A stretch of 64,000 nt of DNA from the NCBI RefSeq assembly GCF_000195295.1, contig NC_015388.1:868001-932000 (forward strand), read 5' to 3'. This document shows positions 1-64,000 of this stretch, piece by piece (position 1 is the stretch's first letter; each line of letters begins with the position of its first letter). Source of the DNA: Desulfobacca acetoxidans DSM 11109. Its GTDB lineage: Bacteria; Desulfobacterota; Desulfobaccia; Desulfobaccales; Desulfobaccaceae. The translations under genes and the position numbers were made by a program. The notes under the pieces were generated by a model. It was not told the DNA's origin, did no database searches, and saw only the letters and a list, made by a program, of their open reading frames with translations.

Positions 1-981
1 GGGGTAACCCGCTTGGCTACCGAGACCGGCGCCGGACAATGGGGTTCGGCCCTGTCCTTCGCCTGCAATGCCTTCGGTCTGGGCTGCACCGTTTACATGG
101 TTAAGGTCAGCTACCAACAGAAACCATACCGTCGTTCCATGATGCAGATCTGGGGTTCCGAGGTGTATCCTTCCCCCACTGACCGCACTGACTCCGGCCG
201 CGCTATTTTGGCTCAAGATCCCGAATCTCCTGGGAGCTTAGGTATTGCCATCTCCGAAGCGGTAGAAGACGCAGTCAAGCATGAAGATACTAAATACGCT
301 TTGGGAAGCGTGTTGAACCATGTGCTGGTACACCAGTCCATTGTTGGCCTGGAGACCAAAAAACAACTGCAGTTGGCCGGTGAAAAAGCCGATGTGTTGG
401 TAGGCTGCGTTGGCGGCGGCAGCAATTTTGCCGGTTTTTGCTTTCCCTTTGTGCCGGACAAGTTGAAGGGGGATAATATCCGCATGGTGGCGGTGGAGCC
501 GACCTCATGCCCGACGTTTACCAAGGGTGCCTACATGTATGATTTCGGCGACACCGCCGGTCTGACGCCCCTGATGTTGATGTATACCCTGGGACACAGC
601 TTTGTGCCCCCCGGAATTCATGCCGGCGGCCTGCGCTACCACGGCGACGCCCCGCTGCTCAGCCTGCTGGTTCATGAGAAAGTCATCGAAGCCAGAGCTT
701 ACCCGCAGAATCCGGTGTTCGAGGCCGCCATCGCCTTTGCCCGGACAGAAGGCATCGTTCCGGCGCCGGAAACCGCCCACGCCATCAGAGCAGGCGTCGA
801 CGAAGCCCTGAAATGCAAAGAAACGGGAGAGGAAAAGTGTATCGTGATCGCCTTCAGCGGCCACGGCTTTCTGGATCTGGCGGCCTACGACAACTTTATC
901 GGGGGAAATTTAATAGACTTCGAATATCCGGACTCGAAGATTCAGGAGGCCATCGCCGCCATCCCGAAATTCCCCGGTTAA
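1..981 (+). CDS. trpB2: Tryptophan synthase beta chain-like protein (TrpB2), 5' end outside window
   Basis: The reading frame is open from base 1, so the N-terminus, including the PLP-binding lysine, lies outside the window. The visible 326 residues carry [11 protein letters not shown] and the glycine-rich phosphate-binding loop [12 protein letters not shown]. They also show the long inserts typical of the TrpB2 branch rather than classical TrpB. TrpB enzymes condense indole with serine to give tryptophan using PLP, in the cytosol. No trpA is visible, which fits TrpB2 often standing alone as an indole-salvage enzyme. The TAA stop lies 22 bases before the archease start. The family call is strong. 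The exact physiological role is inferred. Confidence 0.9.
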
Positions 982-1003
982 AACCTCTAAAAGGTCTTAC
1001 CTA

Positions 1004-1435
1004 GTGCGGTCCCCGAAGCGTTCCGGTTTCCGATCGATAGCGCACACCGCCGATGTGGGTTTCAAACTGTACGGCGAAACCTTGGCGGATATATTTGTCC
1101 AAGGGGCTCATGCCCTCTACGGAATGATGGTTGACCGCCGCCGCCTGCGCGCGCTCGAGAGCCGGATGGTGGCGGTCGATGCTCCGGATCGGGAGGCCCT
1201 CCTCATAGCCTGGCTCAATCACCTGCTCTATCTTTTCGATACCACAGGGTTTCTCGGCAAACAAATAGACATCCTGGATCTTTCGGATGTCAATTTAGGG
1301 GCGCGTATGCAGGGGGAAAAACTGGATCCAGAACGCCATGACCTAAAAACCGGCGTCAAGGCCGCTACTTATCATAAGTTAGCGGTGCGGCAGACCCAGG
1401 CGGGATGGGAGGCGACCGTCATCTTCGACTTGTAG
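1004..1435 (+). CDS. Archease, RtcB ligase cofactor
   Basis: A 143-residue protein with the archease signature IAHTADVGF near the N-terminus, an acidic metal-binding centre, KAATYHKLAV in the C-terminal part and the terminal FDL. Archease speeds guanylylation of the RNA ligase RtcB and allows multiple turnover. The rtcB gene follows on the same strand 285 bases downstream, so the pair is functionally linked though separated by a strong hairpin. The start is GTG at 1004, with a weak purine-rich stretch upstream. Length is normal for the family. Confidence 0.92.
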   Translation: MRSPKRSGFRSIAHTADVGFKLYGETLADIFVQGAHALYGMMVDRRRLRALESRMVAVDAPDREALLIAWLNHLLYLFDTTGFLGKQIDILDLSDVNLGARMQGEKLDPERHDLKTGVKAATYHKLAVRQTQAGWEATVIFDL

Positions 1436-1451
1436 CGATACAAAATTGTCA

Positions 1452-1502
1452 GAAAACGGGGGCAGACATTTATGGCAAGCATACCTGTCTGCCCCCGTTT
1501 TC
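1452..1502 (+). terminator. Strong hairpin between archease and rtcB
   Basis: A perfect 16-bp inverted repeat (arms 1452-1467 and 1487-1502, core CGGGGGCAGAC) with a 19-base loop. It has A-rich and T-rich flanks on both sides, so it can act as a terminator in either direction. It separates archease from rtcB, suggesting that the two are not simply one transcript. Confidence 0.65.
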
Positions 1503-1720
1503 TCCCTCTTACCCCTTGAAAATCTGACTTATTAGCTATACCTTACATAGAATATAAAGTTGCTGGGGGCGAATGTAAGAGTCGCCCCGACGGATGGGGC
1601 TACGGATGCCAGAGGGCGGGAAAGTAGAACGCATCCCGCCTTCGGGAATGCTCCGATAGATACCAAGATCATTGATAGCATTGACCAGCGATTGAAGGGT
1701 TGTTGGGTCCTGGGTGCTCT

Positions 1721-3169
1721 ATGAGTGTTGGAATTAAGCTTCGACAGTTAGATGCCTATCGGTGGGAGATTCCCCAGGAAGGCAAGATGCGCACCCGCGG
1801 CCTCATCTTCTGTGCAGCCGAAATGATACCGGCCCTGCGCCAGGATCAGAGCCTGCAGCAGGTGGCCAATGTGGCGACACTGCCTGGCATTGTAGGACCT
1901 TCCCTGGCCATGCCGGACATCCACTGGGGATATGGCTTTCCCATCGGGGGGGTGGCGGCCTTTGATCTAGCGACAGGCGTGGTTTCACCCGGCGGGGTCG
2001 GCTATGATATCAACTGCGGCGTCCGGCTGCTGCGAACCGATCTGCATCGGTCGGAGATAGCCGGCCTGGTCCAGGAGCTGGTTGACACCCTATTTAGTAA
2101 TATCCCTTCCGGTCTGGGCTCCCGGCGCCGGGATTTTAAACTGGCGCCCCCCACTCTGAAAGATGTCCTGCGCTACGGAGCTGCCTGGGCAGTAAAAAAC
2201 GGCTTCGGAAACGCCGATGACCTGTTGCACATCGAAGCCGGCGGTTGTATTAAAGGCGCTGACCCGGAACTGATTTCGGGCCAGGCCCTGGAGCGGGGAC
2301 ATGATCAGCTCGGCACCCTGGGCTCCGGTAACCATTTTACTGAAATCGGCTACGTGCAAGAGATATTTGATGAAACATTGGCTCGGGCATTGGGTGTCTT
2401 CTTGGATCAGGTGACGGTGATCATCCATACCGGCTCCCGGGGATTGGGTCATCAGGTCTGCGACGACCACATTAAGAAGCTGCTGCAGGCCTCCACTAAA
2501 TACGGCTTCGACCTGCCCGACCGGCAGTTGTGCTGCGCTCCCATCCAATCGCCGGAAGGGGAGGAGTATCTTGCCGCCATGGCCGCGGCGGCCAATTTCG
2601 CTTTTGCCAATCGACAGATCATCACCCACTGGGTACGGGAGACTTTTCAGCAGGTTCTCGGCCTGGGTCCCAAAGCACTGGGACTGGAACTGGTGTACGA
2701 TGTGGCTCATAATATCGCCAAGATTGAGACCCACACAGTGAATGGCAGGCCGCAGAAACTCTGCGTGCACCGCAAAGGCGCCACCCGAGCCTTTCCGGCA
2801 CATCACCCCGAGGTTCCGGCGCTCTATCAGGAGACTGGCCAACCGGTGCTGATTCCGGGTGATATGGGGCGCTACTCCTATCTGTTGGTGGGTACCCAGC
2901 AGGCCATGGAGGAGACCTTCGGCAGCACCTGCCACGGCGCCGGGCGGATTCTCAGCCGCCATCAGGCCCTCAAGAGGGCTCGGGGCCGCTCTATCGTCAA
3001 GGAACTGGCAGCACAAGGAATTATCATCCGAGGTGCCGGTAAGGGCACGGTGGCCGAAGAGATCCCGGAGGCCTATAAAGACGTGGAGCAGGTCGTGGAA
3101 GTGGTACACGGCGCTGGCATAAGCCGCAAGGTGGCCAAATTGCATCCTTTAGGGGTAATAAAAGGATAA
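1721..3169 (+). CDS. rtcB: RNA-splicing ligase RtcB
   Basis: 482 residues from the ATG at 1721; a TTG start at 1700 would add seven residues with no family support. RtcB joins 2',3'-cyclic phosphate or 3'-phosphate RNA ends to 5'-OH ends with GTP and Mn2+. Visible hallmarks are GYDINCGVRLL with the metal-binding Cys, GSGNHFTEI, HTGSRGLGHQV, the CHGAGR segment that carries the guanylylated His, and GAGKGT near the C-terminus. Archease lies upstream. A CARF-sigma54 activator distantly like RtcR is in the same window at 28 kb, but not adjacent. Confidence 0.95.
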   Translation: MSVGIKLRQLDAYRWEIPQEGKMRTRGLIFCAAEMIPALRQDQSLQQVANVATLPGIVGPSLAMPDIHWGYGFPIGGVAAFDLATGVVSPGGVGYDINCGVRLLRTDLHRSEIAGLVQELVDTLFSNIPSGLGSRRRDFKLAPPTLKDVLRYGAAWAVKNGFGNADDLLHIEAGGCIKGADPELISGQALERGHDQLGTLGSGNHFTEIGYVQEIFDETLARALGVFLDQVTVIIHTGSRGLGHQVCDDHIKKLLQASTKYGFDLPDRQLCCAPIQSPEGEEYLAAMAAAANFAFANRQIITHWVRETFQQVLGLGPKALGLELVYDVAHNIAKIETHTVNGRPQKLCVHRKGATRAFPAHHPEVPALYQETGQPVLIPGDMGRYSYLLVGTQQAMEETFGSTCHGAGRILSRHQALKRARGRSIVKELAAQGIIIRGAGKGTVAEEIPEAYKDVEQVVEVVHGAGISRKVAKLHPLGVIKG

Positions 3170-3247
3170 CGGATTCGAGCAAAATTTTAACAGGGCGGAT
3201 TAACAGGAAGTATTGGTATATAAGCCTGGCCGGTCGTAAATATTGTA

Positions 3248-3277
3248 TTGACAAGATAAATTATTAACAGATATATT
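3248..3277 (+). promoter_or_regulatory. Candidate sigma70-type promoter of ffh
   Basis: TTGACA at 3248-3253 and TATATT at 3272-3277 are separated by 18 bases, in an AT-rich gap about 30 bases before the ffh start. No other strong match lies in this gap. Confidence 0.55.
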
Positions 3278-3306
3278 CCACTTTTATGTAAAATTTGGGG
3301 AACTGT

Positions 3307-4644
3307 ATGTTTGACCGTCTGTCCGATAAGCTGGGAAAGGTCTTTAAGAAATTAAAAGGCCACGGCAAGCTTACCGAGGCCAATATTCAGGAGGCCTTGC
3401 GAGAGGTTCGGTTGGCCCTCCTGGAGGCGGACGTTCATTACAAGGTTGCCAAGACTTTTATTGACCGCATCCGGGAGCGGGCCTTAGGGCAGGAGGTCAT
3501 GACCTCATTAACGCCCGGTCAGCAGGTCGTGAAGATCGTGCACGATGAGCTGGCGGCTTTATTGGGAGGCGAGGCTCCGCGATTGGAGTTGGGCGGCAAG
3601 ACGCCGGTGGCTCTTATGTTGGTGGGACTGCAAGGTTCCGGCAAAACTACGACCGCCGCTAAGTTAGCGTTATATCTTAAAAAGCAGGGGCGTCAGCCTC
3701 TGTTGGCGCCGGTCGACACCCAAAGGCCGGCGGCCATAGAACAGTTGCATCGCCTTGGAGCTGAGATCGGGGTCGATGTCTACCGCAGTCAGCCTCAGCA
3801 GAATCCGGTGGCCCTTGCCTCGGAGGCCATGGCTGCAGCCGTGGCCAAAGGGCATGATGTACTGCTCCTGGATACGGCAGGACGCCTGCATGTGGACGCC
3901 CCCCTGATGGCCGAACTCCAGGCTATCAAAGCCGACGTTGGTCCTGCCGAAATCCTGTTGGTGGCCGATGCCATGACCGGCCAGGACGCGGTGGCGGTGG
4001 CGCAGAATTTTCACGAGGCCCTTGATCTGACCGGCGTCATCCTCACCAAGGTGGAGGGCGATGCTCGAGGCGGCGCCGCTTTATCCATGCGGACGGTGGT
4101 CAATAAGCCTATCAAGTTCCTCGGAGTGGGCGAGAAATTAGACGCCTTAGAAGTTTTCCACCCCGACCGTTTGGCTTCCCGTATTCTGGGCATGGGCGAT
4201 GTCCTGACCCTCATTGAAAAAGCGCAGGATGCTTTTGACGCCGATCAGGCCAAAGAGCTGGAGCGCAAACTCCGGAAAGAAACCTTTACGCTGGAGGATT
4301 TTCGGGATCAACTCCGGCAGGTACGCAAGATGGGTAGTTTGGACCAGCTCATGGGCATGATCCCAGGTTTAAACAAGATCAAGGGCATGAAGGATATGCA
4401 GCCTGATGAAAAAGAGTTGGTCAGGATAGAGGCTATCATCAACTCAATGACTCCCGCTGAACGGGCTAATCACGTATTGATTGACGGCAGCCGGCGGCGG
4501 CGTATCGCCAAAGGCAGCGGCGTGGAGGTGCAGGATGTCAATCGGTTGCTGAAAAACTTCGCCATGACCCAAAAGATGATGAAGAAAATGATCCAGGCGG
4601 GCAAGAAAGGCGGCAAACGTCGTTTTCTACCTTTCGGTCTTTAA
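3307..4644 (+). CDS. ffh: Signal recognition particle protein Ffh
   Basis: 445 residues from the ATG at 3307, which opens MFDRLSDKLGKVFKKLKG as in other Ffh proteins and sits behind a GGGG ribosome site. The N domain is followed by the G domain with GLQGSGKTTTAAKLA (P-loop), DTAGR and TKVEGDARGG. The methionine-rich M domain ends with QDVNRLLKNF and MMKKM segments. Ffh binds signal peptides and 4.5S RNA and delivers ribosomes to FtsY at the membrane. It leads the ribosomal/tRNA-maturation run that follows, a common bacterial order. Confidence 0.97.
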   Translation: MFDRLSDKLGKVFKKLKGHGKLTEANIQEALREVRLALLEADVHYKVAKTFIDRIRERALGQEVMTSLTPGQQVVKIVHDELAALLGGEAPRLELGGKTPVALMLVGLQGSGKTTTAAKLALYLKKQGRQPLLAPVDTQRPAAIEQLHRLGAEIGVDVYRSQPQQNPVALASEAMAAAVAKGHDVLLLDTAGRLHVDAPLMAELQAIKADVGPAEILLVADAMTGQDAVAVAQNFHEALDLTGVILTKVEGDARGGAALSMRTVVNKPIKFLGVGEKLDALEVFHPDRLASRILGMGDVLTLIEKAQDAFDADQAKELERKLRKETFTLEDFRDQLRQVRKMGSLDQLMGMIPGLNKIKGMKDMQPDEKELVRIEAIINSMTPAERANHVLIDGSRRRRIAKGSGVEVQDVNRLLKNFAMTQKMMKKMIQAGKKGGKRRFLPFGL

Positions 4645-4741
4645 TTTGCCCGCATGAGCTACCAGCCGTTTAGGATGACGAGGAATTTCAGGAGAATAGT
4701 CATTATTCATGAACAACTTAATACAGGAGAACCAAATATAG

Positions 4742-4987
4742 ATGGCGCTACGAATTAGACTCGCAAGACATGGGGTCAAAAAACATCCAATTTATCGCAT
4801 CGTTGTAGCCAATAGCGAGGCCAAGCGGGACGGCCGGTTTATTGAAATTATCGGCGCCTATGATCCCAATTGTAATCCGGCGAAGATCGCCATCAGGCAG
4901 GAGGCGCTGGATCAATGGCAGGGCCGAGGTGCCAAACCCACCACGACGGTGGCCAGCCTGCTTAAAAAAGCCAGGACCGGAGATTAA
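4742..4987 (+). CDS. rpsP: 30S ribosomal protein S16
   Basis: 81 residues beginning MALRIRLARHGVKKHPIYRI, the S16 hallmark, preceded by an AGGAG ribosome site. S16 is a small-subunit assembly protein. It heads the usual rpsP-khpA-rimM-trmD-rplS block, all on one strand, so co-transcription is likely. Length and sequence are ordinary. Confidence 0.97.
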   Translation: MALRIRLARHGVKKHPIYRIVVANSEAKRDGRFIEIIGAYDPNCNPAKIAIRQEALDQWQGRGAKPTTTVASLLKKARTGD

Positions 4988-5195
4988 CAGTTTTTTGCCA
5001 ACCGGCCTGAGCGATAAGCATGACGCCATCATTATATCATGTAGGTTTGCCACAGCCGCGCAATCATAACAGGTCTGCCGGAAGAGGAGAGCCTTGGCAG
5101 GAACCTAAACGTCAAGATGGCCACGATACTTCAGGAATACCCTTTAGGGGCCAGTCCCCCCGGATTTGACCCAATCCGCCATCGGAGGTCGCACA

Positions 5196-5426
5196 ATGAA
5201 GGAGTTGATCAGATACATCGCTCAAGCGCTGGTGGATCACCCGGACCAGGTGGAAGTTTCGGAGATTGAAGGAGAACAGACCTCGGTAATCGAATTGAAA
5301 GTGGCCAAAGAAGATCTTGGGAAGGTCATAGGCAAACAAGGAAGGACGGCGAGGGCTATGCGAACCATTTTGACCGCCGCCTCCACCAAAATTAAAAAAC
5401 GGTCGATGCTGGAAATCCTTGAGTAA
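5196..5426 (+). CDS. khpA: KH-domain RNA-binding protein KhpA
   Basis: 76 residues from the ATG at 5196, eight bases after CGGAGG; an upstream in-frame start at 5166 has no family support. A single KH domain fills the protein, with the GxxG loop in [15 protein letters not shown]. KhpA-type proteins bind structured RNA, often with a Jag/KhpB partner, and are typically encoded between rpsP and rimM as here. The stop overlaps the rimM start. Confidence 0.93.
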
Positions 5427-5949
5427 GGTTAGCGCGTCCACGCCCCGACTTATCTGCCTGGGACGTGTCATCGGGGTCCATGGCATCAGAGGTGAAATCA
5501 AGGTTCAGGCCGAGATAGATGACTTGGCAACCTTAGATGCGGTCGCTGAGCTATGGATCGGGGGCGCTTTATATCGCCTGGCAGAGGGAAGGTTTCATAA
5601 ACGCCATCTCCTGCTGCGCGTGGAAGGGGTGCAAACCCGCCAGCAGGCAGAGGAGCTAGTCGGCGAACCGGTTTTGGTAGAGCGTTCCTGTCTTCCGGCC
5701 CTGCCGGCGTGGGAATATTATTGGTTTGAGATCTTGGGATTGATGGTGTATCGTGCTGACAATGGCGGCTATTTGGGGAAGGTGGCGGCGATTGTGCCCA
5801 CCCCGGCCCATGATATCTATGTCGTCCAGAAGCACGAAAGTGAATTGTTGATCCCAGCAGTAGCCGAGGTCATTCAGGCAATCGATCTAACCGAGGGTCG
5901 GTTATTGGTTAGTTCCGAAGGGTTGGCGGCCCTCAGCGGTGCAGATTGA
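5419..5949 (+). CDS. rimM: Ribosome maturation factor RimM
   Basis: 176 residues starting at TTG 5419, inside the end of khpA (8-base overlap, translational coupling likely). The N-terminal barrel contains [13 protein letters not shown], and the PRC-barrel tail contains [12 protein letters not shown]. RimM binds S19 and the 30S head and helps late assembly. The following trmD starts within the last 11 bases, so these genes are tightly coupled. The TTG start is the only one giving the full N-terminal motif. Confidence 0.94.
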
Positions 5950-6676
5950 CATATTAACTCTCTTCCCTGCCTTCTTTGGTTCGCCGCTCAGTGAGAGTAT
6001 TCTCAAACGGGCCCAGGCCAGCGGCATTTTCGGGGTGGAAATAATAGACCTCCGGGAATTCGCCCCCGGTCGCCACCAGGTGGTAGATGATCGCCCTTTT
6101 GGCGGAGGGCCTGGTATGGTTCTGAAAATAGAGCCCCTGGCGGCGGCGATACAATGGGAGCGGCGGCGGCGGGAAAATGCCCGGGTAATACTCCTAAGCC
6201 CCCAAGGTCGACTTTTCAAACAGGCGGTTGCCGCGGAGTTGGTGAAAAACTCTTGCTTAATGTTGGTCTGCGGTCATTACGAAGGCTTTGACGACCGGGT
6301 GCGGCATTATATTGATGATGAAATTTCTCTGGGCGACTTTATCCTGACCGGGGGGGAGATTCCGGCACTGGCGGTGTTGGATGCGGTAGTCAGGCTATTA
6401 CCGGGGGCCTTGGGAGACGAAGACTCGGCAGCCGAAGATTCCTTCAAAGACAATCTCCTGAAAGGACCGCAGTACACCCGGCCTAGAGAATTTGCAGGGT
6501 GGAGCGTACCGGAGATTTTGTTATCCGGCGATCACCAGCGCGTTGCCCAGTGGCGGCGGCGGGAAGCCCTGCGCCGCACCTGGCGGCGGCGACCGGATCT
6601 ACTCCGAGATGCTGGTTTGACTGCCGCGGATCGGTTATTTCTGCAGTTTTTAGAGGCAGAGCCATCGGCGGAATAA
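5939..6676 (+). CDS. trmD: tRNA (guanine-N1)-methyltransferase TrmD
   Basis: 245 residues from GTG 5939. The SPOUT methyltransferase knot is visible: GGGPGMVLKIEPL, VCGHYEGFDDRV and ISLGDFILTGGE. TrmD makes m1G37 in tRNAs with a G36 anticodon base, preventing frameshifts. The C-terminal tail is shortish and Arg-rich, normal for the family. Placed between rimM and rplS as usual. Confidence 0.96.
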   Translation: MQIDILTLFPAFFGSPLSESILKRAQASGIFGVEIIDLREFAPGRHQVVDDRPFGGGPGMVLKIEPLAAAIQWERRRRENARVILLSPQGRLFKQAVAAELVKNSCLMLVCGHYEGFDDRVRHYIDDEISLGDFILTGGEIPALAVLDAVVRLLPGALGDEDSAAEDSFKDNLLKGPQYTRPREFAGWSVPEILLSGDHQRVAQWRRREALRRTWRRRPDLLRDAGLTAADRLFLQFLEAEPSAE

Positions 6677-6688
6677 TATGAGGTTAAT

Positions 6689-7039
6689 ATGGACAATACT
6701 ATAGATTTATTGGAAAAGGAGCACATGCGGGCGGATTTGCCCGACTTTCGTGCGGGCGATACGGTGGAGGTGCATGTCCGGATTGTTGAGGGCGACAAAG
6801 AACGTATCCAGGTCTTTAAAGGGGTGGTTATCCGTAAACGGGGCAGCAATACCGGGGCCAGCTTCACGGTGAGAAAGATCTCCTATGAGATCGGGGTCGA
6901 AAGAACCTTCCCCCTACACTCCCCAAGCATCAACGAAGTTCGGGTCATCAGCCAGGGTCGGGTACGCCGGGGCCGGCTATACTATTTGCGAACCCGCTTC
7001 GGTAAGAAGGCACGCATCAAGGAAAGACAATTCGCTTAA
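6689..7039 (+). CDS. rplS: 50S ribosomal protein L19
   Basis: 116 residues. The family pattern [20 protein letters not shown], the basic [12 protein letters not shown] segment and the C-terminal RRGRLYYLR are all present. L19 sits at the subunit interface. It starts 12 bases after trmD. Nothing unusual. Confidence 0.97.
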
Positions 7040-7053
7040 AAGGGAGTGGATGA

Positions 7054-7701
7054 GTGGGGCTCGCCCGATCCACACCAAGGCAGTTGAAGTTACTCCCCTC
7101 AGAATCTGATCTTGAAGAGGCTTATCGCCGGCAAGGCATCAGGTTCATAGCCGGCGTGGATGAAGTCGGACGCGGCCCTTTGGCCGGTCCCGTGGTTGCA
7201 GCGGCGGTAATCTTGGCTAGCGACTCGGTCTTCCCCAGACTCACTGATTCAAAGCAATTGACGCCAGCGCGTCGCGAATTTTTCGATCGGCAGGTGCGAG
7301 ATCAGGCGCTGGCTTTTGCCATTCAAGAGGTTGGAGTTCCGGAAATTGAGAGTCTGGGCATACTTTCAGCCAGTCTGAAAGCCATGGCCCTAGCGGTGCA
7401 GAGCCTAGTACTAAAACCAGAGCTCGTGTTAATTGATGGGCCCTGGGGGCTTCAGATACAAGTCCAACAGCAGCCGATTATTAAAGGTGATCAGCGTTGC
7501 CTGAGCATTGCGGCCGCCTCGGTGCTTGCCAAGGTCTACCGGGACCGGCAGATGCAGGCCATCCATGAACTGTATCCGCACTATAATTTTGCCAGCCACA
7601 AGGGTTATGGCACTCGTGAGCATCTGGAGGCCATCCGCCGTTGGGGTCCCTGTCCTGTGCATCGGCGGACCTTTCGAGGCGTCAGGGAATGGTGCAGATA
7701 A
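7054..7701 (+). CDS. rnhB: Ribonuclease HII
   Basis: 215 residues from GTG 7054. The catalytic acidic motif GVDEVGRGPLAGP lies near residue 36, with further conserved acids in ELVLIDGP and the SIAAASVLAKVYRDR helix. RNase HII nicks RNA in RNA-DNA hybrids and starts ribonucleotide excision repair. It follows rplS by 14 bases and is followed by yraN within 3 bases, the standard order. Confidence 0.95.
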   Translation: MGLARSTPRQLKLLPSESDLEEAYRRQGIRFIAGVDEVGRGPLAGPVVAAAVILASDSVFPRLTDSKQLTPARREFFDRQVRDQALAFAIQEVGVPEIESLGILSASLKAMALAVQSLVLKPELVLIDGPWGLQIQVQQQPIIKGDQRCLSIAAASVLAKVYRDRQMQAIHELYPHYNFASHKGYGTREHLEAIRRWGPCPVHRRTFRGVREWCR

Positions 7702-7704
7702 CCG

Positions 7705-8061
7705 ATGACCCAGGAGCGCCGTCTTCTCGGCCAGATGGGAGAAGCCCTGGCAGCGGACGTTCTGAAAGAGTCCGGCTACAACATTCTAGCCCGCAATTAC
7801 CGCACCCCTTTTGGCGAAATCGATCTCATCGCCCGACATCAAGACACCTTGGTCTTCATCGAGGTCAAGCTGCGGCGCAGCAGAATCTTCGGTCCACCTC
7901 AAGCCGCTATTACTCCCAATAAACAGCGGCATGTCCGGCTCGCGGCCCAATATTATCTTCAAGGGCAAAGAACCTTGGATGCAAAGGTACGGTTCGATGT
8001 TGTGGCCATTACCCTTGAAAAAAACTCTCCGCAGATAGAGATTTTTTCTGAGGCTTTTTAA
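7705..8061 (+). CDS. yraN: UPF0102 family endonuclease-like protein YraN
   Basis: 118 residues. The PD-(D/E)xK nuclease core is recognisable as FGEIDLIARHQDTLVFIEVK, preceded by the N-terminal G-E-x-LAA helix. The family is widespread beside rnhB. A nuclease role is predicted from the fold, and the cellular function is not settled. Start ATG 7705 is 3 bases after rnhB. Confidence 0.9.
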   Translation: MTQERRLLGQMGEALAADVLKESGYNILARNYRTPFGEIDLIARHQDTLVFIEVKLRRSRIFGPPQAAITPNKQRHVRLAAQYYLQGQRTLDAKVRFDVVAITLEKNSPQIEIFSEAF

Positions 8062-8141
8062 GGATGAGGCAGCCTTGTATAAAAACAGGTTATAGGTAAG
8101 GGGTAAGAGGTAATGACTCCTGCCAATCCGTTGGAAGTCGA

Positions 8142-8187
8142 CTGTTTTTATGCTTCGTTGTGTTCTTGAGAACATGTGGACTTATAA
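8142..8187 (-). repeat. Dispersed intergenic repeat R1, copy 1
   Basis: Reverse-oriented copy of a roughly 40-base element with the core CATGTTCT..GAACACAAC then GAAGCAT and an A-rich end. The core can fold as TGTTCT/AGAACA. Seven further copies occur in this window (21371, 27984, 45119, 45229, 49663, 49772 and 49885). This one lies in the yraN-rsmI gap. Confidence 0.8.
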
Positions 8188-8295
8188 AAAAGACTAAAGA
8201 TTCAAGCCGGGGAAAATGAATTTTAACGGTGGTTTTCCTGGTTTGAATAGCGGCATGGCTAGAGATCGGCTTTTTATCCGGGAAGTTTGGGTTGT

Positions 8296-9168
8296 ATGAA
8301 GACATCGGCGACGGAGGCGGCCGCCAAGGGGCGTCTATATGTGGTCGCCACCCCCATCGGCAATTTAGAAGACATTACCCTGCGAGGCCTGAGAGTTCTC
8401 CGGGAGGTAGATCTAGTTGCGGCCGAAGATACCCGCCAGACCCGCAAGCTGCTCAGTTATTATCAGATATCCAAACCGCTGGTCAGTTACCATACCCATA
8501 ATGAAGCTGAACGGGGGCCAGAGCTGATCCATCGCCTGCAGGAAGGCATGACCGTAGGCCTGGTGAGCGACGCCGGTACTCCAGGTTTCTCTGATCCGGG
8601 GGCGGCGTTGGTGGCCCGCGCTTGGGGAGCGGACATTCCAGTTACGGCTATTCCTGGACCGGCGGCCGGAATTGCAGCCCTGTCGATGTCGGGTTTTACC
8701 GGCGATGTCGCCTTTATCGGTTTCCTGCCCCGCCAGGTCAAAAAGCGTCTGGAATTTTTTCAGCAATTGGCCCAGGAACCGCGCATCTTGATCATGTATG
8801 AGTCACCCCGACGTCTGGGCGGTACCCTCCAGGAATTATGTCGGACTATGGGAGAGCGTCAGATCTTGGTAGTGCGGGAACTGACGAAATTATATGAAGA
8901 GTCTTGGCGTGGGCCGTTGGCGGCAGTAACGGCGGAGTTGTCCTCCCGGGAGATAAGAGGGGAGTGTGCGCTGGTGTTGTCCCGACCGGAACATCTGCAA
9001 AAACCGACCGTTGATGTTAAAGGATACCTTTTGGAAGCGGCCAGGACTACCCGTAAGAGGGGCCGGGCCCTGGCACTAGAGGCGGCTGAGGTTTTGGGCG
9101 TTTCCCGCAGAGAAGCCTATCAGACTTATTTAGCCCTAAAAGCCGCTCGGCAGATACCGGAGGAATAG
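8296..9168 (+). CDS. rsmI: 16S rRNA (cytidine1402-2'-O)-methyltransferase RsmI
   Basis: 290 residues from ATG 8296, ten bases after GGAAG. The tetrapyrrole-methylase fold is shown by LYVVATPIGNLEDITLRG at the N-terminus, the SAM loop with SDAGTPGFSDPG and the internal AIPGPAAGIAAL. The C-terminal HTH-like tail ends SRREAYQTYLALKAA. RsmI methylates C1402 in the decoding centre together with RsmH. It stands alone between repeat DNA and ptsH. Confidence 0.95.
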   Translation: MKTSATEAAAKGRLYVVATPIGNLEDITLRGLRVLREVDLVAAEDTRQTRKLLSYYQISKPLVSYHTHNEAERGPELIHRLQEGMTVGLVSDAGTPGFSDPGAALVARAWGADIPVTAIPGPAAGIAALSMSGFTGDVAFIGFLPRQVKKRLEFFQQLAQEPRILIMYESPRRLGGTLQELCRTMGERQILVVRELTKLYEESWRGPLAAVTAELSSREIRGECALVLSRPEHLQKPTVDVKGYLLEAARTTRKRGRALALEAAEVLGVSRREAYQTYLALKAARQIPEE

Positions 9169-9304
9169 ACAGAGCGGCAGAGGTTCTTTCCTTTTGAAAA
9201 TAGTATCCAACATCATTTTCTAACGGTTGAAGAATTAAGCTAAAGCGGATTATAATGATACAGTTTCGAGTTCCGAGTTATTAAGAAAAAAACTTTATTA
9301 CCTT

Positions 9305-9592
9305 ATGAGCGAAAATCTCAAGATTACATTGCCGGTGTTGAACCGTTTGGGGTTGCACGCCCGCGCCGCGGCTAAAATTGCGGCACTGGCTCAACAATAT
9401 CAGGCTGATATAATTTTGGAAAAAGACGGAGTCAAGGCGGATGCCCGCAGTATTTTGGACATTTTGTGCCTGGGTTGCTCTCAGGGGTCCGAGGTGCATC
9501 TGCGTGCTCAGGGACCGGAAGCCTTCCAGGCAGTAGAGGCTTTATCAGATCTTTTTCACCATTATTTCGGGGAACCGCAATGCCGCCCCTGA
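9305..9592 (+). CDS. ptsH: Phosphocarrier protein HPr
   Basis: 95 residues. RLGLHARAAAKIAAL carries the phosphorylated His, and the serine-containing SILDILCLGCSQGSEV region matches the regulatory Ser46 segment. HPr relays phosphate from enzyme I to sugar or regulatory EIIA proteins. The ptsI gene overlaps its last 13 bases. No EIIB/EIIC sugar transporter is in the window, so a regulatory PTS is possible. Confidence 0.95.
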   Translation: MSENLKITLPVLNRLGLHARAAAKIAALAQQYQADIILEKDGVKADARSILDILCLGCSQGSEVHLRAQGPEAFQAVEALSDLFHHYFGEPQCRP

Positions 9593-11391
9593 CTGCCCGG
9601 GAAGTCTGGCCCCAGAATAAAGTCCTGAAGGGAATCCCAGCCTCGCCGGGTATCATTATCGGGCCGGCCTATGTCCTGGTGGACAGCACCAAAATCCGTA
9701 TCAACCATACCTATCTGAGTTCTTTGGATCAGGTCGATAGAGAGGTAGAGCGGTTTCGAGATGCCGTGGCAGCCACCCGCCAAGAGATTGCCTCCATTAA
9801 GGCATCTATCACCGATGAGTTTCAGGATCACGGCTATATTCTTGACACTCATCTACTCATCCTTCAGGACAAGCTATTCTTCGAAGCCAGCATAGATACT
9901 ATCCGCCGGGAAAAAATCAATGCTGAGTGGGCCTTGAAACAGGCAGTGAAAAAGGCCCAGGAGCTATTCAGTCGCATCGCCGATCCCTATATCAAGAGCC
10001 GCATACAAGACGTTGAGGACGTCTGTGAACGGGTACTGCGCCATCTCTCCGGCGGAGGTTCCTTTAATCTGAGCAGCCTCTCCGAACCGGTAATCATTGT
10101 CGCCCGCGATCTATCCCCGGTTGACACCACTCAGCTTTCCGTCGATAAAGTACAGGGGTTTATCACCGAGATCGGGGGGAAGACCTCCCACACGGCCATT
10201 ATGGCCCAATCTTTGGAGATCCCGGCAGTAGTGGGGTTGGAAAAGGCGACACAGGAAATCGATTCCGGTTATACCCTGATCCTGGATGGTCTTAATGGTG
10301 CGGTAATTATCAACCCCGATGCCAGAATACTGGAAATTTATGTTGAGCGTAAGAAGAAGTTCCAGGAATTTAAGCGTGACGTCAACAGTTGCAGTTTTCT
10401 GCCCGCCATCACGTTAGACGAGCATCAGACGCATGTTCTGGCCAATATTGAGTTTCAGGAAGAGGTCGGCCTGGCCATGGATTACGGCGCTGATGGCATC
10501 GGCCTCTACCGTACTGAGTTTCTTTATCTGCGCCAGAAGCGGCTTCCCTCTGAAGAGGAATTATTCGAAGACTATAAGACTGTGGCCCTGATGATGCGTC
10601 CGCGATCGGTTACTATCCGGACTCTGGATATCGGCGGGGATAAGTTTGCCTCACACCTGGAATATGCGCCTGGGATAAATCCAGCCCTGGGACTGCGCGC
10701 TATCCGCTTCTGCCTTAAGGAACAGCAGATTTTCCGCACCCAACTCCGGGCTATCCTGCGCGCTTCGGTCTTTGGGAAGGTCCGTTTAATGTTCCCCCTG
10801 ATCTCAGGGATTCAGGAGGTTATTGCGGCCCGCCGTATCCTCAGCGAGATTCAGCAGGAGTTGCGGCTTGAAGGCCTGGCCTTTAACCCGGAATTGCCCG
10901 TGGGCGTCATGATTGAAGTTCCCTCGGCAGTAATGTTAGCCGACCTTTTGGCTAAAGAGGCCGATTTTTTCAGCATCGGCACGAACGACCTGATTCAGTA
11001 TGCCCTGGCCATCGATCGGGTAAATAAGCACGTGGCGGAGATGTACCAACCACTTCACCCCGCCGTGTTGCGCATGATTAAACAGGTGACCGACGCCGCC
11101 CACACTGAGGGCATCCCCGTCGCGGTCTGTGGCGAAATGGCCGGAGATCCGCTCTACACGCCGGTTCTTTTAGGAATGGGGGTAGACGAGCTCTCGATGA
11201 ACGCCCTGGCAATTCCGGTGGTCAAACGCATTATACGCCATTCTACCATGGAAGAATTTCAAGAGTTTGCCCGCCAGGCGCTCCATCACCAAACCTTCGA
11301 AGACGTCAATGCCTACGTCACCGGGGTGATGGCCAGGCGCTTCCCCGAAGTCTTTATGTTCGGCCGTGAGCTGGCCAGCATGTCCTCCTAA
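9580..11391 (+). CDS. ptsI: Phosphoenolpyruvate-protein phosphotransferase (enzyme I)
   Basis: 603 residues from ATG 9580, preferred over an in-frame start at 9466 that would lie inside ptsH and add non-homologous residues. The order is an N-terminal HPr-binding helical domain, the phospho-His site GGKTSHTAIMAQ, and a PEP-binding TIM barrel with DGIGLYRTEFLY, LDIGGDK and the catalytic Cys in VCGEMAGDP. It uses PEP to phosphorylate HPr. A GGGGAA ribosome site precedes the start within ptsH. Length is slightly above the usual 570-580. Confidence 0.95.
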   Translation: MPPLTAREVWPQNKVLKGIPASPGIIIGPAYVLVDSTKIRINHTYLSSLDQVDREVERFRDAVAATRQEIASIKASITDEFQDHGYILDTHLLILQDKLFFEASIDTIRREKINAEWALKQAVKKAQELFSRIADPYIKSRIQDVEDVCERVLRHLSGGGSFNLSSLSEPVIIVARDLSPVDTTQLSVDKVQGFITEIGGKTSHTAIMAQSLEIPAVVGLEKATQEIDSGYTLILDGLNGAVIINPDARILEIYVERKKKFQEFKRDVNSCSFLPAITLDEHQTHVLANIEFQEEVGLAMDYGADGIGLYRTEFLYLRQKRLPSEEELFEDYKTVALMMRPRSVTIRTLDIGGDKFASHLEYAPGINPALGLRAIRFCLKEQQIFRTQLRAILRASVFGKVRLMFPLISGIQEVIAARRILSEIQQELRLEGLAFNPELPVGVMIEVPSAVMLADLLAKEADFFSIGTNDLIQYALAIDRVNKHVAEMYQPLHPAVLRMIKQVTDAAHTEGIPVAVCGEMAGDPLYTPVLLGMGVDELSMNALAIPVVKRIIRHSTMEEFQEFARQALHHQTFEDVNAYVTGVMARRFPEVFMFGRELASMSS

Positions 11392-11441
11392 TGCAGTAAG
11401 GTATTCTCACACAAGTACCTTTCCCCTGGTGAATTCCAGAC

Positions 11442-11903
11442 ATGAAAAAAGACGCAGTAAAAATAATCTGTCAGAATCGCAAGGCTTATTTCGATTATTT
11501 TATCGACGACGTCATCGAAGCCGGCATTGTCCTCATTGGACCGGAAGTCAAATCCGTCCGTTTGGGAAAAGTCAACATTAACGATGGGTTCGCCCGCATT
11601 CATAAGGGTGAGGTATATCTCCACAACACCCACATCAGCCCCTACCCGTTCACGCCACTTGATTCCTACGATCCCACCCGCACCCGTAAGCTGCTCCTGC
11701 ACCGGCAGGAGATTAAACGTCTCATCGGCAAAACCGAAGAAAAAGGGTATACTCTCATTCCCCTCAAGCTCTATTTCCGGGATCACCGCATCAAAATCGC
11801 ACTCGGACTGGCCAAAGGCAAAAAGAAATATGACAAACGGGAAACCATCCGTCGGAGGGATGAAGAGCGGGAGATGCAGCGCCAAAAGAAAAACCGAAGG
11901 TAG
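11442..11903 (+). CDS. smpB: SsrA-binding protein SmpB
   Basis: 153 residues with the SmpB core AYFDYFIDDVIEAGIVLIGP, EVKSVRLGKVNINDGFARI and the basic C-terminal tail RETIRRRDEEREMQRQKKNR. SmpB binds tmRNA for rescue of stalled ribosomes; the ssrA gene itself was not seen in this window. Length is typical. It starts 50 bases after ptsI. Confidence 0.96.
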   Translation: MKKDAVKIICQNRKAYFDYFIDDVIEAGIVLIGPEVKSVRLGKVNINDGFARIHKGEVYLHNTHISPYPFTPLDSYDPTRTRKLLLHRQEIKRLIGKTEEKGYTLIPLKLYFRDHRIKIALGLAKGKKKYDKRETIRRRDEEREMQRQKKNRR

Positions 11904-11971
11904 CCGTAATGAGGACAGAGATCAATTCTGGTAAAGAATGTGGTAGCCCTATTCCCCCATAGAAAGATTTC

Positions 11972-14900
11972 ATGAAAGACCCATTTCTTGAATTCATTCA
12001 GGGTATCCAAACCGCTCTGGCGGGTGGCAAGGCCACGGAGCACACGCACCGCCTCACCTTGCAGACCCTCTTGGAATCCCTCGGGACCGGGGTAACGGTC
12101 ATCAATGAACCTCGCCAGGAGGTGAGCGATTGCGGCAAGCCCGACATGGCGGTGTTCCGGGGGGCGGTCCCCTTGGGCTATCTGGAGACCAAAGATCTCG
12201 GCAAGAACCTGGACGCTGAAGAGAAAAGCCCCCAGATTCGGCGCTATCTGAAGGGCCTGCCCAATTTCATTCTGACCAATTACCTGGAATTCAGGTGGTA
12301 TGTGGGTGGCGAGTGGCACATGACGGCCTCTTTAGGGCGCATCGACCCAGATGGCAGAGTAAAGCCCACCAAAGATGGCGTGGCCGCCGGGCGCGAGCTG
12401 TTAGGGCAATTCCTGGCCCACGTCATTCCCAGTATCGGCACGGCCAGGGAATTGGCGGTTAAAATGGCAGGGCTGGCCCACCTCATGCGAAAAGCAGCCC
12501 TGGCAACTTTGCAAAAAGAACCGGAGACCGGCGCCCTTACGGGCTGGCTGGCCGCCTTTGAACAGACGCTCCTGCCCCACCTCTCGGCGGCGGAATTTGC
12601 CGATATGTACGCCCAGACCCTCACCTATGGCCTCTTCGCCGCCAGGGTGACGGTGGGCTCCGGCCAGGATGTGCGCCGGGACACCGCCGCCGGACTCCTG
12701 CCGGAGACAAATCCCTTCCTCAAGCGGCTCTTCTATCATTTGGCCGGGCCGGATGTGCCCCCCACGGTATCCTGGGTCATTGACGATATGATGGCCCTGC
12801 TCAACGCCGTGGATTTGGAGGCGGTGCTGGCCGACTTCGGCCGGGGGTCCATAGAGAAGGACCCCGTGGTGCATTTTTACGAGACCTTCCTGGCCGCCTA
12901 TGACCCGGAAAAGCGCAAGGTCAGGGGCGTCTACTACACCCCGGAGCCAGTGGTCTCCTACATCGTGCGGGCCATTGACCATGTCCTCAAGGAAGGCTTT
13001 AGCCGCCCCTGGGGTCTGGCCGATCCCAACACACTGATTCTGGACCCGGCCTGCGGCACGGGCACTTTTCTCCACAGCGTCATCGCCCTGATGTATGACA
13101 CCCTTTGCGCCCAGGGACAGGCGGGCGGCTGGCGCGCCTATGTCTCTGACAGCCTGCTCCCCAGGGTCTTCGGCTTTGAACTGCTCATGGCCCCCTATGC
13201 CGTAGCCCATGTCAAGCTCGGTCTGGCTTTGCAAGAGCGGGGCTATGACTTCCCTATGGGGCGGCGTCTGGGGGTCTACCTGACCAATACCCTGGAAGAG
13301 GCCTTGAAGAAATCCCAAGTCCTGCCCCTGGCCGGATTCATCACCGAAGAGAGCAACACCGCCGCGGCCATAAAGCAGGATGAGCCCATCGAGGTCATTT
13401 TGGGGAATCCCCCTTATTCTGTCCAATCTGCCAATAAAGGAGATTGGATTCGGAGTCTGATAAAAGATTATAAAAAAGTCGATGGTTTGCCTTTAGACGA
13501 AAAAAATCCCAAGTCGCTTCAAGATGATTACGTCAAATTCCTCAGGTGGGGGCAGTGGCGCCTGGACCGGACAGGGCAGGGCGTGCTGGCCATGATTACC
13601 AATCACGGCTACCTGGATAATGCCACGTTTCGTGGTATGCGGCAAGCATTCCTGAAAAGCTTTAATGAAATATATCTTGTAAATCTGCACGGCAACTTAA
13701 GAAAGAAAGAAGTCTGTCCGGACGGTTCCAAGGATGAAAACGTCTTCGATATCCAACAGGGTGTGGCTATCGGCATCTTCATCAAACATGTGGCACAGGC
13801 GCCCTCGCCTGTGCAGTTAGATAGTGCCCAGCCGGGAGCGGCTGGACCACAGCAAGAGGTCAAAGTTTACTATGCCGATGTCTGGGGGCTCCGGGAGGCG
13901 AAGTATCAGACCCTGGCCGAAATGGATCTGACCTCAACCCCTTGGCAGGAACTTCAGCCCTATTCGCCCTATTATCTCTTTGTGCCCCATGAGGCTGATT
14001 TGCAAGCCGAATATGACCGGGCCTGGCCGATAAGCAAAATCTTTCCGGTGAACTCCGTGGGTTTAGTCACTGCCCGTGACCATCTAACCATCAAGTGGTC
14101 CCGAGCAGAGGTCTGGGAGACGGTGCGGGATTTTGTGGCTCTTCCGGAAGATGAGGCCCGAGAGAAATATAACCTTGGCAAAGATGTGAGGGATTGGAAA
14201 GTCCACCTGGCCCAGGCTGACATAAAACTGAGCGGCCCTAATAAGAAAAAGATTTACCCGATCTTTTACCGACCTTTCGATACCCGGTTCACCTATTACA
14301 CCGGGCAAACACGGGGCTTTATGTGCAGACCCCGGTTCGAGGTCATGAGGCACCTGCTGCCGGGGAAGAACTTGGGATTATGTGCCTCCCGAGGGGTAGA
14401 AATCGGCGGCGACTGGGAACATATCTTCTGTAGCAAACATATTATTCAAAACCACACGGTTTCTTTAAAAGAGGTTAATTATCTATTCCCTCTTTATCTA
14501 TTCCCTTCGGAAAATCCCAACAATAATGCAAGCGCCGGCCAGAACTCCTTTCTCGCTCTGTCCGAACCCGAGAGTCCTTATGGCCGCCAGGTAAATATAA
14601 ACCCCGATTTTCTGCGCCACCTGGAAGAACAGTTAGGATTAACCTTCACTTATGAAAATCAGGGCGATCGACAAACCTTCTTTGGCCCCCTAGACGTGTT
14701 TTATTATGCTTATGCAACATTCCATTCGCCAGGCTATCGGGAGCGTTTCGCCGAATTTCTGAGGATTGATTTTCCCCGCCTGCCGCTGACCGGAAATAAG
14801 ACCCTTTTTGCTGCTCTGGTGGATAAAGGTGCGGCATTGACCGCCTTGCATCTCATGGAGGCCCCGGCCTTGGAAAGGCTCATTACCACGTTTCCGGTCC

Positions 14901-15256
14901 CTGGGTCCAATATTGTTGAAAAAGTTGAATATGTAGCACAAGCGCCCTCGCCTGTGCTTGGGTCGCCCTCGACGGTGCAACAGGGCGCAGCCGAGGCGGC
15001 TGTGCCACCGATGTCAGGCCGCGTCTTTATCAATGCCGAACAGTATGTCGCCGGGGTGTCACCGAAAGTCTGGGCCTTTCAGGTGGGCGGTTATCAGGTC
15101 TTGCACCAATGGCTCAAAGACCGCAAGGGGCGGGCACTGAGCTTCGAAGAGATCCACCACTACCAGAAAATCGTCGCGGCCCTGACCGAGACCATCCGTC
15201 TCATGGGGGAAATAGACGCCCTGATCGAGGAGCACGGGGGCTGGCCGCTCGGATGA
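11972..15256 (+). CDS. Single-chain restriction-modification enzyme (N6-adenine methyltransferase with nuclease domain, type ISP/IIG-like)
   Basis: 1094 residues. An N-terminal nuclease-like domain has KPDMAVF followed by GYLETKDLG, a PD-(D/E)xK pattern near residues 50-75. A gamma-class amino-methyltransferase follows, with motif I DPACGTGTFLHSV (about residue 361) and motif IV GNPPYSVQSANKGDW (about 480). The C-terminal region resembles the type ISP target-recognition part. No helicase motifs lie between nuclease and methylase, so it is shorter than classic type ISP enzymes and resembles type IIG. Two palindromic repeats are inserted in frame, each beginning with the peptide VAQAPSPV. No separate specificity or restriction subunit is adjacent. 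Confidence 0.85.
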   Translation: MKDPFLEFIQGIQTALAGGKATEHTHRLTLQTLLESLGTGVTVINEPRQEVSDCGKPDMAVFRGAVPLGYLETKDLGKNLDAEEKSPQIRRYLKGLPNFILTNYLEFRWYVGGEWHMTASLGRIDPDGRVKPTKDGVAAGRELLGQFLAHVIPSIGTARELAVKMAGLAHLMRKAALATLQKEPETGALTGWLAAFEQTLLPHLSAAEFADMYAQTLTYGLFAARVTVGSGQDVRRDTAAGLLPETNPFLKRLFYHLAGPDVPPTVSWVIDDMMALLNAVDLEAVLADFGRGSIEKDPVVHFYETFLAAYDPEKRKVRGVYYTPEPVVSYIVRAIDHVLKEGFSRPWGLADPNTLILDPACGTGTFLHSVIALMYDTLCAQGQAGGWRAYVSDSLLPRVFGFELLMAPYAVAHVKLGLALQERGYDFPMGRRLGVYLTNTLEEALKKSQVLPLAGFITEESNTAAAIKQDEPIEVILGNPPYSVQSANKGDWIRSLIKDYKKVDGLPLDEKNPKSLQDDYVKFLRWGQWRLDRTGQGVLAMITNHGYLDNATFRGMRQAFLKSFNEIYLVNLHGNLRKKEVCPDGSKDENVFDIQQGVAIGIFIKHVAQAPSPVQLDSAQPGAAGPQQEVKVYYADVWGLREAKYQTLAEMDLTSTPWQELQPYSPYYLFVPHEADLQAEYDRAWPISKIFPVNSVGLVTARDHLTIKWSRAEVWETVRDFVALPEDEAREKYNLGKDVRDWKVHLAQADIKLSGPNKKKIYPIFYRPFDTRFTYYTGQTRGFMCRPRFEVMRHLLPGKNLGLCASRGVEIGGDWEHIFCSKHIIQNHTVSLKEVNYLFPLYLFPSENPNNNASAGQNSFLALSEPESPYGRQVNINPDFLRHLEEQLGLTFTYENQGDRQTFFGPLDVFYYAYATFHSPGYRERFAEFLRIDFPRLPLTGNKTLFAALVDKGAALTALHLMEAPALERLITTFPVPGSNIVEKVEYVAQAPSPVLGSPSTVQQGAAEAAVPPMSGRVFINAEQYVAGVSPKVWAFQVGGYQVLHQWLKDRKGRALSFEEIHHYQKIVAALTETIRLMGEIDALIEEHGGWPLG
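13788..13850 (+). repeat. Palindromic repeat inserted in frame in the R-M gene, copy 1
   Basis: GCACAGGCG/CGCCTGTGC (13793-13814) is followed by a second small palindrome CCAGCCG/CGGCTGG (13828-13845). It is translated as VAQAPSPVQLDSAQPGAAG and interrupts an otherwise family-like stretch. Confidence 0.75.
14932..15008 (+). repeat. Palindromic repeat inserted in frame in the R-M gene, copy 2
   Basis: It begins with nearly the same bases as the copy at 13.8 kb (GCACAAGCG..CGCCTGTGC) and ends in GCAGCCG..CGGCTGTGC. It is read in the same frame and so again gives VAQAPSPV. Confidence 0.75.
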
Positions 15257-15473
15257 ATATATGCACCGAACCAGCCTTTAGGCTGGACTTTAATTATCCG
15301 GTTGATCTTTCACTTTTTTTTTGATAGCCGGGCGGCAGAAGAAACTCGCAATATTCACCAGGCCAGAGCGATGCGCCACTCCGTTCCACCTAGCTGGCAG
15401 CCCCGTTGCTATCCGAAAAAATTAGATTATAATTTACTTTACCGTGTTTTCGAGTTTCCAAGGAGTTATGAAT

Positions 15474-16262
15474 ATGCCAAGTATGAAAAATGTAAAACCG
15501 GTTCAACTAAGCCTCAACAGCCGGTTTAGATTTAAATGCTATCCGGGCATCTCTTGTTTTACCGAGTGTTGCGGCCGGATTGATATTCCCCTCACTCCCT
15601 ATGACATCATCCGCTTGAAAAAGCGGCTGGGTATCTCTTCAACAGAAATCCTGCACCTCTACACCCGGTCGGAGCTGGATGCAAAATCGGGCCTGCCCCT
15701 GGTCTTCCTCCGCATGTCGCCGGAAAACAACAATAAGTGCCCCTTTGTCACCTCCGAGGGTTGCACCATCTATTCCGACCGGCCCTGCGCCTGCCGCTAC
15801 TATCCTATCGGGCAGGCCACCCTGCAACGTGAGGAGGGTCTGGGAGGCATCCAGGAATTTTACTTTCTCATCAAGGAACCCTATTGTAAGGGACATGAGG
15901 AAGAGACGGAATGGACCGTGGCCTCCTGGCGGGTGGATCAGGAACCCGATCTCTATGATGAAATGAACCGCGAATGGAAGGCCATGATGCTGCGGCGGGA
16001 CGCCGATGCCCGCCAGGCTATCGATGAAAAGAAACAGAAAATGTTCTATCTGGCCAGTTATGACCCGGACAACTTCCGCCGTTTCGTCTTAGAGAGCAGA
16101 TTTTTGAAAATCTTTGACGTTGATCCCAAGACCGTTGCCGCCATTCAGCAAGATGACATTGCCCTGATGAAATTTGCCTTTCAGTACCTCAAGTACCTCC
16201 TGGTCATCGAACAGAGCATGAATCTGAAGGAAGACGTTAACACGGCGCCGCCAGCCGCCTAA
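15474..16262 (+). CDS. YkgJ-family cysteine cluster protein
   Basis: 262 residues from ATG 15474, eight bases after AGGAG; earlier in-frame starts sit on or before the ribosome site. The zinc/iron-chelating YkgJ pattern is visible as CYPGISCFTECCGR, then CPFV..GCTIYSDRPCACRYYPIG and a later EPYCKGHEE, giving eight or more conserved cysteines. The family binds a metal, and its substrate or role is not established. The C-terminal 100 residues are helical and charged. No operon partner. Confidence 0.85.
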   Translation: MPSMKNVKPVQLSLNSRFRFKCYPGISCFTECCGRIDIPLTPYDIIRLKKRLGISSTEILHLYTRSELDAKSGLPLVFLRMSPENNNKCPFVTSEGCTIYSDRPCACRYYPIGQATLQREEGLGGIQEFYFLIKEPYCKGHEEETEWTVASWRVDQEPDLYDEMNREWKAMMLRRDADARQAIDEKKQKMFYLASYDPDNFRRFVLESRFLKIFDVDPKTVAAIQQDDIALMKFAFQYLKYLLVIEQSMNLKEDVNTAPPAA

Positions 16263-16315
16263 GATCAGCGATTTTCTGTTTTCATACCATCTTCCACACA
16301 ATTAAGACGTATAAG

Positions 16316-16475
16316 GATAGGAAGAGCCAGCTACCTCCCCCCCCTCCGAACCGGACGTGCGGTTCTCCCGCATCCGGCTCTCCGGTTGGTGGTTTTGCCT
16401 TACGACTCCCCTTCCGCATTCGGTAGGGATGGATTCGAGCGGAGGTTCCGCATATCGAAATGTAATGTTTTCCGG
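16316..16475 (-). mobile_element. Group II intron remnant, no reverse transcriptase
   Basis: On the minus strand, GAGCCGGATGCGG..CCGCACGTCCGGTTC followed by GGAGGGGGG is the well-known hairpin found just before the reverse-transcriptase ORF of bacterial group II introns. The flanking bases also resemble that leader. No RT frame follows in the 16.3-16.5 kb gap, so this is a scrap. The gap between 16262 and 16565 holds nothing else I recognise. Confidence 0.6.
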
Positions 16476-16564
16476 ATTGATTATATCAGGGTCTTTTCTT
16501 TGCAAATGAGAAGTTTCGCGCCTTGGCCAGGTCTTGAACGGGGAAGACTTATGAATTAACCATA

Positions 16565-19500
16565 TTATGGCTCGGTCGGAAGGAAAAGTATCACTCGGGT
16601 CCCCTTTTGAGGTTCGCTTTCAATGGTAATTTCTCCCTGGTGCGCTTCGATAATTTTCTGGGAAATGGCCAGCCCCAGGCCGCTACCTTTGGGTTTGGAG
16701 GAAAAGAAGGGCTGAAAAATCTTTTCCTGGATCTCCGGAGGAATCCCCGAACCGGTATCAGAGACTTGTACGAGAATCCTGCCCGCCCGCCTGCCGGTGG
16801 TAAAGGAAAGGGTGCCCCCTGCATCCATGGCCTCGATGCCATTCTTGGCGATATTCAGGAGTACCTGGCGTATATGGCCGGGGTCAAATAGTATCTCCGG
16901 GAGGTCGGGGTCCAGTTTCAATACCAGGTCGATGTTCTTTTCCTGGAGACTCGGCTCCAGCCGCTGGCAGGTTTCCCGGATCAGCTCATTGAGATTTCCC
17001 GGCTGCTTTTGGGGTTCGGAAAATTTGGCGTAGCTGCCAACCTCAACGAGGAAGTCTTCCAATCGCTTGACTTCATCTACGATGATATGCAGCTTTTCCA
17101 GATTTTTTGGTGGACTTTGGGCAGTATCTTTCAGCACCTGGCGGGCAAACCCTCCGATAACCATCAGGGGATTCTTGATTTCATGGCTGATATGGGCCGC
17201 CATCTTGCCGAGGGCGGCCAAGCGCTCGCTACGCAATAGTTCCTCCTCCATGCGTTTTCTTTCCCGCAGGTCTTTAATATGGCTGATCATACCGATCTCC
17301 CGATCGTTTTCGTACAGCAGCCGGGCCGATAACCAGATGGGTACCAGGGTGCCGTCCTTTGCTCGCATTAAGGTCTCATAATCCTCCAGTATGCCGGCGC
17401 CGCCGTAACCGGGATCATGGATTTTCCGGTCGATATCCTGAGCTAGATTGGAGGGATAGAATTCCCTGAGATTCATTTTGTTCAGGACTTCTTCCGGATC
17501 ATAGCCGAAGATTTTGGCCGCGGGTTTGTTAAAGGTACGAATGGTTCCTTCCATATCGGAGGCCACTATGCCATCCATAGAGGTATGAATCAAGAGCTTC
17601 TGGAAGTAAATGCCCCGCTCCACCTCGGCGGCCAAGGCCTCTTCGGCCCGCTTGCGCATGACCTGCCACCACATGCCGTTCATCAATAAGGTCAATTGAC
17701 GCACGTCCGATTCGTCATATTCCTCATCCTTGTTGCCGACTCCGGCCACCGCGACTATGCGGTCACTCTCAAAAACCGGAATATTCAGATGACGCTTTAG
17801 TGCCACATGACCCGCCGGATAGCCTTTCTTATAAGGGTTGGGCGAGGCGTAGTCGTTGGTAATAATGGGGTGGCGCTGGCGCACGGCTTCACCCCAGAGC
17901 CCGGTGGTCGCCAACGGATAGATAAGGGGTTTATCAGGAACAGCGCATTCCTCCATGGCAGTCTGAGACCAGGCTTGCATCGTGAGCACCGTTTCATCTT
18001 CATTCATAAACGCCAGGTAACCGATTCTGCTCTTGGTTAGCCGGACCCCTTCCTCCAGGGCAAAATCGGTAATCTCCTTCAGTGTCTCCTTGGTCATTTG
18101 GCTAAGTCGCCAGACCGCTTCGAGACGGGACTCGTCCAGGCGCAGCGCCTCCTCCATGTTGGCGCTGCGCACCGCCAGTCCCAATTGCCCGGCCAGCGAT
18201 TGGAAAAACTCCTCGTGTTCTTTGGCGAAATACCCCTTCTGGCTACTGGCCGCGGTCAATACTCCCAAGGTCAAGGTTTCCGTAGTAATGGGTGCCAGCA
18301 CCAGGGAGGCCAGGGTTTCATCTTCCAGAAGACCCTGCAGGCGATCCGGTACCGTTGTGGTATCCGACACGGATATTACCTGGAGGGTCAGCAGGCACTG
18401 CCCCAAAAAGGATTCGGGACTGGGCTTGAGCACCTGTTCCCGGGCTTCAGATGGCAGTCCCAGGAAGCCTTTCATATGGAGCAAGCCGTCTTCATCCAAC
18501 AGCCGTACCGCACATTTTTCTACTCCTAGCTGTTCCACCAGTACCCTTAGCACACCTTCCAGCAGATCTGGAATATAAAGCGAAGAGGCCAACTTGCGGG
18601 CTGCTTCGTAAAGCACCGAGAGTTCTGCAACCCGCCTTTTAAGCTGCTGCTCGCTCTGTTCCAGTGAACTGGAAATCCGCCCGAAGAGGTCGAAAACGTC
18701 TTCCATGCGGGAGCCTAGTGAGGAAAGGTAGCCTTCCACAACGACCCGGGCCGCCGCCGGTCCGACGGAGCGGGCAATGATGCGCTCGACAAAATTTGCC
18801 AGCCGGAGTTTTTCCCGGTCCCCCCACTCGGATTCAGGGGTCTCAATCTCCCGGAGAAAGGCCTGGCGCGCCTCTGCAGCCTTACGGGAGCCAATGAATT
18901 TTTCAATAAAATTGGTTAATTGCTCTAGACTCGGCAGATACGTATAGCGTTTCTCCAACGGCAGTTCTCTTTCCCGCTCAAATACATTGACAAACTGCCG
19001 GGCCTGCTCCTCCTCCACCGGGCTGGGATCTGTCAATAAGGAAACACCCACAAAGGTGCTGGCATTGATCAGTAGGGACCAGAAGAAGGCGTGGGAGAGC
19101 CTATCCAGTCCGGTCAGGCCTAAAAAAGCGGTGGGGTTAAGAAGTGTCAGGCCGAAGGGACCTGCCGAAATGATGCTCTGGGGAAACCAGCCTGCCTCAA
19201 CCAGATAGGGAAACACGAGGGTATAAGCCCAGAGCAAAAACCCCGATCCCAAACCCGCAATCGCTCCCCATCTGGTGGCCTCCCGCCAGTACAAGGCCCC
19301 CAGCATGGCCGGTACCAGTTGCATCACCCCGCAAAAGGCGATTAACCCTACATCCACGAGCATAACGGTGGGGAAGACCCAATGATAGCCAAAGTATCCC
19401 AGCAGAATCAGTAAGAGGATGCCGCCTCGTTTGACGGTTAGGAGATGAGGCGTAAGCCTCTCTTGCAATTTCAGCCGAATGGCCAGGGGCATCACTAGGC

Positions 19501-20590
19501 TGTTGAGAATCATGGTGCTCCCCGCAATGGAGGCCACTGACACCATGGCGGTGGAGGCTGACAAGCCCCCCAAAAAGACCAGCAGGGCGAAATAGGGATG
19601 GCCGGTTTCCAGGGGAATGCGCAAAACAAAAGTATCGGCTTGTTCCAGAGGCAAGCCTAGTAACAATCCCCCGAAGGCGATGGGCATGACAAACAAATTA
19701 ATTAGCAACAGATATAGGGGAAAGAGCCAGACAGCCGTTAGGATATGCTTTTCGTTGGTGTTCTCTACCACCGCCATGTGAAACATGCGGGGCAGAAAGT
19801 GGATCGCCCCCATGGCCAGGAGGGTCAGCACCATCAGAAGGACATAACTGTTGTGAGGTCCGGTATTCACCAAAAGCAGTTGGCGAAATTCGGGGCTCTG
19901 CCGGATACTCGCGAAGATTTCTCCTAAGCCCGGGAACAGACCGAACGTCACCAGGAGGCCAAGGCTGGTAAAAGCCAACAGTTCGATCAGGGACTCGAAC
20001 ACCACTACCGCCACTAAGCCTTCGTGACGTTCGGTGGGGTCCAGATGGCGGGCGCCGAACAGAATGCCGAACATGGCCAGGAGCAGGGCCACATAGAAAG
20101 CGGTGTCCTGATAAATCGGGATGGTCAGAGGAGGGGTAATTTCTTTTTGAACCAGGACGTTAAAAGTATCGGAGATTGACTTGAGCTGGAGGCCGATGTA
20201 AGGGGTTATGGCCAGGAGCACCCCCACGGTAGCGATGACCCCCAGAAAGGCCCCTTTGCCATAGCGCAAGCTCAGGAAATCGGACATGGTGGTCAGGTTG
20301 TTTTCCTTGCAGATGCGCAGCAACTTGCGTAAACCAAACCACCAGGAAAAAGCGATGACGGAGGGACCCAGATAGATTGTCAGAAAAGTCACCCCTGAAG
20401 TGGCCGCTTTGCCGACGCTGCCGAAAAAAGTCCAGGCAGTGCAATAGGCCGCTAGGGAAAGAGCATAGATATAGGGATTGGCAATAATACTCTTCCCTGA
20501 AGTCCGCTGCCTGTCCCCATAATAGGCGATAGCAAAAAGCAGGAAGAGATAGCCAAAGGCAGCGGCTGCTACCAGAGCGGTACTTAGCAT
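16565..20590 (-). CDS. Sodium:solute symporter-sensor histidine kinase fusion
   Basis: 1341 residues from the ATG at 20590; an in-frame upstream extension has no family look and overlaps the small membrane-protein gene. Residues about 1-490 form a multi-span SSF/SLC5 transporter domain (PutP-like). Then come a helical linker, two GAF-like regions, a PAS domain (GYDPEEVLNK), HisKA with the H-box HEIKNPL and HATPase with NIAKNGIEAMD, DTGSGIP and GSGLGLAIS. This CbrA-like plan suggests sensing coupled to uptake of a small solute. No response regulator is adjacent. The small membrane protein at 20607-20804 precedes it. Confidence 0.9.
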   Translation of the reverse strand: MLSTALVAAAAFGYLFLLFAIAYYGDRQRTSGKSIIANPYIYALSLAAYCTAWTFFGSVGKAATSGVTFLTIYLGPSVIAFSWWFGLRKLLRICKENNLTTMSDFLSLRYGKGAFLGVIATVGVLLAITPYIGLQLKSISDTFNVLVQKEITPPLTIPIYQDTAFYVALLLAMFGILFGARHLDPTERHEGLVAVVVFESLIELLAFTSLGLLVTFGLFPGLGEIFASIRQSPEFRQLLLVNTGPHNSYVLLMVLTLLAMGAIHFLPRMFHMAVVENTNEKHILTAVWLFPLYLLLINLFVMPIAFGGLLLGLPLEQADTFVLRIPLETGHPYFALLVFLGGLSASTAMVSVASIAGSTMILNSLVMPLAIRLKLQERLTPHLLTVKRGGILLLILLGYFGYHWVFPTVMLVDVGLIAFCGVMQLVPAMLGALYWREATRWGAIAGLGSGFLLWAYTLVFPYLVEAGWFPQSIISAGPFGLTLLNPTAFLGLTGLDRLSHAFFWSLLINASTFVGVSLLTDPSPVEEEQARQFVNVFERERELPLEKRYTYLPSLEQLTNFIEKFIGSRKAAEARQAFLREIETPESEWGDREKLRLANFVERIIARSVGPAAARVVVEGYLSSLGSRMEDVFDLFGRISSSLEQSEQQLKRRVAELSVLYEAARKLASSLYIPDLLEGVLRVLVEQLGVEKCAVRLLDEDGLLHMKGFLGLPSEAREQVLKPSPESFLGQCLLTLQVISVSDTTTVPDRLQGLLEDETLASLVLAPITTETLTLGVLTAASSQKGYFAKEHEEFFQSLAGQLGLAVRSANMEEALRLDESRLEAVWRLSQMTKETLKEITDFALEEGVRLTKSRIGYLAFMNEDETVLTMQAWSQTAMEECAVPDKPLIYPLATTGLWGEAVRQRHPIITNDYASPNPYKKGYPAGHVALKRHLNIPVFESDRIVAVAGVGNKDEEYDESDVRQLTLLMNGMWWQVMRKRAEEALAAEVERGIYFQKLLIHTSMDGIVASDMEGTIRTFNKPAAKIFGYDPEEVLNKMNLREFYPSNLAQDIDRKIHDPGYGGAGILEDYETLMRAKDGTLVPIWLSARLLYENDREIGMISHIKDLRERKRMEEELLRSERLAALGKMAAHISHEIKNPLMVIGGFARQVLKDTAQSPPKNLEKLHIIVDEVKRLEDFLVEVGSYAKFSEPQKQPGNLNELIRETCQRLEPSLQEKNIDLVLKLDPDLPEILFDPGHIRQVLLNIAKNGIEAMDAGGTLSFTTGRRAGRILVQVSDTGSGIPPEIQEKIFQPFFSSKPKGSGLGLAISQKIIEAHQGEITIESEPQKGTRVILFLPTEP

Positions 20591-20606
20591 AGGAAATCTG
20601 TCTGGT

Positions 20607-20804
20607 TTACTCCCGAAAGATTGATCGTCTGCCCAGGGTATATAGACCAACGATGGCCAGTACCCAAACCACATAAAGATAAATCAATAGTATTGGAATC
20701 CCTGCCCACAAAATATCCCGGTTAAAAATCTGCAACAATGGAAAATTAAAAAAAAGAAAAATCAATATTCCCAATAGTGCCCAAAGCGTGTGTCTTTTTG
20801 CCAT
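20607..20804 (-). CDS. Small two-span membrane protein upstream of the symporter-kinase
   Basis: 65 residues from ATG 20804 (MAKRHTLWALLGILIFLFFN), with two hydrophobic segments and a basic C-terminus. It resembles the small DUF3311-type subunits encoded before sodium symporters, though I am not certain of the family. It ends 16 bases before the kinase start on the same strand, so the two are probably one transcript. Confidence 0.65.
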   Translation of the reverse strand: MAKRHTLWALLGILIFLFFNFPLLQIFNRDILWAGIPILLIYLYVVWVLAIVGLYTLGRRSIFRE

Positions 20805-20899
20805 AGCAGATAGACTCCGCGACATTTTAGCATGGCATTGCTTAAGAACTTAATAATACATCAGCTTCCTAAGAAAATAAATCAAGGAATGGTGGGCCG

Positions 20900-21373
20900 A
20901 GCCCATCTTACAACACTGCAGCACCAACAGGCCCATCCATAGGGGCAAATCTGGTATTCGCCCCAAGCAACCGAAGAGTTATAAAAAACCTGTCGATACC
21001 AGCGCAGGCGTTTCATCAGTCTCTTGACATCGCCATCCCGGCAGGACATATTCATGAGAGAGTCCAGGCGGTAGTCCAACCGGGATCGCCCGGACCGGTA
21101 TTTCGCCTCTGGTAGCTCCTTCTTTTTTAGTCTTAAGGCGTCTTTTAGAATGCGACCCGATTTTTTGGAAAACTCGACCCTCTCGGTCGCCGTTCTGATC
21201 ATCCACCTTTTTCAATTCACGCCAGAGATGGGGCTACAGGTCTGGCGGCCGGTACAGAGGACGGCATTATCGGCACCCGAGAAATCGGTGATTAGGATGC
21301 CATCAAAAGCCTCTTTGAAAAATTTCGACAAGGCGGGCGATTCCCGTAATCGGTCAATCATATAAATTGGCAT
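20900..21373 (-). pseudogene. IS66-type transposase remnant
   Basis: Three different minus-strand frames carry successive parts of an IS66-like DDE transposase. These are EAFDGILITDFSGADNAV (21212-21373), then WRELKKVDDQNGDRE (near 21180-21220), then GRILKDALRLKKKELPEAKY and DGDVKRLMKRLRWYRQ (20930-21165). The frame jumps and missing N- and C-termini show a decayed copy. Its 5' edge abuts repeat R1 at 21371. No terminal inverted repeats were found. Confidence 0.65.
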
Positions 21374-21475
21374 GTTCCGGTGATCACAACGAAGCATGAA
21401 AACCGAACCGTGGTAGCTGCTTACAATAATGCTTTTGCTGCTCACCGCCCACTGCCCACTGCTCACTGTTTGCAT
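21371..21475 (+). repeat. Composite dispersed repeat R1+R3
   Basis: An R1 copy (CATGTTCCGGTGATCACAAC, 21371 on) is followed by R3, a run of 7-base units of the form GCTCACC/GCCCACT ending near 21470. The same composite recurs at 49772-49880 and, inverted, at 27926-28027. It overlaps the upstream in-frame extension of the aminotransferase ORF, another reason to reject that longer start. Confidence 0.75.
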
Positions 21476-21487
21476 CTAGGAAGACAG

Positions 21488-22681
21488 ATGGATAATCTTT
21501 TTTCAGATCGCATCGCTGATGTGCCCAGGTCGTTTATTCGGGAAATCCTCAAAGTGGCGATAGACCCATCGGTGATCTCCTTTGCCGGGGGTTTGCCAAA
21601 CCGGAATCTCTTCCCGGTGGCGGAGCTGCGGGCGGCAGCTAACCGGGTATTTGATACCGTGGGCCAGGAAGCGCTGCAGTATGCCAATTCCGAAGGCTTG
21701 CTAGGATTGCGGGAATATATTTCCCACAGATACCGTGAAAAGCAAGGTCTGGAAATTTCACCCGACAACATTCTCATCACTAACGGCTCCCAGCAAGGCT
21801 TGGATCTTCTGGGCAAAACCTTCTTAAATCGAGGCGATGACGTGATCATCGAAGAGCCCGGTTATTTAGGGGCGATTCAAGCCTTGTCCCTCTACCGGGC
21901 CCGCTTTCATCCAGTGCCCATCACGGACGACGGCATGGCGATGGACCGTCTCCGCGAGGTCTTAGCCACCAGGAAGCCGAAGCTGATGTATCTGGTGCCC
22001 AACTTCCAGAACCCCGCGGGCATTACTTATACGGACCAGAACCGGGAGGCTGTGGCGGAATTGGTGCAAGGCCGGAATATTCTATTGGTTGAAGACGATC
22101 CCTACCGCGAGCTGCGCTTCACCGGAACTCACCAGACATCTTTCCGGAAGCTGCTGCCGGACCAGGCGATACTGCTAGGGTCGTTCTCGAAGATCATCGC
22201 CCCGGGTCTGCGTTTGGGTTGGGTGGCAGCTCCGGCCCGCATCATGCCCAAGCTGATCGTGGCCAAACAGGCCTCGGATTTACACAGCAATCATTTCGCC
22301 CAAAGGCTTATCTGGCAGTACCTGGCCGACAACGATATTGACAGCCACATCAGGACCATTGTGCAAGTTTATAGCCGGCAGCAGCAGTCCATGGTCAGGG
22401 GTATCAAAACCTACCTGCCGGCAACGGTGGGGCATACCCATCCCGCGGGCGGCATGTTTATCTGGCTGACCCTGCCGCAGGGGATTTCCTCGAAACGACT
22501 TTTCGATCTGGCCATTCAAGACAAAGTTGCCTTCGTGCCCGGCAGCCCCTTCTATGTAGATCGGCTGGAGACCGATACTTTGAGGCTCAATTTTTCCTGT
22601 GTCGATGAAGAAACCATTGGTATAGGCATGCAGCGCCTCGGTCGCGCGGTGGAGAAGTTGCTCGAACAGGTTAATGGTTAA
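21488..22681 (+). CDS. PLP-dependent aminotransferase, class I fold (LysN/2-aminoadipate-like)
   Basis: 397 residues from ATG 21488. The PLP lysine is in LLGSFSKIIAPGLRLGW. Substrate and cofactor positions NFQNPAG and EDDPYREL match the subgroup I aminotransferases that include 2-aminoadipate and aromatic or branched-chain transaminases. The N-terminal SFAGGLPNRNLFP is characteristic. The substrate cannot be read from sequence alone. The gene stands alone after an IS66 remnant and repeat DNA. Confidence 0.88.
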   Translation: MDNLFSDRIADVPRSFIREILKVAIDPSVISFAGGLPNRNLFPVAELRAAANRVFDTVGQEALQYANSEGLLGLREYISHRYREKQGLEISPDNILITNGSQQGLDLLGKTFLNRGDDVIIEEPGYLGAIQALSLYRARFHPVPITDDGMAMDRLREVLATRKPKLMYLVPNFQNPAGITYTDQNREAVAELVQGRNILLVEDDPYRELRFTGTHQTSFRKLLPDQAILLGSFSKIIAPGLRLGWVAAPARIMPKLIVAKQASDLHSNHFAQRLIWQYLADNDIDSHIRTIVQVYSRQQQSMVRGIKTYLPATVGHTHPAGGMFIWLTLPQGISSKRLFDLAIQDKVAFVPGSPFYVDRLETDTLRLNFSCVDEETIGIGMQRLGRAVEKLLEQVNG

Positions 22682-22711
22682 TAAGTTCTGAGCTGATAGA
22701 AAAAAATTCCG

Positions 22712-22740
22712 CACCGGCTGGAAGCCCGTGCCGCCAGCAG
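22712..22740 (+). repeat. Fragment of dispersed repeat R2
   Basis: CACCGGCTGGAAGCCCGTGCC resembles the GTGCCGGCTGGAAAGCC part of the R2 blocks at 45.2 and 49.7 kb. It can fold into a short hairpin. Confidence 0.45.
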
Positions 22741-22781
22741 ATGATTTTCCCGGTTCGCGGGTGGCCGATAGGCAATGGCAA

Positions 22782-23192
22782 TTACCTGCCAATCCAAAGA
22801 AGTTCCACATTTACCTTAGCGGCTGCAACCCGGAGTTCAGGATCGCCGGTAACTAAACACGCCCCTAATTCCTGAGCCAATCCCAAACCGAAAGCATCCG
22901 CGTAGGCTAAACCGCCTCCCGCTTTGATCCCAGCGGCGGCTTTGACTCTCGGCCACGTTGCTTCAGCGATGACAAGTCTATCTTCCTGTCTGACGGCGTG
23001 CCCTAATTCCGCCGCGGCATCTTTACCCTGCCGGCGCAAGACAATGTAGTAGGCCTCTCCCAGATTAATTATACTTAGGTAGGGTTCCGCTTTTTCATTT
23101 AGGATAATAGCGGCTACCGCCTGTGCCCCCGGTTCATCCTCAACGAGTGCGAGAATGGCATAGCTGTCCAGAACATACTTTCGGGCGCTCAT
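22782..23192 (-). CDS. vapC: PIN-domain ribonuclease toxin (VapC-like)
   Basis: 136 residues with the PIN acidic residues in place: LDSYAILALVEDE (first Asp), NLGEAYYIV (Glu), LAYADAFGLGLA (Asp) and VTGDPEL. VapC toxins cleave tRNA or rRNA. The antitoxin gene lies directly upstream with a 4-base overlap, the normal vapBC arrangement. The C-terminus is full length. Confidence 0.9.
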   Translation of the reverse strand: MSARKYVLDSYAILALVEDEPGAQAVAAIILNEKAEPYLSIINLGEAYYIVLRRQGKDAAAELGHAVRQEDRLVIAEATWPRVKAAAGIKAGGGLAYADAFGLGLAQELGACLVTGDPELRVAAAKVNVELLWIGR

Positions 23193-23434
23193 CGCTGCTC
23201 TCGCTCCCTATCGACGGTGCGTTCCTGGAGCAGGAGATCCGTGAGTTTCTCATCCCCCGCACCCTTCAATTTCCCCCGAAGGGCCAACAGCGGGTGCCTG
23301 GGCAAAGGACGCAAGATGATTGCTCCGTCAGATTCCTCCACCGCCAGACGGTCCCCCTTTTGTAAACCAAATCTCTGCCGTAAAGAGGAAGGAATACATA
23401 TCTGCCCTTTTTCAGATATTACTACTTTCCGCAT
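23189..23434 (-). CDS. vapB: AbrB/MazE-fold antitoxin (VapB-like)
   Basis: 81 residues. The N-terminal swapped-hairpin domain begins MRKVVISEKGQICIPSSLRQ, followed by FGLQKGDRLAVEE. The charged C-terminal half would bind and inhibit the toxin encoded next. Such antitoxins also repress their own promoter together with the toxin. The start overlaps nothing upstream. Confidence 0.9.
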   Translation of the reverse strand: MRKVVISEKGQICIPSSLRQRFGLQKGDRLAVEESDGAIILRPLPRHPLLALRGKLKGAGDEKLTDLLLQERTVDREREQR

Positions 23435-23523
23435 TTTTCTACCTTATATAATTATCTACTAGATTAAATGTATTATAGATAATTATAGTAGTATAAAAGA
23501 ATAGAGTAAAGAGATATCTTATT

Positions 23524-23682
23524 GTCGCGCTAGCTGAAGCGGAGAAGGCCCTAAATACCCTCATCCAAACCATCATCACTACCCTGCAGGCAGGCGGTCG
23601 GCTGTCCTTACCGGGATTCGGCGTATTCTCACTGAGCAAACGCCCGGCGCAGAGCGGCTTGGGAAGCATGACACCTTTGACC
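23524..23682 (+). pseudogene. HU/IHF DNA-binding protein fragment
   Basis: The frame from 23524 reads AEAEKALNTLIQTIITTLQ then GGRLSLPGFGVFSLSKRPAQ. This is the helix-turn and beta-arm start of an HU-family protein, with the GFGxF motif. There is no start codon, N-terminus or C-terminus. A second, more eroded HU scrap lies at 27693-27857 on the same strand. Confidence 0.7.
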
Positions 23683-23713
23683 CTTCAACCGATCCCTCAC
23701 CCCTCATTTTTTC

Positions 23714-24571
23714 TTAACCAGTGACATCACAAGTTTTTCGCACCAGAAAGATGAGCAGTACTGTTCCTACCGCAGAAAACAAGGAATATGCAAAAGTCGC
23801 CGCCAGGGCAGGGGTGCCGGGAAAGTTGCCCGAGGCAATCACCAGGGCAACGGAGGCGTTGCGGATCGTGGTGTTAAACATGACAGCTTTTCGTTTTCCC
23901 TTCCCCGGGCCTCCCAGCCACCACCCAGCTATGGCGCTGGCGGCAAAAAGGGCGGGGATGCCGATGGCGGCCTTAATCCCGAAGATCTTGAGCGTTTTGT
24001 ACTCCGTCGCGACTACTAGCACGCACACCGCCAGCATAAGAAATTTGTTGATCATCTTGACAGGAGCCAGAACCTTTCCAGCGCAGCCGGGTGTCAGGCT
24101 GTTGACCGTTAGGCCCATGCCCAGGGGCAGGAACTGCCCCACGAAAATAGGCGTGACTATCTGGACGTAATCAATTTCGATCTTCTGGCTTTTTGTCAGA
24201 AACCCCATGAGCAGGCTGAGGACGGCTGGCGAGATTAGAGGGGTCAAGAAGGCCAGGAGGACCATGAGACCGATGGCAAAGGGAACGTCTCCCCGGGCGA
24301 AACCGGTGAAGGCCGGTCCCATGGGGGCCCCCGAAAAACAGATGGCGATAAGAAATCCGACGGATAAGAGAGACTCGGCCTTAAACAGCAGTAGGAGTCC
24401 GAAACCGAATAACGGCACGAGGCACAAATTGACCACCAGCCCCCGCATCAAGACTCTGGCCTCCTGGCAGGATGCCAATATCTGGGTCACGGTGACGGAC
24501 AACCCGACCTGAAACATCAGACAAATAAGCCAGATAAATATAAGCAGGTGGGCTAATTGAGCCAGATGCAC
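23714..24571 (-). CDS. Bile acid:sodium symporter (BASS) family transporter
   Basis: 285 residues from GTG 24571, behind AAGAGGGG; longer in-frame starts fall inside the neighbouring ferredoxin gene and lack homology. Eight to ten hydrophobic spans are visible, with conserved FSGAPMGPAFTG and the late FNTTIRNASVALVIASGNFP crossing-helix motif. BASS proteins import organic anions with sodium. It follows the ferredoxin and aconitase X genes on the same strand, suggesting uptake of the organic acid they process; that link is inferred. Confidence 0.82.
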   Translation of the reverse strand: MHLAQLAHLLIFIWLICLMFQVGLSVTVTQILASCQEARVLMRGLVVNLCLVPLFGFGLLLLFKAESLLSVGFLIAICFSGAPMGPAFTGFARGDVPFAIGLMVLLAFLTPLISPAVLSLLMGFLTKSQKIEIDYVQIVTPIFVGQFLPLGMGLTVNSLTPGCAGKVLAPVKMINKFLMLAVCVLVVATEYKTLKIFGIKAAIGIPALFAASAIAGWWLGGPGKGKRKAVMFNTTIRNASVALVIASGNFPGTPALAATFAYSLFSAVGTVLLIFLVRKTCDVTG

Positions 24572-24600
24572 GCCACAACCCCTCTTCGGTTCAGAGGTTT

Positions 24601-25659
24601 TTACCTTTCCAATTTCTTTTGGCCCCAGTCCTGCATATCCTGAGCAATCAAATCCCTGTCCGCCTCCGACCGTGCCACCAGGGCAATCGCCTCTCCGGGA
24701 CAGGTGATGACACAGACGCCGCAGCCGATGCATCTATTGTCAATGACCTGGTAGACTCCTTCCCCCTCTTCGATAGCATCCATGGGACACCGTTCATCCC
24801 TGCATACCCCGCAAGCCTGGCAACTGTCGGGGTCAATGTGGGCGACATAGTTGCTTTTTGCCAGGACAAAAGGAGAGTGGTATTCTTTTAAACTGCGTAT
24901 CAGGCCGCAACAACAGGAGCAGCAATTGCACAGAAACCCCGCCGGTAAGTCCTTTACATTGTGGGTGGTATGCACCAGGCCCTCATTCTCGGCTTCGATG
25001 GCGATTTTCAGAGCATCTTCTCGGGTGATAATATCACCGTCCAGCTTGAAATAGGCATAGGCGTCAGCCTCCATGGAAAACTGCAGGCAGGTCTTGGTGG
25101 CATGATGGCATTGTTTGCCTAATAATGCCTGTTCCCTGCGGCAGATGCAATCCTGGACTCGGAAAGATTTCGCCCTGTCGATAATCTGGCGGATGTCCTC
25201 ATGGGGCAAAAGAACGAGTTCCGGGGAGATGGCCCCGTGCGCAGGAATGACCCTGGCGACATGAGGCGGATGCCCCCCCGCAACCTGGCTGAGCATGGGC
25301 AGGTATTCTTCAAAGAGATGGACCAGTTCATGGGTGAGCCGGCTCTGCCGCTGCTGCTCGTAAATGCCGATGACAAAGGGCATGAGACGATACATCTGAT
25401 GCCCCCCCATCTTAAAGGAACCGATCTGGCCCTTAATTGCCATTTCATCCAGACGCGTCCGGGTTTCGGCTACGGGTTGTTCCAGGCGCCGGGCGATGTC
25501 CTCCGCGGTCTCGAAACGAGGAGTCAACTTCAAGGCCATTGCCGCATCTTCCTCATCGAAGATGTGCCTCAGGATTCTCAGTTCAACGCCGCTCTCCGTG
25601 TGCGGGAAGCCTTGCGGCAGTTCGTCCAATTTTCGTGCGAGACGCTCAAAAATATCCAT
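24601..25659 (-). CDS. Helix-turn-helix and 4Fe-4S ferredoxin-type protein
   Basis: 352 residues. The N-terminal third looks like a winged-helix domain. A middle cysteine-rich part (DCICRREQALLGKQCHHATKTC, then CNCCSCCC) is followed by two 4Fe-4S clusters, CQACGVCRDERCP and CIGCGVCVITCP. Such proteins occur with electron-transfer or dehydrogenase genes in anaerobes, and the exact partner is unknown. It sits between aconitase X (upstream, 34-base gap) and the BASS transporter, same strand. Confidence 0.8.
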   Translation of the reverse strand: MDIFERLARKLDELPQGFPHTESGVELRILRHIFDEEDAAMALKLTPRFETAEDIARRLEQPVAETRTRLDEMAIKGQIGSFKMGGHQMYRLMPFVIGIYEQQRQSRLTHELVHLFEEYLPMLSQVAGGHPPHVARVIPAHGAISPELVLLPHEDIRQIIDRAKSFRVQDCICRREQALLGKQCHHATKTCLQFSMEADAYAYFKLDGDIITREDALKIAIEAENEGLVHTTHNVKDLPAGFLCNCCSCCCGLIRSLKEYHSPFVLAKSNYVAHIDPDSCQACGVCRDERCPMDAIEEGEGVYQVIDNRCIGCGVCVITCPGEAIALVARSEADRDLIAQDMQDWGQKKLER

Positions 25660-25693
25660 ACAACGCTCCTTTTACACAGGTCGGCCAATATCA

Positions 25694-27505
25694 TCAGAGC
25701 CACCGTGACGGCTCGAATCTGCCGGTGATTGCAGCATTCACCACATCCCGGCGGGTGCCCAGCCAGTTTTTCGGCCAGCCGATTCCGGACATGAGCCTGG
25801 CCACTTTAAGGCTGTCCGTGGCATAGACCAGGGATTCGGCCGCGCTGGCGTCACGAATGATCATCCCGGGACAGCAGGAATGAACTACCCTGGCCCCGCT
25901 CTTTTCAATCCTGGCGAGCAGCCCCGCCTTTTTAGCTGCGCTGTAGAAGACGTAATCCGTATAGAGCCATAGCCTTTTTTTGACCGTGCGGCCATCCAGC
26001 AATTCGGCCAGTCCGGCGAGCTCCTGGAAGGTCAGAAAAGGACAGCCGATCACCCCGACATCAATGTCCTGCCGATCCGTCTGGCGAGTGTTGTGGAACA
26101 ATTCTCTTATCTCCTGTTTGCCGATGCTGATGCGTTCCACATCTTTGGGAATCGGGCCGCCAAAGGCTTCCTCCATGGTCCGGGCTTCCGGAGTAACGCC
26201 GACAATATGCATCATCGGGTAGGTCAAAGCCGGGGAAACGCAGGCGCAAAAGGCCTTGCCTTGTTCGTTGCTCAGATGATTTAGACCCAGCACCACTGGG
26301 ACGCGATCCACGGCGCGAAAGCCGATGGCCCCGCCCAAGGCGACATAATCGCCCACGTCCTGCAACTCCGGAAGCAGGTCGGGGGCTACCTCAAAAAGCA
26401 TCTGCCCCCGGCGGTTCTCGGCCAGGTGCATGCCATATTCCGGCATTATTCCGGTGATGGCGGCGTAAAACACCATATTGGCCGGGTCCCGATTAACCCT
26501 GGCTCCCAGCATGATATTGGCGTAGGCGGCATGATTGGATTCCGCCGTCACATGGAACTCGCCGAACCTTGGCGGGGTGAGGTGCATATACGGGATGCAC
26601 GTCGGGATCACCTGCACCCCCATGTCTTTCAGGGCCTCATGTACCGGTCTCATGGCGGCATACACCTCGCCGGCTGGCATCATGACCTGATAATGCCAGG
26701 GCATCCCCTGGTCATGGACCAGTTCGTCGGCCATAACGGTGCTTTCCACCGTGGTTGGCACGGCGACCTTCGCTCCCAGGGCGGCGAATTCCTCGTAAAG
26801 CGGCCAGCTGCCGATCACCAGATCATAGTTTTTCCAATCGGAAAAGACATGGGCCGAACAAATCGGCACCATACGCTTCGAAGCCATACCTTGCCCGAAC
26901 TCTACCAACCGCTCCATGGCGGCCTGCTTGGCTCGACCGTGCTTGCCGTACAGCATCTCTTCCTCATAAAAAGTGAGTTTCAGGCTGTCCTGCGGCCATA
27001 TCCGGCGTTTTTGAGCGACTGGCTTCGACGGGCCCGACCATTGGCCGGTGTCTCCAGAAGGAGTTCCGGTTCCTGCAGGGCAAATCTCGACAATGGCCTC
27101 ACCGCCGGCTTCGGGAGCATTGATCCTGACAAGGTCACCCGATTTGATCTCCTGGCAGGGATCCTGGTCGAAACCGTCCACCGCCGGGATTTGGGCGTCC
27201 ACGGCCCCACCCACGCTGATGGGATGCACCCTGCGGCAGATCAACGCCAGGGGGCCGGTTTGCTTGATTCTGGATTTGAAATACAATCCCAAAGCTCCGC
27301 CGGTGGAAAAGATGTCGGTATCGTAGACGATGATCTTGCCCGCATAAGACTGGCCCTTAAGAGGGTGGCCGTTCATGCGGATCACGCCGTCCGAACCTAT
27401 GGCATTGACCAGATGGCTCAGTTTCTCAGAAGTGACCAAAGCCTCGCCTGAAACGGCTCCGGCGACTCGGGTAATGCCCTGCAATTTTTTGACGTGCTTA
27501 TCCAT
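25694..27505 (-). CDS. acnX: Aconitase X, fused small and large domains
   Basis: 603 residues. Residues 1-140 are the swivelling DUF126 domain (SGEALVTSEKLS..GGALGLYFKSR). Residues about 190-603 are the DUF521 catalytic domain, with Fe-S ligand cysteines in CSAHVF, IPTCIPYMHLTPPRFGEF and HSCCPGMIIRD. Characterised AcnX enzymes dehydrate cis-3-hydroxyproline or mevalonate 5-phosphate, and the fused form occurs in bacteria. The substrate here is not readable. The ferredoxin-like gene follows in the same direction. Confidence 0.9.
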   Translation of the reverse strand: MDKHVKKLQGITRVAGAVSGEALVTSEKLSHLVNAIGSDGVIRMNGHPLKGQSYAGKIIVYDTDIFSTGGALGLYFKSRIKQTGPLALICRRVHPISVGGAVDAQIPAVDGFDQDPCQEIKSGDLVRINAPEAGGEAIVEICPAGTGTPSGDTGQWSGPSKPVAQKRRIWPQDSLKLTFYEEEMLYGKHGRAKQAAMERLVEFGQGMASKRMVPICSAHVFSDWKNYDLVIGSWPLYEEFAALGAKVAVPTTVESTVMADELVHDQGMPWHYQVMMPAGEVYAAMRPVHEALKDMGVQVIPTCIPYMHLTPPRFGEFHVTAESNHAAYANIMLGARVNRDPANMVFYAAITGIMPEYGMHLAENRRGQMLFEVAPDLLPELQDVGDYVALGGAIGFRAVDRVPVVLGLNHLSNEQGKAFCACVSPALTYPMMHIVGVTPEARTMEEAFGGPIPKDVERISIGKQEIRELFHNTRQTDRQDIDVGVIGCPFLTFQELAGLAELLDGRTVKKRLWLYTDYVFYSAAKKAGLLARIEKSGARVVHSCCPGMIIRDASAAESLVYATDSLKVARLMSGIGWPKNWLGTRRDVVNAAITGRFEPSRWL

Positions 27506-27692
27506 CAGACTCCTCTCCTCTTATTTGTTTATCGGATAATGGGAGGAGAAACTTAATGAAATTATGCAGCTATCAGTTTTCAGTTTAAAGATTACATTCA
27601 GCCGGTTGGCACAGAAAGAAGGATTCTACGGGGATGTTGGCAAATTATGTTTCAGTATTGCTTTTGCTGAAGGCTGATTGCTGAACGCCAAC

Positions 27693-27857
27693 ACTCATGA
27701 TGAAGAATCAATTATCCTGGAGCCGGTTAGACAAGCCAATCATAACGAGGCCGAGGCGGATAGTGTTTTGAGCGCTCTGATCTACACCGTAACCGCCACC
27801 TTGCAGGGGCAAAACTGGTATTTGTCCCAAACAATTGGAGGGTTAAAAAATATTTAG
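27693..27857 (+). pseudogene. Eroded HU-family DNA-binding protein fragment
   Basis: The frame reads EPVRQANHNEAEADSVLSAL then IYTVTATLQGQNW before losing the pattern. The helical EAEKVLSAL..TVTATL signature of HU is clear. The remainder of the 27505-28032 gap contains repeat DNA (R3 and R1) and nothing else recognised. Confidence 0.55.
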
Positions 27858-27925
27858 CGTTATCAGGTGGTGTTATGGACAAGAATTCTTTTAAAAAGAT
27901 ATAATTGCTTGTATACTTTTAAAAA

Positions 27926-28027
27926 AACAGTGGGCAGCGGGCGGTGAGCAGAAAAAGCACTATTGTGAATAGCCGCCATCGTTCTGTTTTATGCTTCGTT
28001 GTGTTCCTTAGAACATGAAAACTTGTA
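27926..28027 (-). repeat. Composite dispersed repeat R3+R1, inverted, directly before the CARF gene
   Basis: 7-base units (CAGTGGGCAGCGGGCGG, 27927 on), a spacer AAAGCACTATTGTGAATAG and an R1 copy (27984-28027) repeat the arrangement at 21371 and 49772 in the opposite sense. It ends 4 bases before the ATG of the CARF gene and so lies in its leader. Confidence 0.75.
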
Positions 28028-28031
28028 AATT

Positions 28032-29552
28032 ATGAAAAAGATTCTGGTATGCTGGCTGGGCGGGACCGACTTGCGAGCCATGCGGGAGCCTGAGCAGGTG
28101 GGATTAGGACCTATCGGGGAAGCGGTCAAAACTCGGTCCTACGATGTGGTGACCATTCTCAATAATTACCCGCCTCAGGACGCCAAGGGGTACCCGGAAT
28201 GGCTGGCCGGACTAACGGCCGCCAAGATCACCTTACACCATGAAAAGCTTTCCACCCCTACTCACTTCGGCGACATCTACCAGGCGGCGGTCAAACGGGT
28301 CGCTGAGCTCAGAAAAACGTATGGCGAAGATCTCAACTTTACCTTTCATCTGAGCCCAGGGACACCGGCCATGGCGGCGGTCTGGATCATCCTGGCCAAA
28401 ACTCGATTTCCCGCCGAACTGATCGAGTCTTCCCGAGAGCATGGCATCTGCACCGCCTCAGTCCCTTTGGATATTTCCGCAGAATTCATCCCTGATCTGT
28501 TGCGCCAGCCTGATCAGGAATTGAAACGCCTGGGAGCTGGCCTGCCACCGGAGGCTCCGGAATTTTCCGACATTGTCTATCGTTGTGAGGCCATGCAGCG
28601 GGTGATTGCTAAGGCCAGACTGGTAGCCCCCCGTTCAGTCCCGGTTCTCATTGAAGGGGAGTCCGGGACCGGGAAGGAACTGCTGGCCAGGGCTATTCAT
28701 CAGGTCAGCCCCAGGAAAGACAAACTCATTCTGGCTGTCAATTGCGGCGCCATCCCCGCCGAACTCATTGAGTCAGAATTATTCGGTTATGCAAAAGGCG
28801 CTTTTACCGGCGCTGATAAGGATTGCAAAGGCTATTTTGAAGAGGTCCACGGGGGGACGCTGTTTCTGGATGAAATCGGCGAACTTTCGTCCTCGGCCCA
28901 GGTAAAGATTTTGCGGGCCCTCCAGGAAAGCGAAATTGTTCGCCTGGGATCCAGGAAACCCATTAAAGTAGACGTCAGGATTATTGCGGCCACCAACAGG
29001 AATCTCCTCCAGGAAGTATCTGCTGGGACCTTCCGTTCGGATTTATTCTACCGTCTGGCTGTGGCCATCATCCAACTGCCGCCATTGCGGGAGCGGCCTG
29101 GAGACTTATCCGTCCTCATCGACAAGCTCCTGGAAAAAATCAACGCCGACAGTGCCTCTGAACCGGGATATAAATTCAAGAAAATTTCTCCGGCTGCAAG
29201 AAATCTCCTGCTGCAGCACCGCTGGCCGGGAAATATTCGCGAACTGCTGAACACCCTCTTTCGGGCGGCCATTTGGACTACCGGGGATACGATTGAACTG
29301 GTGGATATGCGTGAGGCAATGCTACCGGAACAGCCGCTCCGAAGAGAAGCAATTCTGGATCGGCCCTTGGGCGAAAGCTTACACCTTCCCGAATTGATGA
29401 ACCGGGTGGCGCGCCATTATCTGAAGCGGGCCATGGCCGAAGCCCATGGAAATAAGACGGTCGCCGCCAGACTGGTGGGGCTGCCCAGCTATCAGACGTT
29501 GACCAACTGGTTGGCGAAATACGGCATCGGGACAGTAGGCAGTAAGCAGTAG
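28032..29552 (+). CDS. CARF-domain sigma54-dependent activator (RtcR-related)
   Basis: 506 residues. Residues 1-175 form a CARF-like Rossmann domain (LVCWLGGTDLRAM; FHLSPGTPAMAAVW). The central AAA+ domain has Walker A GESGTGKE, the sigma54-contact loop GAFTGA, Walker B GGTLFLDEIGE and the arginine finger region. A Fis-type HTH lies near GNKTVAARLVGLPSYQTLTNW. The plan matches RtcR, which answers to RNA ends or cyclic oligonucleotides and switches on rtcBA, but rtcB is 25 kb away and no -24/-12 promoter was found here. The C-terminal residues run into repeat R3. Confidence 0.88.
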   Translation: MKKILVCWLGGTDLRAMREPEQVGLGPIGEAVKTRSYDVVTILNNYPPQDAKGYPEWLAGLTAAKITLHHEKLSTPTHFGDIYQAAVKRVAELRKTYGEDLNFTFHLSPGTPAMAAVWIILAKTRFPAELIESSREHGICTASVPLDISAEFIPDLLRQPDQELKRLGAGLPPEAPEFSDIVYRCEAMQRVIAKARLVAPRSVPVLIEGESGTGKELLARAIHQVSPRKDKLILAVNCGAIPAELIESELFGYAKGAFTGADKDCKGYFEEVHGGTLFLDEIGELSSSAQVKILRALQESEIVRLGSRKPIKVDVRIIAATNRNLLQEVSAGTFRSDLFYRLAVAIIQLPPLRERPGDLSVLIDKLLEKINADSASEPGYKFKKISPAARNLLLQHRWPGNIRELLNTLFRAAIWTTGDTIELVDMREAMLPEQPLRREAILDRPLGESLHLPELMNRVARHYLKRAMAEAHGNKTVAARLVGLPSYQTLTNWLAKYGIGTVGSKQ

Positions 29553-29600
29553 GCGGTAAAAGCAGTGGGCAGTGAGCAGTGAGCGGTAAACAGAAAACGC
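29536..29600 (+). repeat. 7-base tandem repeat R3 overlapping the CARF gene 3' end
   Basis: Units such as GGCAGTA, GCAGTGG and GCAGTGA follow one another to about 29590. The CARF gene stop lies inside the repeat. Together with 27926-28027, it brackets the CARF gene. Confidence 0.7.
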
Positions 29601-29624
29601 ATTCTGGGGGGAGTGTGTCTGGCG

Positions 29625-29984
29625 GTGTTGAATTATCGGGAGTTGGTCGTTTGGCAGAGAGCGATGGACCTGGTGGAGCTGATTTACAAGAAGTCCAGGA
29701 ATTTCCCTAAAGAGGAAGTATACGGGCTGACCGGTCAGATTCGGCGGGCTGCGGTGTCGATACCTTCGAACCTTGCCGAGGGGCAGGGGCGGAAATCCAC
29801 CAAGGAGTTTATAAATTATCTGTCGATGGTCCTTGGGTCCTTGAGGGAAGTGGAAACCCAGGTTTTAATAGCGCCACGTCTGAATTATCTCAAACCAGAG
29901 GAGACGAAAGCCATCCTGGAGATCGCGTCGGAAGTGGGAAGATTACTCAACGCCCTCAACATACCTAACCCCTCAGAAGACTAA
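29625..29984 (+). CDS. Four-helix bundle protein (23S rRNA intervening-sequence protein family)
   Basis: 119 residues from GTG 29625; GTG 29613 would add four residues but abuts the G-rich ribosome site. The family hallmarks LNYRELVVWQRAMDL, FPKEEVYGLTGQIRRAAVSI and PSNLAEGQGRKSTKEF are all present. These small proteins are common near repeats and rRNA intervening sequences, and their function is unknown. It follows the CARF activator by about 70 bases. Confidence 0.85.
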   Translation: MLNYRELVVWQRAMDLVELIYKKSRNFPKEEVYGLTGQIRRAAVSIPSNLAEGQGRKSTKEFINYLSMVLGSLREVETQVLIAPRLNYLKPEETKAILEIASEVGRLLNALNIPNPSED

Positions 29985-30120
29985 GCTGTTGCAAAGATAC
30001 AACCCAGCGGATTGCGAAGAGATAAAGAAGTTGGTGGAGGGTTAAGACTCATGGAAAGGGCGTTTTACCCTTTTATATTAGATCATGTATCAGGCCAGAG
30101 CAAAATTAGACCAAACAGAA

Positions 30121-30147
30121 ATAAGGGACTCGGGAAAAGCCCCTTAT
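30121..30147 (-). terminator. Hairpin downstream of the tRNA fragment
   Basis: ATAAGGG/CCCTTAT arms with a 13-base loop lie just 3' (minus strand) of the tRNA fragment. The U-tract is weak, so it may be the old tRNA terminator. Confidence 0.4.
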
Positions 30148-30158
30148 ATCAGAATCTT

Positions 30159-30205
30159 TGGCGCGCCTGGCAGGACTCGAACCTGCGACAAACGGATTAG
30201 AAGTC
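30159..30205 (-). tRNA. 3' half of tRNA-Arg(UCU), probable attachment-site scar
   Basis: The minus strand reads the second half of an anticodon arm (ACTTCTAATCC), a T arm with GGTTCGAGTCC, and the acceptor end GGCGCGCCA including CCA. The sequence 5' of the anticodon does not continue a tRNA (no D arm, no matching acceptor strand), so only the 3' part is present. Such 3' fragments are left as att sites when integrases insert into tRNA genes. No integrase was seen. The 29984-30399 gap holds nothing else I recognise. Confidence 0.7.
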
Positions 30206-30398
30206 AATAACCCAAGAGCTTCACAAACTCCTCAATTATCTATAACTTATTGATATCATAGGTTGTTAATTTTCTACATTTTAGCAGGTTTTCCAAATAG
30301 TGGAGCATTTTGGAGAGATTTTCTCACACGACTCTCACACAGAAAAGGCATAGATACTGATTTCGAAGCCTGTCAAAGGTGAGGAAAACCAAGCGGCA

Positions 30399-31718
30399 TT
30401 ATTTAGACAAACTGAACATTGGGGATTTTTCCAACAAACCCTGCAGTCCCATTACCTGACTAACGAACTGCTTAGTTTCTTTAATTTCCGGAATCTGATA
30501 CCCCGCTTGAACTACTCGTTGTGGCCCGGCGTTATAGGCAGCCACGGCTAACGGCATGGACCCATTGAAACAATTTATCATCTCCCGCAGATACCGGCTT
30601 CCGGCCATCACGTTTTCCCGGGGACAGAAAGGATCGTGCAGCCCTAAATCGGCTGCCGTCCCCGGCATCAACTGCATTAAGCCCATGGCCCCTTTGGGTG
30701 AGACTGCCAATGGTGAAAAATTTGATTCCAGGCGAATAAGGGCCAGAATTAACGACGCTGGCAGCCGATAATTCTGAGCCGCCTCCATAACAATGGCGGC
30801 GAGGGAGGGATCGATTGCGCCCAACTCCGGCGGGGCGGGAATTTTTGCTAAATGACTATCCGGTTCCTTAGTGTAGATATGTAACCGGCCCCCCTTGTCT
30901 TTTCGTACGATCACGGACGGGTTGGCATTTTTGTGAGGCGACTGGCCCAGAGTGGCAGAAGGGTTTTTAGTTTTATCCAGGGCCAGAGGCAGGGCTGTGC
31001 CGGGATCGGCAGGAGTTGCCGCCATAGCCCGTTTTTTTTTGGTCAAGACCACATTGGTGATGTGTATCGTCCCCTGCTTATCGCAATGCCGGCGAATATT
31101 TCTTTCCGACAGAGTTGTCAGCCAAGAGGTTTCCCTTGGCACTGTGGCGTCAGCCGGGATAATTAAGCCCGATGGTGTGGATTTTCCCCCCTGGTCCAGG
31201 CAAGTTTTTGAAAACGCCGGTATGTGAGAGACCGGCTGAACCACCCTGGTGTTGGCGGCTGCACCATTTGCCTTGGGCTCCTCTTTGCTGACATTGGTGA
31301 TACACAAAAATCCCTTTTCGTTTAGTCTAACCTCTATAAGATCTTCCTCAACCGCGGTTGCCTGACGCCGATCGACTATCCCTGATATTTTTGCCATTGG
31401 CTGCGGCGATGGCCTATCCGTAGATTGTCTGGATACGGCTCTTAAGAGAATGTTTTGAGGACCTTTTTCTAAATTATCCTTTATGGCTGGGGGAGAAGGG
31501 GGCGCACCCGGCGCCAAGGGCCGTTCCCCAGATTTTTCGGCGTCTTTGGAATGACCAGTGAGTGGCGGGATTTTTGGAGTATCTTTGTCATTATTATCCT
31601 GATTAGTAATATGGACTTTTCCTTGACTATCGATAAACAGCTTTATCTTGGCGATGGTCGCAGCAGGCATCAGGAAAAGAAAACCGCCAAAGAGAAGCAG
31701 CAGTCCAATAGATCGCAT
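30399..31718 (-). CDS. Lytic transglycosylase with repeated DUF4124-like motifs
   Basis: 439 residues with an N-terminal signal peptide. Four short motifs of the form DxxGxxHITN (DSQGKVHITN, NEKGFLCITN, DKQGTIHITN, DKGGRLHIYT) are spaced through the first 300 residues, resembling DUF4124 elements. The C-terminal SLT domain has the catalytic Glu in RLESNFSP, then GAMGLMQLMPGTAADLG and AYNAGP. It would cleave peptidoglycan in the periplasm, for example to make room for an envelope machine. A shorter paralogue is encoded at 60760. Confidence 0.9.
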   Translation of the reverse strand: MRSIGLLLLFGGFLFLMPAATIAKIKLFIDSQGKVHITNQDNNDKDTPKIPPLTGHSKDAEKSGERPLAPGAPPSPPAIKDNLEKGPQNILLRAVSRQSTDRPSPQPMAKISGIVDRRQATAVEEDLIEVRLNEKGFLCITNVSKEEPKANGAAANTRVVQPVSHIPAFSKTCLDQGGKSTPSGLIIPADATVPRETSWLTTLSERNIRRHCDKQGTIHITNVVLTKKKRAMAATPADPGTALPLALDKTKNPSATLGQSPHKNANPSVIVRKDKGGRLHIYTKEPDSHLAKIPAPPELGAIDPSLAAIVMEAAQNYRLPASLILALIRLESNFSPLAVSPKGAMGLMQLMPGTAADLGLHDPFCPRENVMAGSRYLREMINCFNGSMPLAVAAYNAGPQRVVQAGYQIPEIKETKQFVSQVMGLQGLLEKSPMFSLSK

Positions 31719-31815
31719 GAACCCTCAACCTTACCTAAGTCACTGACGAGACTTTCTCCATAAAACTAGTTAACGAGTTTAAAATGTGATTGAAACCAAT
31801 TCGATATTTAATTAC

Positions 31816-31855
31816 TTGGTCAATATTGCTAAATATTGCTCCAAAATTGCTCTTT
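31816..31855. promoter_or_regulatory. Repeated CAATATTGCT sites upstream of the transglycosylase gene
   Basis: CAATATTGCT, AAATATTGCT and AAATTGCT follow at 10-base spacing. Related bases (GCAATATTGC) adjoin the CTCAANNTTGAG palindromes before the riboswitch leaders. They may be regulator sites, with no direct proof. Nothing else is recognised between 31718 and 32170. Confidence 0.3.
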
Positions 31856-32169
31856 AAGGTATTTTTGCATTATGGAAAGATTGCGACGCCAGGGCAAAAT
31901 ATGTTACGTTCAACATGAAAAGTTAGAAATGATTCAGCATTCTATTCTTGGCGCCTTTCCGGGGTCGGGTTTAGGTCATAGACTTTTTGTCATCGGCGGC
32001 GTCAGTTCAAGTTTTTTGTCATGGACGTCGAAATAGCTATTGGAAGGGCGGAGGTTGAGCTAATAACAGGAAGCATCTCCGCTTAAGTCGCTAAAAGAGG
32101 ACCATGGTATGAACCTTTTAACTTGAGAAGGGCAAACCGGTCCATCACCATAGTAATTCGGAGAAACGA

Positions 32170-32427
32170 GTGGTCGCCTACCGCATACTGCAGCTTATTC
32201 CGGCCACGGGATGGGAAGTCGAGCTATCCTTCGACGATGGTTGCAAGCAAATACACCCCCTCATTGCCATGGCTCTCATCGAGCGCGTGGATGATCACGG
32301 CGATTGGTACCGAGAGGTGGTCGGTCTTTACCCGCAGGCCGACGGCAGCTGTTTTGGTACGGTTTACGATGATACCCGCGTCTCGGGCCTGACGTACAGG
32401 CAGCAAGGCGAAAATACTCCTTCATAG
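32170..32427 (+). CDS. Small hypothetical protein
   Basis: 85 residues from GTG 32170, with CGGAG upstream. The composition is acidic and soluble (QLIPATGWEVELSFDDGCKQ), with no motif, signal peptide or membrane span I recognise. It lies just before the riboswitch region. Codon use looks coding, but confidence is modest. Confidence 0.45.
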   Translation: MVAYRILQLIPATGWEVELSFDDGCKQIHPLIAMALIERVDDHGDWYREVVGLYPQADGSCFGTVYDDTRVSGLTYRQQGENTPS

Positions 32428-32502
32428 ATTTCACCCAATCAAGTTGACCGAATCCTGCTTGGTCAGAGAGGCTGCCACGGCGCCTAGCCTTAGAGCGTTG
32501 TG

Positions 32503-32555
32503 GTTTCCAGGGGCCGGACTGCCGGGGTCTCAGGAGGTGCTGATTGAGGCAAAAG
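32503..32555 (+). promoter_or_regulatory. Possible decayed GEMM-like riboswitch
   Basis: CCAGGGGCCGGACTGCCGGG followed by GTCTCAGG lines up with the conserved middle of the GEMM-like elements downstream (CCGGGGGCCGGAAAGCC..GGGTCTCAG). The 3' half is unrecognisable and there is no terminator. Confidence 0.3.
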
Positions 32556-32589
32556 CAGCGCTCAGTTTAAAGAGCTAAACCCTGATAAA

Positions 32590-32678
32590 GCCACACACCG
32601 GGCGACCGGGGGCCGGAAAGCTACGGGTCTCACCAGAGACAGCCTTGTAGCTGCCAGGCATCCCGGTTTTTTTTATGC
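32590..32678 (+). promoter_or_regulatory. Solitary GEMM-I-like riboswitch with damaged terminator
   Basis: CCACACACCGGGCGACCGGG, GGCCGGAAAGC, GGGTCTCACCAGAGACAGCC match the three intact GEMM-like elements in this window. The 3' P1 strand reads GTAGCTGCC instead of GGTTGCC, and the terminator stem is broken although a T-run remains. No gene follows directly; the next leader begins within 60 bases. It looks like the rest of an earlier riboswitch-gene unit. Confidence 0.5.
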
Positions 32679-32684
32679 CTTCAT

Positions 32685-32696
32685 CTCAACCTTGAG
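32685..32696. promoter_or_regulatory. CTCAACCTTGAG palindrome
   Basis: 12-base inverted repeat CTCAA-N2-TTGAG, also found at 32744, 34976 and 38403, each before a riboswitch leader. Confidence 0.4.
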
Positions 32697-32743
32697 CCAA
32701 CTGAGATTTCTAATATGGCGACAGTAGAAAAGAGCAAAATTAT

Positions 32744-32755
32744 CTCAACATTGAG
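32744..32755. promoter_or_regulatory. CTCAACATTGAG palindrome, leader A
   Basis: A perfect CTCAA/TTGAG dyad, followed directly by GCAATATTGC (another perfect dyad). It is placed about 220 bases before the cobalamin riboswitch and is a candidate operator near the leader promoter. Confidence 0.4.
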
Positions 32756-32961
32756 CAATATTGCCCAAGTCTCTAACTGAGATTTTTAATATGATTGCAA
32801 TTGTGAATTGATGGCCGAAAGTTGTTTTTCCAGCATTTTCGGCCAGTCAAGGGGGCGCCCGGGATTGTGGGATGGCAATGGAGGTTGTCTCGGGGCGCCG
32901 AATTTTCCGGAAAGGAGGTGAAGCTACAGAGTGATCCCCGGTGGGTCGCCGAGCGGACCCC

Positions 32962-33194
32962 GGGAAGGGTGTGAATCAAGGAACGATAACACCATGACTG
33001 GCCAAGGGAACTGGGTGTGAATCCCAGGCGGGCGCGCCGCTGTGAACGGGGACGAAGGCCGCAGGTGAGCCACTGTGGGGTAGTGCAGCTCCCATGGGAA
33101 GGCGCGGTTGGTAGGTCGATCCGTGAGCCAGAAGACCTGGCAGTTTCATAGGGATATGGTCCAATGCAGACCTCGCGGAACGGGTCCGAGGGCC
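32962..33194 (+). promoter_or_regulatory. Cobalamin riboswitch, leader A
   Basis: The aptamer core is clear: GGGTGTGAATCCCAGGCGGG, CGCCGCTGTGAACGGGGACG, GAGCCACTG (B12-box region), GGGAAGGCGCGG and GATCCGTGAGCCAGAAGACC. A 3' hairpin CCTCG..CGAGG could supply the kissing loop. A strong terminator follows at 33230, so bound B12 should stop transcription. The family is well established. The regulatory direction is inferred from the terminator. Confidence 0.92.
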
Positions 33195-33229
33195 TTATAG
33201 AGATGGTAGATGCCAGAATGAGGCAAGGC

Positions 33230-33257
33230 CCCGATTCCCGCGGAATCGGGTTTTTTT
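33230..33257 (+). terminator. Terminator of the leader A cobalamin riboswitch
   Basis: A perfect 9-bp stem CCCGATTCC/GGAATCGGG with loop CGC, followed by seven T. It lies directly after the riboswitch and before the GEMM element. Confidence 0.92.
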
Positions 33258-33343
33258 CGGTCAACTCTCAGCCGGAGTAAAGCAGCATGGCATGATGTAA
33301 GCAAAGGCACCGCCTGATCCAAAAATGGTTACGTCGTGAACAA

Positions 33344-33406
33344 GCCACACCCCGGGCGACCGGGGGCCGGAAAGCCGCGGGTCTCAGCAGAGACGGCCGG
33401 GTTGCC
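33344..33406 (+). promoter_or_regulatory. GEMM-I-like riboswitch (c-di-GMP/cGAMP class), leader A
   Basis: Family-like blocks are GGGCGACC, GGAAAGCCGCGGGTCT and GACGGCCGGGTTGCC. GGCGACC can pair with GGTTGCC as P1, and GTCTC/GAGAC forms the second arm. The usual tetraloop arm is reduced to a short CCGG/CCGG hairpin, so this is a variant. The P1 3' strand is also the left arm of the terminator, so ligand binding should allow read-through. The ligand cannot be fixed from sequence. Confidence 0.68.
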
Positions 33407-33427
33407 ACCAGGCAGCCCGGTTTTTTT
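33397..33427 (+). terminator. Terminator overlapping the leader A GEMM element
   Basis: CCGGGTTGCC/GGCAGCCCGG stem, loop ACCA, seven T. It is mutually exclusive with P1 of the preceding aptamer. Confidence 0.9.
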
Positions 33428-33486
33428 GTTTATCCATTGCATAAACGAATTGCCTGAAATAATGGTACATGAAGGGAGATAAACAC

Positions 33487-34659
33487 ATGCGTATTGATCG
33501 AAGGACAATAACGAACCAGATGCTTGGTTGTTTCATGGCCTTGGCATTGATGCTGCTCCTTCCCGCGGCTTCCGAATCGATGACATTTTCGGGCCTTGGC
33601 ATGTCGGAGGGTTATAAAGGTAGCGTAGCTTACGACATTTCTGCGGATGGCTCCATTATAGTCGGTCTTCAGTCTACCCCTACTTACGCTGCCGAGGCGT
33701 TTCGTTGGACGGCTTCGAGCGGCTTTGCGAAGGTGGGCGATCTGCCGGGAGGGGAAACTTATAGCATCGCCTTCGGCGTTTCTGGGAATGGCTCGGTCGT
33801 GGCTGGTTGGAGCCGGTCTGGCTTAGGCGAAGAGGCGTTTATTTGGACCGCGTCAGGCGGCATAAAAGGTCTGGGCGACCTAGCGGGGGGGTATACCAGA
33901 AGCTACGCCGATAGCGTCTCTGCGGACGGTTCCACTGTGGTGGGTTACTCCACGTCCACTAGCGGTGATGAGGCTTTTGTTTGGAAAGCATCAACCGGCA
34001 TGGTGGGGTTAGGAGATCTGCCGGGATCTGATTTTAACAGCAAGGGCACTGGAGTTTCCGCGGATGGTTCGGTCGTGGTCGGTTGGAGCCACTCCAGCAA
34101 TGGTCAAGAAGCATTTATTTGGAAAGCATCAACCGGCATGGTGGGGTTAGGAGATCTGCCGGGAGGATCTTTTAAGAGCGTAGCGGAAGATATTTCTGAT
34201 AACGGCTTGGCCGTGGTCGGAAATTCCTTATCCTCCAACGGAAGAGAAGCGTTTCTCTGGACCGAATCAGGCGGCATGATAGGCCTGGGCGACCTGGCGG
34301 GAGGAAGTTTTTCGAGCGAAGCCTTGTCGGTTTCTGCGGACGGGTCCACCGTGGTTGGCAGAAGCACATCTGGAAACGGCACTGAGGCGTTTGTATGGAC
34401 GGAACAACTTGGAATGGTCAGCATTGAAGAATTGTTGATCGCGGCCGGCGTCGACACGACCGGATGGGGGTTAACAGAAGCCCTTGGCGTCTCTGCGGAT
34501 GGCCTCACGATTGCCGGAAAAGGGTCCAATCCTGCTGGGAAGACGGAAGCCTGGGTGATTACGTTGGATGCTGCGCCAGTTCCCCTCCCCGGCGCGGTGC
34601 TGCTCCTGGGCGCCGGTCTTTGTCGCCTGGCTGCGGCGCGGCGGCGCCGGAGTCACTGA
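33487..34659 (+). CDS. HAF-repeat exported protein with PEP-CTERM-type sorting signal
   Basis: 390 residues from ATG 33487, eight bases after GGGAG. A Sec signal peptide is followed by about seven repeats of the HAF type (AFxWTxxxGMxGLGDLPGG, VSADGSxVVGxS), expected to fold as a beta-propeller-like extracellular domain. The C-terminus is the sorting signal VPLPGAVLLLGAGLCRLAAA plus RRRR: motif, hydrophobic span and basic tail. Exosortase-type enzymes process such tails, and none is encoded in this window. It is the first gene under leader A. Confidence 0.88.
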   Translation: MRIDRRTITNQMLGCFMALALMLLLPAASESMTFSGLGMSEGYKGSVAYDISADGSIIVGLQSTPTYAAEAFRWTASSGFAKVGDLPGGETYSIAFGVSGNGSVVAGWSRSGLGEEAFIWTASGGIKGLGDLAGGYTRSYADSVSADGSTVVGYSTSTSGDEAFVWKASTGMVGLGDLPGSDFNSKGTGVSADGSVVVGWSHSSNGQEAFIWKASTGMVGLGDLPGGSFKSVAEDISDNGLAVVGNSLSSNGREAFLWTESGGMIGLGDLAGGSFSSEALSVSADGSTVVGRSTSGNGTEAFVWTEQLGMVSIEELLIAAGVDTTGWGLTEALGVSADGLTIAGKGSNPAGKTEAWVITLDAAPVPLPGAVLLLGAGLCRLAAARRRRSH

Positions 34660-34822
34660 TTGTGGCCGTGATCAGGGGGAAAGACGGATTATCCTGTCAT
34701 TAACCGAACAGGTCTTTGTTGGCGCGGCGGAAGTCTATCGATGCCCACAATATCTGATTCACCCCTCACCCTGACCTCAATGTTGTTAAATTACAAAGGT
34801 AGGGGTAAAGGAAAATATTACA

Positions 34823-34862
34823 ATCCCCCCTGCCCCCCCCTTGAGAAAAGGGGGGAAAGGGG
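34823..34862 (+). repeat. Polypyrimidine/polypurine inverted repeat
   Basis: CCCCCCTT..AAGGGGGG arms with flanking CCCCCCTG and GAAAGGGGG form a hairpin after the HAF-repeat gene, perhaps its terminator or a dispersed repeat. Nothing else is seen between 34659 and 34961. Confidence 0.5.
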
Positions 34863-34975
34863 GAACCTCCCACAGGCGCTGGGAAGGTGAGCTTTTTAAG
34901 TCCCCCTTTGGTGGCGAGGCAGGAAGACATTATCACCGGACATTGAGAAAGAGGACAGATAAAGAGCAAAATTAT

Positions 34976-34987
34976 CTCAACATTGAG
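34976..34987. promoter_or_regulatory. CTCAACATTGAG palindrome, leader B
   Basis: Same dyad and same GCAATATTGC neighbour as at 32744. Confidence 0.4.
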
Positions 34988-35193
34988 CAATATTGCCCAA
35001 GTCTCTAACTGAGATTTTTAATATGATTGCAATTGTGAATTGATGGCTGAAAGTTGTTTTTCCAGCGTTTTCGGCCAGTCAAGGGGGCGCCCGGGATCGT
35101 GGGATGGCAATGGAGGTTGTCTCGGGGCGCCGAATTTTCCAGAAAGGAGGTGAAGCCACAGAGTGATCCCCGGTGGGTCGCCGAGCGGACCCC

Positions 35194-35426
35194 GGGAAGG
35201 GTGTGAATCAAGGAACGATAACACCATGACTGGCCAAGGGAACTGGGTGTGAATCCCAGGCGGGCGCGCCGCTGTGAACGGGGACGAAGGCCGCAGGTGA
35301 GCCACTGTGGGGTAGTGCAGCTCCCATGGGAAGGCGCGGTTGGTAGGTCGATCCGTGAGCCAGAAGACCTGGCAGTTTCATAGGGATATGGTCCAATGCA
35401 GACCTCGCGGAACGGGTCCGAGGGCC
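35194..35426 (+). promoter_or_regulatory. Cobalamin riboswitch, leader B
   Basis: All core boxes seen in leader A are present unchanged, including GAGCCACTG, GGGAAGGCGCGG and GAGCCAGAAGACCTGG. It is followed by the same terminator at 35462. Confidence 0.92.
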
Positions 35427-35461
35427 TTATAGAGATGGTAGATGCCAGAATGAGGCAAGGC

Positions 35462-35489
35462 CCCGATTCCCGCGGAATCGGGTTTTTTT
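35462..35489 (+). terminator. Terminator of the leader B cobalamin riboswitch
   Basis: CCCGATTCC/GGAATCGGG stem, loop CGC, seven T, identical to leader A. Confidence 0.92.
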
Positions 35490-35575
35490 CGGTCAACTCT
35501 CAGCCGGAGTAAAGCAGCATGGCATGATGTAAGCGAAGGCACCGCCTGATCCAAAAATGGTTACGTCGTGAAGAA

Positions 35576-35638
35576 GCCACACCCCGGGCGACCGGGGGCC
35601 GGAAAGCCGCGGGTCTCAGCAGAGACGGCCGGGTTGCC
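35576..35638 (+). promoter_or_regulatory. GEMM-I-like riboswitch, leader B
   Basis: The same aptamer as leader A, with GGCGACC/GGTTGCC pairing and GTCTC/GAGAC arm. Confidence 0.68.
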
Positions 35639-35660
35639 ACCAGACAGCCCGGTTTTTTTT
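35629..35660 (+). terminator. Terminator overlapping the leader B GEMM element
   Basis: CCGGGTTGCC pairs with GACAGCCCGG (one mismatch compared with leader A), followed by eight T. Confidence 0.85.
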
Positions 35661-35697
35661 GTCCATTGAATGAACACATTTTTTGAGGAGAGAACTT

Positions 35698-36306
35698 ATG
35701 AAAAAACTTTTCTTTACCTGCCTGGCGCTTTTTGTCTTGTCCCTCTTCAGCTTTTCCGGAGTCCATGCCACCTTAGTGGTAAAAGATGACGCGGTTTTTG
35801 GCGATGATGCCATCACCCTGGATACCGACACCGGATGGGAATGGCTGGATCTATCGGCCTCGCTTGGCAAATGCCGCAGCTATGTGAACACCCAGTTTGG
35901 CGTCGGTGGAGATTTCGAAGGATTCCGGTATGCCACTGTGGCCGAAGCCGAGGGTTTGTGCGTGGCAGCCGGCATGCCTCTTGGGGAAACACAAAATCAG
36001 GCCGATTTTGACGCGGTGGCTTATCTGGTCTCTTTGGTGGGACAGACTCGCAGCCAGGCAGGGTATCCGGAAATTCTTTCCATGACGGAATCAGGCACTT
36101 CCGTAGGAGCCGATTTTTATTGGGCTAATGGTGTGCCAACTTATCTAACCGGATTGACCGGCCAGTGGTATGGTGAAACTGCGGCTATTGCGACTGTCAG
36201 CAGTTGGCTGGTCCGGGAAGCTGCCCCTGTCCCCCTCCCCGGGGCGGTGTTGCTGCTAGGGTCCGGCTTGCTGCGCCTGATCGGCATACGGCGCGGCAGG
36301 AGCTAA
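35698..36306 (+). CDS. Exported protein with PEP-CTERM-type sorting signal
   Basis: 202 residues from ATG 35698, behind GAGGAG. Signal peptide MKKLFFTCLALFVLSLFSFS, a central domain with TLDTDTGWEWLDLSASLG that resembles a common PEP-CTERM protein domain of unknown function, and the C-terminal VPLPGAVLLLGSGLLRLIGI plus basic tail. First gene under leader B; the family A/B genes follow on the same strand. Function unknown; surface location is inferred. Confidence 0.82.
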   Translation: MKKLFFTCLALFVLSLFSFSGVHATLVVKDDAVFGDDAITLDTDTGWEWLDLSASLGKCRSYVNTQFGVGGDFEGFRYATVAEAEGLCVAAGMPLGETQNQADFDAVAYLVSLVGQTRSQAGYPEILSMTESGTSVGADFYWANGVPTYLTGLTGQWYGETAAIATVSSWLVREAAPVPLPGAVLLLGSGLLRLIGIRRGRS

Positions 36307-36412
36307 ACGGGGATAACCTGATCTATGGCGCCGCCTGCCGACTTCGGTCTTCCGGACGACGGGCGGCGCCGGAGCAGTGTGATCACCGGGTAAATTCTGC
36401 AAGGAGAGTGCG

Positions 36413-37288
36413 ATGAAACAAGGGCAGTTTTTTTTGTTTGTTCTATTGGTTCTGGCGGGGGTGATGGTGGCTGCTCCTGCCTTAGCGAGCCCTTTTGCCA
36501 CGGAAGTGGTAAGCGCCACCGGTACTTTCGGCCCCGGATCACTGTACAGCGATCCCAGCGCGGCGCTCGGCAAGCCCACCACCTGGATCAAGGGTTCCGA
36601 TGTGGGCGGGAAGAATATGGCCTGCTCCATGGTCTATCCCTCCTGGAACACCGATCCGGAGGGGAATAAGCTCATTACCACGATCGGCGCGCAAGCCCAG
36701 ATCACGGTTACCTTCGACCACAACATCACCAATGACCCCCTGAACCCCTACGGGATCGACTTCATCGTTTTTGGAAACGACCTCTACTGGGGAACGGGCA
36801 TGGTGGGTCCCACAACGAACATGGAGACCTACTACGTTGCCTCAGGAACCGGTTGGTCGGACCCGGGCATTGTGAGTGTGGCCCAGTACCTGGAAGGCCC
36901 CTGGTACACGTATTCGACGGGACCGTACTTCGACACCACTACCTATCCCACCCAGGCCTTTGCCTGGGACCGGGAGAACGACGCCTGGGGGGCCGAGCTC
37001 GACTGGACAAAACCCGTTAATCCGGCGCTGAATCCCACCGAGGATTTCGTTGGCCTCTCGGTGGCGGATGTCATCGACCTTTATGCCGGTTCGGCGGGAG
37101 GGACCGGCTATGATCTCGCTGCATCGGGCTTTGAGTGGATTCGATACATCAAGGTCGAATCCTCCAGCAGCACCAAGCTGGCCGAAATCGACGGATTTGC
37201 CGATGTAGCCCCTGTCCCCGTTCCCGGGGCGGTGTTGCTGCTGGGAAGCGGGCTTTTCCGCCTGTTGGGGCAGCGCCGGAGAAAATAA
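36413..37288 (+). CDS. Family B surface protein, PEP-CTERM-type tail (pair 1)
   Basis: 291 residues, AAGGAG before ATG 36413. After the signal peptide come a GTFGPGSLYSDPSAALG motif, NPYGIDFIVFGND, VSVAQYLEGPWYTY and a late IRYIKVESSSS..EIDGFADV segment. The C-terminus is VPVPGAVLLLGSGLFRLLGQ plus RRRK. The pattern recalls, from memory, Bacteroidota surface proteins encoded near btuB (FGNAF, EPGIV). Close relatives are at 39793 and 41599. The gene next door (37412) is family A. Confidence 0.82.
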   Translation: MKQGQFFLFVLLVLAGVMVAAPALASPFATEVVSATGTFGPGSLYSDPSAALGKPTTWIKGSDVGGKNMACSMVYPSWNTDPEGNKLITTIGAQAQITVTFDHNITNDPLNPYGIDFIVFGNDLYWGTGMVGPTTNMETYYVASGTGWSDPGIVSVAQYLEGPWYTYSTGPYFDTTTYPTQAFAWDRENDAWGAELDWTKPVNPALNPTEDFVGLSVADVIDLYAGSAGGTGYDLAASGFEWIRYIKVESSSSTKLAEIDGFADVAPVPVPGAVLLLGSGLFRLLGQRRRK

Positions 37289-37411
37289 GCCCATAATTAT
37301 CGCCAATACCATAGTTTTTCTTAAAGAAATATTCAGGGGCCGGGTCTCCCGACCCTGGTTTGAAAAATGTTGGCAATAACCATAAGAGGTATGAGTAGAG
37401 GATCGAAGGAG

Positions 37412-38167
37412 ATGAAAAAGTACTTGAGCATTATCCTGGTCTTGCTGGCCGTGGCCATGGCCGCGGGTCCGGCGCAATCATTCACCTTTAATGATATTGA
37501 CTTTTGGGTTGGCAGCGGCTCCAATCGGGCGGCGCTGGTGGTCCAATGGTTTGACCCCCGTATGGAAAACGCCCTGGTGTGGGGCTACCGCTGGGACGGC
37601 GAGGCCTCGGGAGAAGATATGATGACCGCCATCGCCGGGGCCTGCGATATACGCTCTTCCAATAATGGCGCGGTGGTTTACACCACTACCGGAGCGGACA
37701 GCCGGTTAGGGGCCCAGTTGACCACCTGGAGCGGGTTTGGCGGCGACAAGACCCTGTTCGGCATCGGCTACGATCTGGACAATGACGGCGGTTTTGCCTA
37801 CGTCAACGGCGCCGACGAGACCGGCCATGCCGCCGACGCCGATGATCTCTATTTCGAAGGCTGGTATAACGGTTTCTGGTCTTACTGGGTGGAGGATGAC
37901 GGCGACAATATCATCGGCAATAACATGACCTTCTCCAATTGGGGCATGTCGGCCCGGACCCTGAGCAACGGCAGCATCGATCTGTGGGGCTGGGACGATG
38001 ATCTGGACAGTTTTTTCGGCGGCGGCGACGGTATAGGCCAGCCCGTGGGGCCTTACGCCGCGGCGACGGCGCCAGTCCCGATTCCCGGCGCGGTGCTGCT
38101 GCTAAGCACCGGCCTGCTGCGTCTGGCGGGAATGAGAAGACGCCGGGAGTGGGTGGCCGGTCAGTGA
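37412..38167 (+). CDS. Family A surface protein, PEP-CTERM-type tail (pair 1)
   Basis: 251 residues from ATG 37412, which gives the cleanest signal peptide (MKKYLSIILVLLAVAMAAGP); ATG 37391 is a possible alternative. The mature part opens FTFNDIDFWVGSGSNRAALV and has ALVWGYRWDGEASGEDMMTA, then LFGIGYDLDNDGGF and many Trp, Asp and Gly residues. The tail is VPIPGAVLLLSTGLLRLAGM plus RRRR. Relatives lie at 39143 and 40699. The function is not known. Binding of a ligand by the Trp-rich face is a guess. Confidence 0.82.
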   Translation: MKKYLSIILVLLAVAMAAGPAQSFTFNDIDFWVGSGSNRAALVVQWFDPRMENALVWGYRWDGEASGEDMMTAIAGACDIRSSNNGAVVYTTTGADSRLGAQLTTWSGFGGDKTLFGIGYDLDNDGGFAYVNGADETGHAADADDLYFEGWYNGFWSYWVEDDGDNIIGNNMTFSNWGMSARTLSNGSIDLWGWDDDLDSFFGGGDGIGQPVGPYAAATAPVPIPGAVLLLSTGLLRLAGMRRRREWVAGQ

Positions 38168-38268
38168 CTATATTTTCCCGGATAAGCCCGAATCATTAGC
38201 ACCTCTTCCTAACCCTTGCCCCTCTTGGGTTAACCCTCACCCCCGCGTTTTTATCTCAATGTAGACCT

Positions 38269-38294
38269 GGTTCCCAAGCTCCGGCTTGGGAACC
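38269..38294. repeat. Perfect palindromic repeat
   Basis: GGTTCCCAAGC/GCTTGGGAACC with loop TCCG. This type of palindrome is scattered in many bacterial genomes. It lies after pair 1 and may also end its transcript. Confidence 0.6.
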
Positions 38295-38402
38295 GAATGA
38301 AGACCCCAGCTCTGATTGGTCGCTTTTTATCAGGGTGCAGTTGCGCCTTTCGAGATTTGATGAAACCATCAAAATAGGCGTCCCAAGGAAAAGCAATAAT
38401 GT

Positions 38403-38414
38403 CTCAATATTGAG
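38403..38414. promoter_or_regulatory. CTCAATATTGAG palindrome, leader C
   Basis: The fourth CTCAA/TTGAG dyad, again followed by GCAATAT, although leader C is otherwise diverged. Conservation here argues that the site matters. Confidence 0.45.
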
Positions 38415-38627
38415 CAATATCAACCGAGCATTCAGGCGGGAATTGCATTAAAAAATAAATAATGTCGTCCTGGCAACCGGAACCGTCTCTCTGTGGTGTT
38501 TAACCAATCCGGCTACGCAGGGCGGCACCTCAGAACTGGAGTGGTGGTAAATTATGATTTCCAAACTATTCGGAAGGGAGGTGAGGCCGCAGAACTGTCT
38601 CTCAAGTGTTCGCAGGGCGGACACGAT

Positions 38628-38860
38628 GGAAGGGTGAGAATCAAGGAACGATGACCCCATGACTGTCCAAGGGAACTGGGTGTGAATCCCAGGCGGGCGC
38701 GCCGCTGTAAGCGGGGACGAAGGCCGCAGAAAAGCCACTGTGGGAACTATCAAACTCTCACGGGAAGGCGCGGCTGGCAGAATGATCCGTGAGCCAGAAA
38801 ACCTTGCAGTATCATATGGACATGGTCCAATGCAGACCTCGCGGGAAGGGTCCGAGGGCC
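38628..38860 (+). promoter_or_regulatory. Cobalamin riboswitch, leader C
   Basis: The core boxes are conserved (GGGTGTGAATCCCAGGCGGG, CGCCGCTGTAAGCGGGGACG, AGCCACTGTGGG, GGGAAGGCGCGG, GATCCGTGAGCCAGAAAACC), with many compensated changes elsewhere compared with leaders A and B. The 3' hairpin CCTCG..CGAGG is kept. A terminator follows at 38898. Confidence 0.92.
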
Positions 38861-38897
38861 TTTAGCAGGCGGCACATATTTAGGTTGCGGCAAGCCC

Positions 38898-38925
38898 CCC
38901 GATATCTGCGGAATCGGGTTTTTTT
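38898..38925 (+). terminator. Terminator of the leader C cobalamin riboswitch
   Basis: CCCGATATC/GGAATCGGG stem with one mismatch, followed by seven T. Confidence 0.85.
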
Positions 38926-39020
38926 ATGGGACAATCCTAAGCCGGGAGTATTCGGTGGAGAAGTTTAAAATGATTTAAAAAAGGCATTACACAGTACAAA
39001 AATGTTTAAGCCGTGAAAAA

Positions 39021-39083
39021 ACCACACCTCGGGCGACCGGGGGCCGGAAAGCCGCGGGTCTCAAAGGAGATGGCCGGGTTGCC
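39021..39083 (+). promoter_or_regulatory. GEMM-I-like riboswitch, leader C
   Basis: ACCACACCTCGGGCGACC, GGCCGGAAAGCCGCGGGTCT and TGGCCGGGTTGCC keep all conserved blocks of leader A, while the second arm differs in its loop (CTCAAAGGAG). The conserved core in a diverged copy supports a functional RNA. Confidence 0.7.
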
Positions 39084-39104
39084 AGAAGGCAGCCCGGCCT
39101 TTTT
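39072..39104 (+). terminator. Terminator overlapping the leader C GEMM element
   Basis: GGCCGGGTTGCC/GGCAGCCCGGCC, 12-base arms with one G-T pair, loop AGAA, five T. Confidence 0.9.
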
Positions 39105-39142
39105 AATCTGTTGAACGGATAATCACGGGAAGGGTGAAGAAT

Positions 39143-39784
39143 ATGCGGAAGTTCCTCGTACTATTATTTTTTTTGATGCTTAGCGTCACCGCTCAAGCCG
39201 ACCCGTACTATTTTAATGGTGTCTGGGTGGATGTTGAGGCTTGGTGTGGTACCGGGGCCAACGAAAGCATCCTGGTGGTGGACTGGAACCGCCTCGACAA
39301 CGGCGAGGCCACCATCTCCGAGTCCCATGCCTTCGGATACCGCTGGGACGGCGGCGCTTACGAATCAGATATGCTCAACGCCTTGAACGATGCCGGCATC
39401 CTGGCGGTCACCACCAGTTACGGCGGGGCCTTTTTGGATAACATCGGCTACGATGACGTCGACGACAATGAAGTCCACATGCACATTGAAGAAGGCAGTT
39501 GGAACCTGGCCAGCACCAGCGATCCCTATGCCGAATGGGGCACTTGGGGTAACTCCGAGTGGGATTTCAATACAAGCGGATTAACCAGCGAGCTTCTTGC
39601 CAACGGGCAGTTCGAAGGGATCAATGCCATTATGTGGTTTGGTTCTTTGCCTCCTTATGCGGATGACCAACTGGATATTCCTTTAACTGCGCCGCCGGTT
39701 CCCCTTCCCGGCGCCGTCTTGTTGCTGGGCAGCGGACTATTTAGAATGATGGCGCTTCGCAAAAAATCAAAGGTAAAAAAATAA
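39143..39784 (+). CDS. Family A surface protein, PEP-CTERM-type tail (pair 2)
   Basis: 213 residues from ATG 39143, nine bases after GGAAGGG; GTG 39134 sits too close to that site. Signal peptide MRKFLVLLFFLMLSVTAQA, then FNGVWVDVEAWCGTGANESI, HAFGYRWDGGAYESDMLNAL and an Asp/Trp-rich middle. The tail is VPLPGAVLLLGSGLFRMMAL plus KKSK. It is the first gene under leader C and is followed after 8 bases by its family B partner. Confidence 0.83.
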   Translation: MRKFLVLLFFLMLSVTAQADPYYFNGVWVDVEAWCGTGANESILVVDWNRLDNGEATISESHAFGYRWDGGAYESDMLNALNDAGILAVTTSYGGAFLDNIGYDDVDDNEVHMHIEEGSWNLASTSDPYAEWGTWGNSEWDFNTSGLTSELLANGQFEGINAIMWFGSLPPYADDQLDIPLTAPPVPLPGAVLLLGSGLFRMMALRKKSKVKK

Positions 39785-39792
39785 AGGGAACT

Positions 39793-40680
39793 ATGATGAA
39801 AAAAGGATGGCTTATCCTATTGTTGTTAACGGTGTTTCTTGTCTTTACCTCACAGGCGTTTGCCTTGACCTATCTTCCCGAAGACGCGGCCCGGGGCGGG
39901 ATGTGGGCCAATGTTTTGGTAGATGCCGGGGCTGAGTATAAGAATGCTGATGGCAGTTTTAAAACTGGCGGCGGATGGAGCGACGCACACAATCTTCTCG
40001 GACCCATTCCCACAAATCAGGATCCTTATTCCCCAAAACATACCAGCATTGTAACCATGAACAACAAGGCGGCTAGCTGGGTCCAGCTCGGGTTTGCCGA
40101 TACATTCGGCAATCTGTTGCGGGTCAACAACGATCCGACCAACCCGGAAGGCTATGATGCCATCGTCTGGGGAAATGCGTTTTATTCCAGCGGCAGTCCT
40201 AATACGTGGAATGAACCGGGAACCATTTACCTGAGTCAGGACGGTTCGACTTGGTGGAAGCTTCCCTGGGACACCGAATCGGGAGCCACCGGGAAGACAC
40301 AGACCTTCGACTATACCCCAGGTGAAGGCGACGGTCTGGTTTCCCCCGGCGCTCCTTGGGAAAACTTTGTTAAAACCGGATCGACGTGGACGCACACGGA
40401 AACGGGGTTGGCCGGAGGTGATGCCTTTGATATGTCCACGGCCTATTACGTGGGTAATTGGACTGACCCCACAGACGACAATCCGGCATTAGTAGGGTTG
40501 GATTGGTTTCAGTACATCCTCCTGACGGGAGAAGGGACTGGGGGGCCCGATCCGGATTCGGTGTACGTCTTTTCCAGCTCGCCGGTTCCCCTTCCCGGCG
40601 CCGTCTTGTTGTTGGGCAGCGGTTTGGCGCGCTTTATTGTCATCTTTAGGAGAAAGCAACTTCCACATTTAAGGAACTAA
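39793..40680 (+). CDS. Family B surface protein, PEP-CTERM-type tail (pair 2)
   Basis: 295 residues, AAAGGG before ATG 39793. The signal peptide is followed by the family B elements GYDAIVWGNAFYSSGSPN, NEPGTIYLSQDGSTWWKLP and LAGGDAFDMSTA, then VPLPGAVLLLGSGLARFIVI plus RRK. The EPGTIYLSQDG..WW segment is the one most like the Bacteroidota btuB-associated surface proteins I recall. Same operon as 39143 and, 18 bases later, 40699. Confidence 0.83.
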   Translation: MMKKGWLILLLLTVFLVFTSQAFALTYLPEDAARGGMWANVLVDAGAEYKNADGSFKTGGGWSDAHNLLGPIPTNQDPYSPKHTSIVTMNNKAASWVQLGFADTFGNLLRVNNDPTNPEGYDAIVWGNAFYSSGSPNTWNEPGTIYLSQDGSTWWKLPWDTESGATGKTQTFDYTPGEGDGLVSPGAPWENFVKTGSTWTHTETGLAGGDAFDMSTAYYVGNWTDPTDDNPALVGLDWFQYILLTGEGTGGPDPDSVYVFSSSPVPLPGAVLLLGSGLARFIVIFRRKQLPHLRN

Positions 40681-40698
40681 TAGAATGGAAAACCGAAT

Positions 40699-41550
40699 AT
40701 GAAAAAAAACCTGAGCATTATTCTGATTTTGTGGATCGTCGCCCTGGCCGCGGGGACGGCCCAGGCATTCACCTTTAACGATGTCAACATCTGGGCCGGC
40801 AGCGGCTCTAATAGTGCCGGTCTGGTCATACACTGGTCGGCGCCGGAAGTTTACAACAATACCTCGATGCCCGCGCCCATTGCGGACATCTCCGTTGCTT
40901 GGGGCTATAAGTTTGACGGCACGGCCAACGCCGAAACCATGATGGTGGCCTTGGCGGCGGCGGACCCGCGGCTCTACCTGCTTGCCGGCGGTCAGCCAGG
41001 TCTGGGCATGGCCATACTCGGCATCGGCTACGACCTTAACAACAACGGCGTGTTTGGCCTGAGCGACGGCTCCACGACTTACACGGCCGCCGATTTCGCC
41101 AACGGCATCCTTGCCGATCAGCCTTACGGTGACGCGGACACCTTGCTGCCCACGGACCCCGGCGACCTGTACTGGGGTGGGTGGTATGGACCCAACTGGG
41201 AGCTGTGGCACGAGCAGGGCGGCAACGGCGGTTTTACCAGCGCCCCAGACCGTGGCAGCGACCTTTATTGGACGGGCTCTTTTTTCAGCGGTTCTCATGG
41301 CGAGTGGGATTTCTCCGGGTTGGGCATTACAAGCCTTAGCCTGGAAGATGGCTCGTGGGTCGGTTGGTCAGTGGCGGCAGGCGGTTTGGACATGGGGGAT
41401 CCCATGGGGGAAGGCACACTTGCATGGATGAACCACAAGCAGGCGCCGGGCGAGCCTTTGGCGGCGCCGGTTCCCATCACCGGGGCCGTCTGGCTGCTGG
41501 GGAGCGGTTTGCTGCGCTTGATCGGGATTTGTCGCAGATGTGCCAGTTGA
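40699..41550 (+). CDS. Family A surface protein, PEP-CTERM-type tail (pair 3)
   Basis: 283 residues. The signal peptide MKKNLSIILILWIVALAAGT and the mature start FTFNDVNIWAGSGSNSAGLV closely match the protein at 37412. SVAWGYKFDGTANAETMMVA, DPRLYLLAGG and ILGIGYDLNNNGVFG follow. The tail VPITGAVWLLGSGLLRLIGI has Thr in place of the usual Pro-Gly, so sorting might be altered. Partner: the gene at 41599. Confidence 0.82.
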   Translation: MKKNLSIILILWIVALAAGTAQAFTFNDVNIWAGSGSNSAGLVIHWSAPEVYNNTSMPAPIADISVAWGYKFDGTANAETMMVALAAADPRLYLLAGGQPGLGMAILGIGYDLNNNGVFGLSDGSTTYTAADFANGILADQPYGDADTLLPTDPGDLYWGGWYGPNWELWHEQGGNGGFTSAPDRGSDLYWTGSFFSGSHGEWDFSGLGITSLSLEDGSWVGWSVAAGGLDMGDPMGEGTLAWMNHKQAPGEPLAAPVPITGAVWLLGSGLLRLIGICRRCAS

Positions 41551-41598
41551 TTTGAAAACAAAGGAATTTTCCAATCATTGAAAGGAGCTTCGAAGATA

Positions 41599-42516
41599 AT
41601 GAAATTAGGCCGAATCATTCTCATCGGATTGGCGCTGTTCCTGATGTCAGGCCCAGCTTGGGCCAGCCCTTATGCAACGACCCTGGTGGATTCCGGCGGC
41701 ACTTTTGGGCCGAGCCCATACAACGATCCTGCATCCGTCTTGGGCGCGCCGGCCACGGATTTTTACGATCCCTGGGGCTCCTGGTCGGGGGGGGACAACT
41801 ATCGCAAGGTCAAGCTGGTGGAGCCGGCTTACAACTACGCCCCCGATCAAACCACCAAGCTGATCACCACCTTGAGAAATCCGAGTTACATCGTTGTGGG
41901 CTTTGATCATCAGGTCATAAACGACCAAAACAACCCTTACGGCATCGACTTCCTGGTTTTTGGCAATGCATTTTACGTGGGCAGCGGTTTTGTCAACGAC
42001 GAAACGAACATGGCTACTTACATGCTGGTCGGCGGCGCTTTTACTGAAAACGTGCTGGTCTCGGTCAGCCAGGGGCCGGCCTACGAGGGTCAGCCCCAGA
42101 ATGAATGGACTTGGTATACTTATTCCAACGGCCCTTACGGGGACAACGCCTTCCCCACCCAAGCCTACGAATGGGACCAGGCCAAATACGACGCTACCGG
42201 CAATGGCTGGACCGATGATCTGATGGATTTCACCAAACCGGTCAATCCCGCCTACTACGACACCCTGATGGCCGGCGGGCTCTCCGGGGCCGCGGGCATT
42301 GCCCTGTACGAAGGCTCTGGTGGTGGAACAGGTTTTGATCTGGACGTCTTTGGCCTTGACTGGATCCAATATATCAAGGTCGAAGGTACCGCCGATTTTA
42401 AAGAAGGCGAAATCGACGCCTTTGCAGACGTGGCGCCGGTGCCAGTGCCCGGCGCGGTGTTGCTGCTGGGAGGCGGCTTGTTGAGGTTGATGGCTTGGCG
42501 GCGGCGGACTAACTGA
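41599..42516 (+). CDS. Family B surface protein, PEP-CTERM-type tail (pair 3)
   Basis: 305 residues from ATG 41599, with AAGGAG somewhat upstream. The signal peptide ends at PAWA. The mature part has GTFGPSPYNDPASVLGAP, NPYGIDFLVFGNAFYVG, VSVSQGPAYEG and IQYIKVEGTADFKEGEIDAF, then VPVPGAVLLLGGGLLRLMAW plus RRRTN. It is much closer to the protein at 36413 than to the one at 39793, so the pairs did not arise by one simple tandem duplication. Confidence 0.83.
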   Translation: MKLGRIILIGLALFLMSGPAWASPYATTLVDSGGTFGPSPYNDPASVLGAPATDFYDPWGSWSGGDNYRKVKLVEPAYNYAPDQTTKLITTLRNPSYIVVGFDHQVINDQNNPYGIDFLVFGNAFYVGSGFVNDETNMATYMLVGGAFTENVLVSVSQGPAYEGQPQNEWTWYTYSNGPYGDNAFPTQAYEWDQAKYDATGNGWTDDLMDFTKPVNPAYYDTLMAGGLSGAAGIALYEGSGGGTGFDLDVFGLDWIQYIKVEGTADFKEGEIDAFADVAPVPVPGAVLLLGGGLLRLMAWRRRTN

Positions 42517-42680
42517 TTTTGGCAGGGATAATAGCGGGAGATAGATTATTCTGTCTTCCGCCCTAACGATGAAGAAAGGAGGAAGCAATACCAAAAATGG
42601 AATATCGCAGCGGAATGGTCTTCCACCTTACATATACTCTTTCTCAAAAGCTATTTCGCATCAATAACTCGCCCAGAAAT

Positions 42681-42747
42681 GGCGGGCACGGCCCGCCCTA
42701 TATGATTTATCGCAGGAAGGCATAGGATAGGGCGGGCCGTGCCCGCC
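42681..42747. repeat. Perfect 21-base inverted repeat, R4
   Basis: Arms 42681-42701 and 42727-42747 (GGCGGGCACGGCCCGCCCTA and its complement) are separated by 25 bases. The right arm recurs at 49957 with one change, so it belongs to a dispersed family. It lies between pair 3 and the dockerin gene and could stop or buffer transcription. Confidence 0.75.
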
Positions 42748-42816
42748 GTCTTCAAAGGCATAAACACGAAGAAATTTTCGAAAACTGCTAAAAATATAAA
42801 TAGAAAGGAGGATGCC

Positions 42817-44328
42817 GTGCTAAGAAAAGGATGCCGCAATTTTTGGATATTGCTCTGGACCGTGATGCTTTGTTTCGGTATCACGGCGGCCGTGGTCGCG
42901 GATGATTTCAGCGACTACAAGACAGCGGCCGGAAAGACGGGGGTGGTGAATCTGCCCACGGTGGAGGGAGGCTGGTTCACGGCGGTGGACTACTTCCCCA
43001 CCGAAGCCACGGCCATGATTGACGGCAAATTTCAAGCCCAGGGCCGCATGATCGCAGCCAACAACGACAAGATCTACCTGCAGCGCACCTACGGTTCCAA
43101 CCAGTGGGACGTGGTGGCTACAGTGCCCCCCGGCCCGATGGATCCGAGCTTTATCCACGTCTCTCCCGACGGTAGCAAGATCGCTCTGGGAATCGGCTAC
43201 GGCGCGCCTCTGGTGATCATTCCCACCAGCGCGCTCAGCGTGAGTAACCCGCAGTCGGTATTTAACACCGGACGGGTGTTCACCGAGATTAACTATTATG
43301 ACGGGGCCTGGGTTGATAATCGCTATTTCGTGGTCAACGGCGGCCAGTGGCCCACCGGCTGCGAACCGCCTTATTACAACAATCCGAATTGCTCGTTCCA
43401 GAGCGGCGTGGGGGCCGTGGATACGGAGGTTGAGGATCCTGCAACTCATGTGGGCGTGCCGCTGGTATTGGGCATTCCAGGGGCCTCCGCAGACGTGCAC
43501 GTGGACAAAAACGGCAACCTGCTCACCGGCCTGGGATGGGCCACGTACCCCACCAACCGGACGGGCGAACTCAAGGTTTGGGGTCCGGGTGAATGGGATC
43601 CGGCCGCCGGTTCCGAACTGGATTACGGGACCAACACCAAGGTGGTGGCCAATAACATCCTCAGCGTAGCCTATCTGGGTGAAGACGCGGAGGGAAACCT
43701 GCACGTGGGTGGCGGCGATGCCTTCGGCGTCGGTGGAGTGAATGAAAACGGCTATGCCGCCCTCATCAAACATGGCATTGTCAACGACATCGCCGCCGGG
43801 ACGCGCACTACCCCGGTGACCGACGGCGACAAGGCCGACAACGCCGAGTACAAGTTCTTTGCGCCGGACCCCTGCCAGGACGATTCGGCCACCGGCATCC
43901 TGGCCGGCAACTGGGGCAAAGGGCTGGCAGTGATGTGGAACCCGACCTATTACGAGACCCAAAGCAGTTGCTACGGTGGCGCCGGGTCGGCCTCCGACTA
44001 CTGGCTTCCCGGAGTGACCCCCAGGTTAACCATTTACTATCCCGGCAGCGCTCCTGACACAGATGGCGACGGCATCCCCGACGCCGCCGACAACGCCTAC
44101 CTGACCCCGAATGCGGGCCAGCAGGACACGGACGGGGACGGCTACGGCAATGCCGCGGATGCGGACCTCAACAATGACAATGCCGTAAATCAAAGCGACT
44201 TTCTCCAGTTCAGGCAAACGTTCAACACCGCTGACCCAGATGCAGATATGAACAGCAGCGGGGAAGTAAATCAGCAAGACTATCTCATGTTCCGTCAACG
44301 ATACAACAGCAGTACACCGTATTATTGA
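42817..44328 (+). CDS. Exported propeller-like protein with thrombospondin-type-3 repeats and C-terminal dockerin
   Basis: 503 residues from GTG 42817, six bases after AAAGGAG. Signal peptide, then about 350 residues with propeller-like blades (HVSPDGSKIALGIGYG; DVHVDKNGNLLTGLG; YLGEDAEGNLHVGGG). Calcium-binding DTDGDGIPDAADN and DTDGDGYGNAADADL repeats follow. Two dockerin-type loops, DLNNDNAVNQSDFLQFRQTF and DMNSSGEVNQQDYLMFRQRY, complete the protein. It lacks a PEP-CTERM tail, unlike its neighbours. The next gene encodes a cohesin-like protein that could hold it. BtuG-like corrinoid binding is a hypothesis only. Confidence 0.82.
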   Translation: MLRKGCRNFWILLWTVMLCFGITAAVVADDFSDYKTAAGKTGVVNLPTVEGGWFTAVDYFPTEATAMIDGKFQAQGRMIAANNDKIYLQRTYGSNQWDVVATVPPGPMDPSFIHVSPDGSKIALGIGYGAPLVIIPTSALSVSNPQSVFNTGRVFTEINYYDGAWVDNRYFVVNGGQWPTGCEPPYYNNPNCSFQSGVGAVDTEVEDPATHVGVPLVLGIPGASADVHVDKNGNLLTGLGWATYPTNRTGELKVWGPGEWDPAAGSELDYGTNTKVVANNILSVAYLGEDAEGNLHVGGGDAFGVGGVNENGYAALIKHGIVNDIAAGTRTTPVTDGDKADNAEYKFFAPDPCQDDSATGILAGNWGKGLAVMWNPTYYETQSSCYGGAGSASDYWLPGVTPRLTIYYPGSAPDTDGDGIPDAADNAYLTPNAGQQDTDGDGYGNAADADLNNDNAVNQSDFLQFRQTFNTADPDADMNSSGEVNQQDYLMFRQRYNSSTPYY

Positions 44329-44351
44329 TATTAAGAAATTAGGAGACAATT

Positions 44352-44984
44352 ATGAAACCCCTAAGATTTCTCTTGTTGTCTATGTTAATTTCTCTTTTCA
44401 CCTTGACACCGGCCTTAGCTTCTTACTGGTCATTAACCCCAGACGGCCAGATTGACACGGAAATAGGTGATGAAATCGCCTTTACTCTGACTTTCCACTC
44501 CACTGAAAATATTCCGCTTATGATTAGCTGGCAACTCGATTTTCAGGTTGACGCTACGGAATTAGAACCTGCTACGCTGGCCAGTGGGAAATATAAAGTA
44601 TACTATAATACCTTTGACGCCGGCTTTGGTCCCCTAAACATCAAAAATGGCTACTTCAAAGATGGCATTTATGATCTTTCCGCTGGAAGTTTGTTTGATG
44701 TATTGAACATAACTGCGGGAAACTCATACGACTTCGCAACTTTCTATATGAAAGTTATTGCCGACAATACCTGGGATGGCATTCCTGATGTGGCGCTCCT
44801 TTCCCAGATAGGAATTGAGTGGCTCGGCATTCAAGAAGAAACTGGAATTATACACCATTACGCAGGAGATGACGGTGCTTCGGTCGGCAGCCCCCCTGCC
44901 GTTCCTATTCCCGGGGCGATCTGGCTTCTGGGTATGGGGCTCCTGCGCCTGGCAGCCGGAGCTCGCAAGAGAGAGCGCCTGTAA
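44352..44984 (+). CDS. Cohesin-like exported protein with PEP-CTERM-type tail
   Basis: 210 residues, AGGAGAC before ATG 44352. Signal peptide MKPLRFLLLSMLISLFTLTP, then a beta-rich domain (DTEIGDEIAFTLTFHS; SWQLDFQVDATELEPATL) with the layout of cohesin modules. The tail is VPIPGAIWLLGMGLLRLAAG plus RKRERL. Cohesins bind dockerins, and a dockerin protein is encoded immediately upstream. The cohesin assignment rests on pattern only. Confidence 0.65.
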   Translation: MKPLRFLLLSMLISLFTLTPALASYWSLTPDGQIDTEIGDEIAFTLTFHSTENIPLMISWQLDFQVDATELEPATLASGKYKVYYNTFDAGFGPLNIKNGYFKDGIYDLSAGSLFDVLNITAGNSYDFATFYMKVIADNTWDGIPDVALLSQIGIEWLGIQEETGIIHHYAGDDGASVGSPPAVPIPGAIWLLGMGLLRLAAGARKRERL

Positions 44985-45118
44985 GGAGATAATCAGGCTG
45001 GCTGAAAGTGTGTTAGGGCGATGGGGGGCGTCCGTCTCTCCATCGCCGTTTTCATGAGTCTGACGGCAGCCACGGCCGCGGAGTGCACTTCTGATGCTTG
45101 CTGCTTTTCATAGATAAT

Positions 45119-45272
45119 CACATGTTCTCAAGAACACAACAAAGCATGAAAGAATGACCGGTAGCATAGGCCTCCAGGCCTGTGCATCAGCGTGCCGGCT
45201 GGAAAGCCTGCACCACCATCTCTCATACAAGATCACATGTTCTCAAGAACACAACAAAGCATGAAAACAGAG
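45119..45272 (+). repeat. Block of dispersed repeats R1-R2-R1
   Basis: R1 at 45119-45151, R2 (AGGCCTCCAGGCCTGTGC..GTGCCGGCTGGAAAGCC, 45168-45215) and R1 at 45229-45271. The same order recurs at 49663-49815 with few changes. A palindrome GTAGGGTGGGCA/TGCCCATCCTAC follows at 45275-45299. The 44984-45344 gap has no other recognised feature. Confidence 0.85.
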
Positions 45273-45343
45273 GCGTAGGGTGGGCATTGCCCATCCTACA
45301 AATTCATTCTGTTTTTATGCAAACAGAAAAAGGGAGAGGGCGT

Positions 45344-45955
45344 ATGAACGATAAGCGCCTTGTTATCGGGCTGGCCGTGCTGGCCGGCCTAGTATTGCTC
45401 ACCTTTTTGGCAAAAGGGCAATTCTTTTCAGGTGATGAGCCTACGGTGGCGGCTCCGGCGGTCCGCCCGGCTCCCTCGCCGGGCCAGGGGAGCAAAGCTG
45501 CGGGAATGCCGGCGACTCCCACCGTAAAACCTGTCCAGCCGCTCAGGACGACTGGAACCCTAGCGGTGGATCCTATGCATCTGGCCGAGGCTGAGGCTGT
45601 CCAGGTGCGCCACCAGTTGTACGAGGCCGAAGCCAAGGCCACCTTGCCGACCCTGTCCGTCCAAACCCACAATCCGGTCTGGGCCCTGCAATACGAGGCC
45701 AGACACGGTCGGTCGGCCACCAGCGGGTCAGCGGCCCAGGGGCCGATGCCGGCGCCGGAATCCGGTCCTTTCGGCAACATTCAGCCGCCGCCCGGTGAGA
45801 TTTGGATACGGCTCCCGGCTGACCAGGCCAGTCAGCACCGCGACCTTATGGCCCAGCATGCCGATCTCTACCGCAGAAATTCGGGGGAAAACGGCCCCGT
45901 AACCGTAACGCTTTGGGTGGGAGGTCGTCCTTATGCCCGCCAGCAATATAAATAG
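45344..45955 (+). CDS. Membrane-anchored hypothetical protein
   Basis: 203 residues from ATG 45344 behind AGGGAGAGGG; a longer frame start at 45182 lies in repeat DNA. One N-terminal membrane span (LVIGLAVLAGLVLLTFLA) is followed by a Pro/Ala-rich linker and a C-terminal region with GEIWIRLPADQASQHRDLM. No known domain recognised. It overlaps the DUF1573 gene by 23 bases, so they are probably expressed together. A periplasmic or envelope role is inferred. Confidence 0.7.
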   Translation: MNDKRLVIGLAVLAGLVLLTFLAKGQFFSGDEPTVAAPAVRPAPSPGQGSKAAGMPATPTVKPVQPLRTTGTLAVDPMHLAEAEAVQVRHQLYEAEAKATLPTLSVQTHNPVWALQYEARHGRSATSGSAAQGPMPAPESGPFGNIQPPPGEIWIRLPADQASQHRDLMAQHADLYRRNSGENGPVTVTLWVGGRPYARQQYK

Positions 45956-46943
45956 AGCCTTCGGTGCTGCTCTCCTCGGCCTCTGGCTGCTGTTCAGCCA
46001 GACAAGTCATACTGCTGCGAGCCAGCCCCCCCCGGATGCTCCCGTCATCCGTTTCGAGTCCGAGTCTCTGAACCTGGGGAAGGTGTTGGAAGGCGCGGTG
46101 CTGACAACCCGAATCCAGGTCCGGAACACGGGAGGTGCTCCCTTGCACATTCGGAAAGTGGAGACGGGGTGCTGTGGGATCACGGTGCTGGACTTCCCGC
46201 CGGAGGTTCCCCCCGGTGGTAAAGACGAGATCCAGATCAGAATCAACACGACAGGAGTCAATGGCGAGCGCACCTTCAAAACCGCCGTGCATTCCAACGA
46301 CCCGGCCTTGCCAGTAGCGCTGGTAAAAGTTATGGCGCAGATTACCCCGCTGCTGAGCATCACGCCAGACCGGATTTTTCTCACGGGCCTGGCTGGCCGG
46401 CCCCTGGAGCAGCAACTGGAACTTATCTGGAGAGGTGAAACCCGTCTGAAGGTGCACGCCGATCTCAATGACGTCGCCCGGAATATTCGGGTGGCGATCT
46501 CGCCCCTGACCCCTGGCCGGAGATTTCTTCTGAAGGCGGAAAATCTTTTACATACTCCCGGAAGTTACCGGGGCCGGTTGCTGCTCAGGACGAATTTCCC
46601 GGGCAAGGAAAGAATCGTGGTCCCGGTGTTCGGACGGATAACCCCGGCAGTGGCGGCTTATCCGGCGCGGCTCGTCCTTACCCACATTCGCTGTCCCCAG
46701 TGCCCGAAGCAGAAATATTCCGGCGAAGTCACCATCCGCAGTCACGACGAAGTGCCCTTCCAGGTCCAAAACGCGGCCGGTGAGGGACTCACCTGCTATG
46801 TCGAGCCCCTTATTCCAGGCCGGGCCTATCGCCTCCAGGTTCGCTACACTGCCGAGAGCGAACAGCCCCTGGCAACGCACCTGCAGATCCGGACCGACCG
46901 GAAAGACTTTGAGGTACTTACCATTCCGGTTTCCACCCCGTGA
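45933..46943 (+). CDS. DUF1573 domain exported protein
   Basis: 336 residues with a signal peptide. The first immunoglobulin-like domain has LNLGKVLEGAVLTTRIQVRN, TGGAPLHIRKVETGCCG and VHSNDPALPV, the DUF1573 pattern. A C-terminal part contains CPQCPKQKYSGEV. Such ASH/MSP-like domains occur on secreted and surface proteins. It overlaps the preceding gene and ends 12 bases from the convergent tadG gene. Confidence 0.78.
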   Translation: MPASNINRAFGAALLGLWLLFSQTSHTAASQPPPDAPVIRFESESLNLGKVLEGAVLTTRIQVRNTGGAPLHIRKVETGCCGITVLDFPPEVPPGGKDEIQIRINTTGVNGERTFKTAVHSNDPALPVALVKVMAQITPLLSITPDRIFLTGLAGRPLEQQLELIWRGETRLKVHADLNDVARNIRVAISPLTPGRRFLLKAENLLHTPGSYRGRLLLRTNFPGKERIVVPVFGRITPAVAAYPARLVLTHIRCPQCPKQKYSGEVTIRSHDEVPFQVQNAAGEGLTCYVEPLIPGRAYRLQVRYTAESEQPLATHLQIRTDRKDFEVLTIPVSTP

Positions 46944-46955
46944 GCCGGGTTTGTT

Positions 46956-48353
46956 TTAATTCCCCGAGGACTCCAGCACCCCCAATTTAGGTATAACCGG
47001 CGGACAGGGCGGACCGAAGCGGCAGTCGCCGGGCTGAGAGAGCATCCCGTAATAAAGCCGGGTCGTTACCCCGTCGGTATCGCCGTCGATGTCGCCATCC
47101 GCAATGACCCTCATTTTGGCGGAACGGGCGCCCCGTACCAGAAAGTCCCCGCCGGTGCGGAACACCACGCCTTCCGACAGGACCCCGTGAGTCCACATTT
47201 CTATACTTTTGGGGGAGATGATGAGCACCTGTTCCTGACCCTCGCTACCCAAGCTGAGATTGGGGTAAACACTGGTTTGTAAATGTGTTATCAGAATCGG
47301 GCAGGTGGTTACAAAGGTGAGATTGCTGATCGTATAGCCGTTCGGGGTATGCGACATATCGGTAGTGGAGGGCTTTGGACCGATCAGAACCCGGTAGTCG
47401 TCGGGGGGGGGATTGCCGGCGTCGAAGAAGATCACCCGGCGCTCGGAACCAGCCAGTCCGCCCAAATCAAAGTTGTAATGATACTTCCCGAGATACAGGA
47501 AGGAAGACGTGCTGTAGAAGACATTGTCTTTCCCGGCGTCGGCCGGCGTATAGATAACATCGGCCCGCGCCTTCCAGATTTTCAGATAATCTTCATCCAC
47601 CGGGCGGATCTCGGTGATGGGAGACACGCCCGTCTGAGCCCCGGCCAAGGCATGCGGCGAACCGCCATCCCAATTAATGGTCATTTTGCTTCCTGACCAG
47701 GATGTCTTGACGGTTACCGGGCATTCCAGCATCTGTCCGGCGCACAGGAGGCGGCAATCGGAGAAAGTCGGGGGGCCATATGATTTGCCGCTCATGGAAG
47801 CGCTGGCCGGATACTTGATATCGCCGTTGCTATAAAAGGTGCAGTTTTGCCATTGGCTGTTGTGTCCCAGCAAGATGTCGCCGTCCAGACTTACCATGTC
47901 GAACCGCCTTAAAAAGGCTACCGCCATGGCAGCGACGGTCCCGCTTTTATTGAGCCCGGTCAGCGTGACGTTATTGGTGAGGCAGGCCACGGCCACGGCG
48001 TTGACGTATTCCCCCGCCGGCATGCCGCTTTTCTCGACAAAATCTTTATACACGGGGAAGTCGCCATAGTCGTTCATTTCGTCATAGAAGCCGAAGGTTA
48101 CGAACACCTCATGATTAGCCCCGGTAAGGCCGTTTTCCGCGGCGACGTTCCGGACAATGGCCTCGATATCTTCCTGGTCTCCCGCGCACAAGTTTGTCGC
48201 CCCTGCCAGGGCGGCGGCTTCCACGGCATTCTGCGTATGGTTTTTTTCCACATAGAGAAAAGCGGTGTCCAGGCTGAAGCCCAGCACCCCCACCAGTGCG
48301 AAGAGGCAGACCGCCACAACGACGGCGACACTTCCTTTTTCATCGCTCAACAT
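46956..48353 (-). CDS. tadG: TadG-like pilus assembly protein
   Basis: 465 residues. The N-terminal segment GSVAVVVAVCLFALVGVLGF followed by D..FLYVEKNHTQNAVEAAALAGA is the TadE/TadG membrane-anchored helix. The long C-terminal part (KYPASASMSGKSYGPP and on) is extracytoplasmic and has no von Willebrand domain, which some TadG proteins have. It is the last gene of the leftward Tad cluster. Confidence 0.82.
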   Translation of the reverse strand: MLSDEKGSVAVVVAVCLFALVGVLGFSLDTAFLYVEKNHTQNAVEAAALAGATNLCAGDQEDIEAIVRNVAAENGLTGANHEVFVTFGFYDEMNDYGDFPVYKDFVEKSGMPAGEYVNAVAVACLTNNVTLTGLNKSGTVAAMAVAFLRRFDMVSLDGDILLGHNSQWQNCTFYSNGDIKYPASASMSGKSYGPPTFSDCRLLCAGQMLECPVTVKTSWSGSKMTINWDGGSPHALAGAQTGVSPITEIRPVDEDYLKIWKARADVIYTPADAGKDNVFYSTSSFLYLGKYHYNFDLGGLAGSERRVIFFDAGNPPPDDYRVLIGPKPSTTDMSHTPNGYTISNLTFVTTCPILITHLQTSVYPNLSLGSEGQEQVLIISPKSIEMWTHGVLSEGVVFRTGGDFLVRGARSAKMRVIADGDIDGDTDGVTTRLYYGMLSQPGDCRFGPPCPPVIPKLGVLESSGN

Positions 48354-48447
48354 GATGACTTTGTTCTCTTCGAGAGTAAATCTAAAAAGTTACATACCGG
48401 CTGCCAAAGCAGATGATAAGGCCCCGGTCCAGGTTTCCCGATGCCGA

Positions 48448-48729
48448 CTAGTCATTTGATTGGGTGTCAAACTGTGATTGAACCTTGCCTTTGTTATCCT
48501 TCTTTTTCTCGGTCAACATTGGGATATACCGCTTTTTCTGGATTTCCATGGCGATTTCTCCCGGCAGGGTCGCGGCCGGGCTGGGGTTGGCCGGCGCGTC
48601 GGGATTTTTAACCTGGGCCTCAAACCACTGCTGGTAAGACTGGCCGTAGTTATCAGGGTCATGGGCGCAGCCGCTGCTCAGCATCAGCAGGGTCGCTAGC
48701 AAGAGAGATGATAGGATTAAACGTTGCAT
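48448..48729 (-). CDS. Small lipoprotein of the Tad cluster
   Basis: 93 residues with a signal peptide ending in the lipobox LSSGC, followed by a charged tail (EIQKKRYIPMLTEKKKDNK). Same strand between tadD and tadG. No family recognised; it may be a small outer-membrane partner of the pilus. Confidence 0.75.
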   Translation of the reverse strand: MQRLILSSLLLATLLMLSSGCAHDPDNYGQSYQQWFEAQVKNPDAPANPSPAATLPGEIAMEIQKKRYIPMLTEKKKDNKGKVQSQFDTQSND

Positions 48730-48742
48730 ACATGCTTCTCCA

Positions 48743-49615
48743 TCACGGTTTCGCAGTCTTGCGATCTTGCCGCGAGTCCCCCTGATTCCCCAGGTTTGCT
48801 TGCGCGGCCGGGAGGGTTTCGTCTATGCTGAGGGCCGTTCGATAGTGCTGCAAGGCCGCCTTGCGGTTGCCGTTGATTTCGTAGAGGACTCCGAGATTGT
48901 TGGACGCGGCCGCGGGAGGGCTATATTGTTTTAACAGCGCCGCGGCCTGATCGAACCGTCCCTGCAGGGCGTAGCACAAGGCCAGGTTATTGACGGCAAT
49001 TTTTAAATCCGGATTCAGAACGAGGCTCTCCCGGAGGTATTTCTCCGCTTCCTGGAAGCGTTCCGCCATGAGCTTGGAAAACCCCAAGTTGCTGTAGAAG
49101 TCGGCCCTGGCCGGATTGAGCTCAATGGCTTTCTGGTAGGATTCCCAGGCTTGTTCTCTCGACCCCGAAAGATCCAGGGCCAGGCCCAGGCCGTTATGAG
49201 AGGGAGCATAGCTCCGGTCAATCGACAAGGCTCGGCGGAAGCTCTCCAAGGCCTTGGGATACTGGCCCAATCCTAAATAACACCGGCCCGTAAGGTGGTA
49301 AACCTCGCATGTCCTTCCAGCGGTATCCTGGGCCTGCTCCAGTTGCACCAGGGCCACCTGGAAAAGGCCTTTGTCCACCAGTGCCCGGGCCAGCTCCAGG
49401 TGGTTGGGCTTCGGCTTTTCTTTTTCCCATTTCTCCTGGTTCTGCATTTCGGCCCGTTTAGTCATCTCGGCCATCTGGCGCTCCTGAGAAGAGGCGGTTT
49501 TGCGAGAGCACCCCCACAGACTCGGGACCAGCAGTCCCAGCAGAGACAGGACGAGAAGTATCCTTGGTATTAATCCTGCTTTCGCAGCAAAAGTCATTTT
49601 ACGAGTCATTTTCAT
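48743..49615 (-). CDS. tadD: TPR lipoprotein, TadD-like
   Basis: 290 residues. The signal peptide ends in lipobox SLWGC. From about residue 70, five to six tetratricopeptide repeats follow (LARALVDKGLFQVALVQLEQ; AYALQ..FDQAAALLKQY; YRTALSIDETLPAAQANLG). TadD is the outer-membrane lipoprotein that assists secretin assembly in Tad pili. Same strand as the tad genes but separated from tadC by about 400 bases of repeat DNA. Confidence 0.83.
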   Translation of the reverse strand: MKMTRKMTFAAKAGLIPRILLVLSLLGLLVPSLWGCSRKTASSQERQMAEMTKRAEMQNQEKWEKEKPKPNHLELARALVDKGLFQVALVQLEQAQDTAGRTCEVYHLTGRCYLGLGQYPKALESFRRALSIDRSYAPSHNGLGLALDLSGSREQAWESYQKAIELNPARADFYSNLGFSKLMAERFQEAEKYLRESLVLNPDLKIAVNNLALCYALQGRFDQAAALLKQYSPPAAASNNLGVLYEINGNRKAALQHYRTALSIDETLPAAQANLGNQGDSRQDRKTAKP

Positions 49616-49662
49616 CAGCCCTTAATCATGGCGCCTCGAGTACCGCAATGCCGACCCGGTTG

Positions 49663-49815
49663 TCACATGTTCTGGGGAACACAACGAAGCATGAAAGAAT
49701 GACTGGTAGCATAGGCCTCCAGGCCTGTGCATCAGCGTGCCGGCTGGAAAGCCTGCACCACCATCTTTCATACAAGTGCTCATGTTCTGAGGAACACAAC
49801 GAAGCATAAAAACAG
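49663..49815 (+). repeat. Block of dispersed repeats R1-R2-R1, second copy
   Basis: R1 (CATGTTCTGGGGAACACAAC, 49666 on), R2 (49706-49764) and R1 (49772-49816) match the block at 45119. It lies between tadD and tadC. Confidence 0.85.
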
Positions 49816-49816
49816 A

Positions 49817-49980
49817 ATCGTGGCGGCTGCTCACAATAATGTTTTTGCTGCTCACGGCTCACGGCTCACGGCTCACTGTTTTTATACAAGTGCTCATGTT
49901 CTGAGGAACACAACGAAGCATAAAAACAGCCGATTTTCATCGAGAGAAAAAATGTTATAGGGCGGGCCGCGCCCGCCGTA
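49817..49980 (+). repeat. R3 units, R1 copy and R4 half, tandem repeat DNA
   Basis: 7-base units CACGGCT repeated four times (49853-49878), a further R1 copy (49885-49929) and one R4 arm (ATAGGGCGGGCC.., 49957-49980). With the preceding block they fill the 49615-50019 gap; no gene or promoter was recognised. Confidence 0.8.
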
Positions 49981-50018
49981 TTCATCGGCCCGACCAGGAA
50001 AATATTTCCGGCTTGACG

Positions 50019-50957
50019 CTAAAAATGCTGACTGAGCTTTTCAAGCATCTTAATCATGGCCGGACCCAGGACCACCAGGAGGAGGGCCGGCAGGATCAGC
50101 ATTGTCATGGGAAACGTCAGTTTGGTGGAGACCTTGGCCCCTTGCTCCTCCGCGGCCTGCATACGTTCGGTCCTTAAGGAGACGGAATAGACCTTCAGGG
50201 ATTCGGCGATATCCGTTCCCAGGCGGCTGGATTGCATGAGCACGTTTACCACTCCGCTCAAGGCATTCACCTGGTTCCGGTCAACAATCTTTTCCAGGAC
50301 CTCCTTTCTGGGAAGGCCGCTTTGGATTTCAAGGAAGTATTGGGCCAGTTCCCGCGAAAGCACCGGGGCTATATCCCGCAGCTCCCGGCTGACGCGATAT
50401 AGGGCACTGTCCAGACTGAGCCCTGCTTCGATGCAGATATTTAACAGATCCAAGACGTCGGGCAGCTCCTGCCAGATCTTCAGGCGGCGCTCGGAAGCCT
50501 GGCGGCGCAATATCACCGCGGGGAGATAATAACCTGCAGTCAGCGGCAGGAAAAGAATGAGCAGACTTCTTGACGTCCACCCTCCGGCGAAAAATAGCCA
50601 GAGCACATAGAGGGCGCCGAGCCCCAAAGCCAACAGGGCTCGCAGCCCGAAATAAGCCTCAACCAGATTATAGGGAGCCGAACGGTATCCGGCCTGGCAA
50701 AGAAGGCGCCTGATGACGGCCAGATCTTCCTCACCCGACGGGGCCGCCAGGCGTCCCAGGGGAAGGACAACCTCGGTCAGCAGCCGTTGAGGCGCAGCAT
50801 CGCCGAAGAAAGACTTGGGCCTGTCCCGGCCTGCCGTGAGACTTCTTTTAATTAACCGGGTGTAGAGCCTTTGCTCAGCCAGACGGCCCAGATAATAGGC
50901 CAGTGTGGTTACCCCCGCAAAGGATAATACCGCGGCGGTGAGGCTCCATGGATTCAT
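50019..50957 (-). CDS. tadC: Tad pilus inner-membrane protein TadC
   Basis: 312 residues with a T2SSF domain: ELPDVLDLLNICIEAGLSLD, helices around residues 95-135 and the terminal membrane span near TFPMTMLILPALLLVVLGPA. TadB and TadC form the inner-membrane platform on which TadA works. Its ATG overlaps the tadB stop by 4 bases. Confidence 0.92.
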   Translation of the reverse strand: MNPWSLTAAVLSFAGVTTLAYYLGRLAEQRLYTRLIKRSLTAGRDRPKSFFGDAAPQRLLTEVVLPLGRLAAPSGEEDLAVIRRLLCQAGYRSAPYNLVEAYFGLRALLALGLGALYVLWLFFAGGWTSRSLLILFLPLTAGYYLPAVILRRQASERRLKIWQELPDVLDLLNICIEAGLSLDSALYRVSRELRDIAPVLSRELAQYFLEIQSGLPRKEVLEKIVDRNQVNALSGVVNVLMQSSRLGTDIAESLKVYSVSLRTERMQAAEEQGAKVSTKLTFPMTMLILPALLLVVLGPAMIKMLEKLSQHF

Positions 50958-51916
50958 ACTTTGACCCTCAACATGGCGCGCATGACGAGAAAACCCGCCG
51001 CCTCCATAAGAATCACCACCACGAGGAGCTTCCGGCCCAGAGGGTGATCCCGAAAAACGCGCATATACTCCGGTCTCAAGAGCCAGGTGACGGCGGCAAA
51101 ACCCAACGGTAAGATCCCCAGAATGAAAGCGGTGGTCCTGCCTTCGGCGGTAGAGGCTCTCACCCGGCGCTGGAAGTGTAACCTGGCTCGAATGGTGCTG
51201 GCCAATCCGGCCAGAATATCCGTCAGCTTGCCGCCCGTTTCCCTCTGGATAACGAAGGTGGCGCAGAGAATCCGCACATCTGGCAGCCGGGGGTAGCGCC
51301 GCTGGAAATTTTTTATAACCGTTTCAAACGGCAGCCCCATGGCCATTTCCTCGTTGATGGCGCGGAAATCGGCGCCGATGGGGGGCGGGAAGCCGCGGGC
51401 CACTTCCAGGGTGGCGGCATCCACCGATTGCCCGACCTTGAGGCTCCGCACTATGGTGTCGATGGCGTCGGGAAGCTGCGCCACCAGCTTCTCCTCCCGG
51501 CGGGCCCGCCTGATCATGAGAACCCCCAAGGGCAGGCAGAGGCCGGCTGCGAAAGCCAGGAAGCTCAGGACGGCGTTCCCGAATAGAAGGAGGGGGAGGA
51601 GCATGAAAACAAAACCGCAACAAACCGATACCAGGAAAAAGCGCTCGAGACTAAGGCCCGCCCAGGCAGATTGAATCAATGTCTCCAGGCCGCTCAAATC
51701 AACGCGGGTCAGCAGCATTGTCAGGAACCTGGTCTCCTGGCGAACCGCTTCCTCCTCCGGCATCCGGTCGCCTCTCCGGCGGCCCACCGTGAGACTCCGG
51801 ATCAACTGATCCTTCCTGGCCTGTTTGAGGTCCTCATAACCAAAATAAAAGGCAAGGACGAGCCCGAATACGGTCAGGAAGACAAGGCCGGCGATGAGTG
51901 CGGTCATACCGGTCAC
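50954..51916 (-). CDS. tadB: Tad pilus inner-membrane protein TadB
   Basis: 320 residues. A T2SSF-type fold with QLPDAIDTIVRSLKVGQSVD and RETGGKLTDILAGLASTIR is flanked by membrane spans at the N-terminus, near residue 100 and at the C-terminus. It overlaps tadA by 4 bases. Confidence 0.92.
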   Translation of the reverse strand: MTGMTALIAGLVFLTVFGLVLAFYFGYEDLKQARKDQLIRSLTVGRRRGDRMPEEEAVRQETRFLTMLLTRVDLSGLETLIQSAWAGLSLERFFLVSVCCGFVFMLLPLLLFGNAVLSFLAFAAGLCLPLGVLMIRRARREEKLVAQLPDAIDTIVRSLKVGQSVDAATLEVARGFPPPIGADFRAINEEMAMGLPFETVIKNFQRRYPRLPDVRILCATFVIQRETGGKLTDILAGLASTIRARLHFQRRVRASTAEGRTTAFILGILPLGFAAVTWLLRPEYMRVFRDHPLGRKLLVVVILMEAAGFLVMRAMLRVKV

Positions 51917-53268
51917 CTCACGTGACTTTGAAAAGAGAATATATCCGTGTTAAGGTTTATGCCGTGGCTGCGGAAATGATCAAGATAGGAGCTGACTACT
52001 CCCGTTCCCTGGAAAACGCCGTACACCGCCCCCCTGGCGCCGATGCCGTGCTGCTCGAACACAAAGACGTCCTGGGAGGTGACGGTTTCCCCCTGCATTC
52101 CGGTAACTTCCGATATGCTGGTGACCCGACGCTTCCCGTCCGCCAGCCGGTTGAGCTGCACGATGACGTTGATGGCGCTGGCGATCAAGCCCCGCAGGGC
52201 CCGCTCGGAGAAGCTGGATTCACCCATATCAGCCATTACCTGAATGCGGCTCAAGGCGTTGCGGGGAGAATTGGCGTGAATGGTGCTCATAGAGCCCGGA
52301 TGGCCGGTGTTCATGGCCTGCAGCATATCCATGACCTCGCCGCCCCGGGCCTCACCCACGATGATCCGGTCGGGGCGCATGCGCAGGCTGTTCCGAACCA
52401 GGTCAGTCATGGTGACGCTCCCCCGCCCCTCCGTGTTTCCCGGCCTGGCCTCCAAACTAATGACGTGGGGTTGGTGGAGGCGCAGTTCGGCGCTGTCTTC
52501 AATGGTGATGATACGCTCGGCTTCAGGGATGAATCCCGATAAGATATTAAGGAAGGTAGTCTTGCCAACCCCGGTGCCGCCCGAGATCAGGATGTTCAAT
52601 CGGGATTTGATTGCGGCCCGCATGTACTCATAGATCTCCGGGGTAATGGACTGATTGTCTATCAGAGCCTCGACTGTGAGGGCCTGGTGGGCAAACTTGC
52701 GGATGGAAAGCACCGGGCCGCAGAGGGAAAGGGGAGGAATAACCACGTTGACCCGGGAGCCGTCGGCCAGCCGGGCGTCAACCATGGGTGACGATTCGTC
52801 CACTCTTCTTCCCACGGCCGTGACGATGCGGTCAATGATCTGCATCAGGTGTTCGTCATCCCGAAACCGGGTGGCGCTCAGGGTCAAAAGGCCGCTTTTT
52901 TCTACGTACACCTGGGCATGTCCGTTGACCAGGATGTCCTGGACGGTCGGGTCGGCCATAAGCGGCTCCAAGGGCCCCAGGCCCATAATCTCATTCATGA
53001 GGTCAGACACCAGCATGGACCGCTCGGTCTGGTTCAACGGCAGTTGCTCCACCGTGGTGATTTCCTGCAAGGTCTGCCGGACGGCCGCGGCCAATTCCTC
53101 ACGAGGCAGGTCGGTGACCGTGGCCAGATCAAGCTCCTCCACGAGGCGAAAATGCACCTTGGATTTAACGGAGTTGTAGGTGCGCTGGTGAAGCTGGTCA
53201 TCGATGCCTGCCCGCGGCTTTACCGGGGACAAGCGTCGTCCCGCCCGTAAACTGTCGCTGAGCTTCAT
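51913..53268 (-). CDS. tadA: Tad pilus ATPase TadA (CpaF)
   Basis: 451 residues from ATG 53268; an upstream in-frame start lies inside tadZ. The secretion ATPase core shows SGGTGVGKTTFLNIL (Walker A), ITIEDSAELRL, RPDRIIVGEARGGEVMDML (Walker B) and TGHPGSMSTIHAN (His box). It powers Flp pilus extension. 4-base overlaps with both neighbours indicate coupling. Confidence 0.94.
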   Translation of the reverse strand: MKLSDSLRAGRRLSPVKPRAGIDDQLHQRTYNSVKSKVHFRLVEELDLATVTDLPREELAAAVRQTLQEITTVEQLPLNQTERSMLVSDLMNEIMGLGPLEPLMADPTVQDILVNGHAQVYVEKSGLLTLSATRFRDDEHLMQIIDRIVTAVGRRVDESSPMVDARLADGSRVNVVIPPLSLCGPVLSIRKFAHQALTVEALIDNQSITPEIYEYMRAAIKSRLNILISGGTGVGKTTFLNILSGFIPEAERIITIEDSAELRLHQPHVISLEARPGNTEGRGSVTMTDLVRNSLRMRPDRIIVGEARGGEVMDMLQAMNTGHPGSMSTIHANSPRNALSRIQVMADMGESSFSERALRGLIASAINVIVQLNRLADGKRRVTSISEVTGMQGETVTSQDVFVFEQHGIGARGAVYGVFQGTGVVSSYLDHFRSHGINLNTDIFSFQSHVR

Positions 53269-54512
53269 ACGGCCGTCGCCTCTTTCTTGCGGGAGAATCC
53301 ATGCAGAACCTGGGACCAGGCCTGCTGCCACAGGGGCCTCGCTGATTCCCGGACGGTTATGCCGGTCAGTTTCGCCGCCAACTTTTTGACATCACGATTG
53401 AAAGGGCTGTTCCCACTCGACAGGTCCACGGTTTTCCCCGTGGCAATACTGTCGCTTACCGCCTTGTAATCGTTTGCCAGGGTCGCGAAAACCGGTTGCT
53501 GCAGAATGTTACTCAGATCGTCGGCCTCGAGCTCGCTCCGGGACAGATAGCGGTTGAGTATCAAATGAATCTTATTTCTGTCGTATCCGAGCTCCCGGAA
53601 AAAATCCAACACCCGTAAGGTGATCTTGACGGCAGCCAATTCCTGCTGAACCAGGAGTAATATGTTGTCCGCCGCCTCCAGGGCGGCCAGGGACCGCGTC
53701 GAAAAATCATGGGGCAGGTCTATTATCAGATAATCCAGGTAGTTGGTAAGAACCGAGAGCATTTGCGTAACATCGTCACCCTGAAGGCGGTCGGCATCGC
53801 TGATTTCATCGGGGCAGGAAAGGATATAAAATCCCCTTTCGTGTTTCAGCAGCGATGAGAACAGCAGGTCCCGGTCCAGCCGGTGGAGGTCCTTGTGTAG
53901 ATCGAAGGGGCTATAGGGCGCGCCCAGATTCAGCCGCACGCCGATATCCCCCAAATAGAGGTTGAGATCGATGAGCAGCACTTTGTCGCCGCTGAGCCGC
54001 TGGACGTGATCGGCCAGATTCAGCGCCACGGTGCTGATTCCCTGCCCGCCTTTCAGGCTGAAAACCGTATAAATTTCCCCCGGACGCGGCGCTGCGCCGA
54101 CATTTTCCACAGCCCTCCTGACCGCGGCCAGGGCTTCGCCATTATTGACAGGCCAGACCAGGAAGTCCGCGGCGCCCAGACGGAAGGCTTCAAGGATGAG
54201 ATCGGGGGACTTGTGGGGGGCCAGGATGAAAACCAGGGTCCCGGGGGCGGCCTTGACGAGACGTTTGACCAGGCCCAACCCGTTGCACGGGTCATCGCCC
54301 AGGTGCGCGAAAACCAAGGCCGGCGCTGAGCCTTTGATGGCGCCATAGCCCTGGGAAGGATCCGGCAGCCAGTCGGTAATTTCCACAAAAGGCCGCACCT
54401 CTTCGGCGAATCTTGCCGCCGCCGCATCTTTCTGACCGATAAATGCCCCCGTCAAGGTTCCGGTCTTCTGCGGCGCGCGGTTCTCCCGCCGGCCTGAGAT
54501 TGGGCCGCTCAA
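53265..54512 (-). CDS. tadZ: Tad pilus localisation ATPase TadZ (CpaE)
   Basis: 415 residues if started at TTG 54512, which overlaps the secretin stop by 4 bases as TTGA and continues the overlap pattern of the cluster; TTG 54455 is an alternative. An N-terminal receiver-like domain (DLILEAFRLGAADFLVWPV) precedes a MinD/ParA-type ATPase with the deviant Walker A FSLKGGQGISTVALN and DYLIIDLPHDFS. TadZ places the pilus machine in the cell. Confidence 0.88.
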   Translation of the reverse strand: MSGPISGRRENRAPQKTGTLTGAFIGQKDAAAARFAEEVRPFVEITDWLPDPSQGYGAIKGSAPALVFAHLGDDPCNGLGLVKRLVKAAPGTLVFILAPHKSPDLILEAFRLGAADFLVWPVNNGEALAAVRRAVENVGAAPRPGEIYTVFSLKGGQGISTVALNLADHVQRLSGDKVLLIDLNLYLGDIGVRLNLGAPYSPFDLHKDLHRLDRDLLFSSLLKHERGFYILSCPDEISDADRLQGDDVTQMLSVLTNYLDYLIIDLPHDFSTRSLAALEAADNILLLVQQELAAVKITLRVLDFFRELGYDRNKIHLILNRYLSRSELEADDLSNILQQPVFATLANDYKAVSDSIATGKTVDLSSGNSPFNRDVKKLAAKLTGITVRESARPLWQQAWSQVLHGFSRKKEATAV

Positions 54513-55966
54513 CGGGAAAACCCGATTTCTCCCACAAAACTGGGGGCCTTGGCGGGGGGGGGGGCGCTGGAAGCGCCCGTTTTCGGCCACCCCCGATTCA
54601 GTATGAAGAAATCCAGGTCGCTTACGTCCCGCTCCATATTACTGCCGGGCAGGGCCGGAACTTCCTGAGGGTTCAGGGCCCGGACAATTTTCGGTTTGAC
54701 AATGATCATCAACTCGGTCTCACTCCGTTGAAACTCTTTGCTGGTAAAGAGGGTTCCGAGAATGGGCAGGTTTCCCAGAAATGGAATTTTTTTCACCGTA
54801 GAGCGGAAATCGTCTCGGAGCAGGCCGGCCATGGCAAAGACCTGGCCGTCTTTGAGCTGCAAAGTGCTATGCCCAGTTCTGGTGATCAGACCGGGCACCG
54901 TTGTACCACTGGAAGTAGTAGTCCCCAAGGTATAATCCGGGGCGCTGACCTCCGGATCAACGGAGATGGTGATGGTCTCGTCACCCAACACATAAGGGGT
55001 GAATTTGAGCATGACGCCAAATTTCTTAAAATCAGTGCCGGGTGTGCCCGTTGAACCAACTGTTTGGTAAGGTATCTCTCCGCCCACCAGGAAATGGGCT
55101 TCCTGGCCGCTCATGGTCACTAAGGTGGGACTGGCCAGCAGTCTGGTCAATCCCTGTCCCTGGAGGAGACTCACAATGCCTAGGATATCGTCATTCAAAC
55201 CATGGACTAGCGCCTGGAACGCCGAGCTGTAGGGGGAGGCGAGGGCGGCGACGGACGCCAGGGAGGATGTCTTGGTATCGCTGCTTCCCGTCGGCCACTG
55301 GGAGACCGTCGTCCGATCTCCCGCCATGGCGCCGGCGGCGGTGCCGCTGGGGAAAACGGCCACCTTATAATCCTTATCCAAAAGGAACCCGAGGCCGAGC
55401 TGTTTGATGCCCGACCGCGAGACTTCGGCAACCTTCACTTCCAACTGCACCTGCTGGGAACCCATCACGGTAATCATATTGGTACATTCACCAAAAAAAA
55501 ATTTGGCGATTTTATCTACTTTATCAAGGTCGCCCTGGCTTTCCACGGCGCCGTCTAGCATCACCCCCTCGGGCAGGCGCTCGACCTTCACCCGGGCCCG
55601 GGGCACGAGGCGGCGAATCGCTGCCTGAACGTCGTTCCAGACCTTGTCATCAAAACTGACTACGATTTCGTAGGTCTCGGCATAATTATCTCCGTGCCAC
55701 AATGTCAGAGACGTGACCCCCTGTTTAACTTTGCCGACAATGAACAACTGGGTGGGGGTAAGAAGCTCGGCGTCGGCCAGGCTAGGGTTAGCCAGCACGA
55801 CTCTCGTGATGGGCCGCTGCGTGCGCTTCACAAAAGACATGTGGGGGGCGATGACTATCCTGCCTGCCTTGCTGGCGAAGTCGGATTCATTTTCAGCCAA
55901 AACCGCCCTCCCGGAAGTCAACAGAAAAAACAGCAAAACGATGCTTAACCAACGACTCAAATACAT
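54509..55966 (-). CDS. rcpA: Outer-membrane secretin RcpA (CpaC)
   Basis: 485 residues from ATG 55966 behind AAGGA; the longer frame lacks a signal peptide at its start. Signal peptide, BON/N1-type domains (VKVERLPEGVMLDGAVESQG) and a secretin core with ALASPTLVTMSGQEAHFLVG and MAGLLRDDFRSTVKKIPFLG. It forms the outer-membrane pore for the Flp pilus. The following gene tadZ overlaps its stop. Confidence 0.92.
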   Translation of the reverse strand: MYLSRWLSIVLLFFLLTSGRAVLAENESDFASKAGRIVIAPHMSFVKRTQRPITRVVLANPSLADAELLTPTQLFIVGKVKQGVTSLTLWHGDNYAETYEIVVSFDDKVWNDVQAAIRRLVPRARVKVERLPEGVMLDGAVESQGDLDKVDKIAKFFFGECTNMITVMGSQQVQLEVKVAEVSRSGIKQLGLGFLLDKDYKVAVFPSGTAAGAMAGDRTTVSQWPTGSSDTKTSSLASVAALASPYSSAFQALVHGLNDDILGIVSLLQGQGLTRLLASPTLVTMSGQEAHFLVGGEIPYQTVGSTGTPGTDFKKFGVMLKFTPYVLGDETITISVDPEVSAPDYTLGTTTSSGTTVPGLITRTGHSTLQLKDGQVFAMAGLLRDDFRSTVKKIPFLGNLPILGTLFTSKEFQRSETELMIIVKPKIVRALNPQEVPALPGSNMERDVSDLDFFILNRGWPKTGASSAPPPAKAPSFVGEIGFSR

Positions 55967-56135
55967 TCCTTCTGAAGCTGCATTACCCGCACCGGGCAGT
56001 TTGTCAACCTGGCCGCGTCCTTCGGGATAAAAGTTTCTCTTATATTTTTTCCTTGCCAGGTTTGGCTGTGCCGCGTTCCACGTCGTGGCGTCGGCCAGGA
56101 GAGCCCAACACGGCGCCACCTGGCGGCCGACTCTA

Positions 56136-57209
56136 TTACTCGTATTCCTTAAAGAAAGGTTTTACATGGGCCCTGGTCCCTTTATAGACATCAATACGGT
56201 TATATTCTTTTTTTCTCATCAAGAGAGAGCTGAGCTCCTGGCCCGGCGAGCATACCAACCGGCGGTCGCGCTTGTTCCTGGACACTAACCGAATGATATC
56301 CTTGCTGGTGGCATCCAGGGCGCAAGTCACTTTCTCCGCATCGTGGGGTGTCATTTGTAGAGTTACAAGGCGGACCGGCTCATTGTCCTCGGTATTTGGT
56401 TCGAGACCTTTTTCGCTCACCAGGACCTCCACGTCTTGCAGGAGGGTCCGCGTTACCATTTCATAGTCCGTTACCGTACCCTGAGCGCCGGCGGCGACGT
56501 TGCCACCGCTGGCAAATCTACTGAAAGGGCAGGTCAGGAGCACGTCCACTCGGTCGCCCCGGCGCAAGTTGGCGCAAATACCATCTGTATCCCGAACTTT
56601 CAGGGTAACGGCCCTCATTCCCGGATGGATCCAATCCGTAGCGTCGCCGTCGGGTTTCAACAAGAAGGCGGTCCCCTCCTGGTGCGCGAAGGCAATATCC
56701 CGAAAATTGTGAGGCCTAGCATCATTAGCCTGGCGGGCTAACAGACTGATTTTTGCCTGCGACGCGGCAGCTAAAAGGGTCGCTCCTTGATCGGGGGTGA
56801 CTAATAATGTGACGGTCCAGTCTTTTTCTCCCTTTTGCTTCGATTGTCCCTTGGTGTCAGCCTCCAGGGTAACATCAAAAACCTGAACCCGGTCCAAGAC
56901 AAGTCTGGCGACGGAGGTATGGGGTGACCCAGGCAACGGCGTGGTCGCCAGCACGTCCACCCAATCTCCCTTAATGACTTTCCGTGAAACGCCAGTTACC
57001 TCGTCGACCTTGATGCTCACCGCCCGCATGCCCACCGGGATGTTCTCCGTCAGGTTGACGGCTTTGGGAGGCGGCGCCGGTTTTGCTACAATTTCCGGCT
57101 TACTTTCGGTTTTCGGTTTGGAACTGAGATACACAAAGACCGCTTTGGCCGCCGCCAGCCCCAGGAGCAACGCCAAGCCCAATACCAACAATCCGCGCAG
57201 TCGCTTCAT
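56136..57209 (-). CDS. cpaB: Pilus assembly protein CpaB (RcpC)
   Basis: 357 residues with one N-terminal span. SAF-domain pattern GMRAVSIKVDEVTGVSRKVI and WVDVLATTP, then a second similar unit GMRAVTLKVRDTDGICANLR and RVDVLLTCP, so two tandem copies are present. CpaB binds peptidoglycan and supports the secretin. It is 170 bases upstream of the secretin gene, the largest gap within the core cluster. Confidence 0.9.
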   Translation of the reverse strand: MKRLRGLLVLGLALLLGLAAAKAVFVYLSSKPKTESKPEIVAKPAPPPKAVNLTENIPVGMRAVSIKVDEVTGVSRKVIKGDWVDVLATTPLPGSPHTSVARLVLDRVQVFDVTLEADTKGQSKQKGEKDWTVTLLVTPDQGATLLAAASQAKISLLARQANDARPHNFRDIAFAHQEGTAFLLKPDGDATDWIHPGMRAVTLKVRDTDGICANLRRGDRVDVLLTCPFSRFASGGNVAAGAQGTVTDYEMVTRTLLQDVEVLVSEKGLEPNTEDNEPVRLVTLQMTPHDAEKVTCALDATSKDIIRLVSRNKRDRRLVCSPGQELSSLLMRKKEYNRIDVYKGTRAHVKPFFKEYE

Positions 57210-57329
57210 ATACCCTCGTTATCCGGATCGACCTAATAAACCTTAAAATTGGCATATTGATAGCCGCGGTGTCCCGTCAACAATCCATAATCGATATCTA
57301 TCGCCTGGTAAAAAAAGTCTCTGTGCATA

Positions 57330-57755
57330 TCAGGGAAAGGCAATAACAGCCTTGGCACTTAATGTTTTCGGCACCAGGACATCGGGGAGATAGCCTGTAA
57401 GAGAACTGTAGGGGAGATTAAGAACTTTAACCTCAAGCAGGCGAGGAAACGTCAATTCATCATCCACATCCACCACAATATATGGATCAAGACCACCGGA
57501 TATCCAGAAGCTTTGCTGCACTGCTGACCGGGCTAACGCCTCAGGGTCCTGTGGACTGCTCTCATCCCACTCTCTCGCTTTTACGCCGGTCCGCGCCCCT
57601 GCCATGACGGCGTGCGATAAGGTGATCTGGTAGGTCAGATACCAGCCATATTCTAAAATTGCGAAGAGAATAATAAGCAACACCGGCAGGACCAGCGCAA
57701 ATTCCACTGCCGCGCCCCCCCGTTCGTCCCAAGCTCCACTTTGTCTAAAATTCAC
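57330..57755 (-). CDS. tadE: TadE-like pseudopilin
   Basis: 141 residues. GGAAVEFALVLPVLLIILFA followed by ILEYGWYL is the TadE prepilin-like segment with the conserved Glu. It is probably processed by the TadV peptidase encoded 4 bases overlapping upstream. Confidence 0.9.
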   Translation of the reverse strand: MNFRQSGAWDERGGAAVEFALVLPVLLIILFAILEYGWYLTYQITLSHAVMAGARTGVKAREWDESSPQDPEALARSAVQQSFWISGGLDPYIVVDVDDELTFPRLLEVKVLNLPYSSLTGYLPDVLVPKTLSAKAVIAFP

Positions 57756-58258
57756 ACCAGGTCTCCAAAAACGATGGCCCCAAGAACCCCGGCAGCAATG
57801 GGGAGGGAGTATGCCAGAGTTGGTCCGTCTCTTCTTTCTGGCTGGCAGGTCTGGGTCAGGAAAAAAAAGAGCACGTCGTGGGCCACCTCCTTGAAGTTCG
57901 CACGTCTTCCCTGAAGCGCGAGCATGATTATGCTGGCAATACCGCCGGCCAGCGCCGCATACAAAAAAATATTGAACACGCGCCCCGGCCCCACCCAGGC
58001 CCCCAGGGCAGCCAACAGCTTGACATCTCCTCCGCCCATGCCTCCGAGAGCAAAAAAAGGCAGAAGCAACGCCAGACCGACGACCAGCCCCAGGCAGGCT
58101 ATCCGCAAGCCTTCCGTCGGACCCAGGATTATCATATTCAGAGCCAGCCCAGCCAGGGCTCCCGATACGGTCAGTACATTAGGGATGCGCCGCCAGCGGA
58201 GATCGGTATAGACTGCAAGAAACACCAGAACGACAACGGCTGGCTCAAGAACTTCCAA
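57752..58258 (-). CDS. tadV: Prepilin peptidase TadV (CpaA)
   Basis: 168 residues, A24 aspartic peptidase: first active Asp in YTDLRWRRIPNVLT, second in GGMGGGDVKLLAALGAW, with about five membrane spans. It cleaves Flp, TadE and TadG leaders. Second gene of the cluster after flp. Confidence 0.92.
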   Translation of the reverse strand: MEVLEPAVVVLVFLAVYTDLRWRRIPNVLTVSGALAGLALNMIILGPTEGLRIACLGLVVGLALLLPFFALGGMGGGDVKLLAALGAWVGPGRVFNIFLYAALAGGIASIIMLALQGRRANFKEVAHDVLFFFLTQTCQPERRDGPTLAYSLPIAAGVLGAIVFGDLV

Positions 58259-58403
58259 TCTTGTTTGATATCCTCCTCTCTGTATTTACTCAACCTTCCA
58301 ACCTCTCCCAGGTGTAATTGGTATCAGTTCTTTATCCTCTGAGACGCTGGCTTACTTATAGCTCACCCATCGGTTTTCCAGCCCACCTCGTCGTTCCTCT
58401 ATT

Positions 58404-58601
58404 TTACGTCCCCTCCCCTTTCACTTTGGATTCTGCCTCTGATAGTTTAGTATTAATCGCTGAGAAGAGCGATTCGAGCTTTTCACTGAACGTGCCCAAG
58501 GCCGTTATGAGCGTTGCCGCCATAATACCAACGATCAAACCATACTCTATGGCTGTCGCGCCAGCCTCATCTCTCCATAAAGAAATTAGCAACCCTGTCA
58601 T
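58404..58601 (-). CDS. flp: Flp-family type IVb pilin
   Basis: 65 residues from ATG 58601, six bases after AAGGAATT. Leader MTGLLISLWRDEAG, cleavage before or at the ATAIEYGLIVG segment (Glu5, Tyr6 of the Flp motif), then one hydrophobic helix and a Lys/Glu-rich tail. It is the major pilin and the first gene of the cluster. The AT-rich 58616-58892 gap holds no recognised site besides its presumed promoter. Confidence 0.93.
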   Translation of the reverse strand: MTGLLISLWRDEAGATAIEYGLIVGIMAATLITALGTFSEKLESLFSAINTKLSEAESKVKGEGT

Positions 58602-58891
58602 AATTCCTTCCCCCACAATTTTTCGATCTCAGTTAAGGTTCGAGATTTTTTGTTTGAAAAAATATTCCCATTGGAACATATTCTAACAAAGATAAATTGG
58701 GAGGGCTTGGACAGAATTGCTGATTTATGAGACGAAGTTGCTCATTTGATGAAACCTTATAACTCTGGCAACATAACCGGATTCCCCCAACCCCTAAACC
58801 GAGGGTTAAGGAGCGATAATAACCGATAAGGCACCTTTCTATTAATCTTTGCCATAAAGAAAATGGTGAAGATTAAAGATTTTATTGCTAG

Positions 58892-59671
58892 TCACGGCTG
58901 GGTTTTCAAACTCTTTTTGTATTCCGAGGGACTTCGGCCCTCAATTTTTCTAAAAACTCTTCCAAAGTAAGATAGATCACCAAACCCAACGGCATAACAG
59001 GCCTCGGAAATATTCAAGTTATCATCTTTCATGAGTGCTTTGGCCTGGGTCACCCGTTTGCGGTTGAGGTATTCTTTGAAAGACAGTCCCATGATTTCCT
59101 TGAATTTCCGGACAAAATGAAATTTGCTCAAGTTGCTGATTTGACAGACCTTGTCCAAAGTCAACGCCTCATGATAGTTCTCATCAATAAATTGAACCGC
59201 CTTGGTGATGACATTGTATTCCTGCTTTGCCATTCCCGGGATCAACCTTCTTTCCAGGGAAATGAGGGCTTGACAAAGCAGTTGCAGTCGTTCAGCGATC
59301 AACTGATAGACATTTCGCATCATGGCCGAATGGACGCTCAGTTTCAGGAAGCTCTCTCTGGACAGGAGGAGAACTTCCATAGTCGTCAAGGACTCAATAT
59401 CATACAGGGAGGAGCCATTTTCCAAAGCAGCCATCTCCCCAAAAAGCTCCCCGTCTCCGAGGAGATGGAATCGTATCGTTTCACCATACCTATCCTTCAC
59501 TCTCATCTCTGCCGTTCCCGACATGACAATACCAATGCGGTCAATGCTTTCTCCTGTCTGACTCAGAAGAAATCTTTTTGGAAAAACCTCTTTCTTCGAA
59601 GACGCTGCTATTTCACGCAAGCAATTCTCCGGGAGTCCTAAAAAAATTTTAGTGGCTCTTATGACCTGCAT
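58892..59671 (-). CDS. Crp-type sensor fused to AraC-type DNA-binding regulator
   Basis: 259 residues. Residues 1-125 form a cyclic-nucleotide-binding-like barrel (GTAEMRVKDRYGETIRFHLL; GDGELFGEMAALENGSS). Residues 155-259 are an AraC family double HTH (LTLDKVCQISNLSKFHFVRK; YAVGFGDLSYFGRVFRK). Crp proteins normally carry their own HTH, so this is a domain swap. It lies between a minus-strand cobalamin riboswitch and the flp-tad cluster, all in one direction, making it a candidate regulator of the pilus. Confidence 0.88.
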   Translation of the reverse strand: MQVIRATKIFLGLPENCLREIAASSKKEVFPKRFLLSQTGESIDRIGIVMSGTAEMRVKDRYGETIRFHLLGDGELFGEMAALENGSSLYDIESLTTMEVLLLSRESFLKLSVHSAMMRNVYQLIAERLQLLCQALISLERRLIPGMAKQEYNVITKAVQFIDENYHEALTLDKVCQISNLSKFHFVRKFKEIMGLSFKEYLNRKRVTQAKALMKDDNLNISEACYAVGFGDLSYFGRVFRKIEGRSPSEYKKSLKTQP

Positions 59672-59816
59672 GGTGTTAAGCCAACGATTCCCATTTTGGA
59701 TCGGTTGAAATCTCTATCCCCAATGAGCTCTTGAAAGCCGAGCTGATAATTTCCAATATTCTCCTTCAATATACTTACTCTTTTGTCCCATCCGGCCCCA
59801 AAAAACTAAGGGATGA

Positions 59817-59852
59817 TCAAAAAAAAATCCCTGAGTCCGTGCGGACCCAAGG
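59817..59852 (-). terminator. Terminator of the minus-strand cobalamin riboswitch
   Basis: On the minus strand CCTTGGGTCC/GGACTCAGGG with loop GCAC, followed by nine T. Almost the same hairpin ends the plus-strand riboswitch at 60689. Confidence 0.9.
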
Positions 59853-59951
59853 ATTGCACCCAGATTACTTGATCCCTGGCTTGGCTATAAAGATTTGCCT
59901 TCTCTTCATAACCCAGGCATACCCATTACCTCGTGGGTATACCAATAAGCT

Positions 59952-60112
59952 CACAGGCAGGTCTTCTGACTCCCGGATTATCCTAGTCCCTGCGCCTTCC
60001 CATTCCCTTCAGGTAAACAGTGGCAATTGCAGGTTTCGTCCCCGGTTACAGCGGCGGGACCGCGCCGGGTTCGCACCGGCTTCCCTATTAAACCCCTTGG
60101 GGTGCCTGAAAC
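59952..60112 (-). promoter_or_regulatory. Cobalamin riboswitch facing the Crp-AraC regulator
   Basis: The minus strand shows all consensus boxes: CAGGCACCCC, GGGAAGCCGGTGCGAACCCG, CGCCGCTGTAACCGGGGACG, TGCCACTG, GGGAAGGCGCAGGG and GTCAGAAGACCTGCC. A terminator follows at 59852-59817, before the regulator gene. B12 binding should lower expression of that gene. Confidence 0.95.
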
Positions 60113-60426
60113 TAAAAAAGTGTATAATTTGATTTGCCGTCTTTGTCAAGAGAAAAAACTTTCTATAGGTTGATTAGATTTTATTACAAGATAATAATAA
60201 CACCGTATAATTCAATCTTCCCGAGCTATCATGTTCGTCTCCGTATTTAAAGACGAGCCCTAAAAATGCGCCTGTTTTCTTCCAGGACACCCCTGAGCCA
60301 GATCGTCTCAAAATCTCTGGGTTAGTCGGACCCCGGCGCGTCCAGATTGGTTTATTGATATTGAAACTGAATTCAACTTTTTTCCGTTGACAAAAAGAAT
60401 AGATTCACAATATAATCATTTCGCTT

Positions 60427-60600
60427 CAGGTGCCCCCTTGGGCTTAATAGGGAAGCCGGTGCAAATCCGGCACGGTCCCGCCGCTGTAACCGGGGACGAA
60501 ACCTGCAATTGCCACTGTTTACCTGAAGGGAATGGGAAGGCGCAGGGACTAGGATGATCCGGGAGTCAGAAGACCTGCCTGTAACGAAAGTGCCGTAGTC
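60427..60600 (+). promoter_or_regulatory. Cobalamin riboswitch facing the transglycosylase gene
   Basis: CAGGTGCCCCC, GGGAAGCCGGTGCAAATCCG, CGCCGCTGTAACCGGGGACG, TGCCACTG, GGGAAGGCGCAGGG and GTCAGAAGACCTGCC are present. It is a close sister of the minus-strand copy 315 bases away. The space between them must carry the two divergent promoters; I could not pick convincing -35/-10 pairs. Confidence 0.95.
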
Positions 60601-60688
60601 CGACGTAAAGCTGGATCAGGCCAGGCAGCAGGAGGTAGGGAAAATCTCCTCCGCCCCCCCCGAGGAACAAGTTAAGCTGGGTGCAATC

Positions 60689-60717
60689 CTTGGGTCCACA
60701 CGGACTCAAGGTTTTTT
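60689..60717 (+). terminator. Terminator of the plus-strand cobalamin riboswitch
   Basis: CCTTGGGTCC/GGACTCAAGG with loop ACAC and six T, ending 43 bases before the transglycosylase start. Confidence 0.92.
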
Positions 60718-60759
60718 ATTTGAACCGCCTGCACCCGCAGCGCTCCGGGTCAACTACCC

Positions 60760-61764
60760 ATGAGCTTAAAAAAGCTAACCATATTCCTCGTTATATCCTT
60801 AGTCGTGACGCCGGCCGCGGTCGTTGCCAAGATAACCTCTTTACCCGCTGAAAAAGAATCTAGTCCACTAACAACTCGGGGGGAGCACCAACGCTCTACC
60901 CCTCAAATACCGGATACCCCGGTAGACCTGGAAGCCCTCCCTCTGGCCAGCCAGATCAGTTCAGCCTCTCAAATCCTTATCCTTGACCAAAAATCCATCC
61001 AGCGCCACCGGGAGACGTTGGCTTCCCGCCGATGCCGGCAGGACACCTCCCGACCCCTGATCCTGGAAGGACCCATCCGTTACCGCCGTACTAAGAAGGG
61101 AGTGATTCAGATCAGTAACGTGGTGGTCACCTCGAGACCGACAGGGTTAGCGGCGGTATCAACCCAACGCCTACGTCTGAGGGAAGGACTTGCCCATACC
61201 CTGGCCCAGCCCTCCCCGCCAGGGACCGGCGAACCCCAACCATCAATGGTGGTTCAGCGGGATCTCAAGGGCCCATTGCATATCATTACAAAAAAATCGG
61301 AGCCGCCACTCTTGGCAGTTCTGCCAATTCCTCCAGCTTTGGACTGGATTGCTCCGGATCTGGCGCCCATCGTGGTGGAAGCGGCTAACGCCTACCAGTT
61401 GCCGCCATCTCTAATTTTATCCGTTATTTGGATGGAGTCCAACTTTGTACCTGGGGCGGTGTCCCCCAAGGGTGCCATGGGGCTGATGCAGTTAATGCCG
61501 GGAACTGCGGCCGACCTGGGGGTCCAGGACCCGTTCTATCCTCGGCAGAACATTATGGGGGGCAGCCGGTACCTCCGGCATCTGTTGAATTCTTTTGACG
61601 GCTCTCTGCCCCTGGCCATTGCTGCTTACAACGCTGGTCCCCGCCGAGTGGCGCAGGCGGGCTACCAGGTTCCGGAAATCAAAGAGACCAAGCAATTTGT
61701 CAGTCAAGTGCTGAGGCTTTATGGTTTATTAGAAAAGTCGCTTAAGCCGCGTCTGCCGAATTGA
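60760..61764 (+). CDS. Lytic transglycosylase, second paralogue
   Basis: 334 residues with a signal peptide (MSLKKLTIFLVISLVVTPAA). Two DUF4124-like motifs (KKGVIQISN and DLKGPLHIIT) precede the SLT domain with the catalytic Glu in WMESNFVPGAVSPKGAMGLM and AYNAGPRRVAQAGYQVPEIK. The last 160 residues are highly similar to the protein at 30399. It lies directly behind a cobalamin riboswitch and upstream of secretion ATPase genes, so it may open peptidoglycan for that machine. Confidence 0.9.
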   Translation: MSLKKLTIFLVISLVVTPAAVVAKITSLPAEKESSPLTTRGEHQRSTPQIPDTPVDLEALPLASQISSASQILILDQKSIQRHRETLASRRCRQDTSRPLILEGPIRYRRTKKGVIQISNVVVTSRPTGLAAVSTQRLRLREGLAHTLAQPSPPGTGEPQPSMVVQRDLKGPLHIITKKSEPPLLAVLPIPPALDWIAPDLAPIVVEAANAYQLPPSLILSVIWMESNFVPGAVSPKGAMGLMQLMPGTAADLGVQDPFYPRQNIMGGSRYLRHLLNSFDGSLPLAIAAYNAGPRRVAQAGYQVPEIKETKQFVSQVLRLYGLLEKSLKPRLPN

Positions 61765-61873
61765 TGCCTGTTGATCTAAATCCACTGTTAATATGTCTAT
61801 TAAAACCGGTCGCTCGCGAAAAGGATTAGAAGGATTATTTTGATAAATACCTTACATTTTAAGGGAAAAAGGG

Positions 61874-63373
61874 ATGAGTCCCCATCTCAAAGACATCGGT
61901 GTGATTGAAGCTTTCCCAGGTCTATCTGTCCGCTATCTAAGGGAAAATCAAGTAATTCCTTTGAAGCATGAAGACGGTCGGGTATTGCTGGCCATGGCCA
62001 CCCCTGAAAATGAGGCGTTACGGGCGGCCCTGGAAGTGGCCCTGGGCAAACCCGTAGTTATCCTGCCGGCTCCGGCAGAAGAAATTCTGGAAGTTATCCA
62101 AACGGTTTATGAGCCCGGCAGTCCCATGTCACGTCTGGTGGACGACCTGGATGCCGAGGACTTGGATCTGGAAAGTGAAGAGACCTCCGAAATCGGCCAT
62201 CTGCGGGATATGGCCCGTGAAGCCCCCATCATTCAATTAGTGAATCTCCTATTACTTCGGGCTATCCAGCTGGGGGCCAGTGATATCCATTTAGAGCCGT
62301 TTGAAAATGACTTTCGAGTCCGCTATCGCAAGGATGGCATTCTCCACGAAGCCGAATCTCCTCCCAAGGGACTACAGGCCGCAGTGTTGTCCAGGTTGAA
62401 GATTATGGCCCGGCTGGATATCGCTGAACGCCGTCTCCCCCAGGACGGCCGGTTTCGACTCAAAGTTCAAGGTTCGGACATCGATTTCCGGGTCTCCACG
62501 GTGCCCACACTTATGGGTGAGTCCATGGTTATCCGGATATTGGATCGGGGTAAGGTCATCCTCGATCTGTCCCGGCTGGGCTTCCCTCCTCGGGAGTTGC
62601 AGCAATTCGATGCTCTCATCCACAAACCCTATGGCATGATCCTGGTTACCGGTCCCACCGGCAGCGGCAAAACCACTACTCTTTATGCTGCTCTGGAACG
62701 GATTAATTCCCTGGAAAAAAAAATTATTACCATCGAAGACCCGGTGGAATACCGCTTGTCCGGGGTAACTCAGATGCAGGTGAAACCCTCCATCGGCCTT
62801 ACCTTCGCCCGGGGTTTACGACATATCGTTCGACAGGACCCGGACGTGGTGCTGGTGGGAGAGATCCGGGACCGGGAAACCGCTGAAATCGCTATTCACG
62901 CAGCCCTCACAGGCCACCTGGTCTTCAGTACCCTGCATACCAATGACGCGGCCGGAGCCATCACTCGGCTGCTGGAGATGGAGATTGAGGATTTCTTACT
63001 GGCTTCGGCCATTTTAGGCATTCTGGGCCAACGACTGGTACGGATGATCTGCCCCGAATGCAAAGTTCCTCTCAATTCCGAGGAGAGTAGAAAAGAGGCG
63101 CATCAGATATTTGGCGAATCGCCTCCCCAATTATATTTCGGTCAGGGCTGCCCTGCTTGTGCCCATACAGGCTTTCAAGGGCGTAGCGGTATGTATGAAT
63201 TACTTCTGGTAGATGAAGTATTGCGGAAACTCATCCTGCAGCGAGCCGATGCCAGTTCTTTACGGCAGGCGGCTATCCAGCAGGGTATGCAAACCCTGGC
63301 GGCTGATGGTTGGGCCAAGGTGGCCCAAGGTCTCACCACCAGCCAGGAAGTGCTGCGGGTCACCCAGGAGTAA
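61874..63373 (+). CDS. Type II secretion/type IV pilus assembly ATPase (GspE/PilB family)
   Basis: 499 residues. The N-terminal MshEN-like domain (about 1-120) is followed by the ATPase with GPTGSGKTTTLYAALE (Walker A), IITIEDPVEYRL (Asp box), LVGEIRDRETAEIA (Walker B) and FSTLHTNDA (His box), plus the zinc motif CPEC..CPAC. It works with the GspF/PilC platform encoded next. The window end prevents telling a pilus from a secretion system. Confidence 0.92.
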   Translation: MSPHLKDIGVIEAFPGLSVRYLRENQVIPLKHEDGRVLLAMATPENEALRAALEVALGKPVVILPAPAEEILEVIQTVYEPGSPMSRLVDDLDAEDLDLESEETSEIGHLRDMAREAPIIQLVNLLLLRAIQLGASDIHLEPFENDFRVRYRKDGILHEAESPPKGLQAAVLSRLKIMARLDIAERRLPQDGRFRLKVQGSDIDFRVSTVPTLMGESMVIRILDRGKVILDLSRLGFPPRELQQFDALIHKPYGMILVTGPTGSGKTTTLYAALERINSLEKKIITIEDPVEYRLSGVTQMQVKPSIGLTFARGLRHIVRQDPDVVLVGEIRDRETAEIAIHAALTGHLVFSTLHTNDAAGAITRLLEMEIEDFLLASAILGILGQRLVRMICPECKVPLNSEESRKEAHQIFGESPPQLYFGQGCPACAHTGFQGRSGMYELLLVDEVLRKLILQRADASSLRQAAIQQGMQTLAADGWAKVAQGLTTSQEVLRVTQE

Positions 63374-63375
63374 CC

Positions 63376-64000
63376 ATGCCGCTTTATCACTACCGGGCTT
63401 CCGACCTCAAGGGCAACATCATTCAGGGAACCCTGGAAGCCCGGGAGGAAGGCCTGGTTGTACTGCATCTGCAGCATGGTGGACTCATCCCTTTACGCAT
63501 TAGCCTCGATCCCGCACCCTCGGCTTGGCAAGGTAAACTTTCTTTCCGGCGAGGTCGACGGGTTTCGTCGCGAGAGGTAGTCCTCTTTACCGAGGAACTG
63601 GCTGACCTCTTGAAAGCCGGATTGCCCCTGGACCGCAGTCTGCAAGCCCTGAAAGAGGTGACTTCCCGATCGGGCATGAAGGAAGTGATCAATCAGATTC
63701 TCCGGGATCTGCAAGGGGGTAAGACGCTCTCCGATTCGCTGAGCCGGCATAAGGCTTTTTCGCCTTTGTACGTCAGCCTGATACAGGCCGGTGAAACCGG
63801 CGGTTTTCTGGATGAATCTCTGTCCCGTCTGAGCGACTATTTGCAGACGGTTAGCGAATTCCGCAGTTACCTTTTCACCGCCTTGATTTATCCTATGATC
63901 CTGGCGGGAATGGGGAGCCTTTCCTTGGTCCTTATGCTCCTGTATGTCGTCCCTCGGTTCGAATCGTTCTTTCAAGAGATGGGCCAGGAACTTTTTTGGA
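63376..64000 (+). CDS. Inner-membrane platform protein (GspF/PilC family), 3' end outside window
   Basis: The first 208 residues are visible. MPLYHYRASDLKGNIIQGTL is the usual start, followed by the T2SSF domain (FTEELADLLKAGLPLDRSLQ; SLIQAGETGGFLDESL) and the first membrane span LILAGMGSLSLVLMLLYVV. It starts 2 bases after gspE and forms an operon with it. Confidence 0.92.
   Translation, partial: MPLYHYRASDLKGNIIQGTLEAREEGLVVLHLQHGGLIPLRISLDPAPSAWQGKLSFRRGRRVSSREVVLFTEELADLLKAGLPLDRSLQALKEVTSRSGMKEVINQILRDLQGGKTLSDSLSRHKAFSPLYVSLIQAGETGGFLDESLSRLSDYLQTVSEFRSYLFTALIYPMILAGMGSLSLVLMLLYVVPRFESFFQEMGQELFW

Follow-up and report, generated by a model that had tools for sequence, protein, structure and literature searches.

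The closest described system is a 7-kb cluster of seven riboswitches in Desulfobacca acetoxidans, reported by Sherlock et al. 2022 (RNA Biol 19:1059, PMC9481103), for which that paper proposes NOT B12 AND second messenger (NOT A AND B) logic. The same account describes a terminator after each AdoCbl aptamer and an extra c-di-GMP-I copy ~320 nt upstream, infers AdoCbl binding by the aptamers from consensus, and reports in-line probing of three c-di-GMP-I-type aptamers from the cluster, with dinucleotide binding in vitro and improved c-AMP-GMP binding by the aptamer of the leader termed C below; no transcription assay was found in its account of the cluster. The genome of D. acetoxidans DSM 11109 comprises 3,282,536 bp in one contig (PMC3156406), and the analysis presented here concerns a 64,000-nucleotide stretch of it (the window), which contains three such leaders, A, B, and C. 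The initial annotation of this DNA suggested that a serial B12/GEMM arrangement had not been described, however the same locus is Figure 3 of PMC9481103, where Table 2 counts 2 + 1 tandem examples, equal to the three leaders here; as the published cluster matches element for element, the tandem arrangement is already known.

Rfam cmscan at the gathering threshold (cut-offs of 31.5 bits for RF00174 and 35 bits for RF01051) places a cobalamin aptamer in each of the three leaders, followed ~175–206 nt on by a c-di-GMP-I aptamer (Table 1). All three cobalamin aptamers contain the B12-box core and exceed the RF00174 cut-off by more than 45 bits, and the second element scores 53.0–54.7 bits against RF01051 across the leaders. 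The reading first given to this region, of a B12 aptamer and terminator followed by a GEMM-like aptamer and terminator in three leaders, therefore agrees with both the Rfam and hairpin searches. That reading lacked the fourth, lone c-di-GMP-I element upstream of leader A, and overlooked that leaders A and B form a near-identical direct repeat (98–100%), with leader C ~79–92% alike. No c-di-GMP-I elements besides these four were found in the genome, which has twelve cobalamin matches.

Table 1. Features of the tandem leaders and their surroundings, in window coordinates.
Feature	Position	Strand	Evidence or remark
Lone fourth c-di-GMP-I aptamer, upstream of leader A	32580-32658	+	RF01051 38.3 bits
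Palindrome CTCAACATTGAG (also given as CTCAANNTTGAG)	32744-32755	.	238 nt before leader A cobalamin aptamer
Palindrome copies	34976-34987 (before B), 38403-38414 (before C), 32685-32696 (extra)	.	Sequence match
Leader A cobalamin (AdoCbl) aptamer	32982-33158	+	RF00174 79.4 bits
Leader A predicted antiterminator	33175-33187 with 33227-33241	+	ViennaRNA fold; covers terminator 1 left arm
Leader A terminator 1	33230-33257	+	9-bp stem, 7 T
Leader A c-di-GMP-I aptamer	33334-33409	+	RF01051 54.7 bits
Leader A terminator 2	33395-33427	+	12-bp stem; hairpin -20.3 kcal/mol over 10 bp
HAF-repeat protein after leader A	33469-34659	+	TIGR02913 1.4e-35; PEP/VPLPA-like C-terminal tail
Leader B cobalamin aptamer	35214-35390	+	RF00174 79.4 bits
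Leader B terminator 1	35462-35489	+	Hairpin and T-run; repeat comparison
Leader B c-di-GMP-I aptamer	35566-35641	+	RF01051 53.9 bits
Leader B terminator 2	35627-35659	+	Hairpin and T-run; one pair fewer than A
Leader B genes, three, same tail	35683-36306, 36413-37288, 37367-38167 (35683-38167)	+	Start sites not fixed
Leader C cobalamin aptamer	38670-38804 (core scored; flanking part from ~38648)	+	RF00174 82.0 bits
Leader C terminator 1	38898-38925 (hairpin 38898-38918)	+	Mismatch; weaker, -9.2 kcal/mol; via repeat and fold
Leader C c-di-GMP-I-type aptamer	39011-39086	+	RF01051 53.0 bits
Leader C terminator 2	39072-39104	+	12-bp stem, -26.8 kcal/mol
Genes after leader C, operon extent inferred	39134-44984	+	PEP/VPLPA-like tails in most
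Divergent cobalamin riboswitch	59939-60124	-	122.6 bits; own terminator-like hairpin
Cobalamin riboswitch, genome's strongest	60411-60596	+	133.8 bits; terminator-like hairpin follows

A terminator-like hairpin with a T-run follows each of the two aptamers in leaders A–C, so that the layout of a two-input gate is present. The terminator 2 stem of leader A reads GGCCGGGUUGCC-ACCA-GGCAGCCCGGUU followed by a T-run, and its left arm is built from the P1 and P3 3' strands of the aptamer; the P1 strand had been assigned to this role by the initial annotation, and alignment and folding bear this out whilst adding the P3 strand. With the left arm built from these strands, ligand binding should oppose termination, as expected of an ON-switch layout. 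For platform 1, the RNA was folded with ViennaRNA without the terminator right arm to mimic the pre-terminator state, revealing an alternative long-range pairing in leader A and a homologous one, formed by different bases, in leader C. The terminated and antiterminated folds of leader A, which have the terminator left arm in common, lie ~3 kcal/mol apart (-38.8 vs -35.6 kcal/mol), whereas leader C leans slightly towards the antiterminated fold (-36.7 vs -34.3 kcal/mol terminated). The platform 1 folds are no more stable than those of shuffled sequences (z of -1.2 and -0.7; leader A antiterminator -1.2), and, as A and B are near copies, only two independent sequences back the pairing, such that the antiterminator is presented as a prediction of the folding model. 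AdoCbl riboswitches are expected to possess an L5–L13 kissing loop that feeds the regulatory platform, and for this contact only a four-base CGCG/CGCG match was found, by eye.

Taken together, the leaders are probably two-input transcription-attenuation gates, of a known kind, for surface-protein genes, with the logic NOT AdoCbl AND c-di-GMP in leaders A and B, and NOT AdoCbl AND cGAMP in leader C. RNA polymerase would transcribe the AdoCbl aptamer and terminator 1 first. With AdoCbl bound, the antiterminator strand (around GACCUCGCGG..GGGUCC) would be held on the aptamer side, allowing terminator 1 to form and transcription to stop, whereas without AdoCbl this strand would pair with the terminator 1 left arm and the polymerase would reach the c-di-GMP-I-type aptamer. 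There, a bound dinucleotide would keep the P1 and P3 3' strands out of the terminator 2 left arm and the gene would be expressed, whilst terminator 2 would form when the dinucleotide is absent. We infer the directions of the switches, a single upstream promoter, and a kissing loop as the means by which B12 acts; the OFF direction assigned to B12 follows from the known OFF behaviour of AdoCbl riboswitches with terminators. A search for a leader promoter identified none, and a search for sigma-54 sites upstream of A, B, and C gave no convincing site. The predicted gate, low B12 AND high second messenger as the initial annotation had it, agrees with the sequence and with the prediction made in PMC9481103.

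The two aptamers might instead belong to separate transcripts, with the AdoCbl riboswitch ending a short RNA and a second promoter after terminator 1 driving the gene, in which case there would be no gate. The ~75–85 nt that follow terminator 1 before the second aptamer begins could accommodate a promoter, and scans for the sigma-70 consensus overlook promoters of other types, however a consensus scan of the + strand found no sigma-70-like site in this interval in A, B, or C, and the segment that begins ~238 nt ahead of the B12 aptamer and runs through terminator 2 has been duplicated and retained as a unit in three copies. We regard separate transcripts as unlikely. The AdoCbl aptamers might also be decaying, or no longer controlling, with the c-di-GMP/cGAMP element regulating alone as it would in a same-genus relative, where a VPLPA-CTERM gene is preceded by a c-di-GMP-I element only. 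Of the genome's nine other cobalamin matches (74–134 bits), only one scores lower than the tandem aptamers (79–82 bits), and terminator 1 of leader C is the weaker hairpin. Against this stand the margins over the family cut-off in all three leaders, and the B12-box core, platform block, and terminator 1, which are still conserved despite the divergence between A/B and C, suggesting selection. Loss of B12 control is judged unlikely.

The identity of the base at Vc2 position 20 distinguishes the ligands of the second aptamer, with G conferring c-di-GMP specificity and A conferring cGAMP specificity. Pocket letters were read from the RF03167 alignment, with model position 10 assigned by sequence to Vc2 position 20. 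Leader A (33344), leader B (35576), and the lone copy all carry G here, whereas leader C has A (39021); positions 47 and 92 (Vc2 numbering) are A and C. Leaders A and B, reading G20, A47, and C92, accordingly have the canonical c-di-GMP pocket, and leader C, with A20 beside A47 and C92, the cGAMP pocket. Leaders A and B are therefore of the c-di-GMP type and leader C of the cGAMP type (GEMM-Ib), in agreement with the binding data in PMC9481103. The initial annotation had left the ligand as c-di-GMP or cGAMP; both kinds are present, and the pocket letters settle which leader has which. Membership of the c-di-GMP-I-GGC variant (RF03167) was considered and rejected: at a permissive threshold leaders A–C score 55–58.5 bits, slightly above their RF01051 scores and below the cut-off of 59, and position 47 is A where G is required. 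This near-cut-off match is one of general similarity, not of the variant's pocket.

Five GGDEF loci are present in the D. acetoxidans genome, one of them split across two overlapping frames. A single GGDEF protein among them, of GAF-GGDEF type and encoded at genome 2800748-2801218, has the sequence GHLLGS...YGGDEF, in which Ser replaces the canonical Asp. A Ser at that site combined with a GGDEF motif marks Hypr (cGAMP-making) enzymes (PMC6456294), making this protein a candidate cGAMP synthase that fits the pocket of leader C. Elsewhere in the genome (1409424-1410757; loci L016 / L047), a cobalamin riboswitch precedes a radical-SAM-like gene, with a canonical GGDEF gene lying divergently within ~0.4 kb of this unit.

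Most of the ORFs downstream of the three leaders terminate in a motif of the type VPLPGAVLLLGSGLLRL with basic residues behind it, and NCBIfam PEP-CTERM and VPLPA-CTERM models match these tails below their cut-offs, as is the case for the genes of leader B. The leader A gene shows weak PEP-CTERM and TIGR03370 matches at its C-terminus, with the tail VPLPGAVLLLGAGLCRL..RRRR, and one gene after leader C (42739-44328) contains a dockerin domain. The genome encodes three exosortase homologues, and c-di-GMP riboswitches before PEP-CTERM / VPLPA-CTERM genes are known elsewhere (PMC12530212). Whilst PMC9481103 speculates on conductive pili, most downstream ORFs here resemble exosortase-sorted surface proteins; the PEP/VPLPA-like tails, the three exosortase homologues, and the HAF-repeat ORF lead us to prefer exosortase-sorted surface or matrix proteins as the probable and better target candidates.

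Among the 29 genomes of the order, c-di-GMP-I elements occur in 25 and cobalamin riboswitches in all 29. The same order of elements, for which the initial annotation suggested a search in other genomes, was found only in D. acetoxidans itself: matching two element tables by eye, with many of the genomes fragmented, gave no other tandem in 28 relatives, and both elements lie within 30 kb on one contig only in D. acetoxidans. A search of the class (the same 29 genomes) with leader A DNA returned elsewhere only separate cobalamin or c-di-GMP-I fragments, and an exact-match search of other genomes with part of leader A returned nothing. A pattern joining the cobalamin 3' box to the c-di-GMP-I core (181–241 nt) gave matches on 15 genome contigs and 2 viral ones, which were rejected since Rfam found c-di-GMP-I in none; in 395 genomes of the phylum the pattern, which is narrow enough to miss even leader C, found only D. 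acetoxidans. The sole c-di-GMP-I element of the same-genus genome (G024) lies directly before a gene ending in NTLVPLPASLFLAGPGLLWLLARRRG (VPLPA-CTERM), with no cobalamin riboswitch found near it, such that the B12 gate appears to have been added late. In many other members of the order, inspection by eye places the c-di-GMP-I element near TadE- or pilin-like genes.

The lone c-di-GMP-I copy is 71% like that of leader A, and its local hairpin reaches -6.3 kcal/mol vs -13 to -27 kcal/mol in leaders A–C; its degenerate terminator stem is consistent with decay. The degeneracy lies in the terminator left arm, whilst the right arm can pair with the P2 strand of the copy's own aptamer. Judged from the sequences, the simplest history would be a single c-di-GMP-I switch, addition of the B12 element, duplication, and then the pocket change in leader C. 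A possible reading, though short of probable, is an evolutionary series in which an ancestral c-di-GMP-I switch stood alone on an exosortase-substrate gene, as it does in the same-genus genome, the AdoCbl switch was gained only in D. acetoxidans, the cassette was copied, and one copy became cGAMP-specific in a genome with a Hypr-type cyclase. That the tandem B12 element arose from one of the genome's other cobalamin riboswitches was considered and is unlikely, as a different platform (GGGTGCAATCCTTGGGTCC..GGACTCAAGG) is common to most of these.

A palindrome found at eight sites genome-wide, four of them in the window, precedes the B12 aptamers of leaders A and B by 238 nt and that of C at a similar spacing, where it has been kept though the surrounding upstream sequence diverged. 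It is a possible operator.

Other riboswitches and domains occur in the window. The cobalamin riboswitch at 60411-60596 precedes an SLT lytic transglycosylase and a T2SS/T4P ATPase with a match to MshEN (60760-63373, + strand), a domain that can bind c-di-GMP, and is a second instance in the window where genes for surface machinery follow a B12 riboswitch. The divergent riboswitch at 59939-60124 lies ahead of a regulator gene (58892-59671, - strand) whose product combines a cNMP-binding domain with an AraC helix-turn-helix. SLT-domain proteins at 30399-31718 (- strand), immediately upstream of the tandem cluster, and 60760-61764 (+ strand), after the 60411 riboswitch, have similar C-terminal regions. 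A group II intron domain match (59.5 bits) lies at 16311-16382 (- strand).

RNA alone integrating a coenzyme level with a second messenger is rare in nature, and the locus provides a probable case, with c-di-GMP and cGAMP versions of the predicted gate that can be compared side by side. To the published proposal we add probable surface-protein targets, a sister genome with a single element, and a candidate cGAMP synthase, which make testing easier. The architecture of the leaders is identical to that of the AdoCbl/c-di-GMP-I and AdoCbl/c-AMP-GMP tandems in PMC9481103. Methylophaga GP59 (PMC12530212) and the G024 locus (L082) likewise pair a c-di-GMP-I element with the PEP-CTERM/VPLPA-CTERM target class, however these single elements, unlike the leaders here, have no upstream cobalamin riboswitch. 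The Bacillus clausii metE SAM-I/AdoCbl tandem, as cited in PMC9481103, likewise places two independent riboswitches in series, but differs from the D. acetoxidans leaders in that both are OFF switches, forming a NOR gate, and the target is metabolic.
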